Assembly (NCBI RefSeq): GCF_029581195.1
Contig: NZ_CP120737.1
Span: 1-64,000, forward strand
Direction: 5' to 3'
DNA length: 64,000 nt
Source of the DNA: Solwaraspora sp. WMMD791
Lineage (GTDB): Bacteria > Actinomycetota > Actinomycetes > Mycobacteriales > Micromonosporaceae
Shown here: positions 1 to 64,000 of the stretch, one piece after another
How positions within the stretch are numbered: the first letter of the stretch is position 1
Layout: every line of letters begins with the position of its first letter
Made by a program: the position numbers and the translations under genes
The notes under the pieces: generated by a model
The model's input: only the letters and a program-made list of their open reading frames with translations
The model's database searches: none
Told to the model about the DNA's origin: nothing

Positions 1-173
1 GTAGGCCACGCCCAGCGGTGCGCGTCAGATTCGCCGCAGAAACCTCGATCGACTCCATCCGATCGGCTTGATGCACCCATAGAGGTAGGAAACATTGTTT
101 GTGACGGCACGCCGGGGTCGCAATCCCCGGCCCGTCGCCCACCCGAACCACACGACCGGAAAGGGGTGCCACC

Positions 174-1160
174 GTGGCACACGAACTCGAGACGTTCGCC
201 AACGGCGAGACCGCCTTCGCCTCCGCGCGACTGTCCGCCTGGCACCAACTCGGCACCGTCACCGACTCCTGTATGACCGCCCAGGAGGTTATGAGCAAGG
301 CATGGCTCGGTGGCTGGGAGGTCCGCAAGATCGCCATCCAGGGCATCGAGATCACCGACAAGGGCGTGACGAAGGTCGACTGCCCCGACAAGTACATGAC
401 CGTACGGACCAACCCGGTCACCGGCGAGACCGAGTACCTCGGCGTGGTCGGCGAGGACTACAGCGTGGTCCAGAACGAGCAGGTAGCCGAGACACTCAAC
501 CTCCTGGTCGACGCCTCCGGTGCGCACTTCGAGACCGCCGGCTCCATGCGCAAGGGCCGGTCGGTGTTCGTGACCATGAAGCTGCCGAGCGCGATGCGGA
601 TCGCCGGAGTGGACGACATGGACCTCTACCTCGCCGCCACCACCAGCCATGACGGCACCGCCTCGCTGCGCCTCGACGCGACCCCGGTACGGATCGTGTG
701 CGCCAACACGCAGGCTCTCGCCTACCAGCGGTCGCGCAGCTCCTACACGTTCCGGCACACCTCGAACGTCACCAGCAAGATCGCCGAGGCGCGCCAGGCA
801 CTCGGTCTGATGTGGAAGGCGTTCGACGCCTTCGAGAGCGAAGCCGAGAAGATGATCAACGAGTCGCTGACCATGGGCGAGTTCGAGAAGATCGTCGCGC
901 AGGTGTGGCCCCTCGCCGACGATGCCTCCGACACGGCGCGCAACAACGCCAAGCAACGGACGAACACGTTGCGGTACCTCATCCGCGACGCCGACACGCA
1001 GAAGGCGATCAAGGGCACCCGGTGGGCCGGCTACCAGGCCATCACCGAGTACGTGGACCACTTCGCCCCCGCCAAGACCGACCTCGTCCGGGCCACCCGG
1101 GCGCTGACCGGTGCCGGAGCGGACCTCAAGGCCCGCGCGTTCGAGCTGCTGGCGGTCTGA
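174..1160 (+). CDS. DUF932 / phage-plasmid-like protein
   Basis: A 328-residue protein of the DUF932 (TIGR03299) phage/plasmid-like type, recognised from its overall pattern: an N-terminal METF-like opening, a LGVVGEDYSVVQN segment near residue 100, and a conserved central VRIVCANTQALA stretch near residue 175. These proteins are common on actinobacterial plasmids, integrative elements and phages; their biochemical role is not established. The GTG start is supported by an AAAGGGG Shine-Dalgarno sequence about 8 nt upstream. It is the first of a run of forward genes typical of mobile elements. The family call is firm, the function unknown. Confidence 0.85.
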   Translation: MAHELETFANGETAFASARLSAWHQLGTVTDSCMTAQEVMSKAWLGGWEVRKIAIQGIEITDKGVTKVDCPDKYMTVRTNPVTGETEYLGVVGEDYSVVQNEQVAETLNLLVDASGAHFETAGSMRKGRSVFVTMKLPSAMRIAGVDDMDLYLAATTSHDGTASLRLDATPVRIVCANTQALAYQRSRSSYTFRHTSNVTSKIAEARQALGLMWKAFDAFESEAEKMINESLTMGEFEKIVAQVWPLADDASDTARNNAKQRTNTLRYLIRDADTQKAIKGTRWAGYQAITEYVDHFAPAKTDLVRATRALTGAGADLKARAFELLAV

Positions 1161-1161
1161 C

Positions 1162-1773
1162 GTGGGCCGGCACGGGGGCCGGGCCACCACGCCCGGCCCC
1201 GGTACCGGTGGGCACCCCGCCACCGGGACCGCACACATCCCCACCGAGCCCAGCATCACGCCGCTGTACGCACCGGCACCCACCGCCGAGACGGTGGTCG
1301 CGCTGGCCAACGAGATGTGCTCCACCTTCGCGGCGGCCGAGGTCGCCCGCGCGTTGGCCGAACAGGCGACGAGCGAGGCCGAACACGCCCAGTTGAGCGC
1401 ACGGGCCGCGCAGTGGGACGCCCTCGTCAACGAGCGGTGGCCCGCCCTGGTCGAGGCGATCAGGGCGGCTCTGCCGCACACGGGGCAGGTCGAGCACTTC
1501 ATGCCGGTCCGGCCGCTGACCAACGGCCACGTCGAGCTCCATGTGCACGACGAGGCCGGCCGCCGCCTCGTCGTGCTGCTCACCGGCGCGCAGGCCCTCG
1601 CCGTAGGCGCGCACCTGACCGCGTACGGAGCGATCAGCCTCGACCGCATCGGGCAGAAGCTCGACCCGAGCCTGCCCCAGCTGAAGGCCACACCACCGTT
1701 CGACCCCCACGGGACCGCCGGGCAACCGGCCAACCCCGACCGTGCCGCCGGGCCAACGGCCACCCCAGCCTGA
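1162..1773 (+). CDS. Hypothetical protein
   Basis: About 203 residues, family not recognised. The N-terminal ~35 residues are Gly/Pro/Thr-rich; the middle (roughly residues 50-100) is Ala/Glu-rich and predicted helical, followed by a compact segment with VELHVHDEAGRRLVVLLTGAQA that looks beta-rich. The C-terminal 35 residues are Pro/Ala-rich. The GTG at 1162 lies 2 nt after the DUF932 stop and is chosen for coupling; the frame is open further upstream, so a later start is also possible. It is followed by a strong hairpin, so it probably ends the first transcription unit. Confidence 0.6.
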   Translation: MGRHGGRATTPGPGTGGHPATGTAHIPTEPSITPLYAPAPTAETVVALANEMCSTFAAAEVARALAEQATSEAEHAQLSARAAQWDALVNERWPALVEAIRAALPHTGQVEHFMPVRPLTNGHVELHVHDEAGRRLVVLLTGAQALAVGAHLTAYGAISLDRIGQKLDPSLPQLKATPPFDPHGTAGQPANPDRAAGPTATPA

Positions 1774-1780
1774 CCGCCGC

Positions 1781-1835
1781 CACGTGTTGCCGCGCGGCCC
1801 ACGGTCCGACCCCGGGCCGCGCGGCACACCACGTG
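1781..1835 (+). terminator. GC-rich hairpin, likely terminator
   Basis: A perfect 12-bp stem, GCCGCGCGGCCC (1789-1800) with GGGCCGCGCGGC (1814-1825), closes a 13-nt loop; outside it CACGTG boxes (1781-1786 and 1830-1835) pair again with a small mismatch. It lies 8 nt after a stop codon and 33 nt before the next start. There is no T-tract, as is common in high-GC actinomycetes. The stem is seen directly; the terminator role is inferred. Confidence 0.6.
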
Positions 1836-1867
1836 ACTTCCCCTCTTACTGACAACGGAGTACCCGT

Positions 1868-2407
1868 ATGAACCCCGATGACCTGTTCGACCTCGCCGCA
1901 GACTTCGCCCAGGCAACCGGCAACGCCGAACGGTTCCGCACCTGCGCGGCAACCTCGACCGGCGACGACCACACAACAAACACGAGGAAAGCGTCACGCT
2001 GGGAGGCTGTTGCCGCCCGCCGACGCGAGCACCTGCGTACCGCGCTGCGCGAGGCGCTTCACGGGACCGTCACGGCCGTACCCGACGCCGAGTTGCCCGT
2101 CGCCACCTGGCAGCAACGCCTCGTCGAGATCCGCGCCATCACCCTCGACAACACCCGCGCCGTGCGGGTGCGGTACACCCCGACCCAGGCGCTCACCACC
2201 GGAGCCGATCTCATCGCCTGCGCCGCCGTCACCGACGAGCACAGCGGCGGCATCCTCGCCGGAATCCTCCCCGCCTTCCCACCCCGGCCAAGCACCGACA
2301 ACGAGCCGGCCGGCGAAGAGGAGACGGGCGGCATGACGAGCCGAATCGAGCCGTCCGAGGACGCCAACGGCGACGGGCAGCACACCTCCAGCTTGACCCA
2401 CCCCTGA
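1868..2407 (+). CDS. Hypothetical protein
   Basis: A 179-residue protein of unrecognised family. It opens with an acidic helix (MNPDDLFDLAADFAQ), has a basic helical section around residues 40-65, then a predicted alpha/beta section ending in a VRVRYTPTQALTTGADLIACAA segment that resembles the LVVLLTGAQALAVGAHL segment of the preceding gene in position and character, so the two may be distant relatives. The tail is Glu/Gly-rich. An ACGGAG Shine-Dalgarno sequence sits about 7 nt before the ATG. It begins a new run of tightly spaced genes that ends at 3877. Confidence 0.65.
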   Translation: MNPDDLFDLAADFAQATGNAERFRTCAATSTGDDHTTNTRKASRWEAVAARRREHLRTALREALHGTVTAVPDAELPVATWQQRLVEIRAITLDNTRAVRVRYTPTQALTTGADLIACAAVTDEHSGGILAGILPAFPPRPSTDNEPAGEEETGGMTSRIEPSEDANGDGQHTSSLTHP

Positions 2408-2418
2408 ACGGAGTCCTG

Positions 2419-2832
2419 ATGTACCGATCCATGGAGTACGGCGACACCGCCCGGGTGATCGCACCAACCGACGCCACCGAATACCGCCTCGGCATCGTCA
2501 TCGACGTGCGTTACTCCACCCCGCATACGACCCACGCACGCAGCTACACCCTCCGCTTCCCCAACGGCACCGAGCGCACCTACCCGGCCGCCCAGGTCGC
2601 ATGGTGCACCCGCGCCGACGACTACGCCGCCCTGGAAACCGCCTTCGTCACCGCGTGCGTGGCACTACGCGACGCCTGCCGCATCGCCCACGACTACGAC
2701 GCGGACCTCGCCAACGGAACCGCGAGCCTCCTGCGGCGCCTGGTCGACCTCGCCCGCCTACGCCTCGCGCTGACCCTCGACCCGGCCAACCCCACCCGGC
2801 CCGGCAACAACAAGACCGGAGGCGGACACTGA
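2419..2832 (+). CDS. Hypothetical protein with SH3-like N-terminal half
   Basis: A 137-residue protein. The first ~65 residues have the rhythm of a small beta-barrel: alternating hydrophobic strands with RLGIVIDVRYS and SYTLRFPNGTERTYPAAQVAW, which resembles the short SH3-like or KOW-like modules often found in actinobacterial mobile elements. The second half is helical (residues 70-120). It starts 11 nt after the previous stop with CGGAG upstream, and its TGA overlaps the ATG of the next gene (TGATG), which supports translational coupling. No family assignment is made. Confidence 0.65.
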   Translation: MYRSMEYGDTARVIAPTDATEYRLGIVIDVRYSTPHTTHARSYTLRFPNGTERTYPAAQVAWCTRADDYAALETAFVTACVALRDACRIAHDYDADLANGTASLLRRLVDLARLRLALTLDPANPTRPGNNKTGGGH

Positions 2833-3488
2833 TGCCCTCGTACCACCCCCACCCGGGACACTCCATCAGGGCGACCGAACCCGGCACGCCCACGGGCCGG
2901 ACCGGCGAACCGCTCTACTGTCGGCGATGCCGCCGAGGCGTCAACGTCCGCTTCAACCCCCACGGCGTCATCGTCGAATACCTCCACGCGGCCGAGCAGC
3001 GCGGCGAACGCAGCGACCACAAAGCCGAGCCGGTACCGGTCACCGAGATCCCCGACCCGATCATCGAGTGCGACTTCTGCTCCGCACCCGACGCCACCTG
3101 GATCTACCAATGCGCGAACCAGCTGACCGATGTCCGACGAGTCACCGCGCAGGTCGTGGCCGTCAGCGACTACCGCAACCGGCACCACGCCGCACGCGTC
3201 CGCCGCACAGGCACCGAGCACGCACTCACCCAGGCATGGGGAGAGCGGTGGTCCGCCTGCGACGGCTGCGCCGACCTCATCGAGACCCGAGACATCTACG
3301 GCCTCATCCAGCGGGTTACCGACGCGATGCCAGCAAAAATGGTACGAGGCAAACACCTCGCACGAACCCGTGCCCTGCTCCACGACACGTACTCCACGGT
3401 CTTCGACACCCTCGCCCCAGGCCGTGGCCAGATCACACCCGGCAACCCGCTGGGCATCTGGCCCGAGGCCCCCGAGGCGGCGTCGTGA
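2832..3488 (+). CDS. Hypothetical protein with three Cys pairs
   Basis: A 218-residue protein with three CxxC-type knuckles: CRRC near residue 34, CDFC near residue 80 and CDGC near residue 143. Spacing suggests one or more zinc-ribbon-like folds. The frame is open upstream, but the ATG overlapping the previous stop is the natural start. It resembles the small zinc-ribbon proteins of actinobacterial plasmids; DNA or RNA binding would be a guess. It overlaps the next gene by 4 nt (GTGA). Confidence 0.65.
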   Translation: MPSYHPHPGHSIRATEPGTPTGRTGEPLYCRRCRRGVNVRFNPHGVIVEYLHAAEQRGERSDHKAEPVPVTEIPDPIIECDFCSAPDATWIYQCANQLTDVRRVTAQVVAVSDYRNRHHAARVRRTGTEHALTQAWGERWSACDGCADLIETRDIYGLIQRVTDAMPAKMVRGKHLARTRALLHDTYSTVFDTLAPGRGQITPGNPLGIWPEAPEAAS

Positions 3489-3877
3489 ACACCACCTCGC
3501 GGCACCGCCCACTCGCATACACCCACGCCAAGTCGATCCGGCACCCTCGCCCGGTCTGCGGCCTCGACAACGGACCGCTGACCCGCGTCACCGAGGACCA
3601 CCACCTCGTGACCTGCCCGGACTGTCAAGAACTGGCCGACATCGACGCGCTTCCCGACGACGCGACCGCCGGTGACCCCCGCGTGATCGAGGTCCTCCGC
3701 GAAGCCATGCGCGGCGCGACACGCAAGATCGACGGGGTCGTGGTGGACCCGACCACCGCCGCCGCGATCCTGACCGTGTACGACGCCGCCAAACCCGCTA
3801 CCCGCGCCAAACTCGCCGCGCTGCCCCTACACCGCATGGCACAGGTCGCATGGCGAGTGCTGCGCCCACGCGTCTAA
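3485..3877 (+). CDS. Hypothetical small zinc-ribbon-like protein
   Basis: About 130 residues, GTG start overlapping the preceding stop. The N-terminal third holds a PVCGLDN and a LVTCPDCQELAD segment, giving one upstream Cys and a downstream CPDC pair, a typical partial zinc-ribbon. The rest is alpha-helical, with TRKIDGVVVDPTTAAAIL around residue 80. This small type commonly accompanies plasmid or phage genes in actinomycetes. It closes the overlapping gene run started at 1868. Function unknown. Confidence 0.6.
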   Translation: MNTTSRHRPLAYTHAKSIRHPRPVCGLDNGPLTRVTEDHHLVTCPDCQELADIDALPDDATAGDPRVIEVLREAMRGATRKIDGVVVDPTTAAAILTVYDAAKPATRAKLAALPLHRMAQVAWRVLRPRV

Positions 3878-4077
3878 CTCGGCATGGGTCGGTGGCCGGC
3901 GGGCACACCCGAGGGTGCGCGCAATTCCCGACCGGCCACCTCGCCCACCCGGGCCACCTGCCGGCCACACGACCACCAATACCCGGGCCGGACGTACCGC
4001 CGATCCTACGACCCGAGTCACACGCACCTCGACGACGCGGACGGCCACCGAGCCGTCCGCGAGGGAGGATGAACGGC

Positions 4078-4719
4078 GTGGCACGACGCGTGATCGGCGG
4101 ACGGATAGCCCTCAACCGGGCCGGCGTCGCCGCGCACACCGGCGCGGCCTACTCCACCGTCAACCACTGGCACCGCCACCGCGCCCGATTCGGCTTCCCT
4201 GAGGGCTTCCGCAGCGACGGCCGCCAGTGGTTTTGGCTCGACGACATTGAGACATTCCACGAAGCGCACCAGGCCGCGAAGCGCGCCGACCTCACAAAGG
4301 TCGACCGCCGCGGACACCCCGACGACCTCATCGGCTCCGGCGCCGCAGCGAGGGCCCTCGGCTACGGCTCCTACCGCAACCTGCCCGACACCCTGCTCGA
4401 TCGGCCCGACCGCGTCGAGCACCTGCCCGATGGACGGAAACGACGCCTCTGGTACCGGCGCACCATCTGGACCGTCGCCGACGCACGCACGGGCCGACAA
4501 TCCACCGGCCGTACCCCCGGCACCACCGGTGCCCGTCAACCGCATCCCTACGCCGACGACCCCCGGCTCCAGACCGCCACTGAACTGCTGAACGAGGCCG
4601 CCGCTGCGGGGCGTGACCGACATGGGCTAGGTGCAGAGTTGGCACTCAAGCTCGGCATCCCGCAACGTACAGCGCAACGGCTGCTCTCGGAAGCGTGCCG
4701 CGTTACAGGCCTTCGGTGA
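4078..4719 (+). CDS. Helix-turn-helix DNA-binding protein
   Basis: About 213 residues. Two MerR/HTH-17-like segments are visible: one near residues 10-55 (GVAAHTGAAYSTVNHWH followed by GFPEGF, as in excisionase-type helix-turn-helix proteins) and one near residues 85-125 (AAARALGYGSYRNL followed by DRPDRVEHLPDGRKRRLW). The last 45 residues form a third helical unit (LKLGIPQRTAQRLL). The start is set by the Shine-Dalgarno sequence: GAGGGAGG at 4061-4068 abuts an ATG at 4069, leaving no spacer, whereas the in-frame GTG at 4078 has a normal 9-nt spacer. A regulatory or excision role on a mobile element is likely. Confidence 0.7.
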   Translation: MARRVIGGRIALNRAGVAAHTGAAYSTVNHWHRHRARFGFPEGFRSDGRQWFWLDDIETFHEAHQAAKRADLTKVDRRGHPDDLIGSGAAARALGYGSYRNLPDTLLDRPDRVEHLPDGRKRRLWYRRTIWTVADARTGRQSTGRTPGTTGARQPHPYADDPRLQTATELLNEAAAAGRDRHGLGAELALKLGIPQRTAQRLLSEACRVTGLR

Positions 4720-4923
4720 CGGGCCGCGAATGAAGGACCTGCTCACCCCTCGATGCTCGTGTCGTGGCTGTGCGCTATCTAGCGACACCGAACTTGACCT
4801 GCATCGGCGGCAGTCGCTGCAGCGGGCAGCGGATCGGCCGCAGATGAAACTCGACAGGGAAGTGGGGTTAGTCCGGCCGGACAGCTGGCCCTGACCCACG
4901 AGAATCGCCCACGCTACCGGAGC

Positions 4924-5919
4924 ATGGTCACATTACGCTCAATTTACCGAGTTGACGGCTATCACCTCGGCAGCGACCATCTGCGTGTGCAGAAGAAGCA
5001 GAGGTGGTTCGACGAAGGCGCGCTCGTGCTGCGTTCCGTGCTGGAACGGCTTGGCCGAGGCAGTGATCTCCCTGCCGCCACTGATTACTACGCCTGCCCA
5101 TGTTGCCTGGTGGCGTACACGCGGGAAGCCCTGGAAACCGGCGAGTTGACGGAAGAGCATGTACCACCGCGAGTGTTGGGCGGCCGAGGGCTGGTGCTTA
5201 CCTGCAAGGACTGCAACAACAGCTCCGGCACCTACTTCGACTCGCACGCCCACCGGCGCGCGGACACCGAAGGCTTCCTACGGGGCCGAGTGACGGGCCG
5301 CTACCTGCCTGCCACGATGTACGCCGACGGCATCCCGCTGCGGGGCACGGCGCATCGGACAGGGGAAGGTATTCAGGTCTTCGGCGTTCCAAGCCAAAAT
5401 GACCCTAAGGTGCAGGCGGCGCATTTCGAGGCGATGGATGCCTACGTTGACAGTCGTGACCCCAACCCGAGGATTTCCTTCACTATCCACGGCCGATACA
5501 GCGAGGCGCGGGCCCGGTACTCCTGGATCCGTTCGGCGTACCTGGCAGCGTTCGCCGCGCTGGGTTGGAGCTACGTACTCCGGCCAGTGATGAAGCCAAT
5601 CACCGACCAGCTCAGGAACCCCACTGCCGAAGTCCTCCCAACCTACATGTTCCGTGACCTCAGCGCGCCGCCAGAACTCCGGCGCATATTGCTGGTCGAC
5701 GACCCAGACGAACTGCGGTGTGTGGCGGTGGCGATGGGCGAGTTTGTGGTATTCCTGCCAGGTCTGTTCCGTCCGCTGACATGGCCACAACTTGCTGACG
5801 CCTTCGGGGAGCGGCGGAACATCGATAACCAGCTGACCGTGATCCTCAACGGCAAAGAGATGTCATGGCCACACTCGCCGACTTACTTCCTCGACCGATC
5901 TCCGACTGTTAAGGAGTGA
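4924..5919 (+). CDS. HNH-type zinc-binding protein, possible nuclease
   Basis: A 331-residue protein. Near residues 58-110 it has CPCC, then EEHVPPRVLGG, then TCKDCNNSSG: the arrangement of an HNH/zinc-finger endonuclease core (Cys pair, E-H, second Cys pair with N-N-x-x-G). The remainder (residues 110-331) is a long unrecognised domain with several aromatic-rich helices (SWIRSAYLAAFAALGWSYVLRP near 205). The gene stands alone, is somewhat less GC-rich than its neighbours, and lies next to a decayed transposase, which suggests horizontal gain. It could be a restriction-type effector; that is inference from the motif only. Confidence 0.6.
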   Translation: MVTLRSIYRVDGYHLGSDHLRVQKKQRWFDEGALVLRSVLERLGRGSDLPAATDYYACPCCLVAYTREALETGELTEEHVPPRVLGGRGLVLTCKDCNNSSGTYFDSHAHRRADTEGFLRGRVTGRYLPATMYADGIPLRGTAHRTGEGIQVFGVPSQNDPKVQAAHFEAMDAYVDSRDPNPRISFTIHGRYSEARARYSWIRSAYLAAFAALGWSYVLRPVMKPITDQLRNPTAEVLPTYMFRDLSAPPELRRILLVDDPDELRCVAVAMGEFVVFLPGLFRPLTWPQLADAFGERRNIDNQLTVILNGKEMSWPHSPTYFLDRSPTVKE

Positions 5920-5944
5920 ACGACCGGACCAGGAAGTGACAGCG

Positions 5945-6375
5945 GGGTGTGATACCCAATGATCAGTGTGCCCGTCGGTGCCGGCGTAACCCAGGAACAC
6001 TCCGACCTGGCTGTTCTCGGTCCGTCCTGCCGTCCCGGTGTACTGCCGCTGCACCCCGACCGTGTGGATGCCCTTCTTCAGGTCGTCGGTCTCGTCGACG
6101 GTCAGGACCGCGTCCGGACAGCCGAACCGTCCGGTGATCAACCGCCGCAGGTCGTCACGGACGGCGTCGGCGTCCCACACCGCCCCGATACAACAGTCGC
6201 TGCATCGCGTCCGGTCTGGCGTGTCCGGCCTGCTCGGCCAGCTGCCAGCACGTCTTGACCTCGAGATCGGCCAGCAGGCCGGACACGAACTGTCCTGCCG
6301 CCGGCGCGGCTCCACCCGAGCGAACCGGCCCGCGAAGCAGTCCAGTACCTCGGCCAGCACCCACTCCCACCGGCC
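5945..6375 (-). pseudogene. IS701-family transposase remnant
   Basis: Three adjoining reading frames on the minus strand together give the N-terminal half of an IS701-type transposase: a WEWVLAEVLDCFAGRFARVEPR segment, then FVSGLLADLEVKTCWQLAEQAG in another frame, then AVWDADAVRDDLRRLITGRFG and VQRQYTGTAGRTENSQVGVF back in the first. This order matches the family, so two compensating frameshifts have occurred. The DETGF-like motif reads DETDD, and the C-terminal half is missing. The copy cannot be functional. Confidence 0.75.
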
Positions 6376-6504
6376 AACGGCTACGCTGTGGCACGCGGCC
6401 ACCGTAAGATCTGATGTTGTGTCCACAACGCACAGAGGATCATGCGGTGGCCGCCCCGCGTCCACCAGGGTTCACAAGCAAGATCTCAAACGGCGGCTGC
6501 CGTA

Positions 6505-7188
6505 CTAGAAGGGATTGATCGCATCATCGATTGGGTACGGGGAGGTCGTGCGCGCTACTTCGCCAGTGCTCTGCTTGGCCCATGGGGTGTTGGATGAATC
6601 CGTAAAGTACACTGTTGATTCGGCCGCTATCGTCACCCTTCCGCTCAAATCGATTGAAGTATTAAGTATTGGAATCGGTCGCGGAAAAGCCTTATGGCGG
6701 TCGTTTTTCTGGCTTGGCGAAATTATTGGAGAGCGCTTCGCTATTATTCTCCTCCCGTCGGGAGTGGTTGTTACTACAATTACGTTGTGGATCGGTGTGG
6801 CGCTGAAATTTTGCACCGTTGCGTTTATGTAGTGGATGGCCGGACCGTTGGTAAACGCGAAGGTGGAACGGAAAACCACAACCAATTGGGCTGCGCGGAC
6901 ATCGGCCTCGGCGCGTTCCTGAGCCAGTTGCTGCTGTGCGAGTCGCGCTTGCTGGCGTTCGTGCATCAGAAGCGCTGCGGCGGCTCCCGCTGCCAGGAGG
7001 CCCGCGAGGATTCCGCCTATGCTGCCCCACGCCTGCATCCAGTCCGTGACCTTCGGAGCCTCCTGCCCTGGCGGCGGTTGGTATCGGATTGAGGTGTTGA
7101 CCATTAGCAGCAGGAGGAAGGCGACCACGGACAGGCCAAAGCAGACTGCGCATCCGATCAAGAGGCGGCGGGGTGTCCAATCTCTCAC
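6505..7188 (-). CDS. Two-TM membrane protein, unknown function
   Basis: About 227 residues. Two strong membrane segments: residues ~8-30 (LLIGCAVCFGLSVVAFLLLL) and ~50-70 (GSIGGILAGLLAAGAAAALLM), then a short coiled-coil rich in Gln/Glu/Arg (residues 72-95), then a C-terminal beta-rich soluble domain of ~130 residues (FTNGPAIHYINATVQNFSATPIHNVIVVTTTPDG). The GTG start at 7188 is chosen because the open frame upstream belongs to the decayed phage gene. The distal half is markedly AT-richer than the surroundings, a sign of recent transfer. This architecture is common for isolated membrane proteins in accessory regions; no function is assigned. Confidence 0.6.
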   Translation of the reverse strand: MRDWTPRRLLIGCAVCFGLSVVAFLLLLMVNTSIRYQPPPGQEAPKVTDWMQAWGSIGGILAGLLAAGAAAALLMHERQQARLAQQQLAQERAEADVRAAQLVVVFRSTFAFTNGPAIHYINATVQNFSATPIHNVIVVTTTPDGRRIIAKRSPIISPSQKNDRHKAFPRPIPILNTSIDLSGRVTIAAESTVYFTDSSNTPWAKQSTGEVARTTSPYPIDDAINPF

Positions 7189-7204
7189 GGGAACATTCTG
7201 CCGT

Positions 7205-7714
7205 CCGCCCGCAACCGCCGTCGGACACCCGCGCCCAACCCAGCGCCCGCTTGTCGCGGTAGACGCTGCCTGGATAGTCGCCCGTCCACCGTCGGCAACC
7301 ATCCGGTACGCCGAGCCGACCGTCTTGGTCTCGGCCGCCGCGAGTGCCTGCGGGACGCTGGCGCCCATCCGGATCGCCCGCTTCACCGCGACCGGACCGG
7401 TCGCCAGAAGCGATGTCGCGACCTTTGCCGGGGGGTAGTGATCCCGCCCAGGCGATCGTGGGCATGGCGTCCAGCACGCTGGACGCGTTGCGGTGTGCCA
7501 GGTAGAACACACCGCCCAGGCCGGCGGCCTTCTTCCGTGCCTCATCGATAATCTTCGAGGCCGCGGTCGTGTAAACGGGGAAGGAGGCGTCGAGGTTTCC
7601 GGCGTTGAGCAGCGTGCGGTACGCGACGGTCACCTGCGCGGCGGCCTCGCTGGCGACTTTCGCCTGCGCTACCCGGTAGCTCTCGGCGAGCGCGTCCGTG
7701 GTCAGCACTGACAC
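7205..7714 (-). pseudogene. Phage head-maturation-protease-like gene, frameshifted and truncated
   Basis: The first ~90 codons from 7714 (LTTDALAESYRVAQAKVASEAAAQ at the start, HRNASSVLDAMPTIAWA) read like the VG15/capsid-maturation-type proteins of actinophages. Reading then moves frame near 7448 (DHYPPAKVATSLLATGPVAVKRAI), best explained by an extra G in a GGG run, and returns to the first frame near 7245 (KRALGWARVSDGG). The normal continuation with its cysteine pair is missing: homology stops around 7205. It lies directly downstream of the portal remnant in the usual phage order. Confidence 0.65.
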
Positions 7715-7792
7715 GGCGCACTCCTTCGAGGGTTTAGACGGCGGCGGGCTCCGCAGGTGCGGCCGGAGGCTGCGGCGTCAATGACTGGCAAG

Positions 7793-9120
7793 TCAGGGCC
7801 TCGGCAAGCTGGGCGAGTCCGTCTGCGGACGTCGCATGCCGCGCCACCGTTCGATGTCCTGGTCAGTGACGCCAGGAATGCGCTCCCATGCGGCCTCGGC
7901 CGGCACGGCGAGCATGGTCACCATCTTTCCGAGGGCATCCACGGCGGCGGCCAGTGAACGAGCCTCGGTGTCACGCCAGCGGACCTGCGCGGACAGGTCC
8001 CGGGCCGACTCGGGGTCCCCGGCGGCCAGCGCGGCGAGCCGGAGCGTCTGCTCCCACGACTCGCCGAAGATCGTCTCGTACTCGCCGATCTTGCGCTGTG
8101 TGGCAGCCTCGGCGGCGGCCAATGCGTCAGCCGAGAGGTTGACCAGGTCGCCGAGCAACACGTGCGGGCTGAGTTGGGCGATCGCGGCGAGAGTCCGCAC
8201 GCCCGAGCCGTAGGTTTCGAGGTGCCCCTTGACGTCGGTTTGGTCGAAGCTGCCGAACTTCGCGTCCGGCGAGTCCGTGACCCACAGACGGTCAACGGCG
8301 GCCTGGAATGGCTCGACCGGCTGACCGAACAGCGGGGACTCGGGGTCGTCCACTGTCGGGATCGCCAGACCCGTTGCCCAGCGCTGGCGGAAGCTCGCGA
8401 ACTGCAAGGCGATGAGCAGGTTGAAGACGGCTCGTTGATCCGGTCCTGAAGGACCAGCAGCGGTGCGATGATGCCCCGGTTCTCGCCGTCCAGCCGATCG
8501 CGGAAGCGGACCATCGGGCAGACCTTCAGGCCGTGCTCGTCGCTGCGGAGCAGGACCAGCCGTTCGCTGCCCTTCGCGCGGCCGATCAGGTGGACGGCCT
8601 CGTCGTCGAACAGCTCCCACAACCGCATCCCGTCGGCGGCGGTGCCCTTGACCCGTAGCCCATGTACGGGCCACTCGTCGTCGTCCTCGAAGAAGGCGAT
8701 GGTCTTGGCTGGCGGGACCGGGCGGATGCTCGGGTCGGGCTCGCCGGGCAGGACGATCGTGTACGAGGCGCCGAACTCCAAGGCGCCCCGGTGGGCGATC
8801 GTCTGCCGCGCGTCGAGCCGGTTCGCCTGCCAGTACGCCCACGGCGGGGCGGACTGCGTCGACCGGGCCGGGCGGTAGCCGTCCACGAACAGCGACTTGA
8901 CGTAGGTCTCGCTGATTAGCGGCAACCACGGAGTGATCGCGTTCTCAGCCAGCGACCGGTACTCGTTGCGGGCGCCCCGGGCCATGTACGGCAGGTCATG
9001 GTCGCCGCGTAGGTAACGGGCGATTCTTCCTGATCCGGCGCGTTCGTCGTTCCAGGTTGCGGCGTGGGCGTCTACCAGCTCGGCCGCGAGGCTGGCGACG
9101 GCCGATGGGGTGGTGGGCAC
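7793..9120 (-). pseudogene. SPP1 Gp6-like phage portal protein, frameshifted
   Basis: Reading from 9120, about 230 residues in one frame (RYLRGDHDLPYMARGARNEY, then ENAITPWLPLISETYVKSLF) continue after a shift near 8432-8438 in a second frame (AVFNLLIALQFASFRQRWATG, later KIGEYETIFGESWEQTLRLA) to a stop at 7793. Together they give a ~440-residue portal protein of the mycobacteriophage/SPP1 Gp6 type. Adding one G after the ATCAACGAG codons restores DRINEAVFNLL, so a single-base deletion, or a sequencing error, is the simplest cause. Neighbouring phage genes are also damaged, which favours genuine decay. Confidence 0.75.
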
Positions 9121-9148
9121 CTAACCGTCCTTGCGTGTCTGTGATTGA

Positions 9149-9736
9149 ATGCCATGCATGGCGCACGCGACCCCACGGACTATGACCAATCTACCAACGA
9201 TGGAAATCGTTGTTGATCTAGGGGACGCTCCGAGATTGAGCGAGGTAGCGCGCTACTTTGAAGATCTGTCGTCGATCTACAACTACGCACTGACGATCTA
9301 TTTGCCGAATTCGGTTGCTAGGATGGCGCTGCGAGTTGTTCGAGTTCGTATGAGTAGCCCGCTTGAGACCGTGCTTGCGGCTTCGTCTTCCTTTCAGCCG
9401 GTAGCGGCCGTCGTCGCCGCTCTCTGGGCTGTCGAGCGTGCGATCCGACTGCTGATGGAGTGGCAGATGCACCAGCTTGAACTGGCGGGGAGGCGGTCAG
9501 GGGGCTCGGGCGAGGACCGAGAAGACGATGATCTGGAAGCGCTTCTTGAGCGACAATCCGAAATTGCCAGCTCGGCAATCGATGCGCTAGAACAGGGTGC
9601 CGGCAGCGGAGGACTAGAACGTGCGGCAGAGGGTCGCGACGCTGCGTTGAGTGCTGCACGGCGGATTATCCGGTACCGGGTAATTCTCGTTGAAGTCGAC
9701 GCTGACGCAGGTAAAGGAAAACGGAGGAAGCGCTAG
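9149..9736 (+). CDS. Hypothetical protein
   Basis: 195 residues, no family recognised, and the only plus-strand gene inside the phage remnant. The N-terminal half is moderately hydrophobic, with beta strands (MEIVVDLGDAP) and a long amphipathic helix (residues ~75-110, FQPVAAVVAALWAVERAIRLLMEW) that could touch a membrane. The second half is an acidic then basic helical region ending KGKRRKR. Codon use is less GC-biased than in the neighbours. Several start codons are possible (9149, 9158, 9182); the first is given. It may be a later-acquired cargo gene. Confidence 0.5.
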   Translation: MPCMAHATPRTMTNLPTMEIVVDLGDAPRLSEVARYFEDLSSIYNYALTIYLPNSVARMALRVVRVRMSSPLETVLAASSSFQPVAAVVAALWAVERAIRLLMEWQMHQLELAGRRSGGSGEDREDDDLEALLERQSEIASSAIDALEQGAGSGGLERAAEGRDAALSAARRIIRYRVILVEVDADAGKGKRRKR

Positions 9737-9943
9737 AATCCGTACAACCGCCCAGTCCTCTTCCTTTGTTTTGCTAACACGCCCTCGGCGAGGGCGCGGG
9801 AACGGGCCATGCGGGCGAGGAACAGCGCGGCTAGATTAGGTTCTTGAGCAGGGCGCTGGTGGGCCGCTGGCGAGCTGCCCGCAGGGGTCACGGATCCTTT
9901 TCCACGGTCCCTCGACCGATCCACACACATTCAAAGGTCAGCG

Positions 9944-12900
9944 CTATTCGTGCGTGGGGTCCCAGATATCCAGGATCGCCCGCTCGTGGTGACGGTACCC
10001 GGCCTCGCTCAGCCAGTCTCGCAATGCCGCCGCCGTGATATCGCCGGGCCCTGACCGGTACTGGTAGACCTTGGAGTAGTGAGTACGAGTGACAGTGCCT
10101 TGCCGTGGGTAGCTGTTGAGGTCGACGACCGCGGCGAGTCCTTCGGAAGCTATCAGTGACATGTGTAGGAGCGCGGTTTCGGGTGGGGATGACTGGTCGT
10201 CGAATTGTGTCCACAGCTCTTTCGCGGTCTGCACGCACCGGACAAGCGCGTCGGTGAGCTCGAACAAGCCGTTAAGTGTGAACGCTGCGGGGAGGGGTAC
10301 GGTCCGGGCCCGCGCCTCCGCAGGTTGATGCCGTTCGTCGAGTTCTGCTAGGTGGAATCCGATGCCGACGGTCAGCAGCAGCGCCTGCTGGTGCGGGCTC
10401 TGCGAGATGTGGCCGGTGATGAGCTGGGCACCGGCCCTGACCGGAATTGCCTGACTCTGGCCGAGAGTGCCGGGTGTGGCGGCCCGAGCGACCGATTGAG
10501 CGGTGGTGTGGAAACGACCGTCAGCATTGCTTATGAACCAGGGTTCGGCGGCTACGCCCCAGTCGGAGTGGCGCGCCCGGAGCCAGCTGCTGATCGGTGA
10601 GCCTTGCATCGCGGCGATCAGGGTTTCTTCACGTGTCCCGAGTGGGGGACCCCATCCGTTGGGCACACGCGCAGGAATCTCGTGGCCCGCAGGCAGCAGC
10701 ACGGCGACCTGCAGCGTCAGGTCGAGCGATTCGCCTCCATCTTTTATCAACGACGGACGGTGGTTGGTGAAGGGGTGGAGTTGTTCCTCGGGCGGGTTCG
10801 GCAGCAGACTGCCCGGTTCCTTCGTACCGGCGTCTAGGGCCTCGATGAGGGTGCTGGCGGCGAACCGGCGGCGGTTCGCCCACGACACGTCGGCGCGGTC
10901 GAGGGCGCCGGGCCGGGTGCCCGCCGCAGCGTCGTCCAGGTGCGCCCGCACAGCAATAACACGGCGGCGGCCGATACGTCCCAGGAACGCCGTCGCGTCG
11001 AATCCGCCGATCCGGGCGTGAGGGCCAGCGGATGCAAACACGACCTCGATGTCGACCAGCCGGGCCGCGAGATGCACGATTGACAGACCCTCGTCGACTG
11101 CGGTGGCGATCCGCCGGTCGACGTCCGTGTCGCCGAAAGCAGACTCCAGCCGGGAGACGTACAGGCTCACCGGTTCGATGGGGGCGGTGTCGCCAAGACG
11201 CGTGTGCTCCTGGACCCGCGCCCACGTCGCTTCGTAGGCGACCTGAACGATGTCCGCAAGCCATGACGAGCCGGGAGGTTGGGCGACGAGACGCGCAATT
11301 GTGGCGTCGCCCGGCTCGGGGACCGCCATCCGGATCGCCTTCAACATATATGGCAGCAGACCGGGATCTCTCAGCGCTATTGCGGGCAGCGGCCCGCCGT
11401 CGGCCCGCCGCAGCAGCGCCGCGAGCCAAACGGTCGCTGCTTCGTCAGGACCGAACCCGCCCGCTGAGGGAACGCGAAGGTGGTCGAACTGCTCGAACAC
11501 GTACGGGATCACTGCGGCGGCCTCGCCGCCTGACAGCTCCGTAGACAGCGACTCGGCCCGCCGGAGTGCCCGGGCCGCCCGAGCGCACGCATGAGCGTCG
11601 GTGAGGTCCGGTCGTAACGCCATGGTCAGGTCCTCGACCGCCACGCTACGGCGTCCCTCGGCCAGATCTCGGATGGCCCGAACGAGACTATCGTCGCTAA
11701 TCTCTCCGGTGATGGACGTCAGGGCGAAATACCGCTCGATGTAGTCGCGATCACTGATCCGCCGCCGCCCGCGCCGCTGGTGCTGGGCCACTATCGATCT
11801 GACCGGGTCGGTGGTCAGACATGGAAAGAGCCGTTGCAGGGCGGCCGCGACCCGACCGGTGTGCGGCGCTGGGACGTCGAGCCGGGCCAGCCCCGACTCG
11901 TCGAATTCGGCACGGAGGCCAGCGAGGTCGGTGTCATCGACGAGTGCGCTGCGGTGCAGGGCGATGGCCTGGTACAGACGCGGATAGGTGGTTCGCAGGA
12001 ATGTCAGGGTGATGAAGTCGACAACATCGACCTCAGCAGCGCCGACCAGTGGCAGGTAGATATCGATCTGAGCGAGCAGCCGGGCCACGCTGCGCGGCTC
12101 GGTCAGAACCCGCAACAGCAGCACCTCACGCTCTTCGCCCATGCGGCGTTGCGCATCCTCGTTCAACGGCGCGGCGGCTCGGCCGAGCGCGTCAGCGAGG
12201 CCGGTGTTGAACAGCGACTCAGCGTGTTCCAGGCGGACCGGTGGCTGCTCGAGACGCAACGTGACGATCTTCTCCAAGAACGCGACGGCCCGGGCACCGT
12301 TCTTGTAGGCGATCGGCGTAGCGGACAGCACGTCAAGGATGGTCTCCTGGTCGTACGCGAGGACGTAGTGCACGTACGGCAGCCGGCCCAGCGCGCGCAC
12401 CGCACGGAACACCGCCAACAGCTGCTCGGGCTGCAGCCGGTCGACATCGTCGATGACGACCAGTATCGGTCGGGCCAGCGCATCTAGCGCGTCGCGGACC
12501 TGCTCTGCCTGCTCCTGAAAGGTCGTTCCCTGATCGGCAAGCCGCTGGATGGCCTCGTTGGCCACAGCGGTCGCGGCACTACCGACCACCGGCACCAACG
12601 ACAGCGCTGGCGTGGCCAGGACGCCGTACCGGGAAAGCTGACGCCGAACCCGTGCGCCGGCGGTGCTCTTCTCCGGTACTGCGGCGCGGATCGCGCCGAG
12701 CAGCTCGGTGACGACCGCATCAGGACCGGACAACGCCCACGGGTTGATCCAAGTGACGCCCCACCGACCAAGGTCGAGTCCTGCCACGATCATCTGGATC
12801 GTGCTGGTCTTACCGCTGCCCCACGGGCCGACCAACCCAACCACCGTGCTGCTCGGCCGGGAGCCGATCTGGTCAAGTAAGTCGACCACGCGGGTCACAA

Positions 12901-12988
12901 ACGGACCGCGCCCGAACAGGTCCTTGCTCGGCTCATCGATCGGGTCGTCGACCCACCAGTTGCCGTCAGACAAGCCGGACACCGCCAT
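9944..12988 (-). CDS. KAP-family P-loop NTPase
   Basis: A 1014-residue protein. The N-terminal 400 residues form a KAP NTPase module: Walker A GPWGSGKT at residues 54-61, then NPWALSG near 83, a hydrophobic stretch at about 121-145 that could be the membrane insertion typical of KAP proteins, and Walker B LVVIDDVDRL at 176-185 followed by LLAVFRAVRALG. The remaining ~600 residues are helical and unrecognised. KAP NTPases are a signalling/conflict-type STAND-related group and several are found in defence islands; that role is inference here. It is a single-gene unit with no partner on the same strand close by. Confidence 0.8.
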   Translation of the reverse strand: MAVSGLSDGNWWVDDPIDEPSKDLFGRGPFVTRVVDLLDQIGSRPSSTVVGLVGPWGSGKTSTIQMIVAGLDLGRWGVTWINPWALSGPDAVVTELLGAIRAAVPEKSTAGARVRRQLSRYGVLATPALSLVPVVGSAATAVANEAIQRLADQGTTFQEQAEQVRDALDALARPILVVIDDVDRLQPEQLLAVFRAVRALGRLPYVHYVLAYDQETILDVLSATPIAYKNGARAVAFLEKIVTLRLEQPPVRLEHAESLFNTGLADALGRAAAPLNEDAQRRMGEEREVLLLRVLTEPRSVARLLAQIDIYLPLVGAAEVDVVDFITLTFLRTTYPRLYQAIALHRSALVDDTDLAGLRAEFDESGLARLDVPAPHTGRVAAALQRLFPCLTTDPVRSIVAQHQRRGRRRISDRDYIERYFALTSITGEISDDSLVRAIRDLAEGRRSVAVEDLTMALRPDLTDAHACARAARALRRAESLSTELSGGEAAAVIPYVFEQFDHLRVPSAGGFGPDEAATVWLAALLRRADGGPLPAIALRDPGLLPYMLKAIRMAVPEPGDATIARLVAQPPGSSWLADIVQVAYEATWARVQEHTRLGDTAPIEPVSLYVSRLESAFGDTDVDRRIATAVDEGLSIVHLAARLVDIEVVFASAGPHARIGGFDATAFLGRIGRRRVIAVRAHLDDAAAGTRPGALDRADVSWANRRRFAASTLIEALDAGTKEPGSLLPNPPEEQLHPFTNHRPSLIKDGGESLDLTLQVAVLLPAGHEIPARVPNGWGPPLGTREETLIAAMQGSPISSWLRARHSDWGVAAEPWFISNADGRFHTTAQSVARAATPGTLGQSQAIPVRAGAQLITGHISQSPHQQALLLTVGIGFHLAELDERHQPAEARARTVPLPAAFTLNGLFELTDALVRCVQTAKELWTQFDDQSSPPETALLHMSLIASEGLAAVVDLNSYPRQGTVTRTHYSKVYQYRSGPGDITAAALRDWLSEAGYRHHERAILDIWDPTHE

Positions 12989-13576
12989 TCGTCAGCCATC
13001 TCCGAAGCGGCGGCCATTGTATCGAACAGACATTCCACACCTCATTGATGCATGGCCAAATATGCGGCATGCCGCGATCCGTTCGTCGCTAACTGTGACG
13101 GTGTGGGCACTCGCTCGATGAGTCGGAATCGGAGCGCTGATCTAGCCCACGGTCCTGGTGCCTGATGCGGGTGCCTCGTTCGCCATCGTCCGTCGATGTT
13201 CGCCGGTTGGCTGCTCGGTCCTGAGCCGAGGATGCGTTCGGCCAGATGATTCAGGGTGCGGCTGGACAAAAATCGTCACAGGGTGGGACAGCATGGCGAG
13301 GCTCGCGGTCGAGGCTTCGATTCTTGGTCGACAGCTGTCCTGAATGGAGCACCGAAGCTATCGAATCACCGGGCCTGCTGAACCCGCTCTGAGCTGCAAG
13401 AGCAGCTTGAAAGGCTCGCTGATCATGTCAGTTGGTCCGTGAGGAAGCAGGTTTGTGGCGAGTCTTGCGGTGCTGACAGTCGATGGGCCAGGGTGGGCAG
13501 TGTCGTGGGTGCGGCGGGCGGCTTCGTTCTTCTTCAGGGTCATGTTGACGGTCGGCCTTCCTCGCGCCTGCCCCTG
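12989..13576 (+). other. Non-coding gap between KAP gene and pilus operon
   Basis: About 590 bases without a convincing gene. Short open frames on both strands have no recognisable protein pattern, no good ribosome-binding site and overlap each other. The right side probably holds the promoter of the KAP gene (read leftwards); no clear -10/-35 pair was identified. Confidence 0.4.
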
Positions 13577-13606
13577 CGTTCATGGCATGCCGGCATGCCA
13601 TGAACG
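13577..13606. repeat. Perfect 30-bp palindrome at end of pilus operon
   Basis: Two exact 15-base arms with no spacer: CGTTCATGGCATGCC followed by GGCATGCCATGAACG. The stop codon of the DUF2637 gene (13580-13582) lies inside the left arm. As RNA it would form a cruciform-like hairpin and may end transcription of the long minus-strand operon; as DNA it could be a protein-binding or recombination site. The palindrome is seen directly, the role is not known. Confidence 0.7.
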
Positions 13607-14484
13607 GGTCGTGGGACGGGAGCCGTCGACCGTTCGCGTCTCGCGGCGTAGCGCGGCGAGCATCTGCGACACGCCGCTGTTGCGGATGGAGTGGCCGTTG
13701 CGGCGTAGCCGACGCGCGAGGGCATCCCGACTGATGGTCTGGCCTTCGCGGGTCAGCTCGTCGCGGGCGGCACGGGCGGCGGGCAGCAGCGGTACCAGGT
13801 CCGGCGGGAGATCAACGTCCTCGCCGGCCTCGTCGTCCGTGTCTGGGTGACCATCCTCGTGTGTGCCACTTGCCGGATCACCTCCGTACCCGGAGTCGTC
13901 CGGCACGTGGTCCGCTGCCGAGTGCTGGTTGGTGGTGACGACATCGAAGTGCGGCCTGTCGGCCTCGGTGCTCGGGTGTTCCGACAGGGGGCTTGGGCGC
14001 GCTTGCATCGCGTCGCCTGTGCTCGGCGTTGAATCGGCGGTCGGGGCGGTGGCGGTAGTCGGTGCCGTGGCTGGTGTCGGCGGTTGGTTGTCGACCTCGC
14101 GACGACGGGCAGCGAGTTCGACGAGTGAAACCGACGCGACGATGATCAGCCCGTCCACCGAGAGCGGTAGGAGGTAGGGCACGGTTCCGGTTTCGCCGTA
14201 TCGGGCGACGACTCCGACCATGTGGTGGTAGCTGATCCAGGCTGCGATTGCGGCGATGGTCGAGGCGGCGACCACCCGGATGGCGCCGAGCGTACGGCGG
14301 TGCACGGGTACGCGGGTGACCAGCTCGACCGTGATGAGCAGTGCCATTGGTGGCCATGCCGCGATGGCCTGGGAGATCGGGTTCGGCTGAGCGTGCAGGA
14401 TGTTCGCGGTGACGGAGGCGGCCACGCCGAGAGCGAGCGTCGCCCGTACCGCCCACTGCAGTCGTTGAGGCGGGCGTCGGTCAT
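13580..14484 (-). CDS. DUF2637 membrane protein, start region apparently frameshifted
   Basis: The protein carries a DUF2637-type membrane module: LQWAVRATLALGVAASVTAN, then PPMALLITVELVTRVP, VVAASTIAAIAAWISYHHMVG and LLPLSVDGLIIVASVSLVEL, four membrane segments, followed by a ~110-residue acidic linker and a C-terminal helical domain (TISRDALARRLRRNGHSIRNS) that looks like a helix-turn-helix. Such proteins accompany actinobacterial plasmid/transfer and pilus genes. The natural ATG at 14484 overlaps the upstream stop (ATGA) and gives MTDARL, but its frame differs from the DUF2637 frame, which has no ATG/GTG nearby. A one-base loss within the first seven codons would explain this. Confidence 0.65.
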
Positions 14485-17294
14485 GGTCGTGTCCCGGCGA
14501 CGGGGGCGGTGGGTCGGAGCTGGCGTTCGGCGACGCGACGGGTGGCCTGGGAGGGTTCGGCGTCGCCGAGGTCGGCGAGGCGTTCCTCCAGCCGGCGCAG
14601 GGTGCGTCGTACGGCGTCGGGGCGGTGCTGGCGGCCGTGGATGCGCATGATCCGCTGGTACAGCTCTTCGTTGACCGGGTCGAGGTTGGCTGCGCGTTCG
14701 AGGGCGGCGACGGCTTGGTCGGGGTGGTCGGTTTCGAGAATTTCGGCGATGCGGGCGTGGGCGGCGAGAATCTGGTGGCGGTAGCTGGTGGCGTAGTCGG
14801 TGGCCCAGGTGTGGTCGTGGCCTTCGGCGAAGTCACCTGCGTAGAGGCCGGTGGCGTGGCGTAGGGCGGCGAGGGCCGTCTGCTCGTCGGTGGCGGTGGT
14901 GGCCTGGTTGATGGCGGTGAGCATCTGCCAGAGGTCCACTGTGACGGTCTCGTGGTCGAGCTGGTATCGGCCGGTGGCGGGGTCGTAGACGATGAACATG
15001 GGTTCCTCGTGGCCGGTTGCGGTGCGCAGCACCCGTCGGGCTGAGGTGATGTCCGTGCGTACCCGTTTGACGGCGGCGGACGGGTCGGCATCGGGGTGCA
15101 GGGCGGCGGCGAGTTGGTCAAGGGTCCGGCCGGCGGGGTGGGCGGCGAGCAGGGCCAGGACGGTGTACGAGCCGGTGCGCATTCCGGTCGCAATCGGGCC
15201 GGCTTCGGTGGCGACGGTGACCGGGCCGAGTACGCGGAGCTGTGCCAGGGCCGGTGCGTCGTCGGGTTGGACGGGCACCGGCTCGGTCGTCTCGATGGTC
15301 GCTGCGGCTGGGGAGGTCTCGGCGGGCGGGTCGTCGACGTCGGTGCCGGCCTCGGGGCGGGCGAGGGCGTCGGTGAGCATGCTCAGGATGGCGGCGAGGC
15401 CATCGGCGCCCAGGGTGGACAGCCTCGTCACGGGGTACGGCTCGCCGGTGCCTGTCGTGATGCCGTCTGCGGCGACATCGACGGTATGGATGCCTTCGTA
15501 GTCGCCGAGGATCACGGGGTGCAGGTCTAGGGCCGCGCGGTGGGTGGCGACGGCTTGGAGCCGGGCGGCGTGGCGGCTGGCCGACTCGATGAGCAGCACG
15601 TACGGCGGCTGGGTCTCGGCGTGGTCGGTGCGGGTGTTGAGGTCGGTGATGGTGTTTGCGTCGAAGGTGTCCAGCAGTCGTCTGCGGCCGATCATTTCTT
15701 CTTCAGCGTGGGTAACGGCCGCTGCGGTGTCGGCGAGGACGATGAGTCGTTCCCCGTCGTAGGCGGTGCCGTCGGGGTCCAGGCCCATCGCCGGGGCTTC
15801 CTCGGGGAGGAGCTGGTGAAGCAGGGTGCTGGTGGTGACGACCACGGGCCGTAGAGCGGCGGTCTCCGTGACGTTGGTGGTGAGGACGGCGGCGAGGACG
15901 GCGCGGGCCGCCGGGATGGCTCCGTCGCCGAGCAAGGCGATGCCGGGGCCGGGTAGCTGGAACAGGCTGACCTCGGCGGCGTCGGCGTCGAGGCCGACCG
16001 GTGCCGGTACGGCAGGCTGGTGGTCATGACCGCTGCGGCCGAGGTTGCGGCTGCCAACCGTGTCGGCTTCGGCGAGGGACGGTGGCATCGGGGATGGTTG
16101 CGGTGCGAGGCTGGCCGGTGTCGGGAAGGTGAGGCGGGCGCGGCGTCGTCGTTGTAGGCGTAGCAGTCCGGCGACGGCAGCGATGGCGGCGGCCAGGCCG
16201 AGGCTGATCCAGCCCTGCGTAGGCAGCGTGATGCCGGCCTGGTCGGTCGGCTCGTCGTCGGCCGGATCGGTGTCCGCTTGGGGTGCGTCGGCTTCGGCCG
16301 TGTCGGCGGTTGCGCTCGGTTCGGCGGTACGCGGTGTCGACGCGCTTGGCTCTGGGCTGCTAGGCGCTGGCGTAGCACTGATTGCCGGCTCAGGTCGTGC
16401 TGTTTCGTCGGCCTCTGGTGTACTGGTGCCTGGACTGTCGGCGGCGGGGGCCTCGGCGTCGGTCGCGGGTGTCGCCTGACGTGCGGGGAGAGCGAGAATC
16501 CAGCCGACGTGAATGTGGTCGGGGTCGGTGAGGGCGTAGCCGTTGGGCTGCTCGTGTCCCCGGTTGAGTTTGTAGATCTCCCGCCAACGGTATGGGTCGC
16601 CAAGGTGGGTCGCGGCCAGGTCCCACAGGTTGTCTCCGACGACGACCTGGTGTGTCCCTCCTGGGGCGTGGCGTGCCCAGACGGGGACGGCGGGATTGTC
16701 TCGGTGGGCGCTGAGTGGGAGCGCGGTGCTGGTGGCGGATGCGGTGACGGTTAGCGCTGGGCGTGGGCCTTGCTGCGGCGTCTGTGGGGTGTCGGTGTGT
16801 GCTGGGGTGACGGTCACAGCTGGGCGACGGGCGGCGGCGTCAGCGGCAGCAGCGTTGGCGGTGGGGCTGGTGACGGTACGGGCGGCGTCGAACAGCACGG
16901 CTCCGGCGATCGCTCCGACGAGCACAGCGGCAACCCAGCGAATTGGGCCGCGTCCACTCGCCGGGGGTCGGGGCTGGCCGCGTCGGGTTGCTGACGCGGC
17001 GGCGGACGTCTCGACGATCTCGATGATGGTGTCGCGGAGGAACTGTGCCCACAGCAACCAGCCGATCGTGGCGAGCAGCGCAAGGACCATCTGATCGGAC
17101 CACGGACTCGTGACCGCAGTGTGCAGGTCGCTCGCGGTCGGTATGGCTACGAGGGTTGGCCAGCCGATCCAATCGAGGGGCCAGCCTGCGGTGACGATCA
17201 GCAGCCACGGGACCCCGGCGGTGAAGCCGGTCAGCGCGGCGAACGCGAGCAGGGCGCGCACGGTCCGGGCGATGACGGCGAAGGCGCGGGACAT
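14481..17294 (-). CDS. LysM-BTAD membrane protein
   Basis: A 937-residue modular protein. Two N-terminal membrane segments (residues ~12-35 and ~65-90), a third at ~125-145, then a LysM domain (about 210-265: HQVVVGDNLWDLAATHLGDP, ILALPARQ), a Pro/Thr/Ala-rich linker, another membrane segment near 345-365, a poorly conserved central region, and a C-terminal winged-helix plus bacterial transcriptional activator domain (BTAD, ~690-925: LRVLGPVTV, SYTVLALLAAHPAGRTLDQLA, ATGLYAGDFAEG). This layout is known from actinobacterial Tad-type loci. It overlaps the DUF2637 gene by 4 nt. A regulatory or cell-wall sensing role in pilus expression is plausible but unproven. Confidence 0.8.
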   Translation of the reverse strand: MSRAFAVIARTVRALLAFAALTGFTAGVPWLLIVTAGWPLDWIGWPTLVAIPTASDLHTAVTSPWSDQMVLALLATIGWLLWAQFLRDTIIEIVETSAAASATRRGQPRPPASGRGPIRWVAAVLVGAIAGAVLFDAARTVTSPTANAAAADAAARRPAVTVTPAHTDTPQTPQQGPRPALTVTASATSTALPLSAHRDNPAVPVWARHAPGGTHQVVVGDNLWDLAATHLGDPYRWREIYKLNRGHEQPNGYALTDPDHIHVGWILALPARQATPATDAEAPAADSPGTSTPEADETARPEPAISATPAPSSPEPSASTPRTAEPSATADTAEADAPQADTDPADDEPTDQAGITLPTQGWISLGLAAAIAAVAGLLRLQRRRRARLTFPTPASLAPQPSPMPPSLAEADTVGSRNLGRSGHDHQPAVPAPVGLDADAAEVSLFQLPGPGIALLGDGAIPAARAVLAAVLTTNVTETAALRPVVVTTSTLLHQLLPEEAPAMGLDPDGTAYDGERLIVLADTAAAVTHAEEEMIGRRRLLDTFDANTITDLNTRTDHAETQPPYVLLIESASRHAARLQAVATHRAALDLHPVILGDYEGIHTVDVAADGITTGTGEPYPVTRLSTLGADGLAAILSMLTDALARPEAGTDVDDPPAETSPAAATIETTEPVPVQPDDAPALAQLRVLGPVTVATEAGPIATGMRTGSYTVLALLAAHPAGRTLDQLAAALHPDADPSAAVKRVRTDITSARRVLRTATGHEEPMFIVYDPATGRYQLDHETVTVDLWQMLTAINQATTATDEQTALAALRHATGLYAGDFAEGHDHTWATDYATSYRHQILAAHARIAEILETDHPDQAVAALERAANLDPVNEELYQRIMRIHGRQHRPDAVRRTLRRLEERLADLGDAEPSQATRRVAERQLRPTAPVAGTRP

Positions 17295-17322
17295 GCGTGA
17301 TCGTCCTCTCCGGATGGGCGGG

Positions 17323-17778
17323 TCAGGTGGTGGGGCCGGTGACGCCTTGCACGGCGGTCGCGGTAGCGGTCGCGGAGACGTCGAGTTGGTGTACGCCGAC
17401 GACTTGCAGGAGCTGGGTGTTGCTCGTGCGGTGCACGGTGACGGTAACGGTGGTCGCCGTGGCGGTGGCCTCGCCCGTGGCGCCTGCCGAGGCGAGCCAT
17501 GCGCGTGCCGCCGACGCGGCGCGGGGCGGGTCGAGTTCGGCGATGTTGCGGGTGCGGTACTGGTATAGGTCCAGTTCCTGCGCTCCGGCGCGTGCTGCGG
17601 CCTGGGCGATGTCGAGGGCGCGGACCTTCTCGGTCAGGGCGAGCCCGGCGTCGAGGACGAGCCCTGCGACTGCGAGCAGGGCGATGATCATGAGTACGGC
17701 GAACGCGGTCACCTGGCCGGAGTCGTCTCCGGCGCGTTCGCGTAGCCGCCACCAGCGGTCGGCTCCGGGTTGCCTCAT
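17323..17778 (-). CDS. TadE/TadG-like pilus assembly protein
   Basis: 151 residues with an N-terminal GDDSGQVTAFAVLMIIALLAVAG stretch: a polar leader, Gly-Gln, then one membrane segment (residues ~22-45), as in TadE/TadG minor pseudopilins. After it comes ALDIAQAAARAGAQELD, the typical Ala-rich helix, then a Thr/Val-rich beta domain. It overlaps the next upstream gene by 4 nt, so the three TadE-type genes are co-translated. Likely membrane-anchored minor component of the Tad apparatus. Confidence 0.8.
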   Translation of the reverse strand: MRQPGADRWWRLRERAGDDSGQVTAFAVLMIIALLAVAGLVLDAGLALTEKVRALDIAQAAARAGAQELDLYQYRTRNIAELDPPRAASAARAWLASAGATGEATATATTVTVTVHRTSNTQLLQVVGVHQLDVSATATATAVQGVTGPTT

Positions 17779-18224
17779 AGTGCGCCTCCGCGCCAGGCGT
17801 CGATTGGGGAGGTCGCTGTGGCCGCCAGGGTGCGGGTTCCGGGGACGGACAGCAGTGCGAGGTCGGACAGGGGAACGGTGCAGGCCAGGGTGACGGTGAC
17901 TGCCCCGCCTGGCTGGAGTCCACCGGTGGCGACGGTGACGCTGACCTGCTGGCAGGTGACGGCGCGGGCGGCGAGGGTCTCCCGGGCGGTGTGGTCAGCG
18001 GCGGCGTGGGCGGCGGCGTCGGTGCGGGCGAGGGAGGCGGACCGGGCGGCGGCGCTGGCGGCGGCGTCGAGGTCCATCTGTGCGGAGACCAGCCGCCCGC
18101 AGAGCACCACGAACAGCATGACGGCGACCAGCAGCGGGGTCACGAGCGCAGCCTCGGTGGTGCTCGTCCCTCGGTCGCCGCCCGTGGCTCGCTGACCAAG
18201 CCGGGCGCGCGTAGCAGCCTTCAT
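17775..18224 (-). CDS. TadE-like pilus assembly protein
   Basis: 149 residues. DRGTSTTEAALVTPLLVAVMLFVVL gives the TadE signature (T-E-A-A-L-V-x-P then a membrane segment, residues ~20-42), followed by an Ala-rich helix (DAAASAAARSASLARTDAAAHAAA) and a Val/Thr-rich C-terminal beta domain with two cysteines (TCQQV, LACTV) that may pair. Second of three overlapping TadE/TadG-type genes. Expected role: minor pseudopilin or pilus-anchoring factor in the cell envelope. Confidence 0.85.
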   Translation of the reverse strand: MKAATRARLGQRATGGDRGTSTTEAALVTPLLVAVMLFVVLCGRLVSAQMDLDAAASAAARSASLARTDAAAHAAADHTARETLAARAVTCQQVSVTVATGGLQPGGAVTVTLACTVPLSDLALLSVPGTRTLAATATSPIDAWRGGAL

Positions 18225-18709
18225 GGTGCGGCTCCGTCGTCTGGGACGAAGCGCTCAACGGGTCGTACGACCGTGGCTCGGACCGACCACCGTACGCCGG
18301 GGACCACGGTCGCGGCGGTGCCGGTGATCTCGGTGCGGACCTCGGTGGCGGTGCGGGTCACCGACACCGACGGGTCCTTGAGTACTCCGTCGCCGATCGC
18401 GGCGAGGGTCTGCTGGCCCGCGTCGCGGCCGGTGGCGGCGCTGGACTGGTAGCCGGCGGCGGTGTTGGCCGCGCGGTTCGCGGCACTCTGGGCGATGTGG
18501 GTGGCGTGCATGAACACTCCGGCCTGGATCACGAACATGACGATGAGGAGTAGTAGCGGCATCGAGATGGCCAGCTCGGCTGTCGCGGCGCCGGTGTCGG
18601 AGCCGGCGGCAACGCGGCGGCATCGGGCGCGTAGCCGCCTGGCCGCGCCGAGCGCCGGGGAGGGTCGGCGCTCGGCGCGGCGCTCCGCGACGGTGGTGGT
18701 CGGCGGCAT
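18221..18709 (-). CDS. TadE-like pilus assembly protein
   Basis: About 162 residues from the ATG at 18709; the frame is open upstream but that part is antisense to the TadC gene region and not protein-like. GAATAELAISMPLLLLIVMFVIQ at residues ~40-62 is a TadE-type leader (A-E-L-A-x-x-x-P-L plus membrane segment). It continues with an Ala/Asn-rich helix (HIAQSAANRAANTAAGYQSS) and a Thr/Val beta domain. Third TadE-type protein of the operon, starting 5 nt downstream of the small pilin-like gene. Confidence 0.8.
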   Translation of the reverse strand: MPPTTTVAERRAERRPSPALGAARRLRARCRRVAAGSDTGAATAELAISMPLLLLIVMFVIQAGVFMHATHIAQSAANRAANTAAGYQSSAATGRDAGQQTLAAIGDGVLKDPSVSVTRTATEVRTEITGTAATVVPGVRWSVRATVVRPVERFVPDDGAAP

Positions 18710-18714
18710 CGGTG

Positions 18715-18906
18715 TCAGCCGAGGTTGATGCTGTTGGCCTTGCCCGCGACCTTGACCGCGATGATGCCGATGACCGCGATCGCCAGGGTCACCAGCAGGG
18801 CGGTGACGAGGACGGACTCGGTGGAGTAGCCGCCGTCGGGGTTGGCGCGGGCTGCCTGCCAGCGGTGCCGCAGCTCGGCGGCCAGGTAGGTGAGGAGAGC
18901 GGACAT
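18715..18906 (-). CDS. Small Flp-pilin-like membrane protein
   Basis: 63 residues. The ATG at 18906 has GGAGG 8 nt upstream, which favours it over an earlier in-frame start. Polar N-terminus (ELRHRWQAARANPDGGYSTES), then one membrane segment (VLVTALLVTLAIAVIGIIAVKVA) and a short tail (GKANSINLG). Size, position between TadC and the TadE-type genes, and the G-x-S-T-E-S motif before the membrane helix match the small major-pilin-type proteins of actinobacterial Tad loci. It is the best candidate for the pilus subunit. Confidence 0.75.
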   Translation of the reverse strand: MSALLTYLAAELRHRWQAARANPDGGYSTESVLVTALLVTLAIAVIGIIAVKVAGKANSINLG

Positions 18907-18972
18907 TGCGTGTTCCTCCAATGCGGTACGAGAATCTGGTTCCTGATGGGGCCTGGTGAACCGGAGTGCCTT

Positions 18973-19869
18973 CTAGAGACCGCCGAGGACGGCGGCCATC
19001 GCGGGATAGCCGAGGAAGATCAGGAAGCCGGCGAACAGGGCGACGATGGGCAGCGCCATCCGTTCGGTCGCGGCATTCGCCTCGCCCTCGGCGTCGGTGA
19101 GTTGCCGGGCGCGGAGGGCGATGGCGCGGGACCGCAGGGACGCGCGGACCTTGGCCCCCTCGGTGCCGGCTAGCCCGACGGTGGCGGCGAGCTGCTGCAA
19201 CTCGGCGACGGCGACCCGGCGGCCGAGGGCTGCGAGGATGTCCCACGGCGGTACCCGGGCCAGCCGCGCCTCGGCCAGGGCGTAGCGCAGTTCGGTGTAG
19301 GCAGGACCGGAGCCGACCTTCGCGGCGTCATCGAGCGCTTGATCCACGCCGGCCCCCGAGGCGAGGCTGATCACGACCAGATCGAGGAACGACGACAGGG
19401 CGTCGCGGAACGCGGCCCGGTGCTTGGCGGCCTCCGACCGCACCGACAGTTCCGGGGCGAGGAACCCGGCCACGCCGAGCAGCAGCGACGCGGCGGCCGG
19501 CATCGTCACGCCGGTGCCCACTCCGGCCAGGGCGAGCAGCGACGCGGCGGCGGGAGGCAGCAGGAGCCCGAACACTGCCGCGGTCGCCTGCTCGGCCAGG
19601 TGCACCTCCACCGGCTTGTCGACGGTGGCGAGGTCCCGGCGGGTCGAGGCAAGCGGCAGCCCGGCGCGGCGCAGCCACCGCACCGCCGGACGGCCCCACC
19701 GCCCCGACCACCCCACCGGCGGGGCGGTGGCGGCGGCATCGACCACGTCGATGCCGTACGGGGCGTCGAGGGCTTTGTCCAACCGAGGTGGACGGGGAAA
19801 CCAGCCCACCACCATCAGCCACAATCCGAGGCCGGTGCCGAGCCCGGCCAGCAACACCAGGCCGGTCAT
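18973..19869 (-). CDS. TadC-like type II secretion F-domain protein
   Basis: 298 residues of the TadC/T2SSF type. One membrane segment at residues 3-22, a cytoplasmic stretch, two further membrane segments (~95-140), the F-domain core (RDALSSFLDLVVISLASGAGVDQAL near 185, ELQQLAATVGLAGTEGAKVRASL near 230) and a C-terminal membrane segment (LPIVALFAGFLIFLGYPAM). These proteins form the inner-membrane platform of the Tad pilus and work with the TadA ATPase. It overlaps TadB by 4 nt. Confidence 0.88.
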   Translation of the reverse strand: MTGLVLLAGLGTGLGLWLMVVGWFPRPPRLDKALDAPYGIDVVDAAATAPPVGWSGRWGRPAVRWLRRAGLPLASTRRDLATVDKPVEVHLAEQATAAVFGLLLPPAAASLLALAGVGTGVTMPAAASLLLGVAGFLAPELSVRSEAAKHRAAFRDALSSFLDLVVISLASGAGVDQALDDAAKVGSGPAYTELRYALAEARLARVPPWDILAALGRRVAVAELQQLAATVGLAGTEGAKVRASLRSRAIALRARQLTDAEGEANAATERMALPIVALFAGFLIFLGYPAMAAVLGGL

Positions 19870-20771
19870 GTCGGCACCGGCCGCGACTCGTCCGGCGCGG
19901 CGGCACCCGCCAAGACCCTGGAGGTATCTCGGTCACGCATGAGCCGGCCAAGCCATACAAACGCCAACGCGAAGCAGCCGCCGGCGGCCAGGAGCACCAG
20001 CTGACCGGCGGGGGTGTCGAACGGGGCGAGGTAGCCCCGGTTGAGTAGGGCCAGCATCCCGGCCATAGCCAGGGTCGCACCGACGATGACCCGCGCGGAG
20101 GTGCGGTTGCGTTTGCGGGCTGCGGCGACGCGTTGCCGGGAGGCCACCTTTGCCCGCGCCGACGCGGCCAGCTCACCCAGGACGTCGCCGAGTTGCCCGG
20201 CGCTGCCCCGCGCGGCCATCACCAGCCCGGCGACCACAAGATCAGCGGTCGGATCGGCCAGCTCGTCGGCGAACCCGCGCAGCGCGTCCGGGAGCCGCCA
20301 ACTGCGCTGCAGACGCACCGCGAGTCGGGTTACCTCTTCGCGGATCGGCTCCGGAGATTCGATCGCGCTGGCGGTGATCGCCTGCTCCAGCCCGGCCGCG
20401 CCGGACAGGTTGTCCCGCAACGCCTCCGTCCAGGTGGCGATGGCCTCGATCCGGGCCACCCGGCGGGCGTGGTCGCGGTCCGGGCCGATGATGGCCGGCA
20501 GCATCCACGTCCCGGCCGCTGCCAGACCTGCTGCGACCGGCCAGCGCGTCACCACCCCGACGGCCACGCCGACGGCCAGGCACAGCGCCACCCGACGCCG
20601 GTCAACCGGGCCACGGGTGGCTGCGAGCCTCGACCACCACGACTGCGTGGTGGAGTCGACGGGCCCGTTGTCATCGTGAGACAACAGTCCCCAGGTGACC
20701 AGCAGCAGCCCGAACGCGGTTGCGGCCCCCAGCACGGCGGCGAGGGGCACCGTCAACACCATCACCACCAC
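19866..20771 (-). CDS. TadB-like type II secretion F-domain protein
   Basis: 301 residues, T2SSF type. N-terminal membrane segment (residues 3-26), two more around 70-100, the conserved F-domain region (IATWTEALRDNLSGAAGLEQAI near 125, SAGQLGDVLGELAASARAK near 190), and two C-terminal membrane segments (SARVIVGATLAMAGMLALL, LVLLAAGGCFALAFVWLG). Pairs with the TadC-like protein to form the inner-membrane platform. The start at 20771 overlaps the TadA gene; an in-frame ATG at 20762 is an alternative. Confidence 0.88.
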   Translation of the reverse strand: MVVMVLTVPLAAVLGAATAFGLLLVTWGLLSHDDNGPVDSTTQSWWSRLAATRGPVDRRRVALCLAVGVAVGVVTRWPVAAGLAAAGTWMLPAIIGPDRDHARRVARIEAIATWTEALRDNLSGAAGLEQAITASAIESPEPIREEVTRLAVRLQRSWRLPDALRGFADELADPTADLVVAGLVMAARGSAGQLGDVLGELAASARAKVASRQRVAAARKRNRTSARVIVGATLAMAGMLALLNRGYLAPFDTPAGQLVLLAAGGCFALAFVWLGRLMRDRDTSRVLAGAAAPDESRPVPT

Positions 20772-22147
20772 CCCCCGCCCGGGGCGGCGCGGGCCTCATC
20801 GAGCAACCCCGGGTCGAAGCCGCACCCCGCCAACGCCGACAGCAACCCGGTCGACGCAGGCGCACCCGGCACCGCCCGGCCATCCGCACCTGGGCGAAAG
20901 ATCTCGTTGCTGGACACAGCAAGCCCGTCCGCGCCGACCACTTCCCGCGCCGATGTCACCGCCCGCGTCCCGGCACTGGTGAACCCCAGGTGTACGACCA
21001 GGTGTACCGCCTCGGCGACCAGAAGATTGGTCGTGGCCGGGTCGAGGCGTTCCGGTGCCTGCGCGGCGTAGAGCATGAGCTTGTTGAACGCCCCGGCGCT
21101 CGACGAGGCGTGGATAGTTCCGAGGCTGCCGTCGTTGCCCTGCGACATGGCGTTGAGCATGGGGATGACCTCGTGCCCGCGGATCTCTCCGACGATGACG
21201 CGGTCCGGCGACATCCGAAGCCCTGAACGGAACAGGCTGCTCATGTCGACCGCGCCTTCGCCCTCGACGTTGGCCTCCCGCGACTGCAACGGCACCACGT
21301 CCGGATGCACGGCCTTGTCCGCGTCGAGCGCCAGTTCGTAGGTGTCCTCGATCGTCACGATCCGCTCGCCGGGTGGGATCGCCGACGCCAGCGCCCGTAG
21401 GAGGGTCGTCTTGCCCGCGCCGGTACGTCCGGCGATGAGCACGTTCAACCTTGCCCGCACCGCAGCGGCCAGCAGTTCCCGCAGCACGGGGTTGACGGTG
21501 CCGAGCTGCTCCAGGTCGGCCAGGGTGACCTTTACGTAGCCGTGCCGGCGGATCGACAGCGCCGGACGCCGGGTCACCGACATGATCGCGTGCAGCCGGG
21601 AACCGTCCGCGAGTTGCAGATTCATCACCGGGGCGGCTCGGTCCCAGCGGCGTTCCTCCGCGCCCTCACCGCCGGTCTCGGCGCGGCCGGCGTCGGCCGC
21701 CAGCCGGCGAATCAGCTCCACCATCTCCGCGTCGGAGTCGGCGATCGGACCGACCTGTGCCCGGCGGCCGTCGGAGTAGCGGACGAACACCTGGTCACAC
21801 CCGTTGGCGTTGACCTCCTCGATCCGTTCGTCGTTGAGCAACGGTTGGAGGCCACCTGCCCCGAGCAGCATGTCCGCCACCGCTCGGCCCACCCGCGACT
21901 CGACATCCGGGCGCAGCGGCGGACGCCCGGCGTTCATCTCCTCCGTGGCGTAGGCGTCCAGCGCCTCGGTGATCAACCGCCGGGTCGTCGCCGAGCGGTC
22001 GTCGGCGGGCATCGGCGAACCAGTCGCCGTCTCGTGCGCCCGGGTGGCCCGGGTGAGCAGCTCGGCGACCTCCCGGCGGACACGCCGCACCACGGTGGCC
22101 TCGCCGACCTCACCCGCGACCGGAGCGGGTCGGAATGGGCTGGTCAT
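20762..22147 (-). CDS. TadA/CpaF-type secretion ATPase
   Basis: About 461 residues from the ATG at 22147, which overlaps the upstream stop; the open frame upstream is not used. Typical TadA features: PLLNDERIEEVNANGCDQVFV in the N-terminal domain, Walker A AGRTGAGKTTLLRAL near residue 240, IVTIEDTYEL (Asp-box-like), a VPLQSREANVEG segment, MSPDRVIVGEIRGHE (Walker B) and GNDGSLGTIHASS (His box). It powers Tad pilus assembly at the membrane. The C-terminal ~70 residues are more variable. Confidence 0.9.
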   Translation of the reverse strand: MTSPFRPAPVAGEVGEATVVRRVRREVAELLTRATRAHETATGSPMPADDRSATTRRLITEALDAYATEEMNAGRPPLRPDVESRVGRAVADMLLGAGGLQPLLNDERIEEVNANGCDQVFVRYSDGRRAQVGPIADSDAEMVELIRRLAADAGRAETGGEGAEERRWDRAAPVMNLQLADGSRLHAIMSVTRRPALSIRRHGYVKVTLADLEQLGTVNPVLRELLAAAVRARLNVLIAGRTGAGKTTLLRALASAIPPGERIVTIEDTYELALDADKAVHPDVVPLQSREANVEGEGAVDMSSLFRSGLRMSPDRVIVGEIRGHEVIPMLNAMSQGNDGSLGTIHASSSAGAFNKLMLYAAQAPERLDPATTNLLVAEAVHLVVHLGFTSAGTRAVTSAREVVGADGLAVSSNEIFRPGADGRAVPGAPASTGLLSALAGCGFDPGLLDEARAAPGGGWW

Positions 22148-22953
22148 GGTGTCGCCTCCGGCGCTGTGTCGGTCGGCTGCGATGTCGAGACGGGCAGGTA
22201 CGGGGCGAGATCGGTCCACAGCCGCGTGAACGCGGCCATCAGCGGCAGCCGACGCCACCGCGAACCAGCGACAAGGTCCCCGCCGAGCACCGCCGCCGCC
22301 CGCCGGTCATCCGGCAGCGGGCCCAACACACTCACCGCCTCCGGATCACGCGCCAACTCCTGCCCGACGTAAGTCGCCACGACATCCGCCACCTCCGCCG
22401 CCGGATACGACCCACCCGCACCGAGCAGCACCACCAGCCGACCCGCACCCGCATCAACCAGGTCGCCCAGGTGCTCCCGCACATGCGCCACCTCGTCGGC
22501 GTTCGCCCGTGCCAGCACCAACACCACGTCCGCGAGCCGCAGCAACGGCCACACCGGCGAACCCGGCCCCAACCGACCGCAGTCCGCCACCACCATCCGA
22601 TCCGGCGCGGTCAGCACCGCCCGGCCGCTGCCAGTCAACTCCGGCACCGCCGCCCGGGTCTGCGCACCACCCGCCGGGGCCACCACCACCGGCACCGCGA
22701 TCTCAGCCAACGGCAACCGTTGCGACGCGACGGCGTACACATCTCCAGGGCTCGCCGCACCCCGCGCGGCAGCCGCCAGGTCCACGATGCTCGGCACCGC
22801 CCGCAACCGGTGCCGGCGCGTCAAGTCGCCACCGGCCGGATCGCACTCCACCACCACCGGCCGCGCCCACTCCGGCGCCACCGCGGCCAACCCGAGCGCC
22901 GTCGTCGTCGCACCCGGACGACCCTTCACATACGTCACCGCCAGCAGAGGCAT
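22144..22953 (-). CDS. CpaE/MinD-like ATPase of the pilus locus
   Basis: 269 residues. The N-terminus has a deviant Walker A, KGRPGATTTALGLA (residues 10-23), followed by VVVECDPAGGDL, the pattern of MinD/ParA-type ATPases; DRMVVADCGRLGP is the Walker B region and VLVLARANADEVAHVREHL the following strand-helix. In Tad loci such proteins (TadZ/CpaE) position the apparatus. It lies between the SAF-domain gene (1-nt gap) and TadA (4-nt overlap). Loss of the canonical GKGGVGKT makes full ATPase activity uncertain. Confidence 0.8.
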   Translation of the reverse strand: MPLLAVTYVKGRPGATTTALGLAAVAPEWARPVVVECDPAGGDLTRRHRLRAVPSIVDLAAAARGAASPGDVYAVASQRLPLAEIAVPVVVAPAGGAQTRAAVPELTGSGRAVLTAPDRMVVADCGRLGPGSPVWPLLRLADVVLVLARANADEVAHVREHLGDLVDAGAGRLVVLLGAGGSYPAAEVADVVATYVGQELARDPEAVSVLGPLPDDRRAAAVLGGDLVAGSRWRRLPLMAAFTRLWTDLAPYLPVSTSQPTDTAPEATP

Positions 22954-22954
22954 G

Positions 22955-23659
22955 TCAGCCCTCCACCGGCGAGGTCTGCATCAGCACCACACCGCCAGCC
23001 GGAGCCGCCGCCAACACCGGCGCGTCCGAGGCATCCAACAACAGGGTGATCACCGTCGCGCCCTGACCGTCGCCAGCGAGGTCAACCCCCAGCACCACCG
23101 CCGACAACCGCTCCGGCGCCGCCGCCGAGCTCGCCGTTGGATCCGGCTGGCCGTCGCCCCGTACGGTCGCCGAGACGTAGACCGCGACCCGCGCACCAGC
23201 CGCCAGCCCCTGCGGATACTGGCCCGGCTTCACCGCCACCGAAGCGGTCACCTGACCGCCCGGCGGAAACGCCGCGTCCCCGAGCACCTCCGGCGTCAAC
23301 AACATGCCCGCCACCAACGGCACCACCGCCGTATGACCCACCACCTCGACCGCGTCCACAGCCGGCACCAGCCGTACCCCCGGATCACGGGCGGCCGACA
23401 CCTGCGTGAGGTCCGCAGCGGTGATCGCCTGCCCGGCCGCTACCGGCCGCGCCACCGCGAGTACCTGAACCCGGTCACCGAGCTGCGCCGCGCCGTACGC
23501 GTAGGACAGTACGCACACGATGACCAGCAGTCCGCCCAGCGCGACGAACGGCAACCGGCGACGCCGCCGGGCTGCCCGCCACGGCCCCCGCCCCGCACGG
23601 GCAGCAGCCGCCGCGCTACCTTCTCTGCCTGATTTTGGGCGCACGGAATCCAGCGCCAT
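22955..23659 (-). CDS. SAF-domain (CpaB/RcpC-like) pilus protein
   Basis: 234 residues: a basic N-terminus, one membrane segment (residues ~38-58, LPFVALGGLLVIVCVLSYAYG), then an SAF domain (VLAVARPVAAGQAITAADLTQVSAA, AVVPLVAGMLLTPEVLGD, VTASVAVKPGQYPQGLAAGARVAVY). In Tad systems CpaB/RcpC-type SAF proteins sit in the envelope and help stabilise the pore or pilus. Its place directly before the CpaE-like gene fits that role. Confidence 0.85.
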   Translation of the reverse strand: MALDSVRPKSGREGSAAAAARAGRGPWRAARRRRRLPFVALGGLLVIVCVLSYAYGAAQLGDRVQVLAVARPVAAGQAITAADLTQVSAARDPGVRLVPAVDAVEVVGHTAVVPLVAGMLLTPEVLGDAAFPPGGQVTASVAVKPGQYPQGLAAGARVAVYVSATVRGDGQPDPTASSAAAPERLSAVVLGVDLAGDGQGATVITLLLDASDAPVLAAAPAGGVVLMQTSPVEG

Positions 23660-23707
23660 GACGTCTCCTCCTCGGACTCGGCGCTCAAACGAACCGGACT
23701 GGCTGGC

Positions 23708-24616
23708 CTAGCGAACGACCGCCTGTGACTCCTGAACTCGGGTCTGCACCTGCCCGCTCGTGGTCAGCCCCGGCACTGTGCCGGACTGCCCCGCACCAGC
23801 CCAGGTCACCTCCCACGTCACCGTGACCACCACCGTGTACGCGCCGCCCGGCGCACCAACAGACGACCGCCGGTAGACATGCCCGCAGTCAGGTGACGCC
23901 TGCGCTGGATCGGTGCCCGAGGCCCACGGCGTTCCCGGACCTTCGCAGGTCACGGTCGTCCCGTCGCCCATCGACCACCTCGCCTGCACCGGCCGCGCTG
24001 TCGCCGTCACCGAGACACCCGGTACGGACGCCGTCGCCGACTGCGAACGCCACGACCCCTCGTCGAGGGCCAGCCACACCGGCAGGTTGACCAGCTGCTC
24101 GCCGGAAGGATTCATCTGGATGACGACCGTCGGCAGATCGAGGCGAGCCCGCGCCTGCCGGGCCAACACCGCCGGAGAGATCACCGGCGGCTCACCAGCG
24201 ATCCACACCACGCCCCCGAGCGACGCGTTCTCGCCGTAGCAGATCCGCATGTACCAGCCACCCTCGCCCGCCGGCTGTCCACCAAGAGCCTCGATCGTGG
24301 ACGGCGACGGGTCGGTCGGCGCGTAGTAGCAACCATCGGCGCCTGCCCAGCCCCCGTCCCGCTCGCACGGAATCTCCTCGCCGGATGGGTTCCGGCACTT
24401 GCCGTCGCCGCTTTGGCCCCCGCCGTTCCCGCCGCCGCTCGGGCTTCCTGGCTCGCTGGGAGTCCCGGCGTTGACGTCGCAGACCGGGCGTGGGTCGTTC
24501 TCGCTGCACTGCACACCGCCGGTACCGCCACCGGCGTTCGCGGCTGCTGGCGATACCAGGAGGACTGCCAGGACGATGATGACCAGAGCCGCGAGGCGTC
24601 GCCCGCCGGTCAGCAT
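23708..24616 (-). CDS. Secreted protein of pilus operon
   Basis: About 302 residues from the ATG at 24616; an earlier in-frame start would add 13 residues before the signal. Clear signal peptide: basic LTGGRRLAAL, hydrophobic VIIVLAVLLVSPAAANA. Then a Gly/Ser/Pro-rich, Cys-containing segment, a middle domain with paired cysteines and tryptophans (DGCYYAPTDPSPSTIEALGG), and a C-terminal beta-sandwich-like region (WSMGDGTTVTCEGPGTP, YTVVVTVTWEVTW) that resembles a PKD-type fold. Likely an exported accessory of the pilus; no enzymatic motif seen. Confidence 0.7.
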   Translation of the reverse strand: MLTGGRRLAALVIIVLAVLLVSPAAANAGGGTGGVQCSENDPRPVCDVNAGTPSEPGSPSGGGNGGGQSGDGKCRNPSGEEIPCERDGGWAGADGCYYAPTDPSPSTIEALGGQPAGEGGWYMRICYGENASLGGVVWIAGEPPVISPAVLARQARARLDLPTVVIQMNPSGEQLVNLPVWLALDEGSWRSQSATASVPGVSVTATARPVQARWSMGDGTTVTCEGPGTPWASGTDPAQASPDCGHVYRRSSVGAPGGAYTVVVTVTWEVTWAGAGQSGTVPGLTTSGQVQTRVQESQAVVR

Positions 24617-25158
24617 GTCCCCGCCTCCTCCAGGATGAAGGAGCTGACCCGCCAACCCTCGGCGGTCCGATCGACGGTGGCGGTCGTACGGTGTCGGCCT
24701 CCGGGCTCCTCGTTGGCCAGACCGCCGGATGTCTTGTACTCCAACCAGTTTTCGTCGTTCACGCAGTCCAGGATCGTGACCGTGGTGGGGTCCTCGGCGG
24801 GTGTGAGGGCGGTGACCTTCGGGTCAAGCACCAGTTCGCCGAGGATGACCTCGCCCTGCTCACGATTGGTGTAGAGCGCGTTGACAATCAACCTTAGCGC
24901 CTGGTCGGAGGCGTACTCGCGCAGGTCGGGCGCGTCAGGGTCGGATACCTTCCCTGCCTCTACGAAGGCGTCCCACATGCCTTGGTATGCCGCGAGGGCA
25001 TCGCGCTCGCTGGTCTCAGCGGCCCCGAGGCTCGGCGTGGCTGATGCCTCCACCGGCGACGGTGTAGGCGGCGACTCGTCGGGGCCACCCGAACTGCACG
25101 CTGCGCTCATCAGCGCCAATGCCCCGATAAGGCAACTAACAAGCTGACGGTTTAGCAC
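24610..25158 (-). CDS. Lipoprotein, first gene of pilus operon
   Basis: 182 residues. N-terminal LVSCLIGALALMSAACSS is a lipoprotein signal peptide with an SAAC lipobox, followed by a Ser/Pro/Glu-rich linker. The mature part (residues ~48-180) has an alpha helix with AYQGMWDAFVEAGK and a beta-rich half ending in GWRVSSFILEEAGTC, the layout of a small NTF2/cystatin-like lipoprotein. It overlaps the next gene by 7 nt. Probably the first gene of the long pilus operon, with its promoter in the 25159-25484 gap. Confidence 0.75.
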   Translation of the reverse strand: MLNRQLVSCLIGALALMSAACSSGGPDESPPTPSPVEASATPSLGAAETSERDALAAYQGMWDAFVEAGKVSDPDAPDLREYASDQALRLIVNALYTNREQGEVILGELVLDPKVTALTPAEDPTTVTILDCVNDENWLEYKTSGGLANEEPGGRHRTTATVDRTAEGWRVSSFILEEAGTC

Positions 25159-25484
25159 CGGTAACCCTCCCCGACTTCAGCGAACAACACCCGCTGGCCT
25201 GCCTGCCCGGTGGGGCTCGACGCCACTCCAGGTCGACGACCCACATCAAGGTCACCGGTCGTGTCTACACCACGACCCCAGGGTGATGTCTACGTATGCA
25301 CCTGCGGGTACGCGCGCTTGATGAGGGTTGAACTCACGCGCGTTGGCTTACGTACGTCGGCGTAACGCCGACGCGCCAGCGCCAGTGATCCGACAGGAGA
25401 ACTGTCGCCCATGCGACAGAACCGTTGCTGTTGCTCCCGGCCCCGAGTCCGGAAAAATTGACGCCCATGAGGGGGTGAGCCAGG
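25159..25484 (+). other. Divergent intergenic region
   Basis: About 325 bases between the minus-strand pilus operon and the plus-strand regulator gene. It must hold the promoters of both; no convincing box pair was identified. A minus-strand open frame running into 25290 is antisense to the regulator and not protein-like. The neighbouring winged-helix regulators are reasonable candidates to act here. Confidence 0.4.
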
Positions 25485-25829
25485 ATGGGTGACCGCGATC
25501 GAGCGGGGCAGACACTGGCTCTTCTGGCCCGGCGCGGCACGTACGAGGTGCTGCTCGCCATGCAGGCGAGGGGTGGCACCGCCAGCTTCGCGCAGATTGC
25601 CGCTGGGATGAGGAGTCCGGTCGCCCTGCTCCGGGAGATGGCTGCGGAGGGTCTCCTGGTCACCCGCGATGGTGGCAGCCTGGACGACGAGCCCTGCAGC
25701 GAAACCGCCTTCCGCCTCACCGTCAAGGGTGAGGCAATTTTCGGTCACATGCTTCGTCTCCATCAGTGGTTGACCTCACGACCATCAGCGACAAGTACCT
25801 CTCGATCGAGGAGATTCGGCCTCGAATAG
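25485..25829 (+). CDS. Winged-helix (HxlR/MarR-like) regulator
   Basis: 114 residues. Residues ~8-95 read as a winged helix: LALLARRGTYEVLLAMQARGG, FAQIAAGMRSPVALLREMAAEGLLVTRDGG, FRLTVKGEAIFGHMLRLHQW. The pattern (helix, recognition helix, wing with R-D-G, then L-T-x-x-G) matches HxlR-like or PadR-like repressors. It faces away from the pilus operon across a shared intergenic region and could control it; that is inference from position. Start: an AGGATG context with weak Shine-Dalgarno GCCAGG. Confidence 0.65.
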   Translation: MGDRDRAGQTLALLARRGTYEVLLAMQARGGTASFAQIAAGMRSPVALLREMAAEGLLVTRDGGSLDDEPCSETAFRLTVKGEAIFGHMLRLHQWLTSRPSATSTSRSRRFGLE

Positions 25830-25993
25830 CCGCTTTCGGGAACTTTGTTCCCATGCTGACTGGTCCACCGTCTAATCCTCTTGTGTGGACGCTGACCAGC
25901 CGTTGGTGTAGATCCTTCGATGGAGCTTGCCTGATCACATACACTGTGCTGTCGGTGCGTCGCGCGCTCGTGACCCTGGGGAGGTGAGTTGCG

Positions 25994-26311
25994 CTGACAA
26001 ACGAACTGGAACTCCTACTGGGCATCCTGGCAAAACGAAAGCTGTCCATCGCGATCTTGAACGCTCTTCACGACGGACCCCTCCGGTACTCCAACCTGCA
26101 CCACGCGGTCTCCCAGGCCAGCCCTTCCGCCGTGCACGCCCGTACGCTCACCGACACGCTGACCTATCTGCGCGCCCAAGATCTCGTCGAGCACCATCAG
26201 GAGGACGACAGCGCCGACTACCGGCTGACTCCCGGGGGCGAAGAACTGGTCGGTCTCCTCGAGGAGATCAAACGTTGGAGCCGGCAGCACCGGGCCAGTC
26301 CCAAGCCCTGA
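25994..26311 (+). CDS. HxlR-like winged-helix regulator, non-standard start
   Basis: Coding for about 105 residues. The conserved region begins well upstream of the first usual start codon: ELLLGILAKRKLSIAILNALHDGPLRYSNLHHAV, then ALTDTL-type helix (ARTLTDTLTYLRAQDLVEHH) and YRLTPGGEELVGLLEEI, a full HxlR fold. In frame, a stop at 25985 leaves only CTG at 25994 as a plausible start, with GGGGAGGTGAG just upstream; a TTG at 26057 would cut away the first helix. A CTG start or a small sequence change is therefore likely. Second winged-helix gene in tandem. Confidence 0.6.
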   Translation: MTNELELLLGILAKRKLSIAILNALHDGPLRYSNLHHAVSQASPSAVHARTLTDTLTYLRAQDLVEHHQEDDSADYRLTPGGEELVGLLEEIKRWSRQHRASPKP

Positions 26312-26517
26312 CTCAGGTGTGAGCCACACGGGTACCCCTGCGGGCTCGTCAAGATCGCAAATCCCGTGGTGATCCCAAAGGAGATGGCGCGGACATCAAG
26401 GGGTGGCAACCGGCAACGCGACGGGCGAAACCAGAGGGCGGCTGGAAGGCCTGCCGTGAGGGCGCGTCGACGCAGTGGACACCTAAGGGACGTCTCGCAA
26501 CTCGGTGGAGGTCCTTA

Positions 26518-27080
26518 GTGGATTATGTCGCGATGCAGGTGACCGCGGCGGCCCGCCCGGAGTGGATCTTCCCGTTCACCGGGCTGCAGCCCGCCCAGTT
26601 CCGCAGGCTGGTCAGACTGCTCGCCGAACGCGGCGGAGGCGCGATCACCCACGGCCTGCCGGGACGGCCCTGGTCGCTCAACCTCGCCGACCGGGTGCTA
26701 CTGGTGGCCGCGTACTGGCGAACGAACCCGACCATGCGCCAGATCGGCCCACTGTTCGGGATCTCACACTCCGCCGCGCACCGGGTCATCGACACCCTCG
26801 GCCCCCTGCTAGCCCTGGCCCCGGCACACCGACGGCGGGTCGACCAGATCACCATCGTCGATGGCACCCTCATTCCGACCTGCGACCACCGCCTGGGCCG
26901 CCCAGAGCAAGAACTACCGCTACAGCACGAACCTACAGGTCGCCATCGACGCCCTCACCCACCTCGTCGTCGCCCTCAGCGACCCGCAACCCGGCAACCG
27001 CAACGACACCATCATCTACCGCGCCTCCAGCATCGACACCAAATTCGCCGGATGGCCGGTCATGGCCGACGGCGATTTGC
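26518..27080 (+). pseudogene. IS5-group transposase, frameshifted and truncated
   Basis: The N-terminal half (FRRLVRLLAERGGGAITHGLPG, LVAAYWRTNPTMRQIGPLFGISHSAAHRVI, ITIVDGTLIPT) is that of a HARBI1-like IS5-group transposase. At about 26895-26897 a GGG, where GG is expected, shifts the frame; the sequence then continues in the next frame (AAQSKNYRYSTNLQVAIDA, GNRNDTIIYRASSIDTKFAG). Homology stops at about 27080 (VMADGDL), before the last catalytic acidic residue. No matching terminal repeats were identified. Confidence 0.75.
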
Positions 27081-27121
27081 ATGCTCCCATGATATCAAGT
27101 ACGACCGAGTATAGGAGGTGG

Positions 27122-27655
27122 CTAATAATGGATGCTTTCGAATCCTTGTTCGACACCACGGGCGAAGTAGGCGTAGACGCGGCTGAGTCGCCAGACCTGG
27201 TGGTCGGGCCAGTCGAACAGGGCGCGTCGGGTGGTGAGGTAGTGGGTCATGGCGTCGGTGCCGGCGTGGCGGATGACGTCGAGGTCGGTGAGGTCTTTGC
27301 GATGCCAGGTGGGGTGGTGGAGCAGGCTGGGTTGGCGTACCCAGCCGAGGGGAGCCATTCGGACGGTTTCGAGGTCGCGGAGGGCGTTGAGGTCGTCGAG
27401 GACGGCCTGCTCGGTGTCGGTGGGGTTGTCGCCGGGTGTCTCGTACTGGGCGTTTTCGTAGTGGACGACGTATCCGTCGTGTTGGTAGCGGTCGATGTCG
27501 TGCAGCAGCTGTTGGTAGTAGGCGGGCTCGGCGTAGTGGTGGGTAGCGACGACGATGATTCGTTGCCCGCTGTCGGGGTGGCGGTAGGAGCTGATCGGTG
27601 TCTGGAGGATGAGGTGTCGCCGGCGGGCGGTGGTGAGTCGGAGGTAGGGGGTCAT
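27122..27655 (-). CDS. Unknown protein, C-terminus possibly truncated
   Basis: 177 residues. The core RIIVVATHHYAEPAYYQQLL followed by DGYVVHYENAQ resembles the opening of TraB/Tiki-type proteins (T-H-H/Y-x-x-P-x-Y-Y, then a V-H-Y-E strand), but I would not assign that family firmly. The middle (LNALRDLETVRMAPLGW) and TWHRKDLTDLDVIRHAG parts look conserved. The last residues GVEQGFESIHY run into the border of the truncated IS5 copy, so the natural C-terminus was probably lost there. It overlaps the start region of the next upstream gene by 4 nt. Confidence 0.5.
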   Translation of the reverse strand: MTPYLRLTTARRRHLILQTPISSYRHPDSGQRIIVVATHHYAEPAYYQQLLHDIDRYQHDGYVVHYENAQYETPGDNPTDTEQAVLDDLNALRDLETVRMAPLGWVRQPSLLHHPTWHRKDLTDLDVIRHAGTDAMTHYLTTRRALFDWPDHQVWRLSRVYAYFARGVEQGFESIHY

Positions 27656-28335
27656 GTGCTGGTTGTCCTCGGCAGGGGTGGGTGGGCGTTGTCGGTGGCG
27701 AGGGTGGTGAGGATGTCGGACAGGGCGATGGGGTCGAGGTCGAGCACGATCTCGTGGTGTCGGGGGTCGTAGTCGACGTTGACGACGCCGACGAGGTAGT
27801 GCTCGCCGAGTCGGACGCTGACGGGGTTGGTGCGGCGTCGGTTGAGGAGGTCGATGATCTGTTCGCGGTTGAGGGTTTCGCCGCGGAAGGTGTGGCTGGT
27901 GGGCATGCTTCGGCTGGGGATCGCCTGGCGGTACCAGCGGAGGGTGGGGGTTTCGTGCCAGCCGGGCCAGTCGGTGTTGATGGTGGTGAGGCCGTCGCGT
28001 TGGCGTAGGACGATCTGTTCGTGGTGGATGAGGGTGGCGTCGCCGGGGTGTGTCCGTAGGAGGGTGACGACGCTGTTGATGATGTCGGCGGTTTCCTGGT
28101 CGGCGTTGGTGTGGTGGGGCCGGTGGCGGTAGAGGATTTCGAGGCGGGCGTTGTGTTGGCCGTAGGAGCCGGCGAGGTTGTCGTCGTCGGGGTGTAGGGG
28201 CCAGGCTTCGACGGTGATGCCGTCGCGGGCGAAGCCGATCTCGACCGGTTCGGCGTGCAGTACGGTTGCGACCAGGTTCAGGACGATGGCGACTGGTGCG
28301 GTGGCGGTGGTGTAGAGGCGGTACTCGGCGGCCAT
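27652..28335 (-). CDS. Hypothetical protein
   Basis: 227 residues, unrecognised. Mixed alpha/beta: YRLYTTATAPVAIVLNLVATVL at the N-terminus, GITVEAWPLHPDD near 45, ARLEILYRHRPHH near 67, ADIINSVVTLLRTHPGDATLIHHEQIVLRQRDG near 105, and a C-terminal VRLGEHYLVGVVNVDYDPRHHEIVLDL. The pattern, with a duplicated strand-helix organisation, is like small immunity-type or SMI/SUKH-type folds, but no diagnostic motif is present. It overlaps the TraB-like gene and lies 1 nt from the methyltransferase gene, so the three are probably one unit. Confidence 0.55.
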   Translation of the reverse strand: MAAEYRLYTTATAPVAIVLNLVATVLHAEPVEIGFARDGITVEAWPLHPDDDNLAGSYGQHNARLEILYRHRPHHTNADQETADIINSVVTLLRTHPGDATLIHHEQIVLRQRDGLTTINTDWPGWHETPTLRWYRQAIPSRSMPTSHTFRGETLNREQIIDLLNRRRTNPVSVRLGEHYLVGVVNVDYDPRHHEIVLDLDPIALSDILTTLATDNAHPPLPRTTST

Positions 28336-28336
28336 G

Positions 28337-29149
28337 TCAGCTGCCGGTGGGGGCGCGGCCGACGTGGGACAGTGCGAGGTTGCCTTTGACCACCAGGTCG
28401 GGGTGGAGCAGCAGTCGACGGAAGGCGTCGATGTCGTTGGGGGTCATGCCGGCGGCGGTGAGCCGGTCGCGGATGACCCCGGCGGTGGCGTAGGGCAGGA
28501 GACAGCCGGCCTGTCGGCCGGTCCAGGTGCCGGTGTGGCCGGTCGTGTCGACGTGCAGGCCGAGGGCGCGCATCGCGTGGTGGGCGCGGCGGCCCCACGT
28601 CAGGTCGTTGCCGGCGGCGGTGAGCGCTGCCCCGAACGCCCGGTGGTAGGCGGCGAAGAGCCGGTCGGCCTCGTCGGGGTCAGGGGCGGACAGTACGGAG
28701 CTGCGCCAGGTGGGTTCGAACTCTTCGACGATGAGCAGTCCGCCGGGGGTGAGGGCGTCGACGAGCCGACCGAGTACGGCGGTGCGCTGGTCGGCGGGCA
28801 GGTGCGCGAGGAGGAGCCGGACGTGGATGAGGTCGTAGCCGTCGTCGGGCAACGGGTCGGTGACGATGTTGTGGCGGATCAGCCGGACGCGGGGGTGTCG
28901 GCGGCTGGGGGTGAGGTCGATGTCGGTGGCGGTGACGTCGCCGTGAGGGGCCATTTCGGCGAGGGTCGCGGCGATGCAGCTGGCGCCGACGGCGACGACG
29001 AGGCATCGGGCGTCGGCGCGGACTCCGACGCGGCGTAGCTGTCGGCGGGAGAACGGGTCGAGCATGCCGGCCAGGGCGTCGAGCATGACCGCGTTGTCGT
29101 CGCGGGTGTCGGGTGGGGCGTCGCCGAACAGGTAGGTGGACGTGGTCAC
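28337..29149 (-). CDS. SAM-dependent methyltransferase
   Basis: About 270 residues from the GTG at 29149, which has AAGGAGA 6-7 nt upstream. Class I methyltransferase fold: CLVVAVGASCIAATLAEMA is a degraded motif I (G-A-S where G-x-G is usual), DVTATDIDLTPSR is motif II, NIVTDPLPDDGYDLIHVRLLLAHLP motif IV with LTPGGLLIVEEFEPTW as motif VI. Substrate unknown. The missing Gly pattern in motif I is unusual; the remaining motifs are intact, so SAM binding is still likely. Confidence 0.75.
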   Translation of the reverse strand: MTTSTYLFGDAPPDTRDDNAVMLDALAGMLDPFSRRQLRRVGVRADARCLVVAVGASCIAATLAEMAPHGDVTATDIDLTPSRRHPRVRLIRHNIVTDPLPDDGYDLIHVRLLLAHLPADQRTAVLGRLVDALTPGGLLIVEEFEPTWRSSVLSAPDPDEADRLFAAYHRAFGAALTAAGNDLTWGRRAHHAMRALGLHVDTTGHTGTWTGRQAGCLLPYATAGVIRDRLTAAGMTPNDIDAFRRLLLHPDLVVKGNLALSHVGRAPTGS

Positions 29150-29222
29150 AGCTGTCTCCTTCAAACAGTAGGGGTCAGCGGGCATGGCCTGGACCCGGTG
29201 GCCGGGTGAGCGTGCCCGGGGG

Positions 29223-30032
29223 TCAGGCGGTCGTGTGGCGGATCCACGGCGCTGCCCTGGCGCAGGCGGCGGTGAGGAGCCCGTACATCGCGGTGCTCAT
29301 GGCGGCGAGGACCGTGATGGCGGCGAAGGCCATGTCCGCGCGGGTGCCGGCGTTCTGGATGACGACGCCGAGCCCGGCGAGCCCGCCGAACAACTCCGAC
29401 ACGACGGCACCGATCAGGGCGAGGGGTAACGCGATCCGCAGCCCGGAGCACAGGTGCGGTAGCGCGGCGGGCAGCCGGACCTTGACGAACGTCTGCCAGC
29501 GGGACGCGGTCAGGGATCGGGCCAGCTCGACCAGATCCGCCGGGGTGGCCGTCAGGCCGGTGGCGGTCGCGAGGGCGATCGGCAGGAAGCACATCAGCCA
29601 GACCAGGACGATCTTCGGGCCGGTGCCGAAGCCGAGGGCGATGATCAGCACCGGCACGAGGGCGGGTTTCGGTAGCACGCTGAGGACCAGCAGGGTCGGG
29701 GTGAGTGCCCGCGCCAGCGGCCGGGACATGGCCAGGACAGTGCCGAGCATGACCGCTGTGCCGGCGGCGAGCGTGTAGCCGGCCATCGCCGTGGTGAGGG
29801 TGACGGCGGCGTGGTGGAACAGGTAGCCGGGCTGGTCGCGGATCACGGCGGCGACCGCGAAGGGCGGCGGCACAACATAGTCGGCGACGCCGGACACCTC
29901 GACGGCGGCCCACCAGACGGCGACCAGCCCGGCCACACCGAGGACCGGCGGGCAGGCTCCGGCGACCACCGTCCGCAGCCGGGCCGTGGCTGCCGAGGCG
30001 AGACCAGGCGTCGGCGGCGTGGGTCGGTTCAT
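29223..30032 (-). CDS. ABC transporter permease (SsuC/TauC type)
   Basis: 269 residues with about six membrane segments and the permease EAA-loop pattern (LVELARSLTASRWQTFVKVRLPAALPHLCSGLRIALPLALIG), typical of BPD_transp_1 permeases for nitrate/sulfonate/taurine/pyrimidine-precursor importers. Overlaps the binding-protein gene by 4 nt. No ATP-binding subunit gene is found in the window, so the transporter either uses an ATPase encoded elsewhere or is incomplete. Confidence 0.88.
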   Translation of the reverse strand: MNRPTPPTPGLASAATARLRTVVAGACPPVLGVAGLVAVWWAAVEVSGVADYVVPPPFAVAAVIRDQPGYLFHHAAVTLTTAMAGYTLAAGTAVMLGTVLAMSRPLARALTPTLLVLSVLPKPALVPVLIIALGFGTGPKIVLVWLMCFLPIALATATGLTATPADLVELARSLTASRWQTFVKVRLPAALPHLCSGLRIALPLALIGAVVSELFGGLAGLGVVIQNAGTRADMAFAAITVLAAMSTAMYGLLTAACARAAPWIRHTTA

Positions 30033-31048
30033 TCGACGAGGTCGGGGGCGATGATGTCCAGCGGCGTCAGCCCAGCGGGTATGGCACCGGCACCATGCAG
30101 GATCGCGATGTTGCGGGCCACCCTCGCCTCGTCGAAGTGGCCGAGGCGTCCTTCTGCCGGGGTGACGTAGCCGCGCAGCGCGGTCAGCTCGGCGGTGGCG
30201 AGGTGGGCCTGCTGGCCCTGCGTCTCCGGCTGCGACGCGTACGCCTTGCCGGCCTGGTCGGGATGGCTCATGCAGTAGACCAGCCCGCGTAGCAGTGCCC
30301 GGTTGAACCGGCGGACCACGTCGGCACGGTTGGTCGCGGTCGCTGTGGAGACGGCCATCGCCGAGCCGTGCAGGTCACCGATCCAGTCGACGAACGGCAG
30401 CACCGACAGGTCCTGCTTCGCGACGGACCGCACCGACTCCACCGCCGGCACGAACTGCGAGATGGCGTCGACTCTTCCTTCGGCGAGCAGCGCCGCGTGC
30501 TGGGCCGGCACCGGGTTACTCACCCACTGCACACCCGAGGCGTCGAAACCGGCCAGCTGCGCGTACGTCGGGAACAGCACATGGTTGATGCCGCCCGGCA
30601 GGTACGACAACCGCCGGCCCGCCAGGTCACCTGGCGTGCGGATACCCGACGACGCCAACGCCACGAAACACGCCAGGTTCCGCTGGTGCAGCACCGACGT
30701 CAGCCGGAAGTCCCGGATGCCACCGGGCATGCTGGCCTCGATCATCGCGGCGTTCACGTCCAGCGTCGCCACGTCGACCCGCCCGGCCGCCAACAGCTTC
30801 AGATTCTCGCCCGACCCCTTGCCCGGCAGCACCTCCACGGCCAGACCCTCGTCACGGAACCAACCCTGCGCCCGCGCCACCAGCAGCGGCGCTTCCCGAC
30901 CCTGGAACCCCGCACCCGTCAACACCTTGACCGTCTGCACAGCGGCGGGGCCGGCAGCGGGCAACCGACCGCAAGCCGAGGCAGCCACCCCAGCCGCGAC
31001 AGCGGCCCCACCAGCGAGTAGCCGCCGGCGAGTGATCGTACGCACCAT
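30029..31048 (-). CDS. ABC transporter substrate-binding lipoprotein (SsuA/THI5-like)
   Basis: 339 residues from the ATG at 31048. The N-terminus has a twin-arginine-like RRRLLAGGAAVAAG and a lipobox (ASAC at about residues 23-26), so it should be exported and lipid-anchored. The mature domain fits NMT1/SsuA-type solute-binding proteins: GWFRDEGLAVEVLPGKGSGE, AAGRVDVATLDVNAAMIEA, GRRLSYLPGG and LAEGRVDAISQFVPAVESV. Ligand unknown; family ligands include aromatic/aliphatic sulfonates and pyrimidines. Coupled to the permease. Confidence 0.85.
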   Translation of the reverse strand: MVRTITRRRLLAGGAAVAAGVAASACGRLPAAGPAAVQTVKVLTGAGFQGREAPLLVARAQGWFRDEGLAVEVLPGKGSGENLKLLAAGRVDVATLDVNAAMIEASMPGGIRDFRLTSVLHQRNLACFVALASSGIRTPGDLAGRRLSYLPGGINHVLFPTYAQLAGFDASGVQWVSNPVPAQHAALLAEGRVDAISQFVPAVESVRSVAKQDLSVLPFVDWIGDLHGSAMAVSTATATNRADVVRRFNRALLRGLVYCMSHPDQAGKAYASQPETQGQQAHLATAELTALRGYVTPAEGRLGHFDEARVARNIAILHGAGAIPAGLTPLDIIAPDLVE

Positions 31049-31138
31049 CAAGACCTCGCTTACTTAGTAATACATGTTGGGGTGTACTCGTGCACGAAAG
31101 GCGCGGACGCCAGGAAGCCGCAGCAGGCAGAGCAGGAT

Positions 31139-31193
31139 GGCCTGCCCTCCCGTCCTCGACGACGGGGGACGCCCAGGCGTAGGAGGGCAGGCC
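31139..31193. other. Structured hairpin in divergent region
   Basis: GGCCTGCCCTCC (31139-31150) pairs perfectly with GGAGGGCAGGCC (31182-31193). Inside, a CCGTC/GACGG stem can form. This lies in the leader of the minus-strand ABC transporter genes, 90-150 nt before their start. No known riboswitch consensus (TPP or guanidine types were considered because of the transporter type) was recognised. Confidence 0.45.
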
Positions 31194-31265
31194 CTGGCAG
31201 AGGTGTTCCGCCTCAGCCCCTACGCGAGGAGACACCTCAACCAGACCGAAAACCTAGATTGCTAA

Positions 31266-31302
31266 GCAAGACAAGTCAACACGGGACACTTGACTTGCTT
31301 GC
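31266..31302. promoter_or_regulatory. Candidate GntR operator, inverted repeat
   Basis: GCAAGACAAGTCAA (31266-31279) and TTGACTTGCTTGC (31290-31302) form an inverted repeat, 13 of 14 positions matching with one gap, separated by 10 bases. It lies about 50 nt upstream of the start of the small GntR-type gene and in the shared region with the ABC transporter genes. Autoregulation by the GntR protein is a reasonable inference. Confidence 0.5.
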
Positions 31303-31353
31303 CAACACAGGTCAGGCGTGATGCGATGGCTCCACCTACGCGAGGAGCCCGCC

Positions 31354-31593
31354 GTGCCGACCCCCTCCCAGCCCGCAGAGCCGGTCTTCCGGCGGATCAT
31401 GCGCGACATCGAGACCGCCATCGCCACCGGCGACCTCAAACCCGGCGACAAGATCCCATCCACAACGGAACTCCGCGAACAGTACGAATGCTCAGCACCC
31501 ACCGTCCGCCAAGCCCTCGCGCGCCTCCAGGAACGCGGCATCCTCCAAGGCCACCAAGGGCGAGGCGTCTACGTCAGCAACGCGCCGAGCTGA
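31354..31593 (+). CDS. Small GntR-family regulator
   Basis: 79 residues from the GTG at 31354 with GAGGAG 6-8 nt upstream; an earlier GTG/ATG would add 12 residues. FRRIMRDIETAIATGDLKPGDKIPSTTELREQYECSAPTVRQALARLQERGILQGHQGRGVYV is a complete GntR winged helix, but there is no effector-binding domain after it. Such DNA-binding-domain-only GntR proteins are frequent in actinomycete accessory regions. It probably controls itself and perhaps the divergent ABC transporter. Confidence 0.85.
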   Translation: MPTPSQPAEPVFRRIMRDIETAIATGDLKPGDKIPSTTELREQYECSAPTVRQALARLQERGILQGHQGRGVYVSNAPS

Positions 31594-31807
31594 CCAGGGA
31601 CTGGTACCTGCGGTTGTGTAGTCGGCACCGGCAAGGATCGCGCCGCGAAAGCTCGTCGCTCATCTTCGCTGACCGGTGACACTCGACCTTCCGGCCGCTC
31701 GGTGCCTGCTGGGCCAGGTCGGGTGCTCCAGCGGAGGTTGCTCGCACCGACTACGATCTGACTCCCGGTATCAGGTCCGACGCTTCTGGTGACCACGAGG
31801 TGAGTGC

Positions 31808-32197
31808 ATGTCTGGTCGGCGAGTTGCCTGGGCCGCAGGCATCGCGGTGGTGCTCGCCGCCGCGAACAGCGCGGTGATCAACAGGTTGCAGGGCGGCTGG
31901 CAGTGGTGGCTCGCGGCAGGGGTGTTGACGCTGGTCGGGGCGTTGGTAGCGGGTTGGTTGGCCGGAGAAGCGTCGGAATCACACCGCCGAATCGGTGCTG
32001 GTGCGGTGGTCGCTGGTCGGGACCTCGGCGGCCGGGTCCGGACCGATCCGTCCACTACGGCTGGTGATGAGCCGATGCCGCAGTCCGGGGTCGCTCCGGG
32101 CGCGGTGGTCGCGGGACGGGACATCACCGGACAGGCGGACATCGACACCACCGGCGGCAGGGCCCGGTCGCCGCGACAGCAGGGACCGGTTCAGTAA
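31808..32197 (+). CDS. Small membrane protein with AGRD motifs
   Basis: 129 residues. Two membrane segments at about 6-24 (AWAAGIAVVLAAANSAVIN) and 33-53 (WWLAAGVLTLVGALVAGWLAG), then a soluble tail with two copies of the motif GAVVAGRD(L/I)xG (residues ~66-76 and ~101-112), each followed by a Thr/Asp-rich stretch. A third copy of the motif, GAVAAGRDING, is found at the N-terminus of the STAND NTPase encoded 2 nt downstream. Start: ATG with GAGGTGAG upstream. I infer that the pair works together, the tail and NTPase sharing a short binding or assembly element. Confidence 0.7.
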   Translation: MSGRRVAWAAGIAVVLAAANSAVINRLQGGWQWWLAAGVLTLVGALVAGWLAGEASESHRRIGAGAVVAGRDLGGRVRTDPSTTAGDEPMPQSGVAPGAVVAGRDITGQADIDTTGGRARSPRQQGPVQ

Positions 32198-32199
32198 CG

Positions 32200-35100
32200 G
32201 TGGGACCGAAATGGCAGCTGGCCCCGGGCGCGGTCGCCGCTGGCCGGGACATCAACGGGACGGTGCGTACCGGACCGACGTACGTTCAGGTCACGGTGGG
32301 CCGGTTCGACCGGCTGAATGACGCGATCTTTGATCCGGCGCCGTTGTACGAGCAGCTGGATCTCGCCCGGTTTCAAGGCCGCTCCGGCCTGATCACCCAA
32401 ATCGACAAACGGATCGCCGCCACCGACCGTGGGTACGTCGTGGTGCGAGGCGAAGCCGGGGTCGGCAAGAGCGCGCTGGCGGCGCATCTGGTGTGGACGC
32501 GGCAATGCGCTCACCACTTCACTCGGCTCGACGGCGGAGCGCGCAACCCAATCGAGGCACGCAAGAGCCTGGCCGCGCAGTTGATCGGCGCATGGGACCT
32601 AGCGGACAGGTTCACCCCGGGAGACGTGTTCCCGGCGGCTGCGCAGCGGCCAGACTGGCTGACCAAGGTTATTCGGGCGGCGGTGGCGGCCCGTGATGAG
32701 CGGTTCGCGCCAGCCGAGCGCCGACCGCTGGTGCTGGTCGTCGACGGATTGGATGAGGCCGAGGCGGATCCGGCGGGCATGGGTACCGGGGTTCCACTCG
32801 GGCTGCCAGCACCGGACGCCTTGCCAGCAGGGGCGTACATCGTGGCGACCAGCCGGTACGGCCTTCCTCTGGTCGCACTGCGGGATCCGCTGCGGGTCGG
32901 CTGGTCGCAAATCGAGGTGGAGGGTGCCGACAACCTGGCCGACATGGCTGCCTACCTGCACGCCGCGACCACCGGTCCGACCCCGGATCCGGCGCTGACT
33001 ACAGTGCTGGCCGAGCGCCGGGTCCCTACGGAGACGTTCGTCGCGACGCTACTCGATCGCTGCCGCGGAGTGTGGATCTATCTGCGGTACGTGCTCGACG
33101 AGGTCCGCGCTGGGTTGCGCCCGCCGAACGATGTGGCGTGCCTGCCGGACGGTCTGCGGGGCTACTACGAGCTGCAGATCCAGCAGCGGTGGGCTACCCA
33201 TCTCGACTGGCGATCGCTACACCTGCCCGCTCTGGCGGTGCTCGCCGCCCTCGGCCGCGCGATCGACCGCAACGACCTCGCTACGGTGCTCAACCGGCCG
33301 GATGCCGCCAGCGACCTGGCGGCATGGCTGGACGGACCAGCCCGCGCGTTCCTCGACGTGACCACCGGTTCGGACCGCCACCGCCAATACCGGGTCCGCC
33401 ACCAAAGCCTGCGCGACCTGTTCGCCGCCGCCGCGAGCGGCAACGAAACAGTGGAATCGATCGACGCCGGGCTGACCGACGAGTTGCACACCGCCTGGCA
33501 GACCGCGCACCGGATGATCACTACGTGGCTGGTCCCACCCGAGAGCCCGGCCACTGGACGGCGCGACTGGTCCGGCATCGACGACTACACCCGCCTGCGG
33601 CTCCCCGCGCACACTGCCGCCGCTGGAATGCTCGACGAGTTGATGTCCGACCCTGGATTCCTGCTGTCTTGCCCGCCGGGCCAGATCCTGCAGCACCGGC
33701 ACTTCCTGGTCACACGGCACGCCATCACCGCAGCTGCGGCACTGGAAAGCGCCTCCACCAGCGAGTGGATCGGCTGGTCCGATCCGAAACGGGCCTGGTG
33801 GCTGCACGTCTGGGCTCGCAAGATCCGATCAACCCGTTTGGCTGACGCCCTCATCCTCGACTACCCCGAGTGGCCCTGGCATGTGCAAACCGCCATCTGG
33901 TCAGGTACCACTCATCGTATCCTCGGCCATCCCTATGGGGTGGAGGCGGTGGCAGTGCTGCCCGGTCCGGACGGCCGACACCTCATCGTCACCGGCGGCA
34001 GCGACGGATCGGTGCGAGTTTGGAATCCGGACACCGGTGACCAGTTAGTCGAACTAACTGCCCACACCAGTGGAGTGAGAGCAGTGGCGGTGCTGCCCGG
34101 TCCGGACGGCCGACACCTCATCATTTCCGCCGGCGACGATCATTCGGTGCGAGTTTGGAATCCGGACACTGGTGACCAGCTGGCCGAACTCACCGGTTAC
34201 GCCGGTGCAGTAAGGGCGGTGGGTGTGCTGCCCGGTCCGGACGGCCGACACCTCATCGTCACCGGCGGCAGCGACGGATCGGTGCGAGTTTGGAATCCGG
34301 ACACCGGTGACCAGTTAGTCGAACTAACTGCCCACACCAGTGGAGTGAGAGCAGTGGCGGTGCTGCCCGGTCCGGACGGCCGACACCTCATCGTCACCGG
34401 CGGCGGCTTCGGCGACGGATCGGTACGAATCTGGGACCCCGGCACCGGCGAGCGACTGGCCGAACTCACCCGCCGCTCTGGTGAGGTGCGGGCGGTAGCG
34501 GTGCTGCCCGGTCCGGACGGCCGACACCTCATCGTCACCGGCTTCGGCGACGGATCGGTACAGATCTGGGACCCCGGCACCGGCGAGCGACTGGCCGAAC
34601 TCACCGGCTACGCCGGTGAGGTGCGGGCGGTAGCGGTGCTGCCCGGTCCAGACGGCCGACACCTCATCGTCACCGGAGACCGTTACGGATCGGTACAGAT
34701 CTGGGACCCCGGCACCGGCGAGCGACTGGCCGAACTCACCGGCTACGCCGGTGAGGTGCGGGCGGTAGCGGTGCTGCCCGGTCCGGACGGCCGACACCTC
34801 ATCGTCACCGGCGGCGGCTCGGGCGACGGATCGGTGCGAGTTTGGAATCCGGACACTGGTGACCAGCTGGCCGAACTCACCGGTCACGCCGGTGCAGTAA
34901 GGGCGGTGGGTGTGCTGCCGGGTCCGGACGGTCGATATCGCATCGTCACCGGCGGTGGCTTCGGCGACGGATCGATACGGATTTGGGATCCAGACACTGG
35001 TGACCAGCTGGCCGAACTCACCGGCCACGCCGGCCGGGTGAACGCTGTGGCAGTTCTGCCGGGTCCGGACGGTCGACATCGCATAGTCTCCGGCGGCCTT

Positions 35101-35811
35101 TATGGGGGCGTGCGGGTATGGGACCCCGGCACCGGCGACCAGTTCGCCGAACTGTTCGGCCGCCTCGACGGGGTGAGAGCGGTGGCGGTGTTGTCCGGCC
35201 TGGGCGGCCGACACCATATTGTAATCGGCGGCCCTTATGGGGGCGTGCGGGTATGGGACCCCGGCACCGGCGACCAGCTGGCCGAACTCACCGGCCACAC
35301 CGGTGAAGTCAGGGCGGTGGCGGTGGCGGTGCTGCCTGGGCGAGACCGCCCACACCGCATCGTCACCGGAGACCGTGATGGGTCGGTGCGAGTTTGGGAT
35401 CCGCATTCCGGTGATCTGCTGGCCGAACTCACCGGCCACACCGGCCAGGTGGCGGCGGTGGCGGTGCTGCCCGGTCCAGACGGCGGACACCTCATCATTT
35501 CCGGCGGCGGCGATGGCTCGGTACGGATCTGGGACCCTGACACCGGCGACCAGCTGGCCAAGCTCACCGGCCACACCGGCCAGGTGGCGGCGGTGGCGGT
35601 GCTGCCCGGTCCAGACGGCGGACACCTCATCATTTCCGGCGGCGGCGATGGCTCGGTACGGATCTGGGACCCTGACACCGGCGACCAGCTGGCCAAGCTC
35701 ACCGGCCACACCGGTCGGGTGAATGCCGTTGCGGTGCTGCCCGGTCCAGGCAGTCGACACCTCATCGTCACTGGAAGCGACGACCGTTCCGTGATGGTCT
35801 ATCGCCAGTGA
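32200..35811 (+). CDS. STAND-like P-loop NTPase with 14 WD40 repeats
   Basis: 1203 residues. Residues 9-20 hold the AGRD motif; Walker A GEAGVGKS is at 84-91 and Walker B LVLVVDGLDEAE near 177-188, followed by a helical arm (~250-570) with FLDVTTGSDRHRQYRVRHQSLRDLFA, and from about 573 to the end 14 WD40 repeats of 45 residues (core VAVLPGPDGRHLIVTG, SVRIWDPxTGDQLAELTG). Fourteen blades suggest two seven-bladed propellers. STAND NTPases with WD40 sensors are signal-transduction or anti-phage regulators in bacteria; no effector domain is visible in this protein, so the membrane partner might supply it. GTG start 2 nt after the previous stop. Confidence 0.8.
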   Translation: MGPKWQLAPGAVAAGRDINGTVRTGPTYVQVTVGRFDRLNDAIFDPAPLYEQLDLARFQGRSGLITQIDKRIAATDRGYVVVRGEAGVGKSALAAHLVWTRQCAHHFTRLDGGARNPIEARKSLAAQLIGAWDLADRFTPGDVFPAAAQRPDWLTKVIRAAVAARDERFAPAERRPLVLVVDGLDEAEADPAGMGTGVPLGLPAPDALPAGAYIVATSRYGLPLVALRDPLRVGWSQIEVEGADNLADMAAYLHAATTGPTPDPALTTVLAERRVPTETFVATLLDRCRGVWIYLRYVLDEVRAGLRPPNDVACLPDGLRGYYELQIQQRWATHLDWRSLHLPALAVLAALGRAIDRNDLATVLNRPDAASDLAAWLDGPARAFLDVTTGSDRHRQYRVRHQSLRDLFAAAASGNETVESIDAGLTDELHTAWQTAHRMITTWLVPPESPATGRRDWSGIDDYTRLRLPAHTAAAGMLDELMSDPGFLLSCPPGQILQHRHFLVTRHAITAAAALESASTSEWIGWSDPKRAWWLHVWARKIRSTRLADALILDYPEWPWHVQTAIWSGTTHRILGHPYGVEAVAVLPGPDGRHLIVTGGSDGSVRVWNPDTGDQLVELTAHTSGVRAVAVLPGPDGRHLIISAGDDHSVRVWNPDTGDQLAELTGYAGAVRAVGVLPGPDGRHLIVTGGSDGSVRVWNPDTGDQLVELTAHTSGVRAVAVLPGPDGRHLIVTGGGFGDGSVRIWDPGTGERLAELTRRSGEVRAVAVLPGPDGRHLIVTGFGDGSVQIWDPGTGERLAELTGYAGEVRAVAVLPGPDGRHLIVTGDRYGSVQIWDPGTGERLAELTGYAGEVRAVAVLPGPDGRHLIVTGGGSGDGSVRVWNPDTGDQLAELTGHAGAVRAVGVLPGPDGRYRIVTGGGFGDGSIRIWDPDTGDQLAELTGHAGRVNAVAVLPGPDGRHRIVSGGLYGGVRVWDPGTGDQFAELFGRLDGVRAVAVLSGLGGRHHIVIGGPYGGVRVWDPGTGDQLAELTGHTGEVRAVAVAVLPGRDRPHRIVTGDRDGSVRVWDPHSGDLLAELTGHTGQVAAVAVLPGPDGGHLIISGGGDGSVRIWDPDTGDQLAKLTGHTGQVAAVAVLPGPDGGHLIISGGGDGSVRIWDPDTGDQLAKLTGHTGRVNAVAVLPGPGSRHLIVTGSDDRSVMVYRQ
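35428..35697 (+). repeat. Identical 135-bp tandem repeats in WD40 region
   Basis: Two adjacent 135-bp units, 35428-35562 and 35563-35697, appear identical base for base. Other long near-identical copies exist 270 bp apart (for example around 33991 and 34261). One unit encodes exactly one 45-residue WD40 blade. Recent amplification or gene conversion within the coding region is the simplest explanation. Confidence 0.8.
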
Positions 35812-35910
35812 CCAAAGAGCCGCGCGGCAGCCGGCAGTCCCGCTAGCGACACTCTGGGACCCCGTTAGATTGGAGCATTCTCGCGGTGATCTCGATGGTG
35901 ACCTTCTAGC

Positions 35911-37137
35911 TAGTGCCGCGTCAGGCAACGTTGGCCCTGTTGACTACCTCGCGTAGGCGTTCGTCGGCGGCGTGCTTGTTCCGCCAGATGATGTAGCGGC
36001 GGATCATGCTGCCCTGCTCGGCGTGGCTGGTGTGGTCGGTGCCGTCGAGGGTGAAGTAGCGCAGGGCGGTGAACTGGGCCTCGATGCGGTTGAGCCAGGA
36101 ACTGTTGGTCGGCGTGTAGGCGAACTCGACGTTGTTCGCGGCGGCCCAGTCGCCGACACGGGTGTCCTTCTTCGTGCTCAGGTGCGGGGAGTAGTTGTCG
36201 AGGACGATCGCGATTCGGGTCCGCGGCGGGTGCAGGCCGCGCAGGTAGCGGCAGAACTCCAGGAACCGTGTCCGGTGCTTCGTCGGCTTGATGTGGCCGT
36301 AGAGCTTGTCCGCGCCCAGGTCGTAGGCGGCGAACAGGTGGCGGACGCCGTATGGGCGGTTGTATGTCGCCCGTCGGCGGGGCCTGGGCCCACGCTCGGG
36401 GTCCTTGTGCCGTCCGCCGCGTTCGGCCCACTGCCGTCCAGGGTGGGGCTGCAGATTCAACGGGCCGAACTCGTCCAGGCAGAAGATGACGTCGGGCTCA
36501 CCGGCCTCGGGTACGACCTCGTCGTCGGCGATCGCGTAGAGGTGCTCGACGCGGGCCTTCTTGGCGGCGTAGTCGGGGTCGCGGGAGGTCTTCCAGGTCT
36601 TCACCCGTTGAAAGGACACGCCCTCCTCGCGGAGCAGGACCCGTAGGCCCTCGTGGCTGATGTCGTCGACCACCCCCTCAGCGACCAGGAAGTCGGCCAG
36701 CTTGGCCAGACTCCAGGTCGAGAACGGCAGACCGTGCTCGGCCGGCTTGGACTTGGCGATCTTCTTGATCTCACGCCGTTCCGGCAGGGTGAACGTCCGC
36801 GGCCGGCCACCCTTGTACCTCGGGTAGAGCGAGTCGAAGCCGTCAGCGTTGAAGTTGTGGATCACGTCGCGGACCCGGTCCGCGCTGGTGAACGTCACCT
36901 CCGCGATCTTCCCCACTGGCATGCCCTGCGCGGACAGCAACACCATCTGAGCCCGTCGCCAGGTCACCACCGAGCCGGTGCCTCTACGGATGATCCGCAA
37001 CAGGCGCTGGCCCTCGTCGTCGTCGATCTCACGGACGCGTACTCGCTCTCCCACCCGGACAGCCTGGCGGCACCCCACCGCCCGGACCAGCACCCGCACG
37101 GCGCGTCACGAGGCAAACGTTCCCTGACACGGCACTA
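35911..37137. mobile_element. Complete IS630-type insertion sequence
   Basis: About 1.2 kb bounded by terminal inverted repeats: left TAGTGCCGCGTCAGGCAACG from 35911 and, reading inwards from the right end, TAGTGCCGTGTCAGGGAACG. Each end has a TA dinucleotide (35911-35912, 37136-37137), as expected for IS630 elements, which insert at and duplicate TA. One transposase gene fills it. It looks intact. Confidence 0.8.
35921..37099 (-). CDS. IS630-family transposase
   Basis: 392 residues. N-terminal HTH (RRAQMVLLSAQGMPVGKIAEVTFTSADRV), second HTH (AKSKPAEHGLPFSTWSLAKL, RRGTGSVV), IS630 core (VSFQRVKTWKTSRDPDYAAKK), and DDE residues in CLDEFGPLNL, IAIVLDNYSPH and SWLNRIEAQF. The stop lies in the left inverted repeat, typical for this family. 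The start at 37099 is uncertain; about 25 N-terminal residues may not be used. Transposition enzyme, apparently intact. Confidence 0.88.
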   Translation of the reverse strand: MRVLVRAVGCRQAVRVGERVRVREIDDDEGQRLLRIIRRGTGSVVTWRRAQMVLLSAQGMPVGKIAEVTFTSADRVRDVIHNFNADGFDSLYPRYKGGRPRTFTLPERREIKKIAKSKPAEHGLPFSTWSLAKLADFLVAEGVVDDISHEGLRVLLREEGVSFQRVKTWKTSRDPDYAAKKARVEHLYAIADDEVVPEAGEPDVIFCLDEFGPLNLQPHPGRQWAERGGRHKDPERGPRPRRRATYNRPYGVRHLFAAYDLGADKLYGHIKPTKHRTRFLEFCRYLRGLHPPRTRIAIVLDNYSPHLSTKKDTRVGDWAAANNVEFAYTPTNSSWLNRIEAQFTALRYFTLDGTDHTSHAEQGSMIRRYIIWRNKHAADERLREVVNRANVA

Positions 37138-37210
37138 GCCTGCAGCTGTCCCCGTTGGCGGTCTGCGGGATTGACCAGGCACCCACACTGCGGTTCACTG
37201 CCATGATCTC

Positions 37211-37240
37211 AGTAGCCGGCACGGTGGCGTGCCGGCTACT
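37211..37240 (-). terminator. Hairpin downstream of DUF397 gene
   Basis: AGTAGCCGGCAC (37211-37222) pairs perfectly with GTGCCGGCTACT (37229-37240) around a 6-nt loop. It lies 83 nt past the stop of the minus-strand DUF397 gene and is the first strong hairpin in that direction. No T-tract, as usual in these genomes. Confidence 0.55.
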
Positions 37241-37322
37241 GGGATCGATGCGGTGAAGGCTGTCAGCCGCCCTCTGCGGACAGGGCCAACCCAGACGGCC
37301 TGTGGGTGCGGCGTCCTGGCTG

Positions 37323-37535
37323 TTAGGCGGTGAAGCGTTCGCGGCTCGCTTCGCGTACGAAGGACTGCCAGTCCTCGGGGTTGATGCTCAGGACGGGGCC
37401 GGCAGGGTTCTTGCTGTCGCGGACGAGGACCTGCCCGGTCGTCGGGAGGAGGTTGGTGGCCACCTCCACGCAGTCGTTGCCGTTGCCGCTGCGGCTGGAC
37501 TTGCGCCACTGGGCACCGGTCTGGTCAGGCTTCAC
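37323..37535 (-). CDS. DUF397 small protein
   Basis: 70 residues with the DUF397 pattern: QWRKSSRSGNGNDCVEVA, VLVRDSKNPAGPVLSINPEDWQSFV. These small actinobacterial proteins are almost always encoded with an XRE/DUF5753 regulator, as here (11-bp overlap). In Streptomyces such pairs (for example BldB/WhiJ-type systems) affect development. A partner or modulator role for the adjacent regulator is likely. Confidence 0.9.
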   Translation of the reverse strand: MKPDQTGAQWRKSSRSGNGNDCVEVATNLLPTTGQVLVRDSKNPAGPVLSINPEDWQSFVREASRERFTA

Positions 37536-38430
37536 GGAGTGCCTCCAATGCAGAAGTGATCATGCTTCTCGACTCGTCCTCGTTGAGTGAGCGGCGGTCG
37601 ATGTCTTCCCAGACGAGCTGGTAGGTGCCGGACTCGCCGGGCTTGTTCAGGTAGAGCGCTCCGGTCAGGGTGTCGACGTAGGCAAGCGGCGGCTCCAGCG
37701 GTTCACCGCTCTGCGGGTCCGCCGGGAAGGTCAGCAGCGCGAACGGGGTGGATGCAGCCATGCCGCCGTGGACTCCGGCGGTGAACGGCAGCACCCGGAT
37801 GCTGATGTTGCCGCGCCGGGTCAGGTCGAGCAGGTGCTCGAACTGCTCGATCATCACCTCGCGCCCGCCCACGAGCCGGTGCAGCACGGCCTCGTTGAGG
37901 ATGACGCTGAGGTGTGGTGCGCGAGGGCGGGTGAGCAGCGACTGCCGCTCCATCCGAACCTCGACTCGTCGCCGTTTCTCCTCGTCATCGATGTAGTCGG
38001 TCGGCACTCCGTGAACTTCCTCGGCGTACCGCCGGGTCTGGAGCAGACCCGGGATCAGCTCGACCTCGTACTTCCGGATCGTCTCGGCAGAGTCCTCCAG
38101 CGAGACGTAGAGCGCGAAGAAGGCGGGCAGCTCGGTCTCGGTGCGGTCGTGCCACCAGGATTTCCGCCGCCCGTTGCGGGTCTCGGCGGTGAGCGCGAGG
38201 AGGATCCTCCCGTCCTCAGGCTCCGCGCCGTAGAGCTCCAGCATGGCCTTGACGTCGATGTCCCGGAAGCGAACGGCCTCGTGCCCGTCCTCCATGCGGG
38301 CGATCGTCGCGCGTCCCTTCTGGAGTGCGTCGGCCGCCTGCTCCTGGGTCAGGCCGGCGCGCCGTCGCAGCGCTTCGAGCCGCCGACCGACGTACCGACG
38401 CAACAGTGCAGAACCCACCATATCCGACAC
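37525..38430 (-). CDS. XRE-family regulator with DUF5753
   Basis: 301 residues. Residues ~12-65 form a Cro/CI helix-turn-helix (RRLEALRRRAGLTQEQAADALQ, ATIARMEDGHEAVRFRDID); the remainder is the DUF5753 domain (FFALYVSLEDSAETIRKYEVELIPGLLQTRRYA, HLSVILNEAVLHRLVGG, RVLPFTAGVHGG, FALLTFP, YVDTLTGALYLNKPGESGTYQLVWEDI). Pairs with the DUF397 gene. Starts at GTG 38430, with an in-frame ATG at 38421 as an alternative. Confidence 0.9.
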   Translation of the reverse strand: MSDMVGSALLRRYVGRRLEALRRRAGLTQEQAADALQKGRATIARMEDGHEAVRFRDIDVKAMLELYGAEPEDGRILLALTAETRNGRRKSWWHDRTETELPAFFALYVSLEDSAETIRKYEVELIPGLLQTRRYAEEVHGVPTDYIDDEEKRRRVEVRMERQSLLTRPRAPHLSVILNEAVLHRLVGGREVMIEQFEHLLDLTRRGNISIRVLPFTAGVHGGMAASTPFALLTFPADPQSGEPLEPPLAYVDTLTGALYLNKPGESGTYQLVWEDIDRRSLNEDESRSMITSALEALREA

Positions 38431-38677
38431 CTGTCGACCACCTCCCGCTCGTTTTGGGCGTGTGTCTTGCCCAAATGATACAACCGATCTGCCATTACAT
38501 GCATTGGCCCCGCCTAAATGGGCTGGACAATTACCGATGATCTCACGTCGGGTCGATTAATGGAAAGCTGATCTCCCTGAGGTGTTGATTTTTGGACACA
38601 CTCAAAGTGTAATGAGGTGGTCGCAAGTTCTCTGCCGACCGTTCTGGTGTTGGCGTGCTATCGACTGGAGCAAGAGC

Positions 38678-38845
38678 GTGATTCTCGTGCTGGTAGCCGC
38701 GATATGCCTGTTCGCCGGAGTCTTCGTGGGGTTCTGCTTCGGTAAGGAAGTCAGCGGCTGGTGCGTGGAGTGCGGGGATCGAGTGCACCCACCCGATCTC
38801 CACCTTGCTGGCGGCCAGACCCGCACTCGAAGACCCTGGTCCTGA
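38678..38845 (+). CDS. Small membrane protein with Cys pair
   Basis: About 55 residues. GTG start with GGAG 7 nt upstream. One N-terminal membrane segment (ILVLVAAICLFAGVFVGFCFG) then SGWCVECGDRVHPPDL, a single CxxC knuckle. Similar tiny proteins are often encoded divergently from XRE/DUF5753 genes in actinomycetes. It is too short for the usual evidence and is held at moderate confidence. Confidence 0.5.
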   Translation: MILVLVAAICLFAGVFVGFCFGKEVSGWCVECGDRVHPPDLHLAGGQTRTRRPWS

Positions 38846-38974
38846 TCAGGCGGACGCGTGACTGACCGACGTGCGCGGCCGACGGCGGCTCGCGGAGCTT
38901 CGGCTCCCTACACCTCGCCGTCCAGGCCGGGACCCGGCTCAACACCTATTACATAGCAACTCAAGGAAGGAGGC

Positions 38975-39304
38975 GTGATGCCACCACCCACCCCTGCCAC
39001 CGACCCGCACCAGCGCCGCCCCGACGACATCGCCGACGCGGCCACCTACCGCCCGTCCGACCGCGTGTGGGTATGGCCCCCGCACACCGACCAGTGGCGG
39101 CCCGGCGTCGTGGAAGCCAGGTCGAACCTTGCGGTGCTGGTGACCTACCAGCGTCCCGGCGGCGGGACCAGCGTCGACTCGCTACTCCCGCACAACGTCA
39201 TGGCCCGTACCGAGCCCGACGCCGACCTCGACGGCACCTCGTCCCTGCCGATCCGGATGCGCGACGTCCGCCCCGTCGTCGCCGGAGCCACCGCCTCGGC
39301 GTGA
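38975..39304 (+). CDS. Hypothetical protein with SH3-like region
   Basis: 109 residues. AAGGAGG lies just upstream of GTG 38975/ATG 38978. The middle portion (SDRVWVWPPHTDQWRPGVVEARSNLAVLVTY) is a short beta-barrel-like pattern, comparable in character to the N-terminal half of the gene at 2419. Ends with a polar tail. Unknown function; forward gene just upstream of the deazaguanine cluster. Confidence 0.6.
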   Translation: MMPPPTPATDPHQRRPDDIADAATYRPSDRVWVWPPHTDQWRPGVVEARSNLAVLVTYQRPGGGTSVDSLLPHNVMARTEPDADLDGTSSLPIRMRDVRPVVAGATASA

Positions 39305-39335
39305 CCAGCCAACTCTCGACGTGAAAGGGCTACGT

Positions 39336-39701
39336 ATGGACAGCGAGCTCCCAGCACAATCCGACATCCTCGACCACCCCGACTGGTGTGATCTCAGCGA
39401 GTGCACCGCCGCCGGCCCCAGTGAGTTCCACCCAGAGTCGTCGCCGCCCGCGCACTGGGGCCACCGGTATCCCTGCAACCCCCAGCCGGGGCGGTACCCG
39501 ACCGAGGTAGCGGTCCAGCTCGTCCGGTTCGTCGATGACCCGCCGAAGACCGACTTCATCCGGGTGGAGCTGGGCAGCTACGAGGAGCAGCGCTCACACT
39601 ACGTGCGCCTCGCCCAGGGCGCGGCGATGCGCGACGTACTGAACGTGCTCCTCGCGCAGGCGCAGACGGGTCGCGACGTGGCCCGCGAGTCGGGGGCGTG
39701 A
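39336..39701 (+). CDS. DUF6907-like protein
   Basis: 121 residues from the ATG at 39336 with GAAAGGG upstream. Contains the HPDWCDLSEC motif near residue 13, then HRYPCNPQPGRYPTEVAVQLVRFVDDP and a final LRLAQ-type helix (VRLAQGAAMRDVLNVLLAQAQ). The HPxWCDxxxC opening and beta-strand body fit DUF6907, small actinobacterial proteins often next to conflict or mobile genes. It is 4 nt upstream of folE, so may be the first gene of that unit. Confidence 0.6.
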   Translation: MDSELPAQSDILDHPDWCDLSECTAAGPSEFHPESSPPAHWGHRYPCNPQPGRYPTEVAVQLVRFVDDPPKTDFIRVELGSYEEQRSHYVRLAQGAAMRDVLNVLLAQAQTGRDVARESGA

Positions 39702-39705
39702 TCCG

Positions 39706-40290
39706 ATGCCCTCCGGCTCTGTCGACGTGGAGGCTGCGGAGCGTGCCGCCCAGCAGTTCCTGACGGAGCTGGGTATCACCTTGGACACCGACTCCAGGTC
39801 GCGCAGCGCGGCTCGGATGGTGGCGGCCTACCGGGAGTTGCTGGCCGGCCCGCAGTTCGTGCCGACGACCTTCGCGAACGACGCAGGGCACCGGGATCTG
39901 GTGCTGGCACGCGCGGTGCCGTTCGTGTCGCTGTGCGAGCACCACTTCTTGCCGTTCACCGGGGTCGCGCACGTTGGCTACCTCCCCGACGGCCGCATCC
40001 TCGGCCTGTCGAAGCTCGCTCGACTGGTGGAGATGTTCGCCCGGCGTCCGCAGGTCCAGGAGAGCCTCACCCAACAGATCGTGGGCTGGCTGTTCGAGGA
40101 GTTGAGCGCACGCGGTGCCGGGGCTGTCGTCGTCGCCGAGCACACCTGCATGACCCGCCGAGGTATCAGAGCGCACGGTGCGACAACCGTCAGCGTGGGA
40201 TGGCGCGGCACCCTCGCCGACGATCCGTCCGCGAGGGCAGAGTTCCTGACCCTTGCCGGAGTCGCGCTACTCGCGGGCGGCGCGCTGTGA
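39706..40290 (+). CDS. folE: GTP cyclohydrolase I (FolE)
   Basis: 194 residues. GTP cyclohydrolase I opens the guanine ring of GTP to give dihydroneopterin triphosphate, the first step to preQ0 (and folate). Zinc ligands and active-site residues are visible: SLCEHHFLPF at residues ~69-78 and EHTCMTRRG at ~146-154; GLSKLARLVEMFARRPQVQE is the family-typical helix. ATG/GTG start 4 nt after the previous gene. Together with the next three genes it gives a complete preQ0 pathway, so this copy is probably dedicated to the cluster rather than folate synthesis. Confidence 0.92.
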   Translation: MPSGSVDVEAAERAAQQFLTELGITLDTDSRSRSAARMVAAYRELLAGPQFVPTTFANDAGHRDLVLARAVPFVSLCEHHFLPFTGVAHVGYLPDGRILGLSKLARLVEMFARRPQVQESLTQQIVGWLFEELSARGAGAVVVAEHTCMTRRGIRAHGATTVSVGWRGTLADDPSARAEFLTLAGVALLAGGAL

Positions 40291-40500
40291 CCAACGGTCC
40301 CGCTCGCGAATCGCGACGTGATACGGAAGCGCCGCAGCTGATCAGCGCAATCGGTTGGTACGGGACGACATCGCGGCGGATATCGAGGCGGTCAAGCCGC
40401 CTATCGAATCCCACAGCCGTTGTAGCGGGTTCCGCACCTACAAGAGCTCACGAACGTACGGCAGACCTCACGCACGTTTCAGGTGACGCCAGGAGGGGCG

Positions 40501-41211
40501 ATGAGAAACGGACCTAGCGGGGCGAACGCGGGATCGCCAAGGAAAGTGGTACTGGTGCTTTCCGGCGGGTTGGACAGCACCGTACTCGCCCATCGCCTGC
40601 GGGCCGAGGGCTGCGACCTGACGATGCTGTCGTTCAACTATGGGCAGTCGCATCGCCGGGAGCTGGAGTTCGCCTACCGGACAGCCGCAAGCCTCGGAGG
40701 TGCCCACCGGATCGTCCAGCTCGGCGCGATCGCTGAGCTGCTCGCTGGGTCGTCGCTGACCGACCCAGCGGTGGCGATGCCCGACGGGCACTACTCCGAC
40801 TCCTCGATGAGGGCGACGGTCGTGTCGAACCGCAACGCGATCATGCTTGACGTGGCGGTGGCGCACGCGGTTGCCATCGGAGCCAACGCGGTGGCGTTCG
40901 GCGCTCACGCTGGCGATCATCCGATCTACCCGGACTGCCGGCCGAGCTTCGTCGCCGCCTACGAGCAGATGGTACGGGTGGCGAACGAGGGTTTCATCGA
41001 TTCGGACTTCGTGGTCCTCGCGCCGTTCATCAACGCCAGCAAATCGCAGATCGTGGCCGAAGGTGCCCGACTGGGGGTGCCGTTCGAGGACACCTGGTCG
41101 TGCTACCGGGGCGGCGCACGGCATTGCGGCAGGTGCGGGACCTGCGTCGAGCGCCGCGAGGCCTTCTTCGTCGCGAACGTGGCGGACCCGACCGAGTACG
41201 AGGTGCCGTAG
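40501..41211 (+). CDS. queC: 7-cyano-7-deazaguanine synthase (QueC)
   Basis: About 236 residues from the ATG at 40501 (AGGAGGGG 5-6 nt upstream). QueC converts 7-carboxy-7-deazaguanine to preQ0 with ATP and ammonia. PP-loop SGGLDSTVL near residue 20, LSFNYGQSHRREL, SSMRATVVSNRNAIML near 110, FGAHAGDHPIYPDCRP near 140 and a zinc site C-x(7)-CGRCGTC near 207-218. All catalytic features are present. A 210-nt gap separates it from folE; from here on the genes are coupled. Confidence 0.93.
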   Translation: MRNGPSGANAGSPRKVVLVLSGGLDSTVLAHRLRAEGCDLTMLSFNYGQSHRRELEFAYRTAASLGGAHRIVQLGAIAELLAGSSLTDPAVAMPDGHYSDSSMRATVVSNRNAIMLDVAVAHAVAIGANAVAFGAHAGDHPIYPDCRPSFVAAYEQMVRVANEGFIDSDFVVLAPFINASKSQIVAEGARLGVPFEDTWSCYRGGARHCGRCGTCVERREAFFVANVADPTEYEVP

Positions 41212-41595
41212 GTGTTCACGATCAGAAAGTCGTTCCGGTTCGAGGCGGCTCATCGGATCTCCGGTCTTCCCGCCGATCACAAGTGCGGGCGGCTGCACGG
41301 GCACAGCTACACCGTCGAGGTCGTTGTCAGCAGCTCCGATCTCGTGCCGCCGGGGTTCGTGGTGGACTTCGCCGACCTGGCCCCGCTCGGTGAGTACCTG
41401 GCCGCCACGTTCGACCATCGGGACCTGACGGAGGTGCTCGACGTCGCGCCGACGAGCGAGAACCTGGCGTGGTTTCTCTACGAGTGGTGTCAGGAGAACC
41501 TGCCCCTGCCCGGGACGGTGCAGCTGACGGCCGTCCGCGTCGGTGAGACCGCCTCGACATATGCGGAGTATGCCCCGGTGGACGGTCGGTCATGA
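41212..41595 (+). CDS. queD: 6-carboxytetrahydropterin synthase (QueD)
   Basis: 127 residues, GTG start directly after the queC stop. QueD converts dihydroneopterin triphosphate to 6-carboxytetrahydropterin. Zinc histidines in EAAHR and LHGHSY (residues ~13-37), catalytic Cys in KCGRLHGH, VDFADL and the PTSENLAWFLYEW helix are all seen. Acts between FolE and QueE in preQ0 formation. The coding end overlaps queE by 4 nt. Confidence 0.92.
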   Translation: MFTIRKSFRFEAAHRISGLPADHKCGRLHGHSYTVEVVVSSSDLVPPGFVVDFADLAPLGEYLAATFDHRDLTEVLDVAPTSENLAWFLYEWCQENLPLPGTVQLTAVRVGETASTYAEYAPVDGRS

Positions 41596-42293
41596 GCGCG
41601 GCGGCCGGCGGGCTGCTGGTGGCGGAGATGTTCGCAACGGTGCAGGGCGAGGGGCCGAGCTGCGGCCAGCAGGCGTTGTTCGTCCGGCTGTCGCGGTGCA
41701 ACCTGTCCTGCCCGTCGTGCGACACCCCGTACACCTGGGATTGGAGCCGGTTCGACCCGGCGCGTGAAGCGACGCGGCGTTCGACGGACGCCGTGCTGCG
41801 GTGGGTGCTGGACCAGCCGGCCCGGCTGGTGGTGGTCACCGGCGGAGAGCCGCTACTCCAGCAGGCCGAGCTGGTGCCGCTGCTCGCCGAGCTGGCTGCC
41901 GCCGGCCGGCGGGTGGAGGTGGAGACCAACGGCACGGTGGTGCCCGACCCGGCGGTGGCGGACCTGGTGGACTGGAACGTCTCGCCGAAGCTGGCGAGCT
42001 TCAGCGCCCCACGTGACCAGCTGCGCCGGACAGTCGGCGAGGCGTTGGAAGCGTTCGCGCGCACCGGCCGGGCGCGGTTCAAGTTCGTCGCGTCCGGACC
42101 GGCGGACCTTGACGAGATCGCAGGCCTGCAACAGCGGTTCGGACTGGACCCGGTCTGGGTGATGCCGGAAGGCACCGCAGCGGATCAAGTGCTGACCGGG
42201 CTGCAGGGCCTGGCCGACGAGGTGGTGCGGCGGGGATGGAACCTGACCTCGCGGCTGCACGTATTGGCGTGGGGTGACGTCCGTGGCCGATGA
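41592..42293 (+). CDS. queE: 7-carboxy-7-deazaguanine synthase (QueE)
   Basis: 233 residues. Radical SAM enzyme forming the 7-carboxy-7-deazaguanine ring. EMFATVQGEGPSCGQQALFVRLSRCNLSC begins with the QueE signature and leads into the CxxxCxxC cluster motif (C-N-L-S-C-P-S-C) near residues 36-43; VVTGGEPLLQQ and VEVETNGT follow, and VSPKLASFSAPRDQLR is the C-terminal substrate region. Overlaps queD upstream and the RT-like gene downstream. Confidence 0.92.
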   Translation: MSAAAGGLLVAEMFATVQGEGPSCGQQALFVRLSRCNLSCPSCDTPYTWDWSRFDPAREATRRSTDAVLRWVLDQPARLVVVTGGEPLLQQAELVPLLAELAAAGRRVEVETNGTVVPDPAVADLVDWNVSPKLASFSAPRDQLRRTVGEALEAFARTGRARFKFVASGPADLDEIAGLQQRFGLDPVWVMPEGTAADQVLTGLQGLADEVVRRGWNLTSRLHVLAWGDVRGR

Positions 42294-43248
42294 CTCGACC
42301 CATCACGAGGGCGAAGGGCCTGGACGGGGCCGTCGTTCCCGGCCCCATCGGCCGCGCGTGTCGGGTAGCGGCTCGGGTGACGCTGTGGGGGGCGGGATCG
42401 TTCCTGCCGTCCAGGCTGGATCGAGCGTACCGGATTCGGCCCTCGCGGCGCACTCCCTGATGTCGTACCTCGTCAATCCGGTCCATCTGGTCGCGGCGGC
42501 CCGCGCCTGTATGCGGCGGGCATCGGCACCCGGTGTCGACGGGATGACCTGGGCGGCGTACCGGGTGGGTCTACGGGACCGGCTCGCGGACCTGGCTGAG
42601 CGTCTCCGCGTCGGCTCCTGGCAGCCGGCTCCGCTGCGGCAGGTGTGGATTCCGAGCTACACCGGCAAGACCTTCCCGGCGGCGATCCCGACAGCGGAGG
42701 ACCGGATCGTGCACCGGGCGATGCGCGACGCCCTCACTCCGATCATGGAAGCAAGGGTGCTGGCCGGCTGGGTGTCGGGATACCGGGCCGGCCGTAACCG
42801 GATCACCTCGGTACGGCAGGCCGACCAGCACCGGCGAGCGGGAAGGCGATGGGTCGCGGACATTGACGTTGCCGGCGCCTCACAGGGCGGCACCGTCGAC
42901 GAGTTGGTCGGCTGGCTCGCCGTACACGTGAAAGACGGTGCGTTCCTGGCACGGTTCCGCCGCGCCCTGGACGCCCTGCCTACCCCGATGATGCCCGGCA
43001 GCGGCCTGTGGCCGGTGGTGTTCCACCTGCGGCTGGCACAGGCAGATGCGCAGCTCGACGGCCTGTCAGTGGTGCGCTTCGCGGACAACTACGCCGCGCT
43101 CGCACCCGACCGCCGAGGTGCGGCCATCGCGTACGAGCGGATCGGCTACGCGCTCGCGGCGATAGGGCTCGCCCCGAACGTGCGCAAGAGCCGAATCCGG
43201 CCACCGCATCTGGCGCATCCCGAAGACCTGTTCCTGATCGATGGATGA
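42274..43248 (+). CDS. Truncated reverse-transcriptase-like protein with FADN box
   Basis: 324 residues, GTG 42274 (or 42283), overlapping queE. After a basic low-complexity 50 residues it has RT features: PGVDG (86-90, as in group II-type RTs), GSWQPAPLRQVWIPSYTGKTF and PTAEDRIVHRAM (motifs 1-2, ~114-150), WVADIDVAG (193-201, motif 3 with Asp but without the usual F-F-D), PMMPGSGLWPVVFHLRL (motif 4), VVRFADNYAALAP with F269-A-D-N272 replacing Y-A-D-D (motif 5) and GLAPNVRKSR (motif 6). It ends at motif 7: no thumb or maturase domain. The third catalytic Asp is Asn, so polymerase activity is doubtful; a nucleic-acid-binding or altered role is possible. Confidence 0.8.
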   Translation: MTSVADDSTHHEGEGPGRGRRSRPHRPRVSGSGSGDAVGGGIVPAVQAGSSVPDSALAAHSLMSYLVNPVHLVAAARACMRRASAPGVDGMTWAAYRVGLRDRLADLAERLRVGSWQPAPLRQVWIPSYTGKTFPAAIPTAEDRIVHRAMRDALTPIMEARVLAGWVSGYRAGRNRITSVRQADQHRRAGRRWVADIDVAGASQGGTVDELVGWLAVHVKDGAFLARFRRALDALPTPMMPGSGLWPVVFHLRLAQADAQLDGLSVVRFADNYAALAPDRRGAAIAYERIGYALAAIGLAPNVRKSRIRPPHLAHPEDLFLIDG

Positions 43249-43258
43249 CGGGAGAGAC

Positions 43259-43879
43259 ATGCACAGCACCGGCACCACGCGGACCGCCAACGCGGACGAT
43301 AAGGCTGGGCGGGCGTCGCCACTGCGGTGGCTACCCGTTCCCGGCGGCAGCGGCCGGTTCGGGGACGCGGCCCGGAAACGTACGGTGATCGACCTCCTCG
43401 TAGCGGCCACCCCGTTGACGTACCGGCACCTGAACCGGGCCGATGAGACGACGGACCCGGACCGGCCGGTCGTCGAGGTCGACCATGCCCAGGCCGTCCG
43501 GCTCGCCGCCGACGTGGGCGGACGGCTGCCCACCTCGACCGAGTGGGAATGGATCGCAGGCGGCCAGCAGCGACGGACCTGGCCGTGGGGCGACGACGCA
43601 TGGCGGCCGGACCTCGCCCGACTCCGCGGCACGGAGGTCGAACACACCCGGTGCGGCCCGGTCGGTGCACATCCGGCCGGGGCGACCCCGGAGGGCCTAC
43701 TCGACCTGGCCGGCAACTGCTGGGAGTGGACGTCAACACCAACCATGGGGCACGGGTACGTGATCAGAGGCGGCTCCTACGCCTCACCGCCGTTGTACGC
43801 CCGCTGCACGTTCCTCAACGCCGTGCACGCCGAGTGCCGCAGCGCGGGAATCGGCGTACGCCCGGTGAGGCCAGCATGA
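43259..43879 (+). CDS. FGE-sulfatase-fold protein lacking catalytic cysteines
   Basis: About 206 residues from the ATG at 43259 with GGAGAG upstream. FGE/SUMF1-type (C-type-lectin-related) fold: WLPVPGGSGRFG, GGRLPTSTEWEWIAGGQQRRTWPWGDD, PAGATPEGLLDLAGNCWEW, RGGSY and IGVRPVR. The family normally has the formylglycine-generating pair of cysteines just after GGSY; here this stretch is ASPPLYARC, so both aligned positions are lost and sulfatase-activating activity is unlikely. The position beside an RT gene recalls diversity-generating retroelements, whose target proteins use the same fold, but no template repeat is seen. Confidence 0.82.
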   Translation: MHSTGTTRTANADDKAGRASPLRWLPVPGGSGRFGDAARKRTVIDLLVAATPLTYRHLNRADETTDPDRPVVEVDHAQAVRLAADVGGRLPTSTEWEWIAGGQQRRTWPWGDDAWRPDLARLRGTEVEHTRCGPVGAHPAGATPEGLLDLAGNCWEWTSTPTMGHGYVIRGGSYASPPLYARCTFLNAVHAECRSAGIGVRPVRPA

Positions 43880-44340
43880 ACCACAAACTTGCGCTGCCGG
43901 TCAGCGACGGTCTTGTCCTCGTCGGCTGCTCGAAGGAGAAGTCAGCCACCCGCCGTGCGTTGGCCGCGTTCGATCTCTACGACGGCGGCTGCATCCCGCC
44001 GATGCGTGCCAGGCTCGGCTACTGGCCGCACCGCGACCGGGTCCGCTTCCTCAGTGCCGAACACGGACTCGTGCACGCCGAGACCCCTTTGCACACCTAT
44101 GACCGGCCGCTCGATCCACACCGTGCCGTCGAGTTGCGGCCCCGGGTAGCGGCAGCACTGACCGCCGAGTTCGACGCCGCCGGCGTGCCGGACGAGATCC
44201 TCGTCGTCGCCGAACCGCTGTACCTGGTCCTGCTCGCCGACCTGCTCGCCCACCCGGCACGTCCCCGCATCCATTGGATTCCCGATCACGCTTCCGGGTG
44301 GCCCGACGCCGCCCGTGTCCTCGACACCTGGGGGTGGTGA
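43876..44340 (+). CDS. DUF6884-like protein
   Basis: 154 residues; ATG overlaps the previous stop. VLVGCSKEK near residue 16, AAFDLYDGGCIPPMRARLGYWPHRDRVRFLSAEHGLVHAETPLHTYDRPL: the order G-C-S-x-x-K, L-Y, S-A-x-x-G-L-V, Y-D-x-x-L is the DUF6884 pattern. It is loosely like the PCSxxKPY domain that accompanies archaeosine-type tRNA transglycosylases, an interesting parallel given the preQ0 genes, but similarity of this kind could be superficial. Function unknown. Confidence 0.65.
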   Translation: MNHKLALPVSDGLVLVGCSKEKSATRRALAAFDLYDGGCIPPMRARLGYWPHRDRVRFLSAEHGLVHAETPLHTYDRPLDPHRAVELRPRVAAALTAEFDAAGVPDEILVVAEPLYLVLLADLLAHPARPRIHWIPDHASGWPDAARVLDTWGW

Positions 44341-44342
44341 CC

Positions 44343-45374
44343 ATGCCGACCCTGGCCCAGATGCTGGCCGCCAGCGACAACGACCACACCGACCTGACCG
44401 CAGCGTTCACCGCCCGTACCGGGCTGGGCTGGCACGACCCGACACCAGCAGCGATGGCAGCGGGGACCGTGCTGTCGGTGGTGATCCCCGCACACAACAA
44501 CGCCTACAGCCTGCCCGCCGTGCTCGACGCACTCGCGAAACAGGACACCTCCGGAACCGTCCAAGTCATCGTGATCGACGACGCCTCCACCGACGACACC
44601 CCGGCCATCATCCGACTGCACCCCGCTGTCGACACCGCCTACCGGCTGCCCGTACAGGTGGGTGGCGCCACCGCCCGCAACGTCGGCACCCACCTCGCCG
44701 ACGCCGACACCATCGTCCACCTCGACGCCGACATGGTGCTGACCGCCCACGCCCTCGCCGACATCGCCGTACGGGCCCACCCCAGCCTCGTCCAGGTCGG
44801 ATTCCGGCACAACATCGCCTACCAGCCCGGCCGCTACCTGCGGGCCGAGGTCCCCGACGGGGAACCGGACCTGCACGCTGACCACCGCGTCCGGTGGAGC
44901 CCACCAGTCGGCAAACCCATGTTCTACACCGGCGACGTCTACCACCAACCGATGGACCTGCGCCCGCTCGACGACACCCACGACTTCGTCGATCTCGGCC
45001 ACGGCGCCCGCTACTTCGACTGGGACCTGCCGAGGATGGTCGTCACCGCCCTGGTCGCCATGCCCCGCGCAGCCGTCACCCACGTCGGCGGATTCGACCC
45101 CGGATGGACCGCCGCCGGCTGGGGAGCCGAGGACACCCACCTCGGCGCGACGCTGATCGCCGCCGGCTGCAAGATCACACCCCTGCGTCAGCTCCGCGCC
45201 TGGCACATCGACGCACCCGACGCCGCAATCCAGTGGCGCGCGAAGCTGGCCAGCGTCCCAGCGCGCATCGCCTACTACCGGCATCTCCTCGGCGAGCCCG
45301 CCCCCGCCCGGCGAGAAGCCGACCTCGCCTCCCGGGCACAGGCCCTGCTCGCGCATGCGGAGGTGCTGCGGTGA
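44343..45374 (+). CDS. Family 2 glycosyltransferase
   Basis: 343 residues. GT-A fold: VLSVVIPAHNNAYSLPAVLDAL, QVIVIDDASTDDT, GGATARNVGTHLADADTIVHLDADM (DxD) and, near residue 265, GWTAAGWGAEDTHLG, the GWGxED motif of the chondroitin-polymerase/galactosyltransferase C-terminal domain. Nucleotide-sugar dependent. Starts at ATG 44343 (an overlapping GTG at 44337 is an alternative). Candidate to glycosylate the deazaguanine product or a protein target. Confidence 0.88.
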   Translation: MPTLAQMLAASDNDHTDLTAAFTARTGLGWHDPTPAAMAAGTVLSVVIPAHNNAYSLPAVLDALAKQDTSGTVQVIVIDDASTDDTPAIIRLHPAVDTAYRLPVQVGGATARNVGTHLADADTIVHLDADMVLTAHALADIAVRAHPSLVQVGFRHNIAYQPGRYLRAEVPDGEPDLHADHRVRWSPPVGKPMFYTGDVYHQPMDLRPLDDTHDFVDLGHGARYFDWDLPRMVVTALVAMPRAAVTHVGGFDPGWTAAGWGAEDTHLGATLIAAGCKITPLRQLRAWHIDAPDAAIQWRAKLASVPARIAYYRHLLGEPAPARREADLASRAQALLAHAEVLR

Positions 45375-46306
45375 CCTCTCGTGTGTACGGCGTCGATGGC
45401 CACCTCGCCCACGACCCGGCGACCGGACTGACCCACCACGCCCCACACCCGCTACCCACAGGCAGATGGAGCGGAGACCCGGCCGAGGTCAACCGCTGGC
45501 CGGTCGTCGCCCCCGACCAGCACGCCCGATCCCAACCAGCCAGCATCTGCTGGTCACCAATCGTCCGCTGCAACCTGCACTGCCCACACTGCCTCGACGA
45601 CACCAGCGTCCGCGAACTGAGCCCCGCCGACCGCAACCGCATCGCCCAGATCCTCGCCAGCAGCGACATCCTCGGCGTCGACATCAGCGGCGGCGAACCG
45701 CTGCTCCTCAAAGACCTACCCGACCTGGTCCGCACCGTCACCACCGGCGGACGCGCCGCAGTGTCGATCACCACCAACGGCACCCACCTGCAACGCCGCG
45801 TCCCGCACCTCGCAGGCGTCGTCGACGCCATCCGGGTCTCCCTCGACGGAGCAACCGAGGCCACCCACGACCGGCTACGCGGCACCGGCAGCTTCACCCA
45901 CGCCATCACCGGAATCCGCGCCGCCGTCCAGACCGGCGTCTGCGTCCAGATCCAGACCGTGCTGATGGTCACCAACCAGCCTGAGACCCAACGCATGATC
46001 GACCTCGCCCACGACCTCGGCGTCAACGGCCTGACCCTGCTCCAGATGCTGCCCATCGGCGCTGGACTGCACCAACAAAACCAGATGCTCACCGACGTCG
46101 CCGCACTCGACCACGTGCACCGCCTACACATCCCGGACCCCCTGCGCGTCCGGCTCCGCACCCGCGAACTCGCGGGCGGATTCACCATCGTCCGCGCCGA
46201 CGGACGCATCTGGCGCAACGACCAGCGCGGCCTCACCATCGCCGGACTGAAGCCGCTGACCACCCCCGCCGACCTCACCCTCACCGCGAAGGACGGATCC
46301 GCATGA
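45371..46306 (+). CDS. Radical SAM enzyme
   Basis: About 311 residues, GTG overlapping the previous stop. SPIVRCNLHCPHCLDD has CxxxCxxC (C-N-L-H-C-P-H-C, near residue 63-70), followed by ILGVDISGGEPLLLKDL, AVSITTNGTHL, IRVSLDGATEATHDRLRGTGSFTHAI. These are typical radical SAM motifs. There is no Cys-rich SPASM/auxiliary-cluster C-terminus. Substrate unknown; the location between two glycosyl-type genes suggests a sugar or nucleoside modification. Confidence 0.88.
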   Translation: MTSRVYGVDGHLAHDPATGLTHHAPHPLPTGRWSGDPAEVNRWPVVAPDQHARSQPASICWSPIVRCNLHCPHCLDDTSVRELSPADRNRIAQILASSDILGVDISGGEPLLLKDLPDLVRTVTTGGRAAVSITTNGTHLQRRVPHLAGVVDAIRVSLDGATEATHDRLRGTGSFTHAITGIRAAVQTGVCVQIQTVLMVTNQPETQRMIDLAHDLGVNGLTLLQMLPIGAGLHQQNQMLTDVAALDHVHRLHIPDPLRVRLRTRELAGGFTIVRADGRIWRNDQRGLTIAGLKPLTTPADLTLTAKDGSA

Positions 46307-46872
46307 CCAGCCCCACCGCCCAGCGCACCTTCACCCACCGCCGCGTCCTACGGCTCACCGCCGACGCCTACGAGCAGGCCGTCAACCTCCTCGCCCGCGA
46401 AGTGACCAACCGGATCGGACCCATCGAGGCGATCATCGGCATCGCCAACGGCGGCGTACCCCTGTCCCACAGCCTCGCCGGACGCCTCGACGCCCGAGTA
46501 CTGCGGGTCGACGCCCAACACAACCCCACCGACACGATCTACACCCAGGCCACCGGCCACGTCACCCTCGACCTGCGGCCACTCACCACCGTGCTCCGCG
46601 ACACCCGCCTCGTCGGCAACGTCCTGCTCGTCGACGACATCTGCGGCACCGGCGCGACCATCGACGCGCTCTACCCGAGACTGATCCCGTACCTCTGGGC
46701 AGGATCAGTCGTCCACACCGCCGTCCTGTGCCGCAACACCGGAGCCGACTACAACCCCCACCTGTGGATCTGGGACACCGACGACTGGGTGCACTTCCCC
46801 TGGGAAGCGCCCCTCCCGGGCACCACGCCCGTCGAAGACCTCGCCGTCCCCGACACCGCGCAACACCGATGA
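46303..46872 (+). CDS. Phosphoribosyltransferase
   Basis: 189 residues, ATGA overlap with the previous gene. PRT type I fold with AIIGIANGGVPLSHSLAGRL near 47-65 and the PRPP-binding loop VLLVDDICGTGATIDAL near 108-124. These transfer a ribose-5-phosphate to a base. In the toyocamycin-type deazapurine antibiotic pathways a phosphoribosyltransferase attaches PRPP to the preQ0-derived base, so this enzyme may have that role; that is inference. Confidence 0.85.
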   Translation: MTSPTAQRTFTHRRVLRLTADAYEQAVNLLAREVTNRIGPIEAIIGIANGGVPLSHSLAGRLDARVLRVDAQHNPTDTIYTQATGHVTLDLRPLTTVLRDTRLVGNVLLVDDICGTGATIDALYPRLIPYLWAGSVVHTAVLCRNTGADYNPHLWIWDTDDWVHFPWEAPLPGTTPVEDLAVPDTAQHR

Positions 46873-47969
46873 CGACCGTCGCCTTCATCCTCGCCTCCTG
46901 GCGACCCGACGCCCCCGCCGGAATGGAACGCGCCGTCGCCGGCACCGTCACCGGTCTCACCGCCAGCGGCCACCGTGCCGTCATCATCACCGCCGACCGC
47001 ACCGCCCCACCCCGCTACGCCGCCGCACCCGTCGTCACCCTCGACAACCTGCGCATTCCGCACCCCTGCGACGACGACAGCCTGCGCCACGCCATCACCG
47101 CCGCCGAAACGCCGATCCGCGCCGAGCTGACCAGGACGTTCGCCGCACACCAGGTCGAGATCGCCGTGTACGTCGACAGCCTTTGGGGACTCGGCCGGGT
47201 CATGCCCACCACCGACACGCCCCGCCGGATCCTCTGCATGCACGTCGTCGGCCATAAAACCGACCTGGCCGCCGCCCTGCCCCGAGCCCACACCGTCATC
47301 GCCCCCTCCGACATCGTCCTGCGACGCGCCACCGCCAACGGCTACGACACCTCCTGCTGGCGAGTCGTCCCGAACCCTCTGCTCACCGATCAGCCGCCAG
47401 CATCGGAATTCCGCCGCCGTCTACTACGCAGGGAGGGTCCGATCCGCGTCGTCGCACGCCTGGGCCCGGAGAAGGGCGTCACGCAACTGCTCGCTCTTGC
47501 GAGCGATCGCCCGTCCGGATACGCCGTCGAGATCGCCCTGGCCGCTGCCGGGTTCGAGGTCTCCACCGGGGGCCAATCGCAGCTGCTTAGTGAAGCGCGG
47601 CGTCTCGCCGCCGGAGCCGGAGTGCAGCTCCGGCCAGGTCTGCGATGGGCCGAGGTGTCCGCCTGGCTCGCCGCCGCCAGCGTCTGCATCGTGCCTTCCC
47701 TGGCCGAGACGTTCGGCCTGGTTGCCCTCGAAGCAATGTCCGTCGGCACCCCCGTGATCGCCCTCGACGTCGACCACCTCCCGACGCTCATCGGCGATGG
47801 TGGCGTCATCGTTAGGCAGGCCAGCGGCCACGCCGGGCTGTGGCGCGCCGCCGACCAGCTCCTGCACGACCCGGTACGCTACGAACGCATCTCCAGGGTC
47901 GGCTACTACCGCGCGCGGGACTATCGACCCGCCCACATCGCTGGCCAACTCCTGAAGGTGGTGAGCTGA
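46869..47969 (+). CDS. Family 4 glycosyltransferase
   Basis: 366 residues, ATGA overlap. GT-B fold: N-terminal FILASWRPDAPAGMERAVAGTVTGL, and a C-terminal nucleotide-sugar domain with VVARLGPEKGVTQLLAL and AAASVCIVPSLAETFGLVALEAMSVGTPVIAL, the E-x(7)-E motif of GT4 enzymes. Second glycosyltransferase of the cluster; together with PIG-L next door it resembles the sugar-transfer/deacetylation order of mycothiol synthesis. Confidence 0.88.
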   Translation: MTTVAFILASWRPDAPAGMERAVAGTVTGLTASGHRAVIITADRTAPPRYAAAPVVTLDNLRIPHPCDDDSLRHAITAAETPIRAELTRTFAAHQVEIAVYVDSLWGLGRVMPTTDTPRRILCMHVVGHKTDLAAALPRAHTVIAPSDIVLRRATANGYDTSCWRVVPNPLLTDQPPASEFRRRLLRREGPIRVVARLGPEKGVTQLLALASDRPSGYAVEIALAAAGFEVSTGGQSQLLSEARRLAAGAGVQLRPGLRWAEVSAWLAAASVCIVPSLAETFGLVALEAMSVGTPVIALDVDHLPTLIGDGGVIVRQASGHAGLWRAADQLLHDPVRYERISRVGYYRARDYRPAHIAGQLLKVVS

Positions 47970-48865
47970 TGGGCGGTCGCCCCATGCAGCCAACGCTCCC
48001 GATCCCCGCCGGCACCACAGCCGCCCCGCCGCTGCTGCTCGTCGACGGACACAACCTCCTATGGGGAGCCACCTTCGGCTTCCCCGCACCCATCTACTCC
48101 CGCGACAAGACCCGCCTGCTCACCGGACTGTTCGCCTTCTTCGCCCTCCTACGGGTCGCGATCCGCAACGAGATCCCCGGCGGCAGCCCCGAAGTCATCG
48201 TCGTCTGGGACGGCGAACACGGCTCGCAGGCACGCCAGCAGGAACACGATGGGTACAAGGCCAGCCGACCCACCGACGACGACGCCCTTCTACCGTTGCG
48301 GTTCCTCTCCGACGTCAAGCGGGGACTCGACAGCTGCGACATCGGCTGGATCGAGCTCGAACACGCCGAAGCCGACGACGTCATCGCCACCCTCGTCCAC
48401 GCCACGCCTGCCCCGCGATCCGTGATCGTCATGTCCCGCGACCGGGACTACTACCAACTCATCACCGACCGCGTACACGTCCTCAACACCCGCTTCCGCG
48501 CCGGCCACCGGCTAGTCACCCCCGACGAGGTGTACGCCCGCCACCAAGTCACCCCCGACCAATGGGCCGACTTCCGAGCCCTGGCCGGCGACCCCGCCGA
48601 CGAGATACCCGGCGTCCACGGCATCGGCGCCAAAACCGCCGCACGACTCCTCGACGGCGGACTCCACCTGGAGGACCTCACCGCCTCCGGACGGCTCGCC
48701 ACCGGCCGCGGCCGAACCGTCGCCGAGCAGTACGACCTCGCCCTCAAATGGCGCGACCTCATCCGACTCACCACCACCCTCGACCTGCCCCACCACCCAA
48801 CCGGCAAACCCAGCCCCGCACTACCCCGACCAGCCGACGTCGTTGAGGAACTCGTACTGTGGTAG
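47969..48865 (+). CDS. 5'-3' exonuclease (FEN-type)
   Basis: 298 residues, ATG overlaps the previous TGA. PIN-like nuclease core: LLLVDGHNLLWGATFGFP, VIVVWDGEHGSQARQQEHDGYK, WIELEHAEADDVIATLVHA, VIVMSRDRDYYQLI, then the helix-3-turn-helix DNA-binding motif LAGDPADEIPGVHGIGAKTAARLL near 210-233. This is the fold of DNA polymerase I 5'-nucleases and T5-type exonucleases. A dedicated nucleic-acid enzyme inside a base-biosynthesis operon is unusual. Confidence 0.88.
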   Translation: MGGRPMQPTLPIPAGTTAAPPLLLVDGHNLLWGATFGFPAPIYSRDKTRLLTGLFAFFALLRVAIRNEIPGGSPEVIVVWDGEHGSQARQQEHDGYKASRPTDDDALLPLRFLSDVKRGLDSCDIGWIELEHAEADDVIATLVHATPAPRSVIVMSRDRDYYQLITDRVHVLNTRFRAGHRLVTPDEVYARHQVTPDQWADFRALAGDPADEIPGVHGIGAKTAARLLDGGLHLEDLTASGRLATGRGRTVAEQYDLALKWRDLIRLTTTLDLPHHPTGKPSPALPRPADVVEELVLW

Positions 48866-49494
48866 CCACCCCCACCGGCGGAATCCTCACCGTCATGGCC
48901 CACCCCGACGACGCCGAACTCTGGGCCGGCGGAACCCTCGCCGTGCACGCCGCCACCGGCGTACCCGTCACCATCGCGGTCCCCGGCCTCAACCCGACCC
49001 GGCGTCGGGAAGCCGTCGCCGGCGCCCGAATCCTCGGCGCGACACCGCACCTACTCGACGCCATCACCGTAGACACGGTGCGGGAACTTCTCGTCGGCGT
49101 TCAGCCCGACGTCGTCATGACCCACAGTCCCGACGACATCCACCCCGACCACCAACATGCGGCGCAGACGCTGCTCACCGCGCTACCCGACGTTGTCATC
49201 AGCACCGGCAGACCCCGCGCCGTCTACACCTGCGACAGCTACCACAACCTCAACCGCCACGGACACCCACTGCACCTGCCCACCATCATCGACATCACCT
49301 CTGCCTGGCGGACCAAGACCACCGCGCTCGCCGTCCACCAGTCCCAGCCCATCACCGAACACTTCGGGCCCATGGCCGTCACCCTGGCCCGCCTCCACGG
49401 CGGACGCGCCGGCGTTCGGTACGCCGAAGCCTTCGCCCCCGTCCCTGTGCTCGGCAGGCTCCCCATCACCCCACTCGCCCAAAAGGGCATCTAA
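48859..49494 (+). CDS. PIG-L family deacetylase
   Basis: 211 residues. VMAHPDDAELWAGGTLA at residues ~11-27 contains the HPDD zinc motif and HSPDDIHPDHQHAA near 95-108 the HxxH motif. PIG-L enzymes remove acetyl from N-acetylglucosaminyl-type substrates (mycothiol, bacillithiol, teicoplanin-like pathways). GTG overlap with the exonuclease gene. Last gene of the cluster; a sugar deacetylation step after the glycosyltransferases fits. Confidence 0.88.
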   Translation: MVATPTGGILTVMAHPDDAELWAGGTLAVHAATGVPVTIAVPGLNPTRRREAVAGARILGATPHLLDAITVDTVRELLVGVQPDVVMTHSPDDIHPDHQHAAQTLLTALPDVVISTGRPRAVYTCDSYHNLNRHGHPLHLPTIIDITSAWRTKTTALAVHQSQPITEHFGPMAVTLARLHGGRAGVRYAEAFAPVPVLGRLPITPLAQKGI

Positions 49495-49578
49495 ACCTGT
49501 ACTCCGACCTAATCTGCGACAGGACTATGCCAACCCGAACGACACAAACGGAAAGAGCTCGCACTAGGCAAAATCCGG

Positions 49579-50769
49579 GTGGTGAGCGTGGCATCCCAGC
49601 GCCTAGGCGGTGATGGGGAGGCCGGACTGGCGGCTGAGATGGTCATGTGCTGCACGAAGCCGTCAGCGCTTGTGGACTCTGCGCGCTTCATGCAGCGCGG
49701 GGTAGCCATTGACACGGTTGATATAGTTGCTAACGGATATGCGGGTAATCCGCCCGATCGGTTGTATCGCACGAAGCTCGCGTTTCCTGCTACCCTGACC
49801 GCGTCTGTCAGCGTGATGCTGTTGCTGGTTGCAGCGTGTGAGCCATCAACCTCAGGGTGGTCTGCGTTCCGGTGGTTCCCCGTTGCAGACATTGGCTCAG
49901 CACTGCTGACGACAGGCCTCATCATGATCGTGTTCGAGTACCTTGATCGCAGGGACGCTGAAGAGCGAGCGACCCAACGCGTGCGCCAGGTCCTCAACCG
50001 GGAGGCGCCGGCACGCCGAAAAAACGCCGTGGTTGACTGCTCCACCTTCGAGCCGAAGGCCTTGGCGCAGCTTGCTTCTGCGGAGAGCCTCGACAGGACC
50101 ATCCGGAACTGCCTGACTGTCGGACCAGGCGACAGTGACCTTGCTGCGGACCTCTACGGGGACCTCCGTTCGCAGGTGGTGTGTGCAACTGAACGGTGGC
50201 GCGGCCTGCACATGTCGGTGGTGCTTAGCCCATGGAAGGGTGGACCTGTATCGGGCAAGGGGGCGATGTTGGTTGCTTCCGCGAGGTACGAGTATCGGGT
50301 GGTGTCGACGTCTGCTGCCATGCGCTTCGTGAGCGTGTCTGATGACGCCGTCCATCGACGGCTCCTGCACGACGCAACCCTCGCAAAAGCCTGGCACTTC
50401 CGGCCTGTCGGCTGCCTCAATGGCTCATCACCTGAGGCCTTCCAGCTTGTTCAACTGATCGTAGATGGCTGTGCGCCCCCTGTGTGGCGCTTGGCATCGG
50501 GAAGTGCGCAGAGTTACATGGCAGGCCCTGGAGGTGGCCTAATTTCCGAGAGACCCTTGAGCAAGATCACCGACACTTACCAGTCGGTGGGGCAACGAAG
50601 CGGACACTTGTTTCAAGTAGACATTGTGCAGGCCAAACGTGGTGTAGCCGTTAGTTTCTGGTACGGAGGACGCGGCTTCCCGACGCGTGACGTCTTGGAT
50701 TGCATTGCCAGTGGCAGGCAGCGGTGCAGCGCAGCCGGCGTAGCCTGGCCTCACCCTCGGTCACCGTGA
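49579..50769 (+). CDS. Two-TM protein with unknown soluble domain
   Basis: 396 residues. Two membrane segments near residues 73-90 (TLTASVSVMLLLVAA) and 103-122 (DIGSALLTTGLIMIVFEYL), then a basic amphipathic stretch (RRDAEERATQRVRQVLNREAP) and a ~270-residue soluble domain that I do not recognise (AVVDCSTFEPKALAQLASAES, WRGLHMSVVLSPWKG, FYGG-type ending VSFWYGGRGFPTRD). Codon use is less GC-biased than the preceding cluster. Start at GTG or later ATG; the given start is the earliest in-frame one. Likely accessory. Confidence 0.55.
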   Translation: MVSVASQRLGGDGEAGLAAEMVMCCTKPSALVDSARFMQRGVAIDTVDIVANGYAGNPPDRLYRTKLAFPATLTASVSVMLLLVAACEPSTSGWSAFRWFPVADIGSALLTTGLIMIVFEYLDRRDAEERATQRVRQVLNREAPARRKNAVVDCSTFEPKALAQLASAESLDRTIRNCLTVGPGDSDLAADLYGDLRSQVVCATERWRGLHMSVVLSPWKGGPVSGKGAMLVASARYEYRVVSTSAAMRFVSVSDDAVHRRLLHDATLAKAWHFRPVGCLNGSSPEAFQLVQLIVDGCAPPVWRLASGSAQSYMAGPGGGLISERPLSKITDTYQSVGQRSGHLFQVDIVQAKRGVAVSFWYGGRGFPTRDVLDCIASGRQRCSAAGVAWPHPRSP

Positions 50770-51091
50770 GTTTTCACGGATGGGCTTCACCCAAGTCGGG
50801 CGTAGCTTTCGCCTGGATGCTCGATGGGGACATGGTCGAACCTCGACCTGCGGTTGTCCGGGAGGATGCGGCTTGAACCTGGTAGTTCATCGATCCGTTA
50901 CAAGGAGTGCGGACTCTGGGTGCATACGTGAAGGTCTGTTTGGGTATTGTGCAGATGCACATGCAGCCTCCGCTCTGGCGGGACCGGAGGTGCCTTGTGC
51001 TTGCGGAGGGTGATTTTGTCGTACCGGCAGAGTATCGTTACCGTCACCAAGCCGTAGTAGGCCGACTACCAGAAGTGATGGCTGGGGCGCA
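50770..51091 (+). other. Region before the ImmA/IrrE gene
   Basis: About 320 bases with no firm gene. One forward frame, 50907-51098, encodes 63 residues (DFVVPAEYRYRHQAVVGRLP near the end) that overlaps the start of the peptidase gene; the pattern looks protein-like but the ribosome-binding site is poorly placed. It is mentioned here at low confidence rather than called as a gene. Confidence 0.35.
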
Positions 51092-52294
51092 GTGGTAGGG
51101 ATGGGTCAGGTCGAGAGGTTGCCGGAGTGGTCTAGGCGCTTGCGTGAAGCGCTTACCGCGGGCTGCCCACGGCCAGTCGAAGATCTATACGAGCAGCTCG
51201 GGCTGCCTGCGGACGGTGGCTGGCTAGCTGATGCACTGGAGGGACGCGTGGCCCCTCGCCGCCACCAGCTGGCGGAGTTGTCGGTCTGTAGCGGTGTCTC
51301 TCTTGCTGTGCTCGTGGGTGATGTGCCGGTGAATAACGTAGCCAGGGTTCTCCGCTCCAGCGCGAGTGTGCTGGAGGAGGATATCCAAGCGGCCTGCCGC
51401 CGGGCCGAGGACGCGCTTGAAGACTTGAAGCTCTTGCTGGCTTGGTATCCGCAGGAAGCGATTCGTACAAGCGAGGCCGCAGACTATGCACGTCGTGCTG
51501 TCGCGACCGGTTCGTTCGCCAAAGGCGTGGCTGCTCAAACTGCTGAGCGGCTACGTGATCTGCTTGACCTGGATGACGAAGAGCCCGTTGGCGATATTGC
51601 CGAGCTTATCGAAAATCTCGGTGCAGCTGTCATATTCGAGCCTCTGCCTGAACCTATTCAAGGCGTAACCGTGCGAGATCTATCGCAGGATTCTTGGCAG
51701 GCTGTTGTGCTGGTGAACAGTACTACCTGGTGGGGTCGGCAGCGGTATACCTTAGCTCATGAGCTATGCCATATTCTCTATCGAGACAGCCATGGTGTCT
51801 TCGTGAATCGCAAGGACGATGAGGATATGGATGATGCTGAGATCAGGGCTGAGTCGTTTGCTCGACACTTTCTTGCTCCGGATTTGGCCGTTCGGGAATT
51901 CTGGTCGGAGCATGCGCCAAGAGGGGTTTACGACACGTACGGCGTTGCTCTCGCAAAGTTCATGATGCATTTCGGACTTAGTCGTCGCGCTAGCGTGCGC
52001 ACTCTAGTCGAGGTTGCGGATGTTCCCGAAGAAGCCATGGGGCCGTATACGAGAACGGGCGCTCGAATTGAGACTATAATGCGCGAGGCGGGGCTTGAGG
52101 AGCAGTGGAACCGGGAGTGCGCGACGCAGCATGCCCGTGGTGCCTCGAACTGGTGTCTCTCGATGGCCCTCGACGCCTACCGGCAGAGTCTGGTTGGAGT
52201 TCCGACTGTTGCGAGAGTGCTTGGTCGTTCAACGGAGCTGGTAGAGGTCGAGCGCGAGCTGTGTGAGCAGGGCTATCGGCCTACACCACGGTGA
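51092..52294 (+). CDS. ImmA/IrrE-type metallopeptidase with N-terminal HTH-like region
   Basis: 400 residues. Zinc peptidase motif HELCH in RYTLAHELCHILYRD near residue 230, with the second acidic ligand expected in ESFARHFLAPDLAVREF. The N-terminal ~80 residues (LYEQLGLPADGGWLADALEGR, LAELSVCSGVSLAVLVG) look like a helix-turn-helix. ImmA-type peptidases cleave repressors to release mobile-element or toxin genes. It converges on a PIN-type gene. GC content is lower than the main cluster. Confidence 0.8.
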   Translation: MVGMGQVERLPEWSRRLREALTAGCPRPVEDLYEQLGLPADGGWLADALEGRVAPRRHQLAELSVCSGVSLAVLVGDVPVNNVARVLRSSASVLEEDIQAACRRAEDALEDLKLLLAWYPQEAIRTSEAADYARRAVATGSFAKGVAAQTAERLRDLLDLDDEEPVGDIAELIENLGAAVIFEPLPEPIQGVTVRDLSQDSWQAVVLVNSTTWWGRQRYTLAHELCHILYRDSHGVFVNRKDDEDMDDAEIRAESFARHFLAPDLAVREFWSEHAPRGVYDTYGVALAKFMMHFGLSRRASVRTLVEVADVPEEAMGPYTRTGARIETIMREAGLEEQWNRECATQHARGASNWCLSMALDAYRQSLVGVPTVARVLGRSTELVEVERELCEQGYRPTPR

Positions 52295-52315
52295 TCCTCT
52301 GCGTGCGGCGGAGGG

Positions 52316-52790
52316 CTAGAGTCTCCTGGCCAGGTCGTCGCAGGTGAGGCAGGAGCCGCCGGAAGCGAGACAGCTCAGCGCTCCGATCGCGCCGGGATTG
52401 ATCCCGGAGTGCTGCAGTACCTCCTGGAGGAGACTGCTGGCTCGATTCGTGTCGAGTCTGCCAGCGCAAACGAGTTCTTGGAGAATGCTTCCAAAATGGA
52501 GCGTCGCGATCCTGTGTTCTGCCGCAACCCTGCTTGCATCGGTGTCGTTCGTCAGGAAGATGACCTTCTCGCCATCTTTGACAAGGGCGACGCAGCGGGC
52601 AATCGACTCGGCTTCGCCTGTATGCCGGTTTCCACCGACAGCTTTTCCGGCAGCCTCGGCTAGCGATTGCAGGCGCCGATGGACGTCATCGAAGATCTTG
52701 GCGTCGTACTGCTCGCTATCGTCCACGAGGCTGGGCCGCAGACCGATGACGCGAACCGCCTCCGACGCGGCAGACTGCTGTCAACGCCGC
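52316..52790 (-). pseudogene. PIN-domain gene, C-terminal half
   Basis: Reads from about 52790 without a usual start until GTG 52726: SEAVRVIGLRPSLVDDSEQYDAK, then GEAESIARCVALVKDGEKVIF and LTNDTDASRVAAEHRIAT. The conserved E of GEAES and D of TNDTDA belong to the second half of a PIN nuclease. The N-terminal half (LYLDTGVM) is found on the far side of the IS21 element at 54929-55170, in the same direction. An additional frame disturbance exists at the junction. Confidence 0.7.
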
Positions 52791-52847
52791 CCCAATCGTG
52801 ACCACCGTGGTCCGGCTGAAACTGGACCACCCCGGTTTGGTTGATCT

Positions 52848-53642
52848 TCAGTCGTTGGTCTTGGTCGCTGCCGGGACGCGGCCGAGGTCGCGGTCCTTGA
52901 GCCGGTAGCTGTCGCCCTTCATCGAGATGACCTCGGCGTGGTGAACAAGCCGGTCGATCATGGCCGCGGCGACGACGTCATCACCGAAGACCTCTCCCCA
53001 CCGGCCGAAGGGCTTGTTACTGGTGACAATCAGCGAGGCACGTTCGTAGCGGTTCGAAACCAACTGGAAGAACAGGTTCGCCGCTTCGGCTTCGAAGGGG
53101 ATGTAGCCGACCTCGTCGACGATCACCAGCGGGATCCGGCCGAGTTTGACGAGCTCGTCCTGCAGCCGGCCGGCGTGGTGGGCGTCAGCGAGACGGGACA
53201 CCCACTGAGCGGCGGTGGCGAACGCGACCCGGTGTCCGGCCTGGCAGGCCCGGATACCGAGACCGATGGACAGGTGGGTCTTGCCGGTGCCGGGCGGCCC
53301 CAGGAACACGACGTTCTCCTTCGACGCCACGAAGTCCAGAGTGCCCAGGTGGGCGATCGTCTCCCGCTTCAACGACCGCTGGTGTTCGAAGTCGAACTCC
53401 TCCAGGCTCTTGCGTGCCGGGAACCTCGCCGCCCGGATACGTCCCTCACCGCCGTGGGCCTCCCGGGCCGCCACTTCGCGTTGCAGACAGGCGGCGAGGA
53501 ACTCCTCGTGCGTCCACGACTCCGCCCGGGCCCGCTCCGCGAGCCGGTCCACCGACGCCGCCAACGAGGGCGCCTTCAACGCACGGGTGAGGAAAGCGAT
53601 CTCGGAGGAGACGTTGCGGTTGCCGGTCGTTCTGGAGGCCAT
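52848..53642 (-). CDS. istB: IS21 helper ATPase IstB
   Basis: 264 residues from the ATG at 53642, which overlaps the istA stop. N-terminal helices, then Walker A FLGPPGTGKTHLSIGLG near residue 110, AATAAQWVSRL-type region and Walker B IPLVIVDEVGYIPFE, then LIVTSNKPFGRWGEVF. Standard IstB ATPase that assists IstA in transposition. Complete. Confidence 0.93.
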   Translation of the reverse strand: MASRTTGNRNVSSEIAFLTRALKAPSLAASVDRLAERARAESWTHEEFLAACLQREVAAREAHGGEGRIRAARFPARKSLEEFDFEHQRSLKRETIAHLGTLDFVASKENVVFLGPPGTGKTHLSIGLGIRACQAGHRVAFATAAQWVSRLADAHHAGRLQDELVKLGRIPLVIVDEVGYIPFEAEAANLFFQLVSNRYERASLIVTSNKPFGRWGEVFGDDVVAAAMIDRLVHHAEVISMKGDSYRLKDRDLGRVPAATKTND

Positions 53643-54871
53643 CACGCGGCCGCCTCGGCATCGACACCGAACATGCGGTCGTAGTCGGCCAACCTGCGGT
53701 GCTCCACCTCGGCCGTGACCGCCGGTGCCGGCGCCTGCCGCGCGGCGGTCCGCAGATCGGCGGCGGCCTGACGGTGAGCCGGGTCGGTGATGCTCTGATG
53801 CCGCGCCCAGCACCGGTCGTGCCGGGCGACGAGACGGCCCTCGCAGAGCACCTGCACCCGGTCGGCGTCAGCGACCACGTCGACCCGGCGGCCCACCACC
53901 ATCGGGTGCACCGAGTAGTCGTTGCCGTCCAGCCGGACGTAGTGGTCGCGGGGCAGACGGGTGCTCCGCCGCCAGCCGACCACCGGCGCGACCGGCGGCA
54001 GCGTCAGCATCGCCGCTCGGTCGGCCTCCCACCGGTCCACCGGCCGGCAGCCCAGCACCCGGTGCCGACGCTGGTTCGCCCGTACCAGCCATTCGGCAAG
54101 CTGGGCGTTGAAGTCCCGGGGCGAGCTGAACCGGCGCCCGGGCAGGAACGACGTCTCCAGATAGCCGTTCGCCCGCTCCACCAGGCCTTTGGCTTCCGGG
54201 TCCGCCGGCCGGCACTGGAGCACGCGGATCCCGAGAGTGCCACGGAAGCCGTTCATCGCCTCGGTCAACTGCGGCCTGCCGGCACGCCACTGGCCGACCG
54301 CGGACTCGTTGTCCCATACCAACGTCCTGGGCACCCGACCCCACCCGGAGATCAACGTCCAGTGTCCGACCAGCAGATCCGCCGACTGCCGGGACGGGAT
54401 CATCACCGCCGTCAGCCACCGCGAGTACCCGGACACCATCACCATCACCGGCGGCCGTCCGACCTGACCGAACCCCAGGGGCACGTCCGCCGGCGGGAAC
54501 CACAGATCACACTGCGCCAGCTCACCCGGCAGGTACTCGGTGCGCTGCGCCGGGTCAGGCCGGCGGAACAACGGCCGCAGCCGCTGCACCCGGTCACAGA
54601 ACACCGTCTTCCCACGGGTCCACCCGACCCGTTCCATGATCACCGTCGAGGGCATGTCCGGGAACTCCGCCAACAACGCCCTGATCTGCGGCTCGACCGC
54701 GTCCACGATCGAGCCCTTCGCAGCCCGTCGGTACCGCGGCGGCTCATCACTGGCCAACGCCTTCTTCACGGTGTTGCGAGACATCCTCAACCGCCGTGCG
54801 ATGGCCTGAATCGCCATACCCTCCGACCGCCGCAGCCGCCGGATCTCCGCCCAGTCCTCCACGCTCAGCAC
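53642..54871 (-). CDS. istA: IS21 transposase IstA
   Basis: 409 residues. N-terminal HTH (EDWAEIRRLRRSEGMAIQAIARRL, RMSRNTVKKAL), the DDE core with QCDLWF, LVWDNESAVG and DPEAKGLVERANGYLETSFLPGR, and a C-terminal IstA region (YSVHPMVVGRRVDVVADAD). Overlaps istB by 1 nt. Intact. Confidence 0.93.
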   Translation of the reverse strand: MLSVEDWAEIRRLRRSEGMAIQAIARRLRMSRNTVKKALASDEPPRYRRAAKGSIVDAVEPQIRALLAEFPDMPSTVIMERVGWTRGKTVFCDRVQRLRPLFRRPDPAQRTEYLPGELAQCDLWFPPADVPLGFGQVGRPPVMVMVSGYSRWLTAVMIPSRQSADLLVGHWTLISGWGRVPRTLVWDNESAVGQWRAGRPQLTEAMNGFRGTLGIRVLQCRPADPEAKGLVERANGYLETSFLPGRRFSSPRDFNAQLAEWLVRANQRRHRVLGCRPVDRWEADRAAMLTLPPVAPVVGWRRSTRLPRDHYVRLDGNDYSVHPMVVGRRVDVVADADRVQVLCEGRLVARHDRCWARHQSITDPAHRQAAADLRTAARQAPAPAVTAEVEHRRLADYDRMFGVDAEAAA

Positions 54872-54928
54872 CTCCCGATGCTTCAGGAGGTGGTCCCGAT
54901 TCAGCCGGAACCACGTGGTCAGTTTTCA

Positions 54929-55170
54929 CGCGGAGCTGACAACTGCATCCAGCCACTGTTCTCGGCCCGAGGCTTGGTGCGGTAGCGGATCTCGTCCAGT
55001 ACGGCGCTGGTGATCTGGACACGACCCGCGTAGTAACCGAAAAGTATGAACGATAGCCACTGCCGAGCAGCTGCGCAGAGCATGACACCAGTGTCGAGAT
55101 ACAGGGTAGTGTCCGGCGACCCTCGGCGGGGGAGGACCTGACTGAAGGCAGGCCGAGGGCGTTCCGGCAT
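54929..55170 (-). pseudogene. PIN-domain gene, N-terminal half
   Basis: From ATG 55170: TTLYLDTGVMLCAAARQWLS, then VQITSAVLDEIRYR, the first conserved Asp and the DE pair of a PIN-domain nuclease. Reading stops at the IS21 edge (LSAPREN then stop). The rest is at 52316-52790. PIN proteins are RNases, often toxins; this one is inactivated by the insertion. Confidence 0.65.
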
Positions 55171-55260
55171 GGTCTCTGCCGGAGGTAGCCGCGTCTGCCT
55201 TTGTGGCATCATGCGCGGGGATGGCTTGCCCGGCCCTGACGTCACCCTGTCTGTCCTTCC

Positions 55261-57030
55261 CTACAGGAAGCTTGATCCGGCGGTCACAGCTGCGGGAGTC
55301 CGGTTCGCCCACGCATCCGCAGAGGCGCACCACCGTCGGACGCCACAACTGCTACAACCCGGGTTTGGTTGAGGACTCCAATCGTTGTCGGCGAGCCACC
55401 GGTGACCGAGTCGCCTGATGCGACCTCGAGCCATCTTCATCAGGGGTAGGTCATCCGTCGAGTAGTGGTGCACGACGCTGCCCTCGGGTGAAAGCAGCTC
55501 AAGCTCGACCTCGCCTCGGACCGCGCCGAAGCACTTGGCCATGCCCGCCTCAAGTGCCCGTAGTCCCCATGCCACGGCGAGGTAGCGGGTGAAGAGTTCA
55601 TCCTTGTCGCCCAGAGGCAGCGCATGAACTGTCTTGACCTCGCGGAGGACAAAGCTGTCGCCAACACGCCACGCGGCGTCGACCTTCGTGGCGATCACCA
55701 GGTCGGCTGCCGGGTCGAAGCCATACAGTGTCTGCTCGGTCATGAACTCGTCGATCCGGCCTGCCTGCAGCGGGCATCCGCCCAGGTGCTGCAGGAGGTA
55801 CGGATAGGCAAGTCGATACTCGTCGGGATCGAGGACGTCGGTACCGAAGTGCGCGGTGTCCGATCCTGGTACGGGGAGATCGGAGGGCGAGCATCGATGA
55901 CCGCGACGGTGCGCAGCGGCCAGCCAGCGGTGGACGGACACGCCGCGAACCCGGTACTCGCTGTGCTCCTGCGAGCTGGGGAGGTGCAGGTCGCGTTCCA
56001 TGTACCACTGGGACGGGCACCGGTCGTACACCTCAAGGTCAGATGCTGACAGCGACCCCGTCCAATCTCTCCGCTGTTTTGCTGCCAGGAAGCCAGGCAG
56101 GGACATTAGTTTGCCACAGGCACCCCCGATTCTGCACTGGGCACAGCCGTGTCCCGGCACGGCCTCGGTGCCCATAGCGGCGGCTTTCGCGGCACTCCTC
56201 CCGTGTAGTTCATACAGCTCGTCAGCGTGTTCAGGAGTGATGCCCGGTAGAACGTGGTGTTCAATCCCGTCAATCAGGCCGATCTCGCTGACCCAGATCC
56301 TCTGTACGCTGTTCTCGGTACCGGTATGTGCGGCAATATGCGCTGCGATGTATGCCCATGCGGTTGTGGGAGTCTGAGCTGAGCCCAGCCTAAATCTACG
56401 TATCTCGATGACGCCGCCCGGGGCCTCGTATGCTGGTCCCCAGACCGTGAGGGTTGCTGTGTCGGCCTTCCTGAGGCTGCTCGTTGGGCCAAGGAATCGA
56501 AGTTGTCCAAGCTGCTCCACCCGCGCCTCGTGGTACTGGTAGTACAGGTCGAGGGCGTGATCGAGGAACCGCCGCGCGCCGTCGTGCCACGCGGTGAAGG
56601 CGAGGCGTCCAAGTTGGACAGCCTCGTCCCGTGCGATCCCTGCTGCGAGATGCCGTTCAACCTGTTTGATGGCGTTCATCAGGGTGCCGAGCAGCATGGG
56701 CTGCCGTCGGAGGTGCCATCCGCCGGTATCCGGATAGGTCTCTGGCCTCGCCTTCAGCGCGAGGCTGAGCGAGCAGGAGTTGCCGCGGGTGGCGTTTTCG
56801 CCGTCGGTTGCGCTGACGCGGTACGTCGGCTCGCTCCGTCTCAGTGGAATGCCCGGATTCCAGGTCACATCATCCTGCCTTGCGTGTGGTTGCTCACAGG
56901 TAACCGAATTACCCAACAGGCTATTCCGTCCAGCGGCGTTCCCTGCTGATGGAACCGGGGTTGTGGACGCTCGCAGATATGTTCCAGCGTCCAACAATTC
57001 TGATCCTCGGGTGGAACTCTCGAGGCTCAT
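55261..57030 (-). CDS. RecB/Cas4-like PD-(D/E)XK nuclease with Fe-S cysteines
   Basis: 589 residues. The C-terminal ~260 residues form a RecB-type nuclease: SASDLEVYDRCPSQWYMERDL (first Fe-S Cys), RVRGVSVHRWL (H of motif I), IATKVDAAWRVGDSFVLREVKTV (Asp, then E-x-K) and a final PGCSSCGVRRWC (three Cys). The middle (~150-320) is unrecognised, with GCAQCRIGGACG giving another Cys group. The start is uncertain: ATG 56697 or 56679 would remove about 110 residues. Cas4/AddB-type proteins are exonucleases in repair, defence or adaptation; no helicase or Cas genes are nearby. Confidence 0.7.
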   Translation of the reverse strand: MSLESSTRGSELLDAGTYLRASTTPVPSAGNAAGRNSLLGNSVTCEQPHARQDDVTWNPGIPLRRSEPTYRVSATDGENATRGNSCSLSLALKARPETYPDTGGWHLRRQPMLLGTLMNAIKQVERHLAAGIARDEAVQLGRLAFTAWHDGARRFLDHALDLYYQYHEARVEQLGQLRFLGPTSSLRKADTATLTVWGPAYEAPGGVIEIRRFRLGSAQTPTTAWAYIAAHIAAHTGTENSVQRIWVSEIGLIDGIEHHVLPGITPEHADELYELHGRSAAKAAAMGTEAVPGHGCAQCRIGGACGKLMSLPGFLAAKQRRDWTGSLSASDLEVYDRCPSQWYMERDLHLPSSQEHSEYRVRGVSVHRWLAAAHRRGHRCSPSDLPVPGSDTAHFGTDVLDPDEYRLAYPYLLQHLGGCPLQAGRIDEFMTEQTLYGFDPAADLVIATKVDAAWRVGDSFVLREVKTVHALPLGDKDELFTRYLAVAWGLRALEAGMAKCFGAVRGEVELELLSPEGSVVHHYSTDDLPLMKMARGRIRRLGHRWLADNDWSPQPNPGCSSCGVRRWCASADAWANRTPAAVTAGSSFL

Positions 57031-57233
57031 TCACGAATAGCTTTGTGCTGCCGGTGCGTGGAGTCAAGCACCGCACGTCTTCGGCGTGTCGCTCTTGTCG
57101 GAGCGGCCCTCGAGGGTGCCCGAACTAGAACAAGTGTTCGATCTAGTGGTGCTCGGTGTCCTATCGGCTCATCGTCGGGGCGTCCCTGGTACCGGTGCGG
57201 TCGGCACTCGCCCCAAGGCGCTCCGGAGTGAAC

Positions 57234-58157
57234 CTACTCGATCGGCAGCGAGGGTCCGCTCACTGCGACGAGTATCAGCAGGATCACAGTGATGAGCAGG
57301 ATGGCCATGACCACGCTCTGGCTCATTGACAGGTGACTCCAGGTTCGTAGCTCCTGCCGGATGCGCTGTCGAAGTGGGGTTCGCGGCCGGCCCGCTTCCG
57401 CTTCGCGCCACTCTCCATCGACGAGTACCCAGTCGCGTAGATGGAACGCCGATGGCTTCGGAGACCCTGGACTGCGGTCGATGAGTTGATCATCGGCTTG
57501 TTCGAGCGTCACCTGGTCCGGGCGGGCGGTCTGAGAGCCGCTGGGGCGCTCCCCGGACTTGCCATCCTTGAGCCTCTGCCAGACACGGAGCCAAACTTCT
57601 TGCTCCGGACCTGGCAGGTCAGCGGCGATGAGGAAGCTCTCGACTAGCTTGCGGCTGGGTAGGCTCGTTCGCTGCAGGGCAGCGCACAGCGTCGATGGAG
57701 CTACGCGCTTGGGGAGATGCTCCGTCCGCTGGGCGACCTCCCGGAAGGAGAGGCCTGACCACTCGCGAAGCTTCTTCAGCGCGTCCACATACTCATCCGG
57801 AGTAGAGGCTTCAGCCGGATCAGGGGCAGGCAGGTCTTGGCTACGAGGCATCTGGCGCTGGTTCGCCCCCCGGCCTGCTTCGGCGCCGGCGAGGGTATTC
57901 CTGCGAGCGATCCACTCGTCTGGGTCACCACCACAGGCCGTCACGAAGGCTTTCAGGAGGTTGGGTGATGGGAGGTTGTGGCCCTGGTCGGCGCCCCAGA
58001 CTGCGCTCTTTGAGTAGTAACTGCTGAGGGCGATAGCGCCGTAGCTGAGCTTGGCCTCTTGACGCAGCTTGCGGAGGTCGTACCCAAACTGGGCGATCGC
58101 GCTAGTCTCCGGGCTGGCCGGATGCTGTTCTTGATTTTTCATTGTAGTTGCCGCCAT
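57234..58157 (-). CDS. Double-HTH regulator with C-terminal TM
   Basis: About 307 residues from the ATG at 58157. HTH 1 near 18-70 (FGYDLRKLRQEAKLSYGAIALSSYYSKSAV), HTH 2 near 118-170 (YVDALKKLREWSGLSFREVAQRTEHLPKRV), a Pro/Ser/Gln linker, then one membrane segment at the C-terminus (VVMAILLITVILLILVAVSG). Membrane-anchored XRE-type proteins of this layout are common in actinomycetes. Unknown target. Confidence 0.75.
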   Translation of the reverse strand: MAATTMKNQEQHPASPETSAIAQFGYDLRKLRQEAKLSYGAIALSSYYSKSAVWGADQGHNLPSPNLLKAFVTACGGDPDEWIARRNTLAGAEAGRGANQRQMPRSQDLPAPDPAEASTPDEYVDALKKLREWSGLSFREVAQRTEHLPKRVAPSTLCAALQRTSLPSRKLVESFLIAADLPGPEQEVWLRVWQRLKDGKSGERPSGSQTARPDQVTLEQADDQLIDRSPGSPKPSAFHLRDWVLVDGEWREAEAGRPRTPLRQRIRQELRTWSHLSMSQSVVMAILLITVILLILVAVSGPSLPIE

Positions 58158-59596
58158 ACGCAGGGTGACCCTCTGTCGCCCTGGCGCAGCGGAGTCAGTC
58201 CTCCCGTGTCCGACGGCCGGGCTGACTGGTGGCACCGCCCTGTCGGTGAGCCATGCGTCGGCGCTCCAGAGCGAGACGTGCCGGCGCGCGAAGCGTCACG
58301 GAGAGGTTCTGAAGCGGGGAGGCGAGATGACCGTTGGTCCCGGTCATCCGGTTGGGAACCGCAGTGCCGGAGCCCGCCAACTCCTGCCACCGACGGTACG
58401 GGTTGCGCTGTACAGGCGACAACGCTGTCTCCTTCGGATGTAGTGGAGGGCTGAGGGATGCACGCTCCGTAGTACTCCGCCCTGCGGTGGTTGGTCCTCC
58501 GCTGCAGGGTGAAGTGGTGCCCCGGTAGATAGAAATAGCAACGTGAGGACTGGTCGGGTAGGTGTTCACCGTTCGTAAACAGTTGTACGAGCCGTAAATG
58601 ACAGTTTTGTCCGTTATGACCTGCCTGTGTTGTAGGTCCGTAACCATCGCTGCGGAACGCTCCGGGTGAACGCCGTGTCGTTCAGGCCGGTGTTCCGAAC
58701 GCCCACTTCGAACCGGTTGACTACTTCCGCCGGGCGGAACCTTGACTTGAGAATTGCAGCGCGCTCAGGTGCGCCGTTCGTTGCATGCACAGGCGGCATG
58801 TTCCGGTCGGCCTCCTGTCCAGCAAGTGGAGGTAGATGAGCGCGGTGGGCAGCTGTTGGTCCCAGCTGCCCGTGCGGAGCGTGACGGATGCTTCCGGGGA
58901 GGGCAGTCCGTCGAAGACGTTCCGGCAGTCTACGGTCGGGAAACCACCCCCCGCTCGACCGCAGTCGCTGTCCGCACCCCATTCCTCGGTCGCCGTGCCT
59001 GGGTCGACGTCGGGTGGAAGCCCAGGCCCGGCGGCGACCCCCGGATCGCCTCGTTGGCGGCCCACTTCCGGCCACGCACCTCACCCCCAGGGTGGTCCGG
59101 TAGAGACAATCGATCAATCGGCCATTGATCAAGTGCAGTGTTCCGGACTGTACTGCCTGGTCAACCGACCGCACCAGTCACGAATGACCCTCTCGTTCGC
59201 TGGTGCCCTACCTGGACCTTTCCGTCCGAATAGGCGCTGGGCGGTTGCGTGGAACTTCCATGCGGATCAGGGCGCGAGTCCGTCCTCTGAGTGCTTGACG
59301 ACACGGTGGCGGCTCAGGCGCTATGCACCGCAACTCGATGCTTGGTTGTAGCCGTGGCCCGCACGAGGGTGTAAGCAGCATCCGTGAGCAGCAGTGGCGG
59401 TCGCGGATGGAACCTCGGAGTGAGGCAACGCCGGCTGGTATGTGCGAACCTGATCATGTCCGAGCCCTGGGCAGACGGTCACCTCGTTCGGCCGCTCGCC
59501 GGTTCGCCCCGAACCAGGCACGGGGTAGGCCAGCGGCCATCCGCATCTACCGCGTCCAGCCACCACCAAGATCAACCTATGTCAACGGCGGACTGG
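58158..59596 (+). other. Long region without an intact gene
   Basis: About 1.4 kb. Numerous short open frames on both strands are unconvincing. The only protein-like piece is a short integrase-like tail around 58790-58870. The region is probably decayed mobile DNA between the HTH regulator and the ISL3 element. Confidence 0.4.
58790..58870 (-). pseudogene. Possible tyrosine-recombinase C-terminal scrap
   Basis: In one minus-strand frame TALIYLHLLDRR reads like the catalytic-tyrosine tail (A-A-L-I-Y-x-H) of actinobacterial phage integrases. Neither the preceding R-H-x-x-R region nor a continuation is found. Only a short match, so this is tentative. Confidence 0.3.
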
Positions 59597-61272
59597 GACT
59601 GGCTCTGGCGCACATTTTGTGATTGCTCCTGGCCGTCGCTCAGACTGCTGCGAGGACGCGTTTGCGGAGGAGGTCGAGGTTCGCGCGGCCGTACATCTGC
59701 CGTTTGATCGTCTTGATCCGGTTGACCTGGCCTTCGACTGGGCCTGAGCTCCAGGGCTGGGTGAGGCCGGCGACGACGGCGTCGCGGTCGCTGACCAGGC
59801 CAGCGGCGAAGCCGCGGAGTTCGGGGTATCCGCAGTTCCGGGCGCGGTCGATCCAGGTGTCGAGGTGGTGTCCGGTGCCCTGGTGGCGGACCAGTGCGGC
59901 GAACCCTCGGGCGAGGTCGGCGATGGTGTCGAGGTCCGGGCAGCGGCTGCGGGCGTCGGCGAGATCAGCGCGGTCGTCGTCGGTGAGTTTGTGGCCGGGT
60001 CGCATGATCCAGCCGGTGATCCGCCGGGCTGACGGCACCCGGACGGTCACGGGGGTGGGTCGGGTGCGATTCGTGGCGAGCCAGTCCCGTAGTACGCGCA
60101 GGCTGCCCTGGTAGCCGCGGGCCAGGATCTCGGCGTGCAGGTCGGCTGTCTGGTGGACGCCGTCGGTGAGTCGTTGCCGCAGGTAGGGGTGGAACGGGGC
60201 GAGGACGCTGGGTCGGCTGCTGGTGTTCGGGCCGATCAACGCCTCAGCGGTGGCGGCGCGGGCGTACCTGCGGGCGGTCCTGACGTTCATGTCGAGCCGG
60301 CGGGCTGTCGCTTTGATCGAGAGTCCTTCGGCTCGTAGGGCGTGTACGGCGGCGTGGCGGTGGCGGGTGTTGTCCGCCCGGCGTCCCGTCTTGGCCGGCT
60401 CGCCCAGGGCGGCAGGTGCGGCCAGGGCAGGTGTCGGGTCGGTGTGTGTCTGCAGGCACCGGCGGTGTCCACGGACGACCTTCTCGACGGTGTCGCTGAG
60501 GTTTTTGAGCAGGTGCCAGCGGTCGGCGATCTGGATCGCGTCCGGCGCACCCTTGCGGGCGCCCTCGGCGTAGCTGCCCCCACGATCCCGGCAGATGGCC
60601 TGGACTCCGGGGTGCTCGCGCAGCCAGTCGGCGAGGATGTCGGCGGTGCGGTCGGGCAGCACGTCGATCGGTCGGCGAGTGTGCATGTCGAGCAGCACGG
60701 TGGCGTAGCGGTGTCCACGACGGCGGGCGAAGTCGTCCACGCCCAGCACCGTCGGGGTGACCAGTTGCGGGTCGGGCATCCGCCGGATCATCCGGATCAA
60801 CGTCGTACGGGACACGGACACCGTCAACCGCTGCGCCAGTCGGCTGCCCGGCCGGCCACCCAACGCCACGGCGACCGCTTCCAGGTCGCCTGCCGCCTCG
60901 ACGGTGTGCCGGGCGTACCGTCGGGTCAACCCGGGCACCTGCTCGACGAACGTCCGCCGCCGACACCCGGCGTTCATGCAGGCGAACCGGCGGACCGTCA
61001 ACGCGACCAGCACCTCGTGGCCGCCGAGTCTGACATCAGCCAACCGCCGCAGGTAGCGACCGTGCACTGTGGTCGACCATGTGCCGCAGGCTCCACACGC
61101 CGCCCGTACCGTTCGCGTCGCCGCGTTGATCCTGACTCCGGCGGCCCGGACCACCACCGCCTCCAACCGCAGACCAGCCAGATGCGGGAGCAACGCCGCA
61201 ATGATCTCCACCCGGGCACCCAACCCGACCTACCAGCGAGCACGACTCACAAAATGTGCGCCAGAGCCAGTC
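59597..61272. mobile_element. ISL3-family insertion sequence
   Basis: Ends are perfect 26-bp inverted repeats: GACTGGCTCTGGCGCACATT (then TTGTGA) from 59597 and its exact complement ending at 61272. The transposase lies on the minus strand. Flanking 8-bp sequences (59589-59596 and 61273-61280) do not match, so no target duplication remains. The right end abuts a second ISL3-type transposase. Confidence 0.85.
59640..61223 (-). CDS. ISL3-family transposase
   Basis: 527 residues. N-terminal zinc finger (VRAACGACGTWSTTVHGRYLRRLADVRLGG, RRFACMNAGCRRRTF), HTH, the DDE core beginning VLGVDDFARRRGHRYATVLLD, AICRDRGGSYAEGAR, IQIADRWHLLKNL, and a C-terminal SSGPVEGQVNRIKTIKRQMYGRANLDLLRKR. Complete and intact-looking within perfect terminal repeats. 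Confidence 0.92.
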   Translation of the reverse strand: MGARVEIIAALLPHLAGLRLEAVVVRAAGVRINAATRTVRAACGACGTWSTTVHGRYLRRLADVRLGGHEVLVALTVRRFACMNAGCRRRTFVEQVPGLTRRYARHTVEAAGDLEAVAVALGGRPGSRLAQRLTVSVSRTTLIRMIRRMPDPQLVTPTVLGVDDFARRRGHRYATVLLDMHTRRPIDVLPDRTADILADWLREHPGVQAICRDRGGSYAEGARKGAPDAIQIADRWHLLKNLSDTVEKVVRGHRRCLQTHTDPTPALAAPAALGEPAKTGRRADNTRHRHAAVHALRAEGLSIKATARRLDMNVRTARRYARAATAEALIGPNTSSRPSVLAPFHPYLRQRLTDGVHQTADLHAEILARGYQGSLRVLRDWLATNRTRPTPVTVRVPSARRITGWIMRPGHKLTDDDRADLADARSRCPDLDTIADLARGFAALVRHQGTGHHLDTWIDRARNCGYPELRGFAAGLVSDRDAVVAGLTQPWSSGPVEGQVNRIKTIKRQMYGRANLDLLRKRVLAAV

Positions 61273-62737
61273 TCAGCGCGTCGTCGACAACCTAAGCTGC
61301 GTGGCATTGAGGCCAGCATCGCCCGGGATCGAACATGACTTCGCGGTGGTTGCGCCTGCCGATTGCCGGCAAGGAGCGGTGGCCTTGTCGCATCGGCCCG
61401 CCACTGTGACGAGCATGGCGGCTGTTCGGGTGCGACGCCTGGTATGCCCCACCCACGGCTGCCGACAGACCTTCCGCGAGCAGACCCCCGGAATCCTGGC
61501 ACGCTACCAACGACGCACCAACCGGCTGTCCCAGCACGTCAAGGCCGTCGTCACCGAACTGGCGGGCCGAGCAGGGGCACGACTACTCGCGGCCCTCACC
61601 ATGGGGCTGTCCCGCCACACGGCCCTGTGGACCCTGCTGCGCATCCCGCTACCCACCGCACGCACGCCCCGGGTGATCGGCGTCGACGACTTCGCCCTCC
61701 GCCGCAGGCACCGCTACGCCACCGTCATCATCGACGCCGAGACACACGACCGCATCGACGTACTGCCCGACCGCGCCGCCGACACCCTGGAAGCCTGGCT
61801 GCGCGAGCACCCCGGGATCGAGGTCGTGTGCCGTGACGGCTCCGCCACCTACGCCCAGGCCATCCGCCGCGCCCTGCCCGACGCGGTGCAGGTCACGGAC
61901 AGGTGGCACCTGTGGCACAACCTGTGCGAAGCCGCCCTCAGCGAGGTGAAGGCGCACAGCACCTGCTGGGCCGCCGTGCTGGACGCACCGGTGTACGACG
62001 GGCCCCGCGCGCAGACGACCCTGCACCGCTGGCACCAGGTCCACCACCTGCTCGACCAGGGCGTGGGCCTGCTGGAATGCGCCCGCCGCCTCCAACTGGC
62101 GCTCAACACCGTCAAACGCTACGCCCGAGCCGACCGACCCGAACGGATCCTCCGCGTCCCCAAGTACCGGCCCAGCCTCGTCGACCCCTACCGGGAGCAC
62201 CTGCGTACCCGCCGGGCCGAGGACCCCGCCGTCCCCGTTGCGCACCTGTGCGACCAGATCAAGGCCCTCGGCTTCACCGGCTGCCTGAACCTGCTGCACA
62301 AGTACATCAACCAGGGCCGCGCGGACGCCGACCGCAGTCACATCTCCCCACGCCGGCTCGCCCGGATGATCCTGACTCGACCCGCCACCCTCACACCCGA
62401 CCACCGCGACCTGCTGGCACGGCTGACCGCGGCCTGCCCCGAGATGACCGAACTCGCCGCCACGGTCGGGCGCTTCGCCGCACTCCTGACCCCTCACGCA
62501 GGAAACACCGACCGGCTCTCCCGCTGGATCGACCAGCTCCGCACCGTCGACCTGCCGCATCTGCACTCCTTCACCCGGGGCCTGGACCGCGACCGCGACG
62601 CCGTGAACGCCGCGCTCACACTGCCGTACAGCAACGGCCCCACCGAAGGCGTCAACACCAAGACCAAACGCATCGCACGCCAGATGCACGGACGAGCAGG
62701 CTTCACCCTGCTCCGCCACCGCATCCTCCTCGGATAG
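61256..62737 (+). CDS. Second ISL3-family transposase, N-terminus likely lost
   Basis: The region from about 61418 on (RVRRLVCPTHGCRQTFREQTPGIL, VIGVDDFALRRRHRYATVII, EVVCRDGSATYAQAI, VQVTDRWHLWHNL, GPTEGVNTKTKRIARQMHGRAGF) is a normal ISL3 transposase of a different subtype (no close identity to its neighbour). The first ~50 codons do not show the expected first zinc finger; the first element ends at 61272, inside this reading frame, so its insertion probably removed the beginning. The C-terminus appears complete. Confidence 0.8.
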   Translation: MRQSQSQRVVDNLSCVALRPASPGIEHDFAVVAPADCRQGAVALSHRPATVTSMAAVRVRRLVCPTHGCRQTFREQTPGILARYQRRTNRLSQHVKAVVTELAGRAGARLLAALTMGLSRHTALWTLLRIPLPTARTPRVIGVDDFALRRRHRYATVIIDAETHDRIDVLPDRAADTLEAWLREHPGIEVVCRDGSATYAQAIRRALPDAVQVTDRWHLWHNLCEAALSEVKAHSTCWAAVLDAPVYDGPRAQTTLHRWHQVHHLLDQGVGLLECARRLQLALNTVKRYARADRPERILRVPKYRPSLVDPYREHLRTRRAEDPAVPVAHLCDQIKALGFTGCLNLLHKYINQGRADADRSHISPRRLARMILTRPATLTPDHRDLLARLTAACPEMTELAATVGRFAALLTPHAGNTDRLSRWIDQLRTVDLPHLHSFTRGLDRDRDAVNAALTLPYSNGPTEGVNTKTKRIARQMHGRAGFTLLRHRILLG

Positions 62738-62798
62738 CGAACACGTTCCGTCACCACCGGATGTAAGCCAGGGCCGTTGTTCTTACAGACCCGTGACC

Positions 62799-63665
62799 TC
62801 AGACTGAGGTCCACGCCTGGTAAAGGCTGCCGTTACAGTCCATCACGCGGACGCCCTGCGAGATGCTGCCATCGAGGCAGCGGCCACTTTGCACGTGGCG
62901 GACGGGAGAGTTGGTGGATCCCCTGTCCCAGCGCTGGTAGACGCTCCCATTGCAAGTGATCACCCGGAGTCCCTGCGAGACGCTGTAGTCAAGGCACCGT
63001 CGGGTCTGCTCGTGCTGTAGCTCCAAGGTGATCCCCCATCCCTGGTACGTGCTCCCATTGCATGTATTGAGGCGGAGTCCTTGTGAGGCGCTGTAGTCCA
63101 GGCACCGCCCGCTTTGTGAATGGATCTTGGGGACGAAGACGGGTCCAAGACGCTTGGCCGCCGTCCACCCAGGAGACGCGGTGAGCGGGGTTACGGTCGT
63201 GACTTGCCACTGCTGGTACAAACTGCCGTTGCAGGTGATCAGTCGGATGCCCTGCGAGACGCTGCCGTCCAGGCATCGCCCGCTCTGGACGTGCCGGAGC
63301 TGCTGGCTGGTGATGCTCCAACGCTGGTAGGTGCTGCCGTTGCAGGTGATCAGTCGGATGCCTTGCGAGACGCTGCCGTCCAGGCATCGCCCGCTCTGGA
63401 CGTGCCGGAGCTGCTGGCTGGTGATGCTCCAACGCTGGTAGGTGCTGCCACCGCTGCAGACGTTCAGTCGCACGCCTTGCGAGACGCTGCCGTCCAAGCA
63501 CCGTCTGCTGCTTTGCGGTTGGCTGATGTACGAGAAGGGCGCGGCCTGCGCCTGCGGCGCAAGGTGGTCGCCTTGAGACGAGGCCCGTGCGGGTGTGTTA
63601 CCGGCGACCAGTGCCGTGATGATCGACAGGGCCAAGATGCCCCAGCGGGTGAAAGTCTTTGACAT
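62799..63665 (-). CDS. Secreted ricin-type (RICIN/CBM13) lectin repeat protein
   Basis: 288 residues with a signal peptide (SKTFTRWGILALSIITALVAGN, cleavage near ARA). The mature part has about six RICIN-type units with core S-G-R-C-L-D-x-S-x-S-Q-G-x-R-L-x-x-C-N-G-S-x-Y-Q-x-W. Several units are almost identical at the DNA level (around 63240-63330 and 63330-63425), suggesting recent duplication. Such modules bind galactose- or xylan-type sugars. No catalytic domain is present. Confidence 0.88.
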   Translation of the reverse strand: MSKTFTRWGILALSIITALVAGNTPARASSQGDHLAPQAQAAPFSYISQPQSSRRCLDGSVSQGVRLNVCSGGSTYQRWSITSQQLRHVQSGRCLDGSVSQGIRLITCNGSTYQRWSITSQQLRHVQSGRCLDGSVSQGIRLITCNGSLYQQWQVTTVTPLTASPGWTAAKRLGPVFVPKIHSQSGRCLDYSASQGLRLNTCNGSTYQGWGITLELQHEQTRRCLDYSVSQGLRVITCNGSVYQRWDRGSTNSPVRHVQSGRCLDGSISQGVRVMDCNGSLYQAWTSV

Positions 63666-64000
63666 GGATCCTCCTTGTTAATCATGGATTTTGTCTGAGG
63701 TCAACAGGATGCGGGCATACCCTGGCAGCGCCATCAACCTTGGTTGGGGCAGGCCGTATATGGTCCGCCGTCGTCCGACATTTCGGTGGTCATTTGAATG
63801 GCGAGCTCGGATGGTCACAAGCTAGAGACCTGTCTCACTCGGTGCCTTTGGCTCAGCGTCTATCGCTGATCAGGGCGCAGCTGGGGTCGGCAAAGGCTCG
63901 GAAGTGGTCGGCGTGGCTGGCCGCAGTATGCGAGTCGGTGACCAAGCCTGGGCCGGATGGTGGTTACGAGCCACCCGTACGACATCATGTGGGGTCGGCG
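63666..64000 (+). other. Right-edge region, possible gene start
   Basis: No complete gene. A forward frame from GTG 63842 stays open to the end of the window (VPLAQRLSLIRAQLGSAKARKW and onwards, 53 codons) and may be the start of a gene that continues outside, but no clear ribosome-binding site precedes it. The first part probably contains the lectin gene promoter. Confidence 0.35.

Follow-up and report, generated by a model that had tools for sequence, protein, structure and literature searches.

The window (the whole stretch of DNA analysed, 64,000 nucleotides) carries at 39706-49494 an operon of 13 tightly packed same-strand genes. We give a slightly better than even chance to its being a dedicated pathway that has spread horizontally among actinobacteria and, without a transglycosylase, converts preQ0 into a glycosylated nucleoside or nucleotide of the deazaguanine type, with a reverse-transcriptase-like (RT-like) protein and a FEN-type nuclease as integral parts. 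FolE, QueD, QueE and QueC make preQ0, which is known to end up in tRNA bases, in dpd-type DNA bases or in deazapurine nucleosides. Pfam matches and ORF coordinates gave the following gene order.

39706..40290, plus strand: FolE, GTP cyclohydrolase I (PF01227 GTP_cyclohydroI, 1.1e-52)
40483..41211, plus strand: QueC, preQ0 synthase (PF06508, 1.9e-58)
41212..41595, plus strand: QueD, 6-carboxytetrahydropterin synthase (PF01242, PTPS, 1.7e-29)
41592..42293, plus strand: QueE, 7-carboxy-7-deazaguanine synthase, radical SAM (PF04055, 3.6e-10)
42274..43248, plus strand: RT-like protein, group II RT fingers-palm without thumb; D198-D271-N272, S203
43241..43879, plus strand: FGE/C-type-lectin-fold protein (PF03781 FGE-sulfatase, 6.5e-21)
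43876..44340, plus strand: DUF6884 (YaaA/DpdC-type) protein (PF21818, 8.7e-9)
44337..45374, plus strand: GT2 glycosyltransferase (PF00535, 1.8e-16)
45371..46306, plus strand: radical SAM protein, MoaA-like (PF04055, 1.7e-16)
46303..46872, plus strand: type I phosphoribosyltransferase (PF00156 Pribosyltran, 4.3e-12)
46869..47969, plus strand: GT4 glycosyltransferase (PF00534 Glycos_transf_1, 8.2e-19)
47969..48865, plus strand: FEN-type 5' nuclease (PF02739 5_3_exonuc_N, 2.3e-26; PF01367, 1.2e-15)
48859..49494, plus strand: PIG-L (LmbE) family deacetylase (PF02585, 1.4e-11)

Ten of the 12 junctions overlap by 1-20 nt, one is abutting and one, between folE and queC, leaves a 192-nt gap; the start codons of the DUF6884 (43876), GT2 (44337) and FEN (47969) genes were corrected. 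The coupled cluster of 13 genes described in an earlier note is thus borne out, with all its families on one strand, although nine genes, not eight, follow queE. The top NCBIfam matches of QueE are QueE models, under their cut-offs. No Rfam family was found in the window at the gathering score. No internal gap of more than 90 nt is common to the 17 loci measured, so a non-coding RNA partner encoded within the operon is not apparent.

Conservation and distribution of the operon

The RT-like family was found at 22 distinct loci in actinobacteria, and the cluster is present at all of them. The earlier note had made its proposal depend on the genes being conserved together. The RT-like and FEN genes indeed co-occur at 22/22 loci; because these were located through the RT-like protein, the comparison could fail only on FEN and the other genes. 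Two architectures were distinguished: 17 loci (one seen in part) are of type A, as in the window, and five are of type B, in which WbqC and a second GT4 replace the GT2 and radical SAM proteins. The complete 13-gene order was found at ten type-A loci beyond the window; five others are without only an adjacent folE, and one is cut by a contig edge. FGE, DUF6884, GT4, FEN and a PIG-L protein are each encoded at 22/22 loci (the FGE gene of L034 is split across two frames), and the phosphoribosyltransferase at 21/22, being absent at its place in Embleya L103. Complete queC-D-E was found in 21/21 evaluable loci, with folE adjacent in 15/21, and two loci (L027, L096) carry an insert within the operon. 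The distances between RT-like proteins correlate with those between GT4 and FEN proteins (0.92 and 0.91, respectively; 210 pairs, host phylogeny not removed). Against two near relatives, dN/dS was measurable in 24 of 26 gene comparisons and always lay between 0.10 and 0.39 (0.13 and 0.22 for the RT-like gene, 0.19-0.20 for FGE); the cluster genes are under purifying selection.

The type-A gene order spans several genera and families, the hosts being distant soil actinobacteria, and within the sequences searched the loci came from actinobacteria only. In Micromonosporaceae, the cluster was present in 14/300 genomes, a patchy distribution that suggests horizontal spread. A phylum-wide search, scoring at most five candidates per genome, gave a match at 1e-15 in 50/396 genomes; of these, the match in the window was alone in scoring at family level (521 bits), the runner-up having 143.7 bits, within a 496-aa frame. 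The RT-like protein matched 660 plasmid records, with 44% identity for an Embleya record and 28-32% for the next nine listed, and nothing close to the radical SAM protein was found on plasmids (25-31% in the best rows). All seven proteins submitted to PHROGs matched some phage family, weakly to moderately; DUF6884, RT-like and FEN matched phrog_5935 (2e-7), phrog_1423 and phrog_107. A viral origin was considered and rejected: no relative was found among viral contigs, DUF6884 had no match at 1e-5 when searched directly against phage records, and the RT matches in 11 phage records were all below 60% identity.

TGT/DpdA (PF01702) was absent from 11/12 cluster-bearing genomes and present in 14/14 controls, in a search that would miss a DpdA too divergent for PF01702. 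Therefore, as the earlier note had argued, neither queuosine nor the known dpd route explains the cluster. In genome G004, the one exception, the matching gene is about 1.1 Mb away from the cluster and at a distance of 4-5 kb from a second queC. Only 2/14 genomes encode a full-length QueC elsewhere than in the cluster region, and the operon queC is the sole QueC match of the window genome. According to the available portions of published accounts, dpd islands resemble the operon in often having preQ0 genes nearby and in their DUF6884/YaaA-type protein, as in DpdC. Unlike them, the operon has neither DpdB nor restriction genes among its 13.

The RT-like protein and its partners

The RT-like protein (324 aa) has the fold of group II RTs, with a query TM of 0.66-0.71 over the first 24 PDB matches, among which RTs of diversity-generating retroelements (DGRs) also appear. 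It ends after the palm, the thumb and maturase domain of group II intron RTs being missing, and 264/417 residues of the full-length RT 6ar1 were aligned with it. Profile matches were found to RVT_1 (Pfam, 6e-6, 26.5 bits against a cut-off of 29.6), to the group II RT model TIGR04416 (6e-29, also under its cut-off) and to a group II RT of the PDB (5e-38). The family forms one clade (support 100/99).

Its motifs can be aligned with those of group II intron RTs as far as YxDD and the Lys that follows. The motif-A Asp (D198) and the first YADD Asp (D271) are retained in 21/21 RT-like proteins. The second YADD Asp is replaced by Asn in 21/21 aligned, against Asp in 41/41 aligned of 47 controls, the motif-A Phe by Ser or Thr in 21/21 aligned (S203 in the window), and His stands at position 147 where group II RTs have Gln. 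The active RT signature (motif-A Asp plus YxDD pair) is thus incomplete, D-D-N and not D-D-D, though the protein may still be active. D196 was also considered as the catalytic motif-A Asp and rejected, this residue being Val in L096 and the controls having Asp at 196 in 31/47 versus 47/47 at 198. Unlike group II intron RTs, the protein was found only beside preQ0 genes. We think that it is a changed polymerase or nucleotidyltransferase and not a normal reverse transcriptase. The conserved operon points to a function for the RT fold beyond retroelements and the known defence systems.

FGE is characterised by copper-binding cysteines and EgtB by a DinB iron domain. The FGE-fold protein (212 aa) shows neither signature: only the FGE domain was matched, without DinB, and the candidate C-terminal FGE cysteine is Cys in 11/20 aligned proteins and Thr or Ser in nine. 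The DUF6884 protein displays CxxxK and (L)SAxxG motifs, with C19, K23, S61, A62 and G65 invariant in 15/15. As far as the available portions of these papers go, DpdC carries DUF6884 (PMC11888242) and hydrolyses dPreQ0 to dADG (PMC12839542), the latter placing DpdC instead in the related PF03883 (DUF328). The operon protein carries the DUF6884 domain by Pfam; its fold search yielded nothing at E<=0.001, the first rows being a mixture of nitrogenase, AF0587 (2q07), Pelota and uracil-DNA-glycosylase-type entries with weak scores.

The radical SAM protein matched MoaA models (1.7e-26) under their cut-off, the prokaryotic viperin model NF038283 at 59.6 bits against a cut-off of 180, and a PADLOC viperin model at 1e-21. 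In FEN, ten Asp/Glu positions are identical in 21/21 proteins. It is 33% identical to the host's PolI-length match and only 33-34% to the two host homologues, and thus is not a recent resistant duplicate. PADLOC, run on 10/13 proteins, matched the RT-like protein to generic RT, Cas1-RT, homing-endonuclease and weak DRT models, the radical SAM protein to viperin models, and DUF6884 to the candidate PDC-M57A, with a few weaker hits besides. These matches make up no complete known defence system.

Proposed pathway and alternative explanations

FolE, QueD, QueE and QueC would build preQ0, which the phosphoribosyltransferase may couple with PRPP; toyocamycin and tubercidin pathways also include a phosphoribosyl step. 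The DUF6884 protein could hydrate the 7-cyano group to an amide, as DpdC does on dPreQ0, a link that rests on the domain label. GT4 would attach an N-acetylated sugar, then deacetylated by PIG-L. Butirosin/neomycin-type aminoglycosides also bring together GT4, a PIG-L deacetylase and a phosphoribosyltransferase; unlike them, the operon includes no aminocyclitol genes among its 13. Finishing would probably be carried out by GT2 and the radical SAM enzyme in type A, and by WbqC and the second GT4 in type B, and the RT-like and FEN proteins might make or clear a nucleic-acid-linked or nucleotidyl form. We infer all chemical steps after preQ0, the horizontal spread and a specialised metabolite as end product; the glycosylated nucleotide, nucleic-acid modification or defence system of the earlier note was likewise read from gene families. 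Several observations count against the pathway reading: a core without transporter is surprising if an antibiotic is secreted, although 5/13 loci have permeases nearby; Embleya L103 is without the phosphoribosyltransferase at its place; and a small-molecule route alone leaves the RT-fold protein and FEN unexplained.

The latter two, which with DUF6884 make three nucleic-acid-type proteins at 22/22 loci, would also fit a DNA or RNA modification serving self-marking or anti-phage defence. Here the RT-like polymerase would place a deazaguanine nucleotide, not by base exchange; flaps would be removed by FEN, and the base would be processed in situ by DUF6884 and decorated by the glycosyltransferases. 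The invariant acidic FEN positions, the retained D198 and D271, the core without transporter, the missing TGT and the PHROGs matches agree with this explanation. We nevertheless find it somewhat unlikely, given that a restriction effector, helicase and methyltransferase are not among the 13 (Pfam), that the RT-like protein has no thumb and an Asn in YADD, that the loci searched out are all actinobacterial, that DUF6884 had no phage-record match at 1e-5 and that permease genes occur near some loci. It is unlikely, too, that a domesticated RT-fold polymerase or nucleotidyltransferase, using ribonucleotides or modified nucleotides, polymerises deazaguanine nucleotides into nucleic acid or an oligonucleotide-like metabolite, without base exchange; such a protein would be the first reverse transcriptase known to us that serves a biosynthetic pathway. 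An ordinary deazapurine nucleoside antibiotic cluster, with RT-like and FEN providing self-resistance or repair against the analogue in the producer's DNA, would suit the patchy distribution in antibiotic-rich families and the complete preQ0 module (Pfam). In the available portions of published accounts, huimycin is the product of preQ0 genes plus a glycosyltransferase, and toyocamycin and tubercidin likewise derive from preQ0 genes; the toyocamycin/sangivamycin, tubercidin and huimycin clusters share the FolE, QueD, QueE, QueC module, with the glycosyltransferase next in huimycin. Those portions name no RT-like, FEN, FGE-fold, DUF6884 or PIG-L protein, and the operon's 13 genes include neither a methyltransferase, which huimycin has, nor a decarboxylase (as TubF). 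Moreover, FEN's divergence from its host homologues speaks against resistance, and resistance genes would hardly be expected to stay invariant across both architectures while tailoring genes change, making this explanation quite unlikely.

DGRs usually target a protein with the FGE/CLec fold, and the window's RT-like and FGE genes share 8 nt, as would suit a relic DGR; DGR RTs are also among the fold matches. Such an origin is very improbable: no template/variable repeat pair was found at 39000-51000 among the largest 20 of at least 60 repeat families, FGE has a dN/dS of 0.19-0.20, the two genes are not adjacent in type B, and the RT motifs are altered. Transposase genes flank the region and could point to a chance neighbourhood of unrelated metabolic genes, but this is refuted by a gene order repeated at 17 loci (one seen in part) in several genera and families. 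A preQ0 operon that is conserved and free of transglycosylase, yet encodes an invariant altered RT and a 5' nuclease, suggests that preQ0 has a further use. Being compact, the operon lends itself to heterologous expression and the discovery of new nucleoside chemistry, and no published description of the gene set was found in the available portions of the literature searched.

Flanking genes

37525..38430, minus strand: XRE/DUF5753 regulator, divergent, a possible neighbouring regulator, not core (Pfam DUF5753, 8e-55)
38975..39304, plus strand: small protein upstream of folE, no Pfam match
39321..39701, plus strand: small protein upstream of folE, no Pfam match (65% identity in L025)

XRE/DUF5753-related ORFs flank 6/21 loci compared, the window included, at varying distances. 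Relatives of the first small protein occur in 4/21 loci (window, L021, L022, L025), and a relative of the second heads an extra queC-GT2-rSAM-PRT cassette of L025. The conserved core contains no transporter; in 5/13 loci with flanks listed (L023, L027, L028, L096, L099), genes of the amino-acid-permease family are found 2-5 kb further out on the folE side. A Gfo/Idh identity for an ORF of L102 was rejected, Pfam giving no support. At L030 the next genes after PIG-L encode DegT and Gfo/Idh proteins (Pfam), and related Gfo/Idh-type ORFs occur near L031 and L032.

Organization and distribution of the cluster

The cluster lies in a genome assembled as one contig of 6.93 Mb:

39706-49494, forward strand (+): 13-gene cluster comprising folE, queC, queD, queE, RT-like, FGE-fold, DUF6884, GT2, radical SAM (rSAM), phosphoribosyltransferase (PRT), GT4, FEN-type nuclease and PIG-L

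Its genes overlap by 1-20 nt at 10 of the 12 junctions; queC and queD abut, and 192 nt separate folE from queC. On the upstream side there is a DDE_3 transposase and on the downstream side there are IS21-type genes; the neighbourhood also includes a divergent XRE/DUF5753 regulator. Also upstream, at 32200-35811, is a 1203-aa WD40-repeat protein, and related ORFs occur near the cluster in loci L021 and L022. At 51092-52726, a gene for an ImmA/IrrE-type (M78) protein and, after it, a small convergent ORF lacking any Pfam match possibly form a toxin-antitoxin-like pair.

Loci encoding relatives of the RT-fold protein (42274..43248, +) were collected from 61 relatives, the contigs of 84,980 species (peptide pattern; 57 stretches, 10 loci), 396 phylum, 7 genus and 300 family genomes, and plasmids. 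Conservation of the cluster as a whole is well shown. It surrounds the RT-like gene in all 22 distinct loci found by these searches, duplicates having been merged (L026 with L024, L027 with L095, L028 with L097). Seventeen loci, including L029, where a contig edge inside the RT gene leaves the genes upstream outside the available sequence, display the order queC-queD-queE-RT-FGE-DUF6884-GT2-rSAM-PRT-GT4-FEN-PIGL (type A). In the five others (G003, Nocardiopsis chromatogenes, Streptomyces radicis, S. pinistramenti and Embleya; type B), WbqC, assigned by Pfam in three loci and by similarity in two, and a second GT4 replace GT2 and rSAM, and gene order is also changed. The folE gene adjoins the cluster in 15 of the 21 evaluable loci and was not seen beside it in the other six (L030, L031, L032, L033, L100 and L101). 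From these counts by locus and the L029 edge, all 13 genes are therefore present in type-A order at 10 loci in addition to the window, five type-A loci being without adjacent folE only and one being cut by the contig edge. PRT was found in 21/22 loci; at the Embleya locus there was none at its place, though the DUF6884 gene is intact.

Distribution within the family is patchy (14/300 genomes, 9/44 genera). Among the 396 phylum genomes, scored on up to five candidates per genome, only the window's own genome gave a family-level score for the RT-like protein.

The RT-like protein

A profile of the RT-like protein recovered group II RTs from the PDB (5hhj, 5e-38). Query TM values of 0.66-0.71 were obtained for the AlphaFold model (mean pLDDT 80; below 50 at residues 1-58) against the RT domains of maturases and a group II RT of full length. 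The chain stops after the palm, without a thumb. The 21 aligned members (Embleya's left out) were compared with 47 further RTs matched by these searches, which represent 44 loci and 44 different sequences. The motif-A D198 is retained in all members and all 47 controls, as is the first Asp of YxDD (21/21 members; 41/41 aligned controls, with six gaps). The second Asp, present in 41/41 aligned controls, is Asn in 21/21 members, and the Phe of 47/47 controls is Ser in 19 members and Thr in two. Members also carry His where 42/47 controls have Gln. In RTs the Phe replaced here usually serves as the sugar gate, and GDN and ADN motifs are functional in some viral RNA polymerases, so the RT-like protein may be active despite its changed motifs.

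When 41 control rows were placed with it in a tree, the family came out as a single clade with support of 100/99. Its branch is long (1.14) and, as the tool warned, is met by a long control branch; types A and B were separate subclades within the clade. Between close relatives, dN/dS was 0.13 and 0.22. Taken together, these results suggest to us that the protein is uniformly altered and maintained rather than decaying. Outside the family, four same-genus genomes (loci L070, L071, L072 and L073) carry a near-identical canonical (YADD) RT ORF, 336 aa long in three.

Partner proteins and possible function

Pairwise distances of the RT-like protein, compared with those of seven partners, correlated most closely with GT4 (0.92) and then FEN (0.91), values that include a contribution of shared host phylogeny. 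Ten Asp/Glu positions of the FEN nuclease are identical in 21/21 sequences, and its identity to two host homologues is just 33-34%. In the FGE-fold protein, the FGE domain is the sole domain matched, and a candidate C-terminal Cys is present in 11/20 aligned members. The DUF6884 protein has the CxxxK and SAxxG motifs named for this domain in Pfam's paper, the Leu preceding SAxxG being variable. DpdC is given a DUF6884 domain in the GATOR-GC preprint (PMC11888242), and a BREX paper (PMC12839542) has DpdC, as DUF328, converting dPreQ0 to dADG by hydrolysis.

No known preQ0 user was recognised for the cluster. PF01702 (tRNA-guanine transglycosylase, TGT) matched in 14/14 control genomes and was not found in 11 of the 12 cluster genomes searched. 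In the exception, G004, the TGT is close to a second queC, and about 1.1 Mb separates this TGT from the cluster. Beyond the cluster region, a full-length QueC was detected in 2/14 genomes (G004 and G535); G003 has a second QueC in a cassette adjoining the cluster, and weak partial matches occur elsewhere in G024 and G003. In the window's genome, the cluster QueC and DUF6884 proteins are the sole matches of their kind.

The preQ0 module is of a known kind. For the whole, we put at about even the prospect of a TGT-independent pathway leading to a glycosylated deazaguanine nucleoside or nucleotide, of which the RT-like and FEN proteins would be integral parts. This chemistry is a proposal. Nucleic-acid modification or defence seems rather unlikely to us. 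An ordinary nucleoside antibiotic cluster, with RT and FEN as protection, appears more doubtful still. In the open-access literature searched, which covers few subscription papers, no counterpart was found for the gene set or for an RT-fold protein that has become fixed in a pathway of this sort.

Variation at individual loci

In addition to its type-B cluster, G003 (the genome of L025) contains an extra divergent cassette, p39321-queC-GT2-rSAM-PRT (L025:1-4205), about 3.4 kb away, as if a partial type-A set had been retained beside it; p39321 is a small protein without Pfam match, encoded in the window at 39321..39701 (+). Here FEN is immediately followed by a gene for a Rv2179c-like 3'-5' exonuclease (L025:7017-7574), so polymerase-like, 5' nuclease and 3' nuclease parts stand together at this locus. 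Within the operon of Micromonospora lupini, queC and queD are separated by two overlapping ORFs that were identified by eye as transposase-like (L027:7879-8782). In G648 (L096:7165-8385 and 9466-10398), an insert of about 1.2 kb separates DUF6884 from GT2; RT position 196 is Val here and in no other aligned member. In Streptomyces radicis, the FGE match is split over two frames (L034:8400-8919), which suggests a frameshift or sequencing error.

Flanking genes differ between loci. Amino-acid-permease-family genes occur 2-5 kb past the folE side in five of the 13 loci with flanks listed:

L023:2-901, amino-acid-permease-family gene
L028:3534-5021, amino-acid-permease-family gene
L099:15373-16995, amino-acid-permease-family gene
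L027:1937-3442, amino-acid-permease-family gene
L096:15986-17392, amino-acid-permease-family gene

Three of these five loci also have GNAT-type neighbours. Past PIG-L, L030 carries DegT and Gfo/Idh genes, and L102 has a same-strand gene for an APH-family phosphotransferase immediately downstream (L102:2063-2908).
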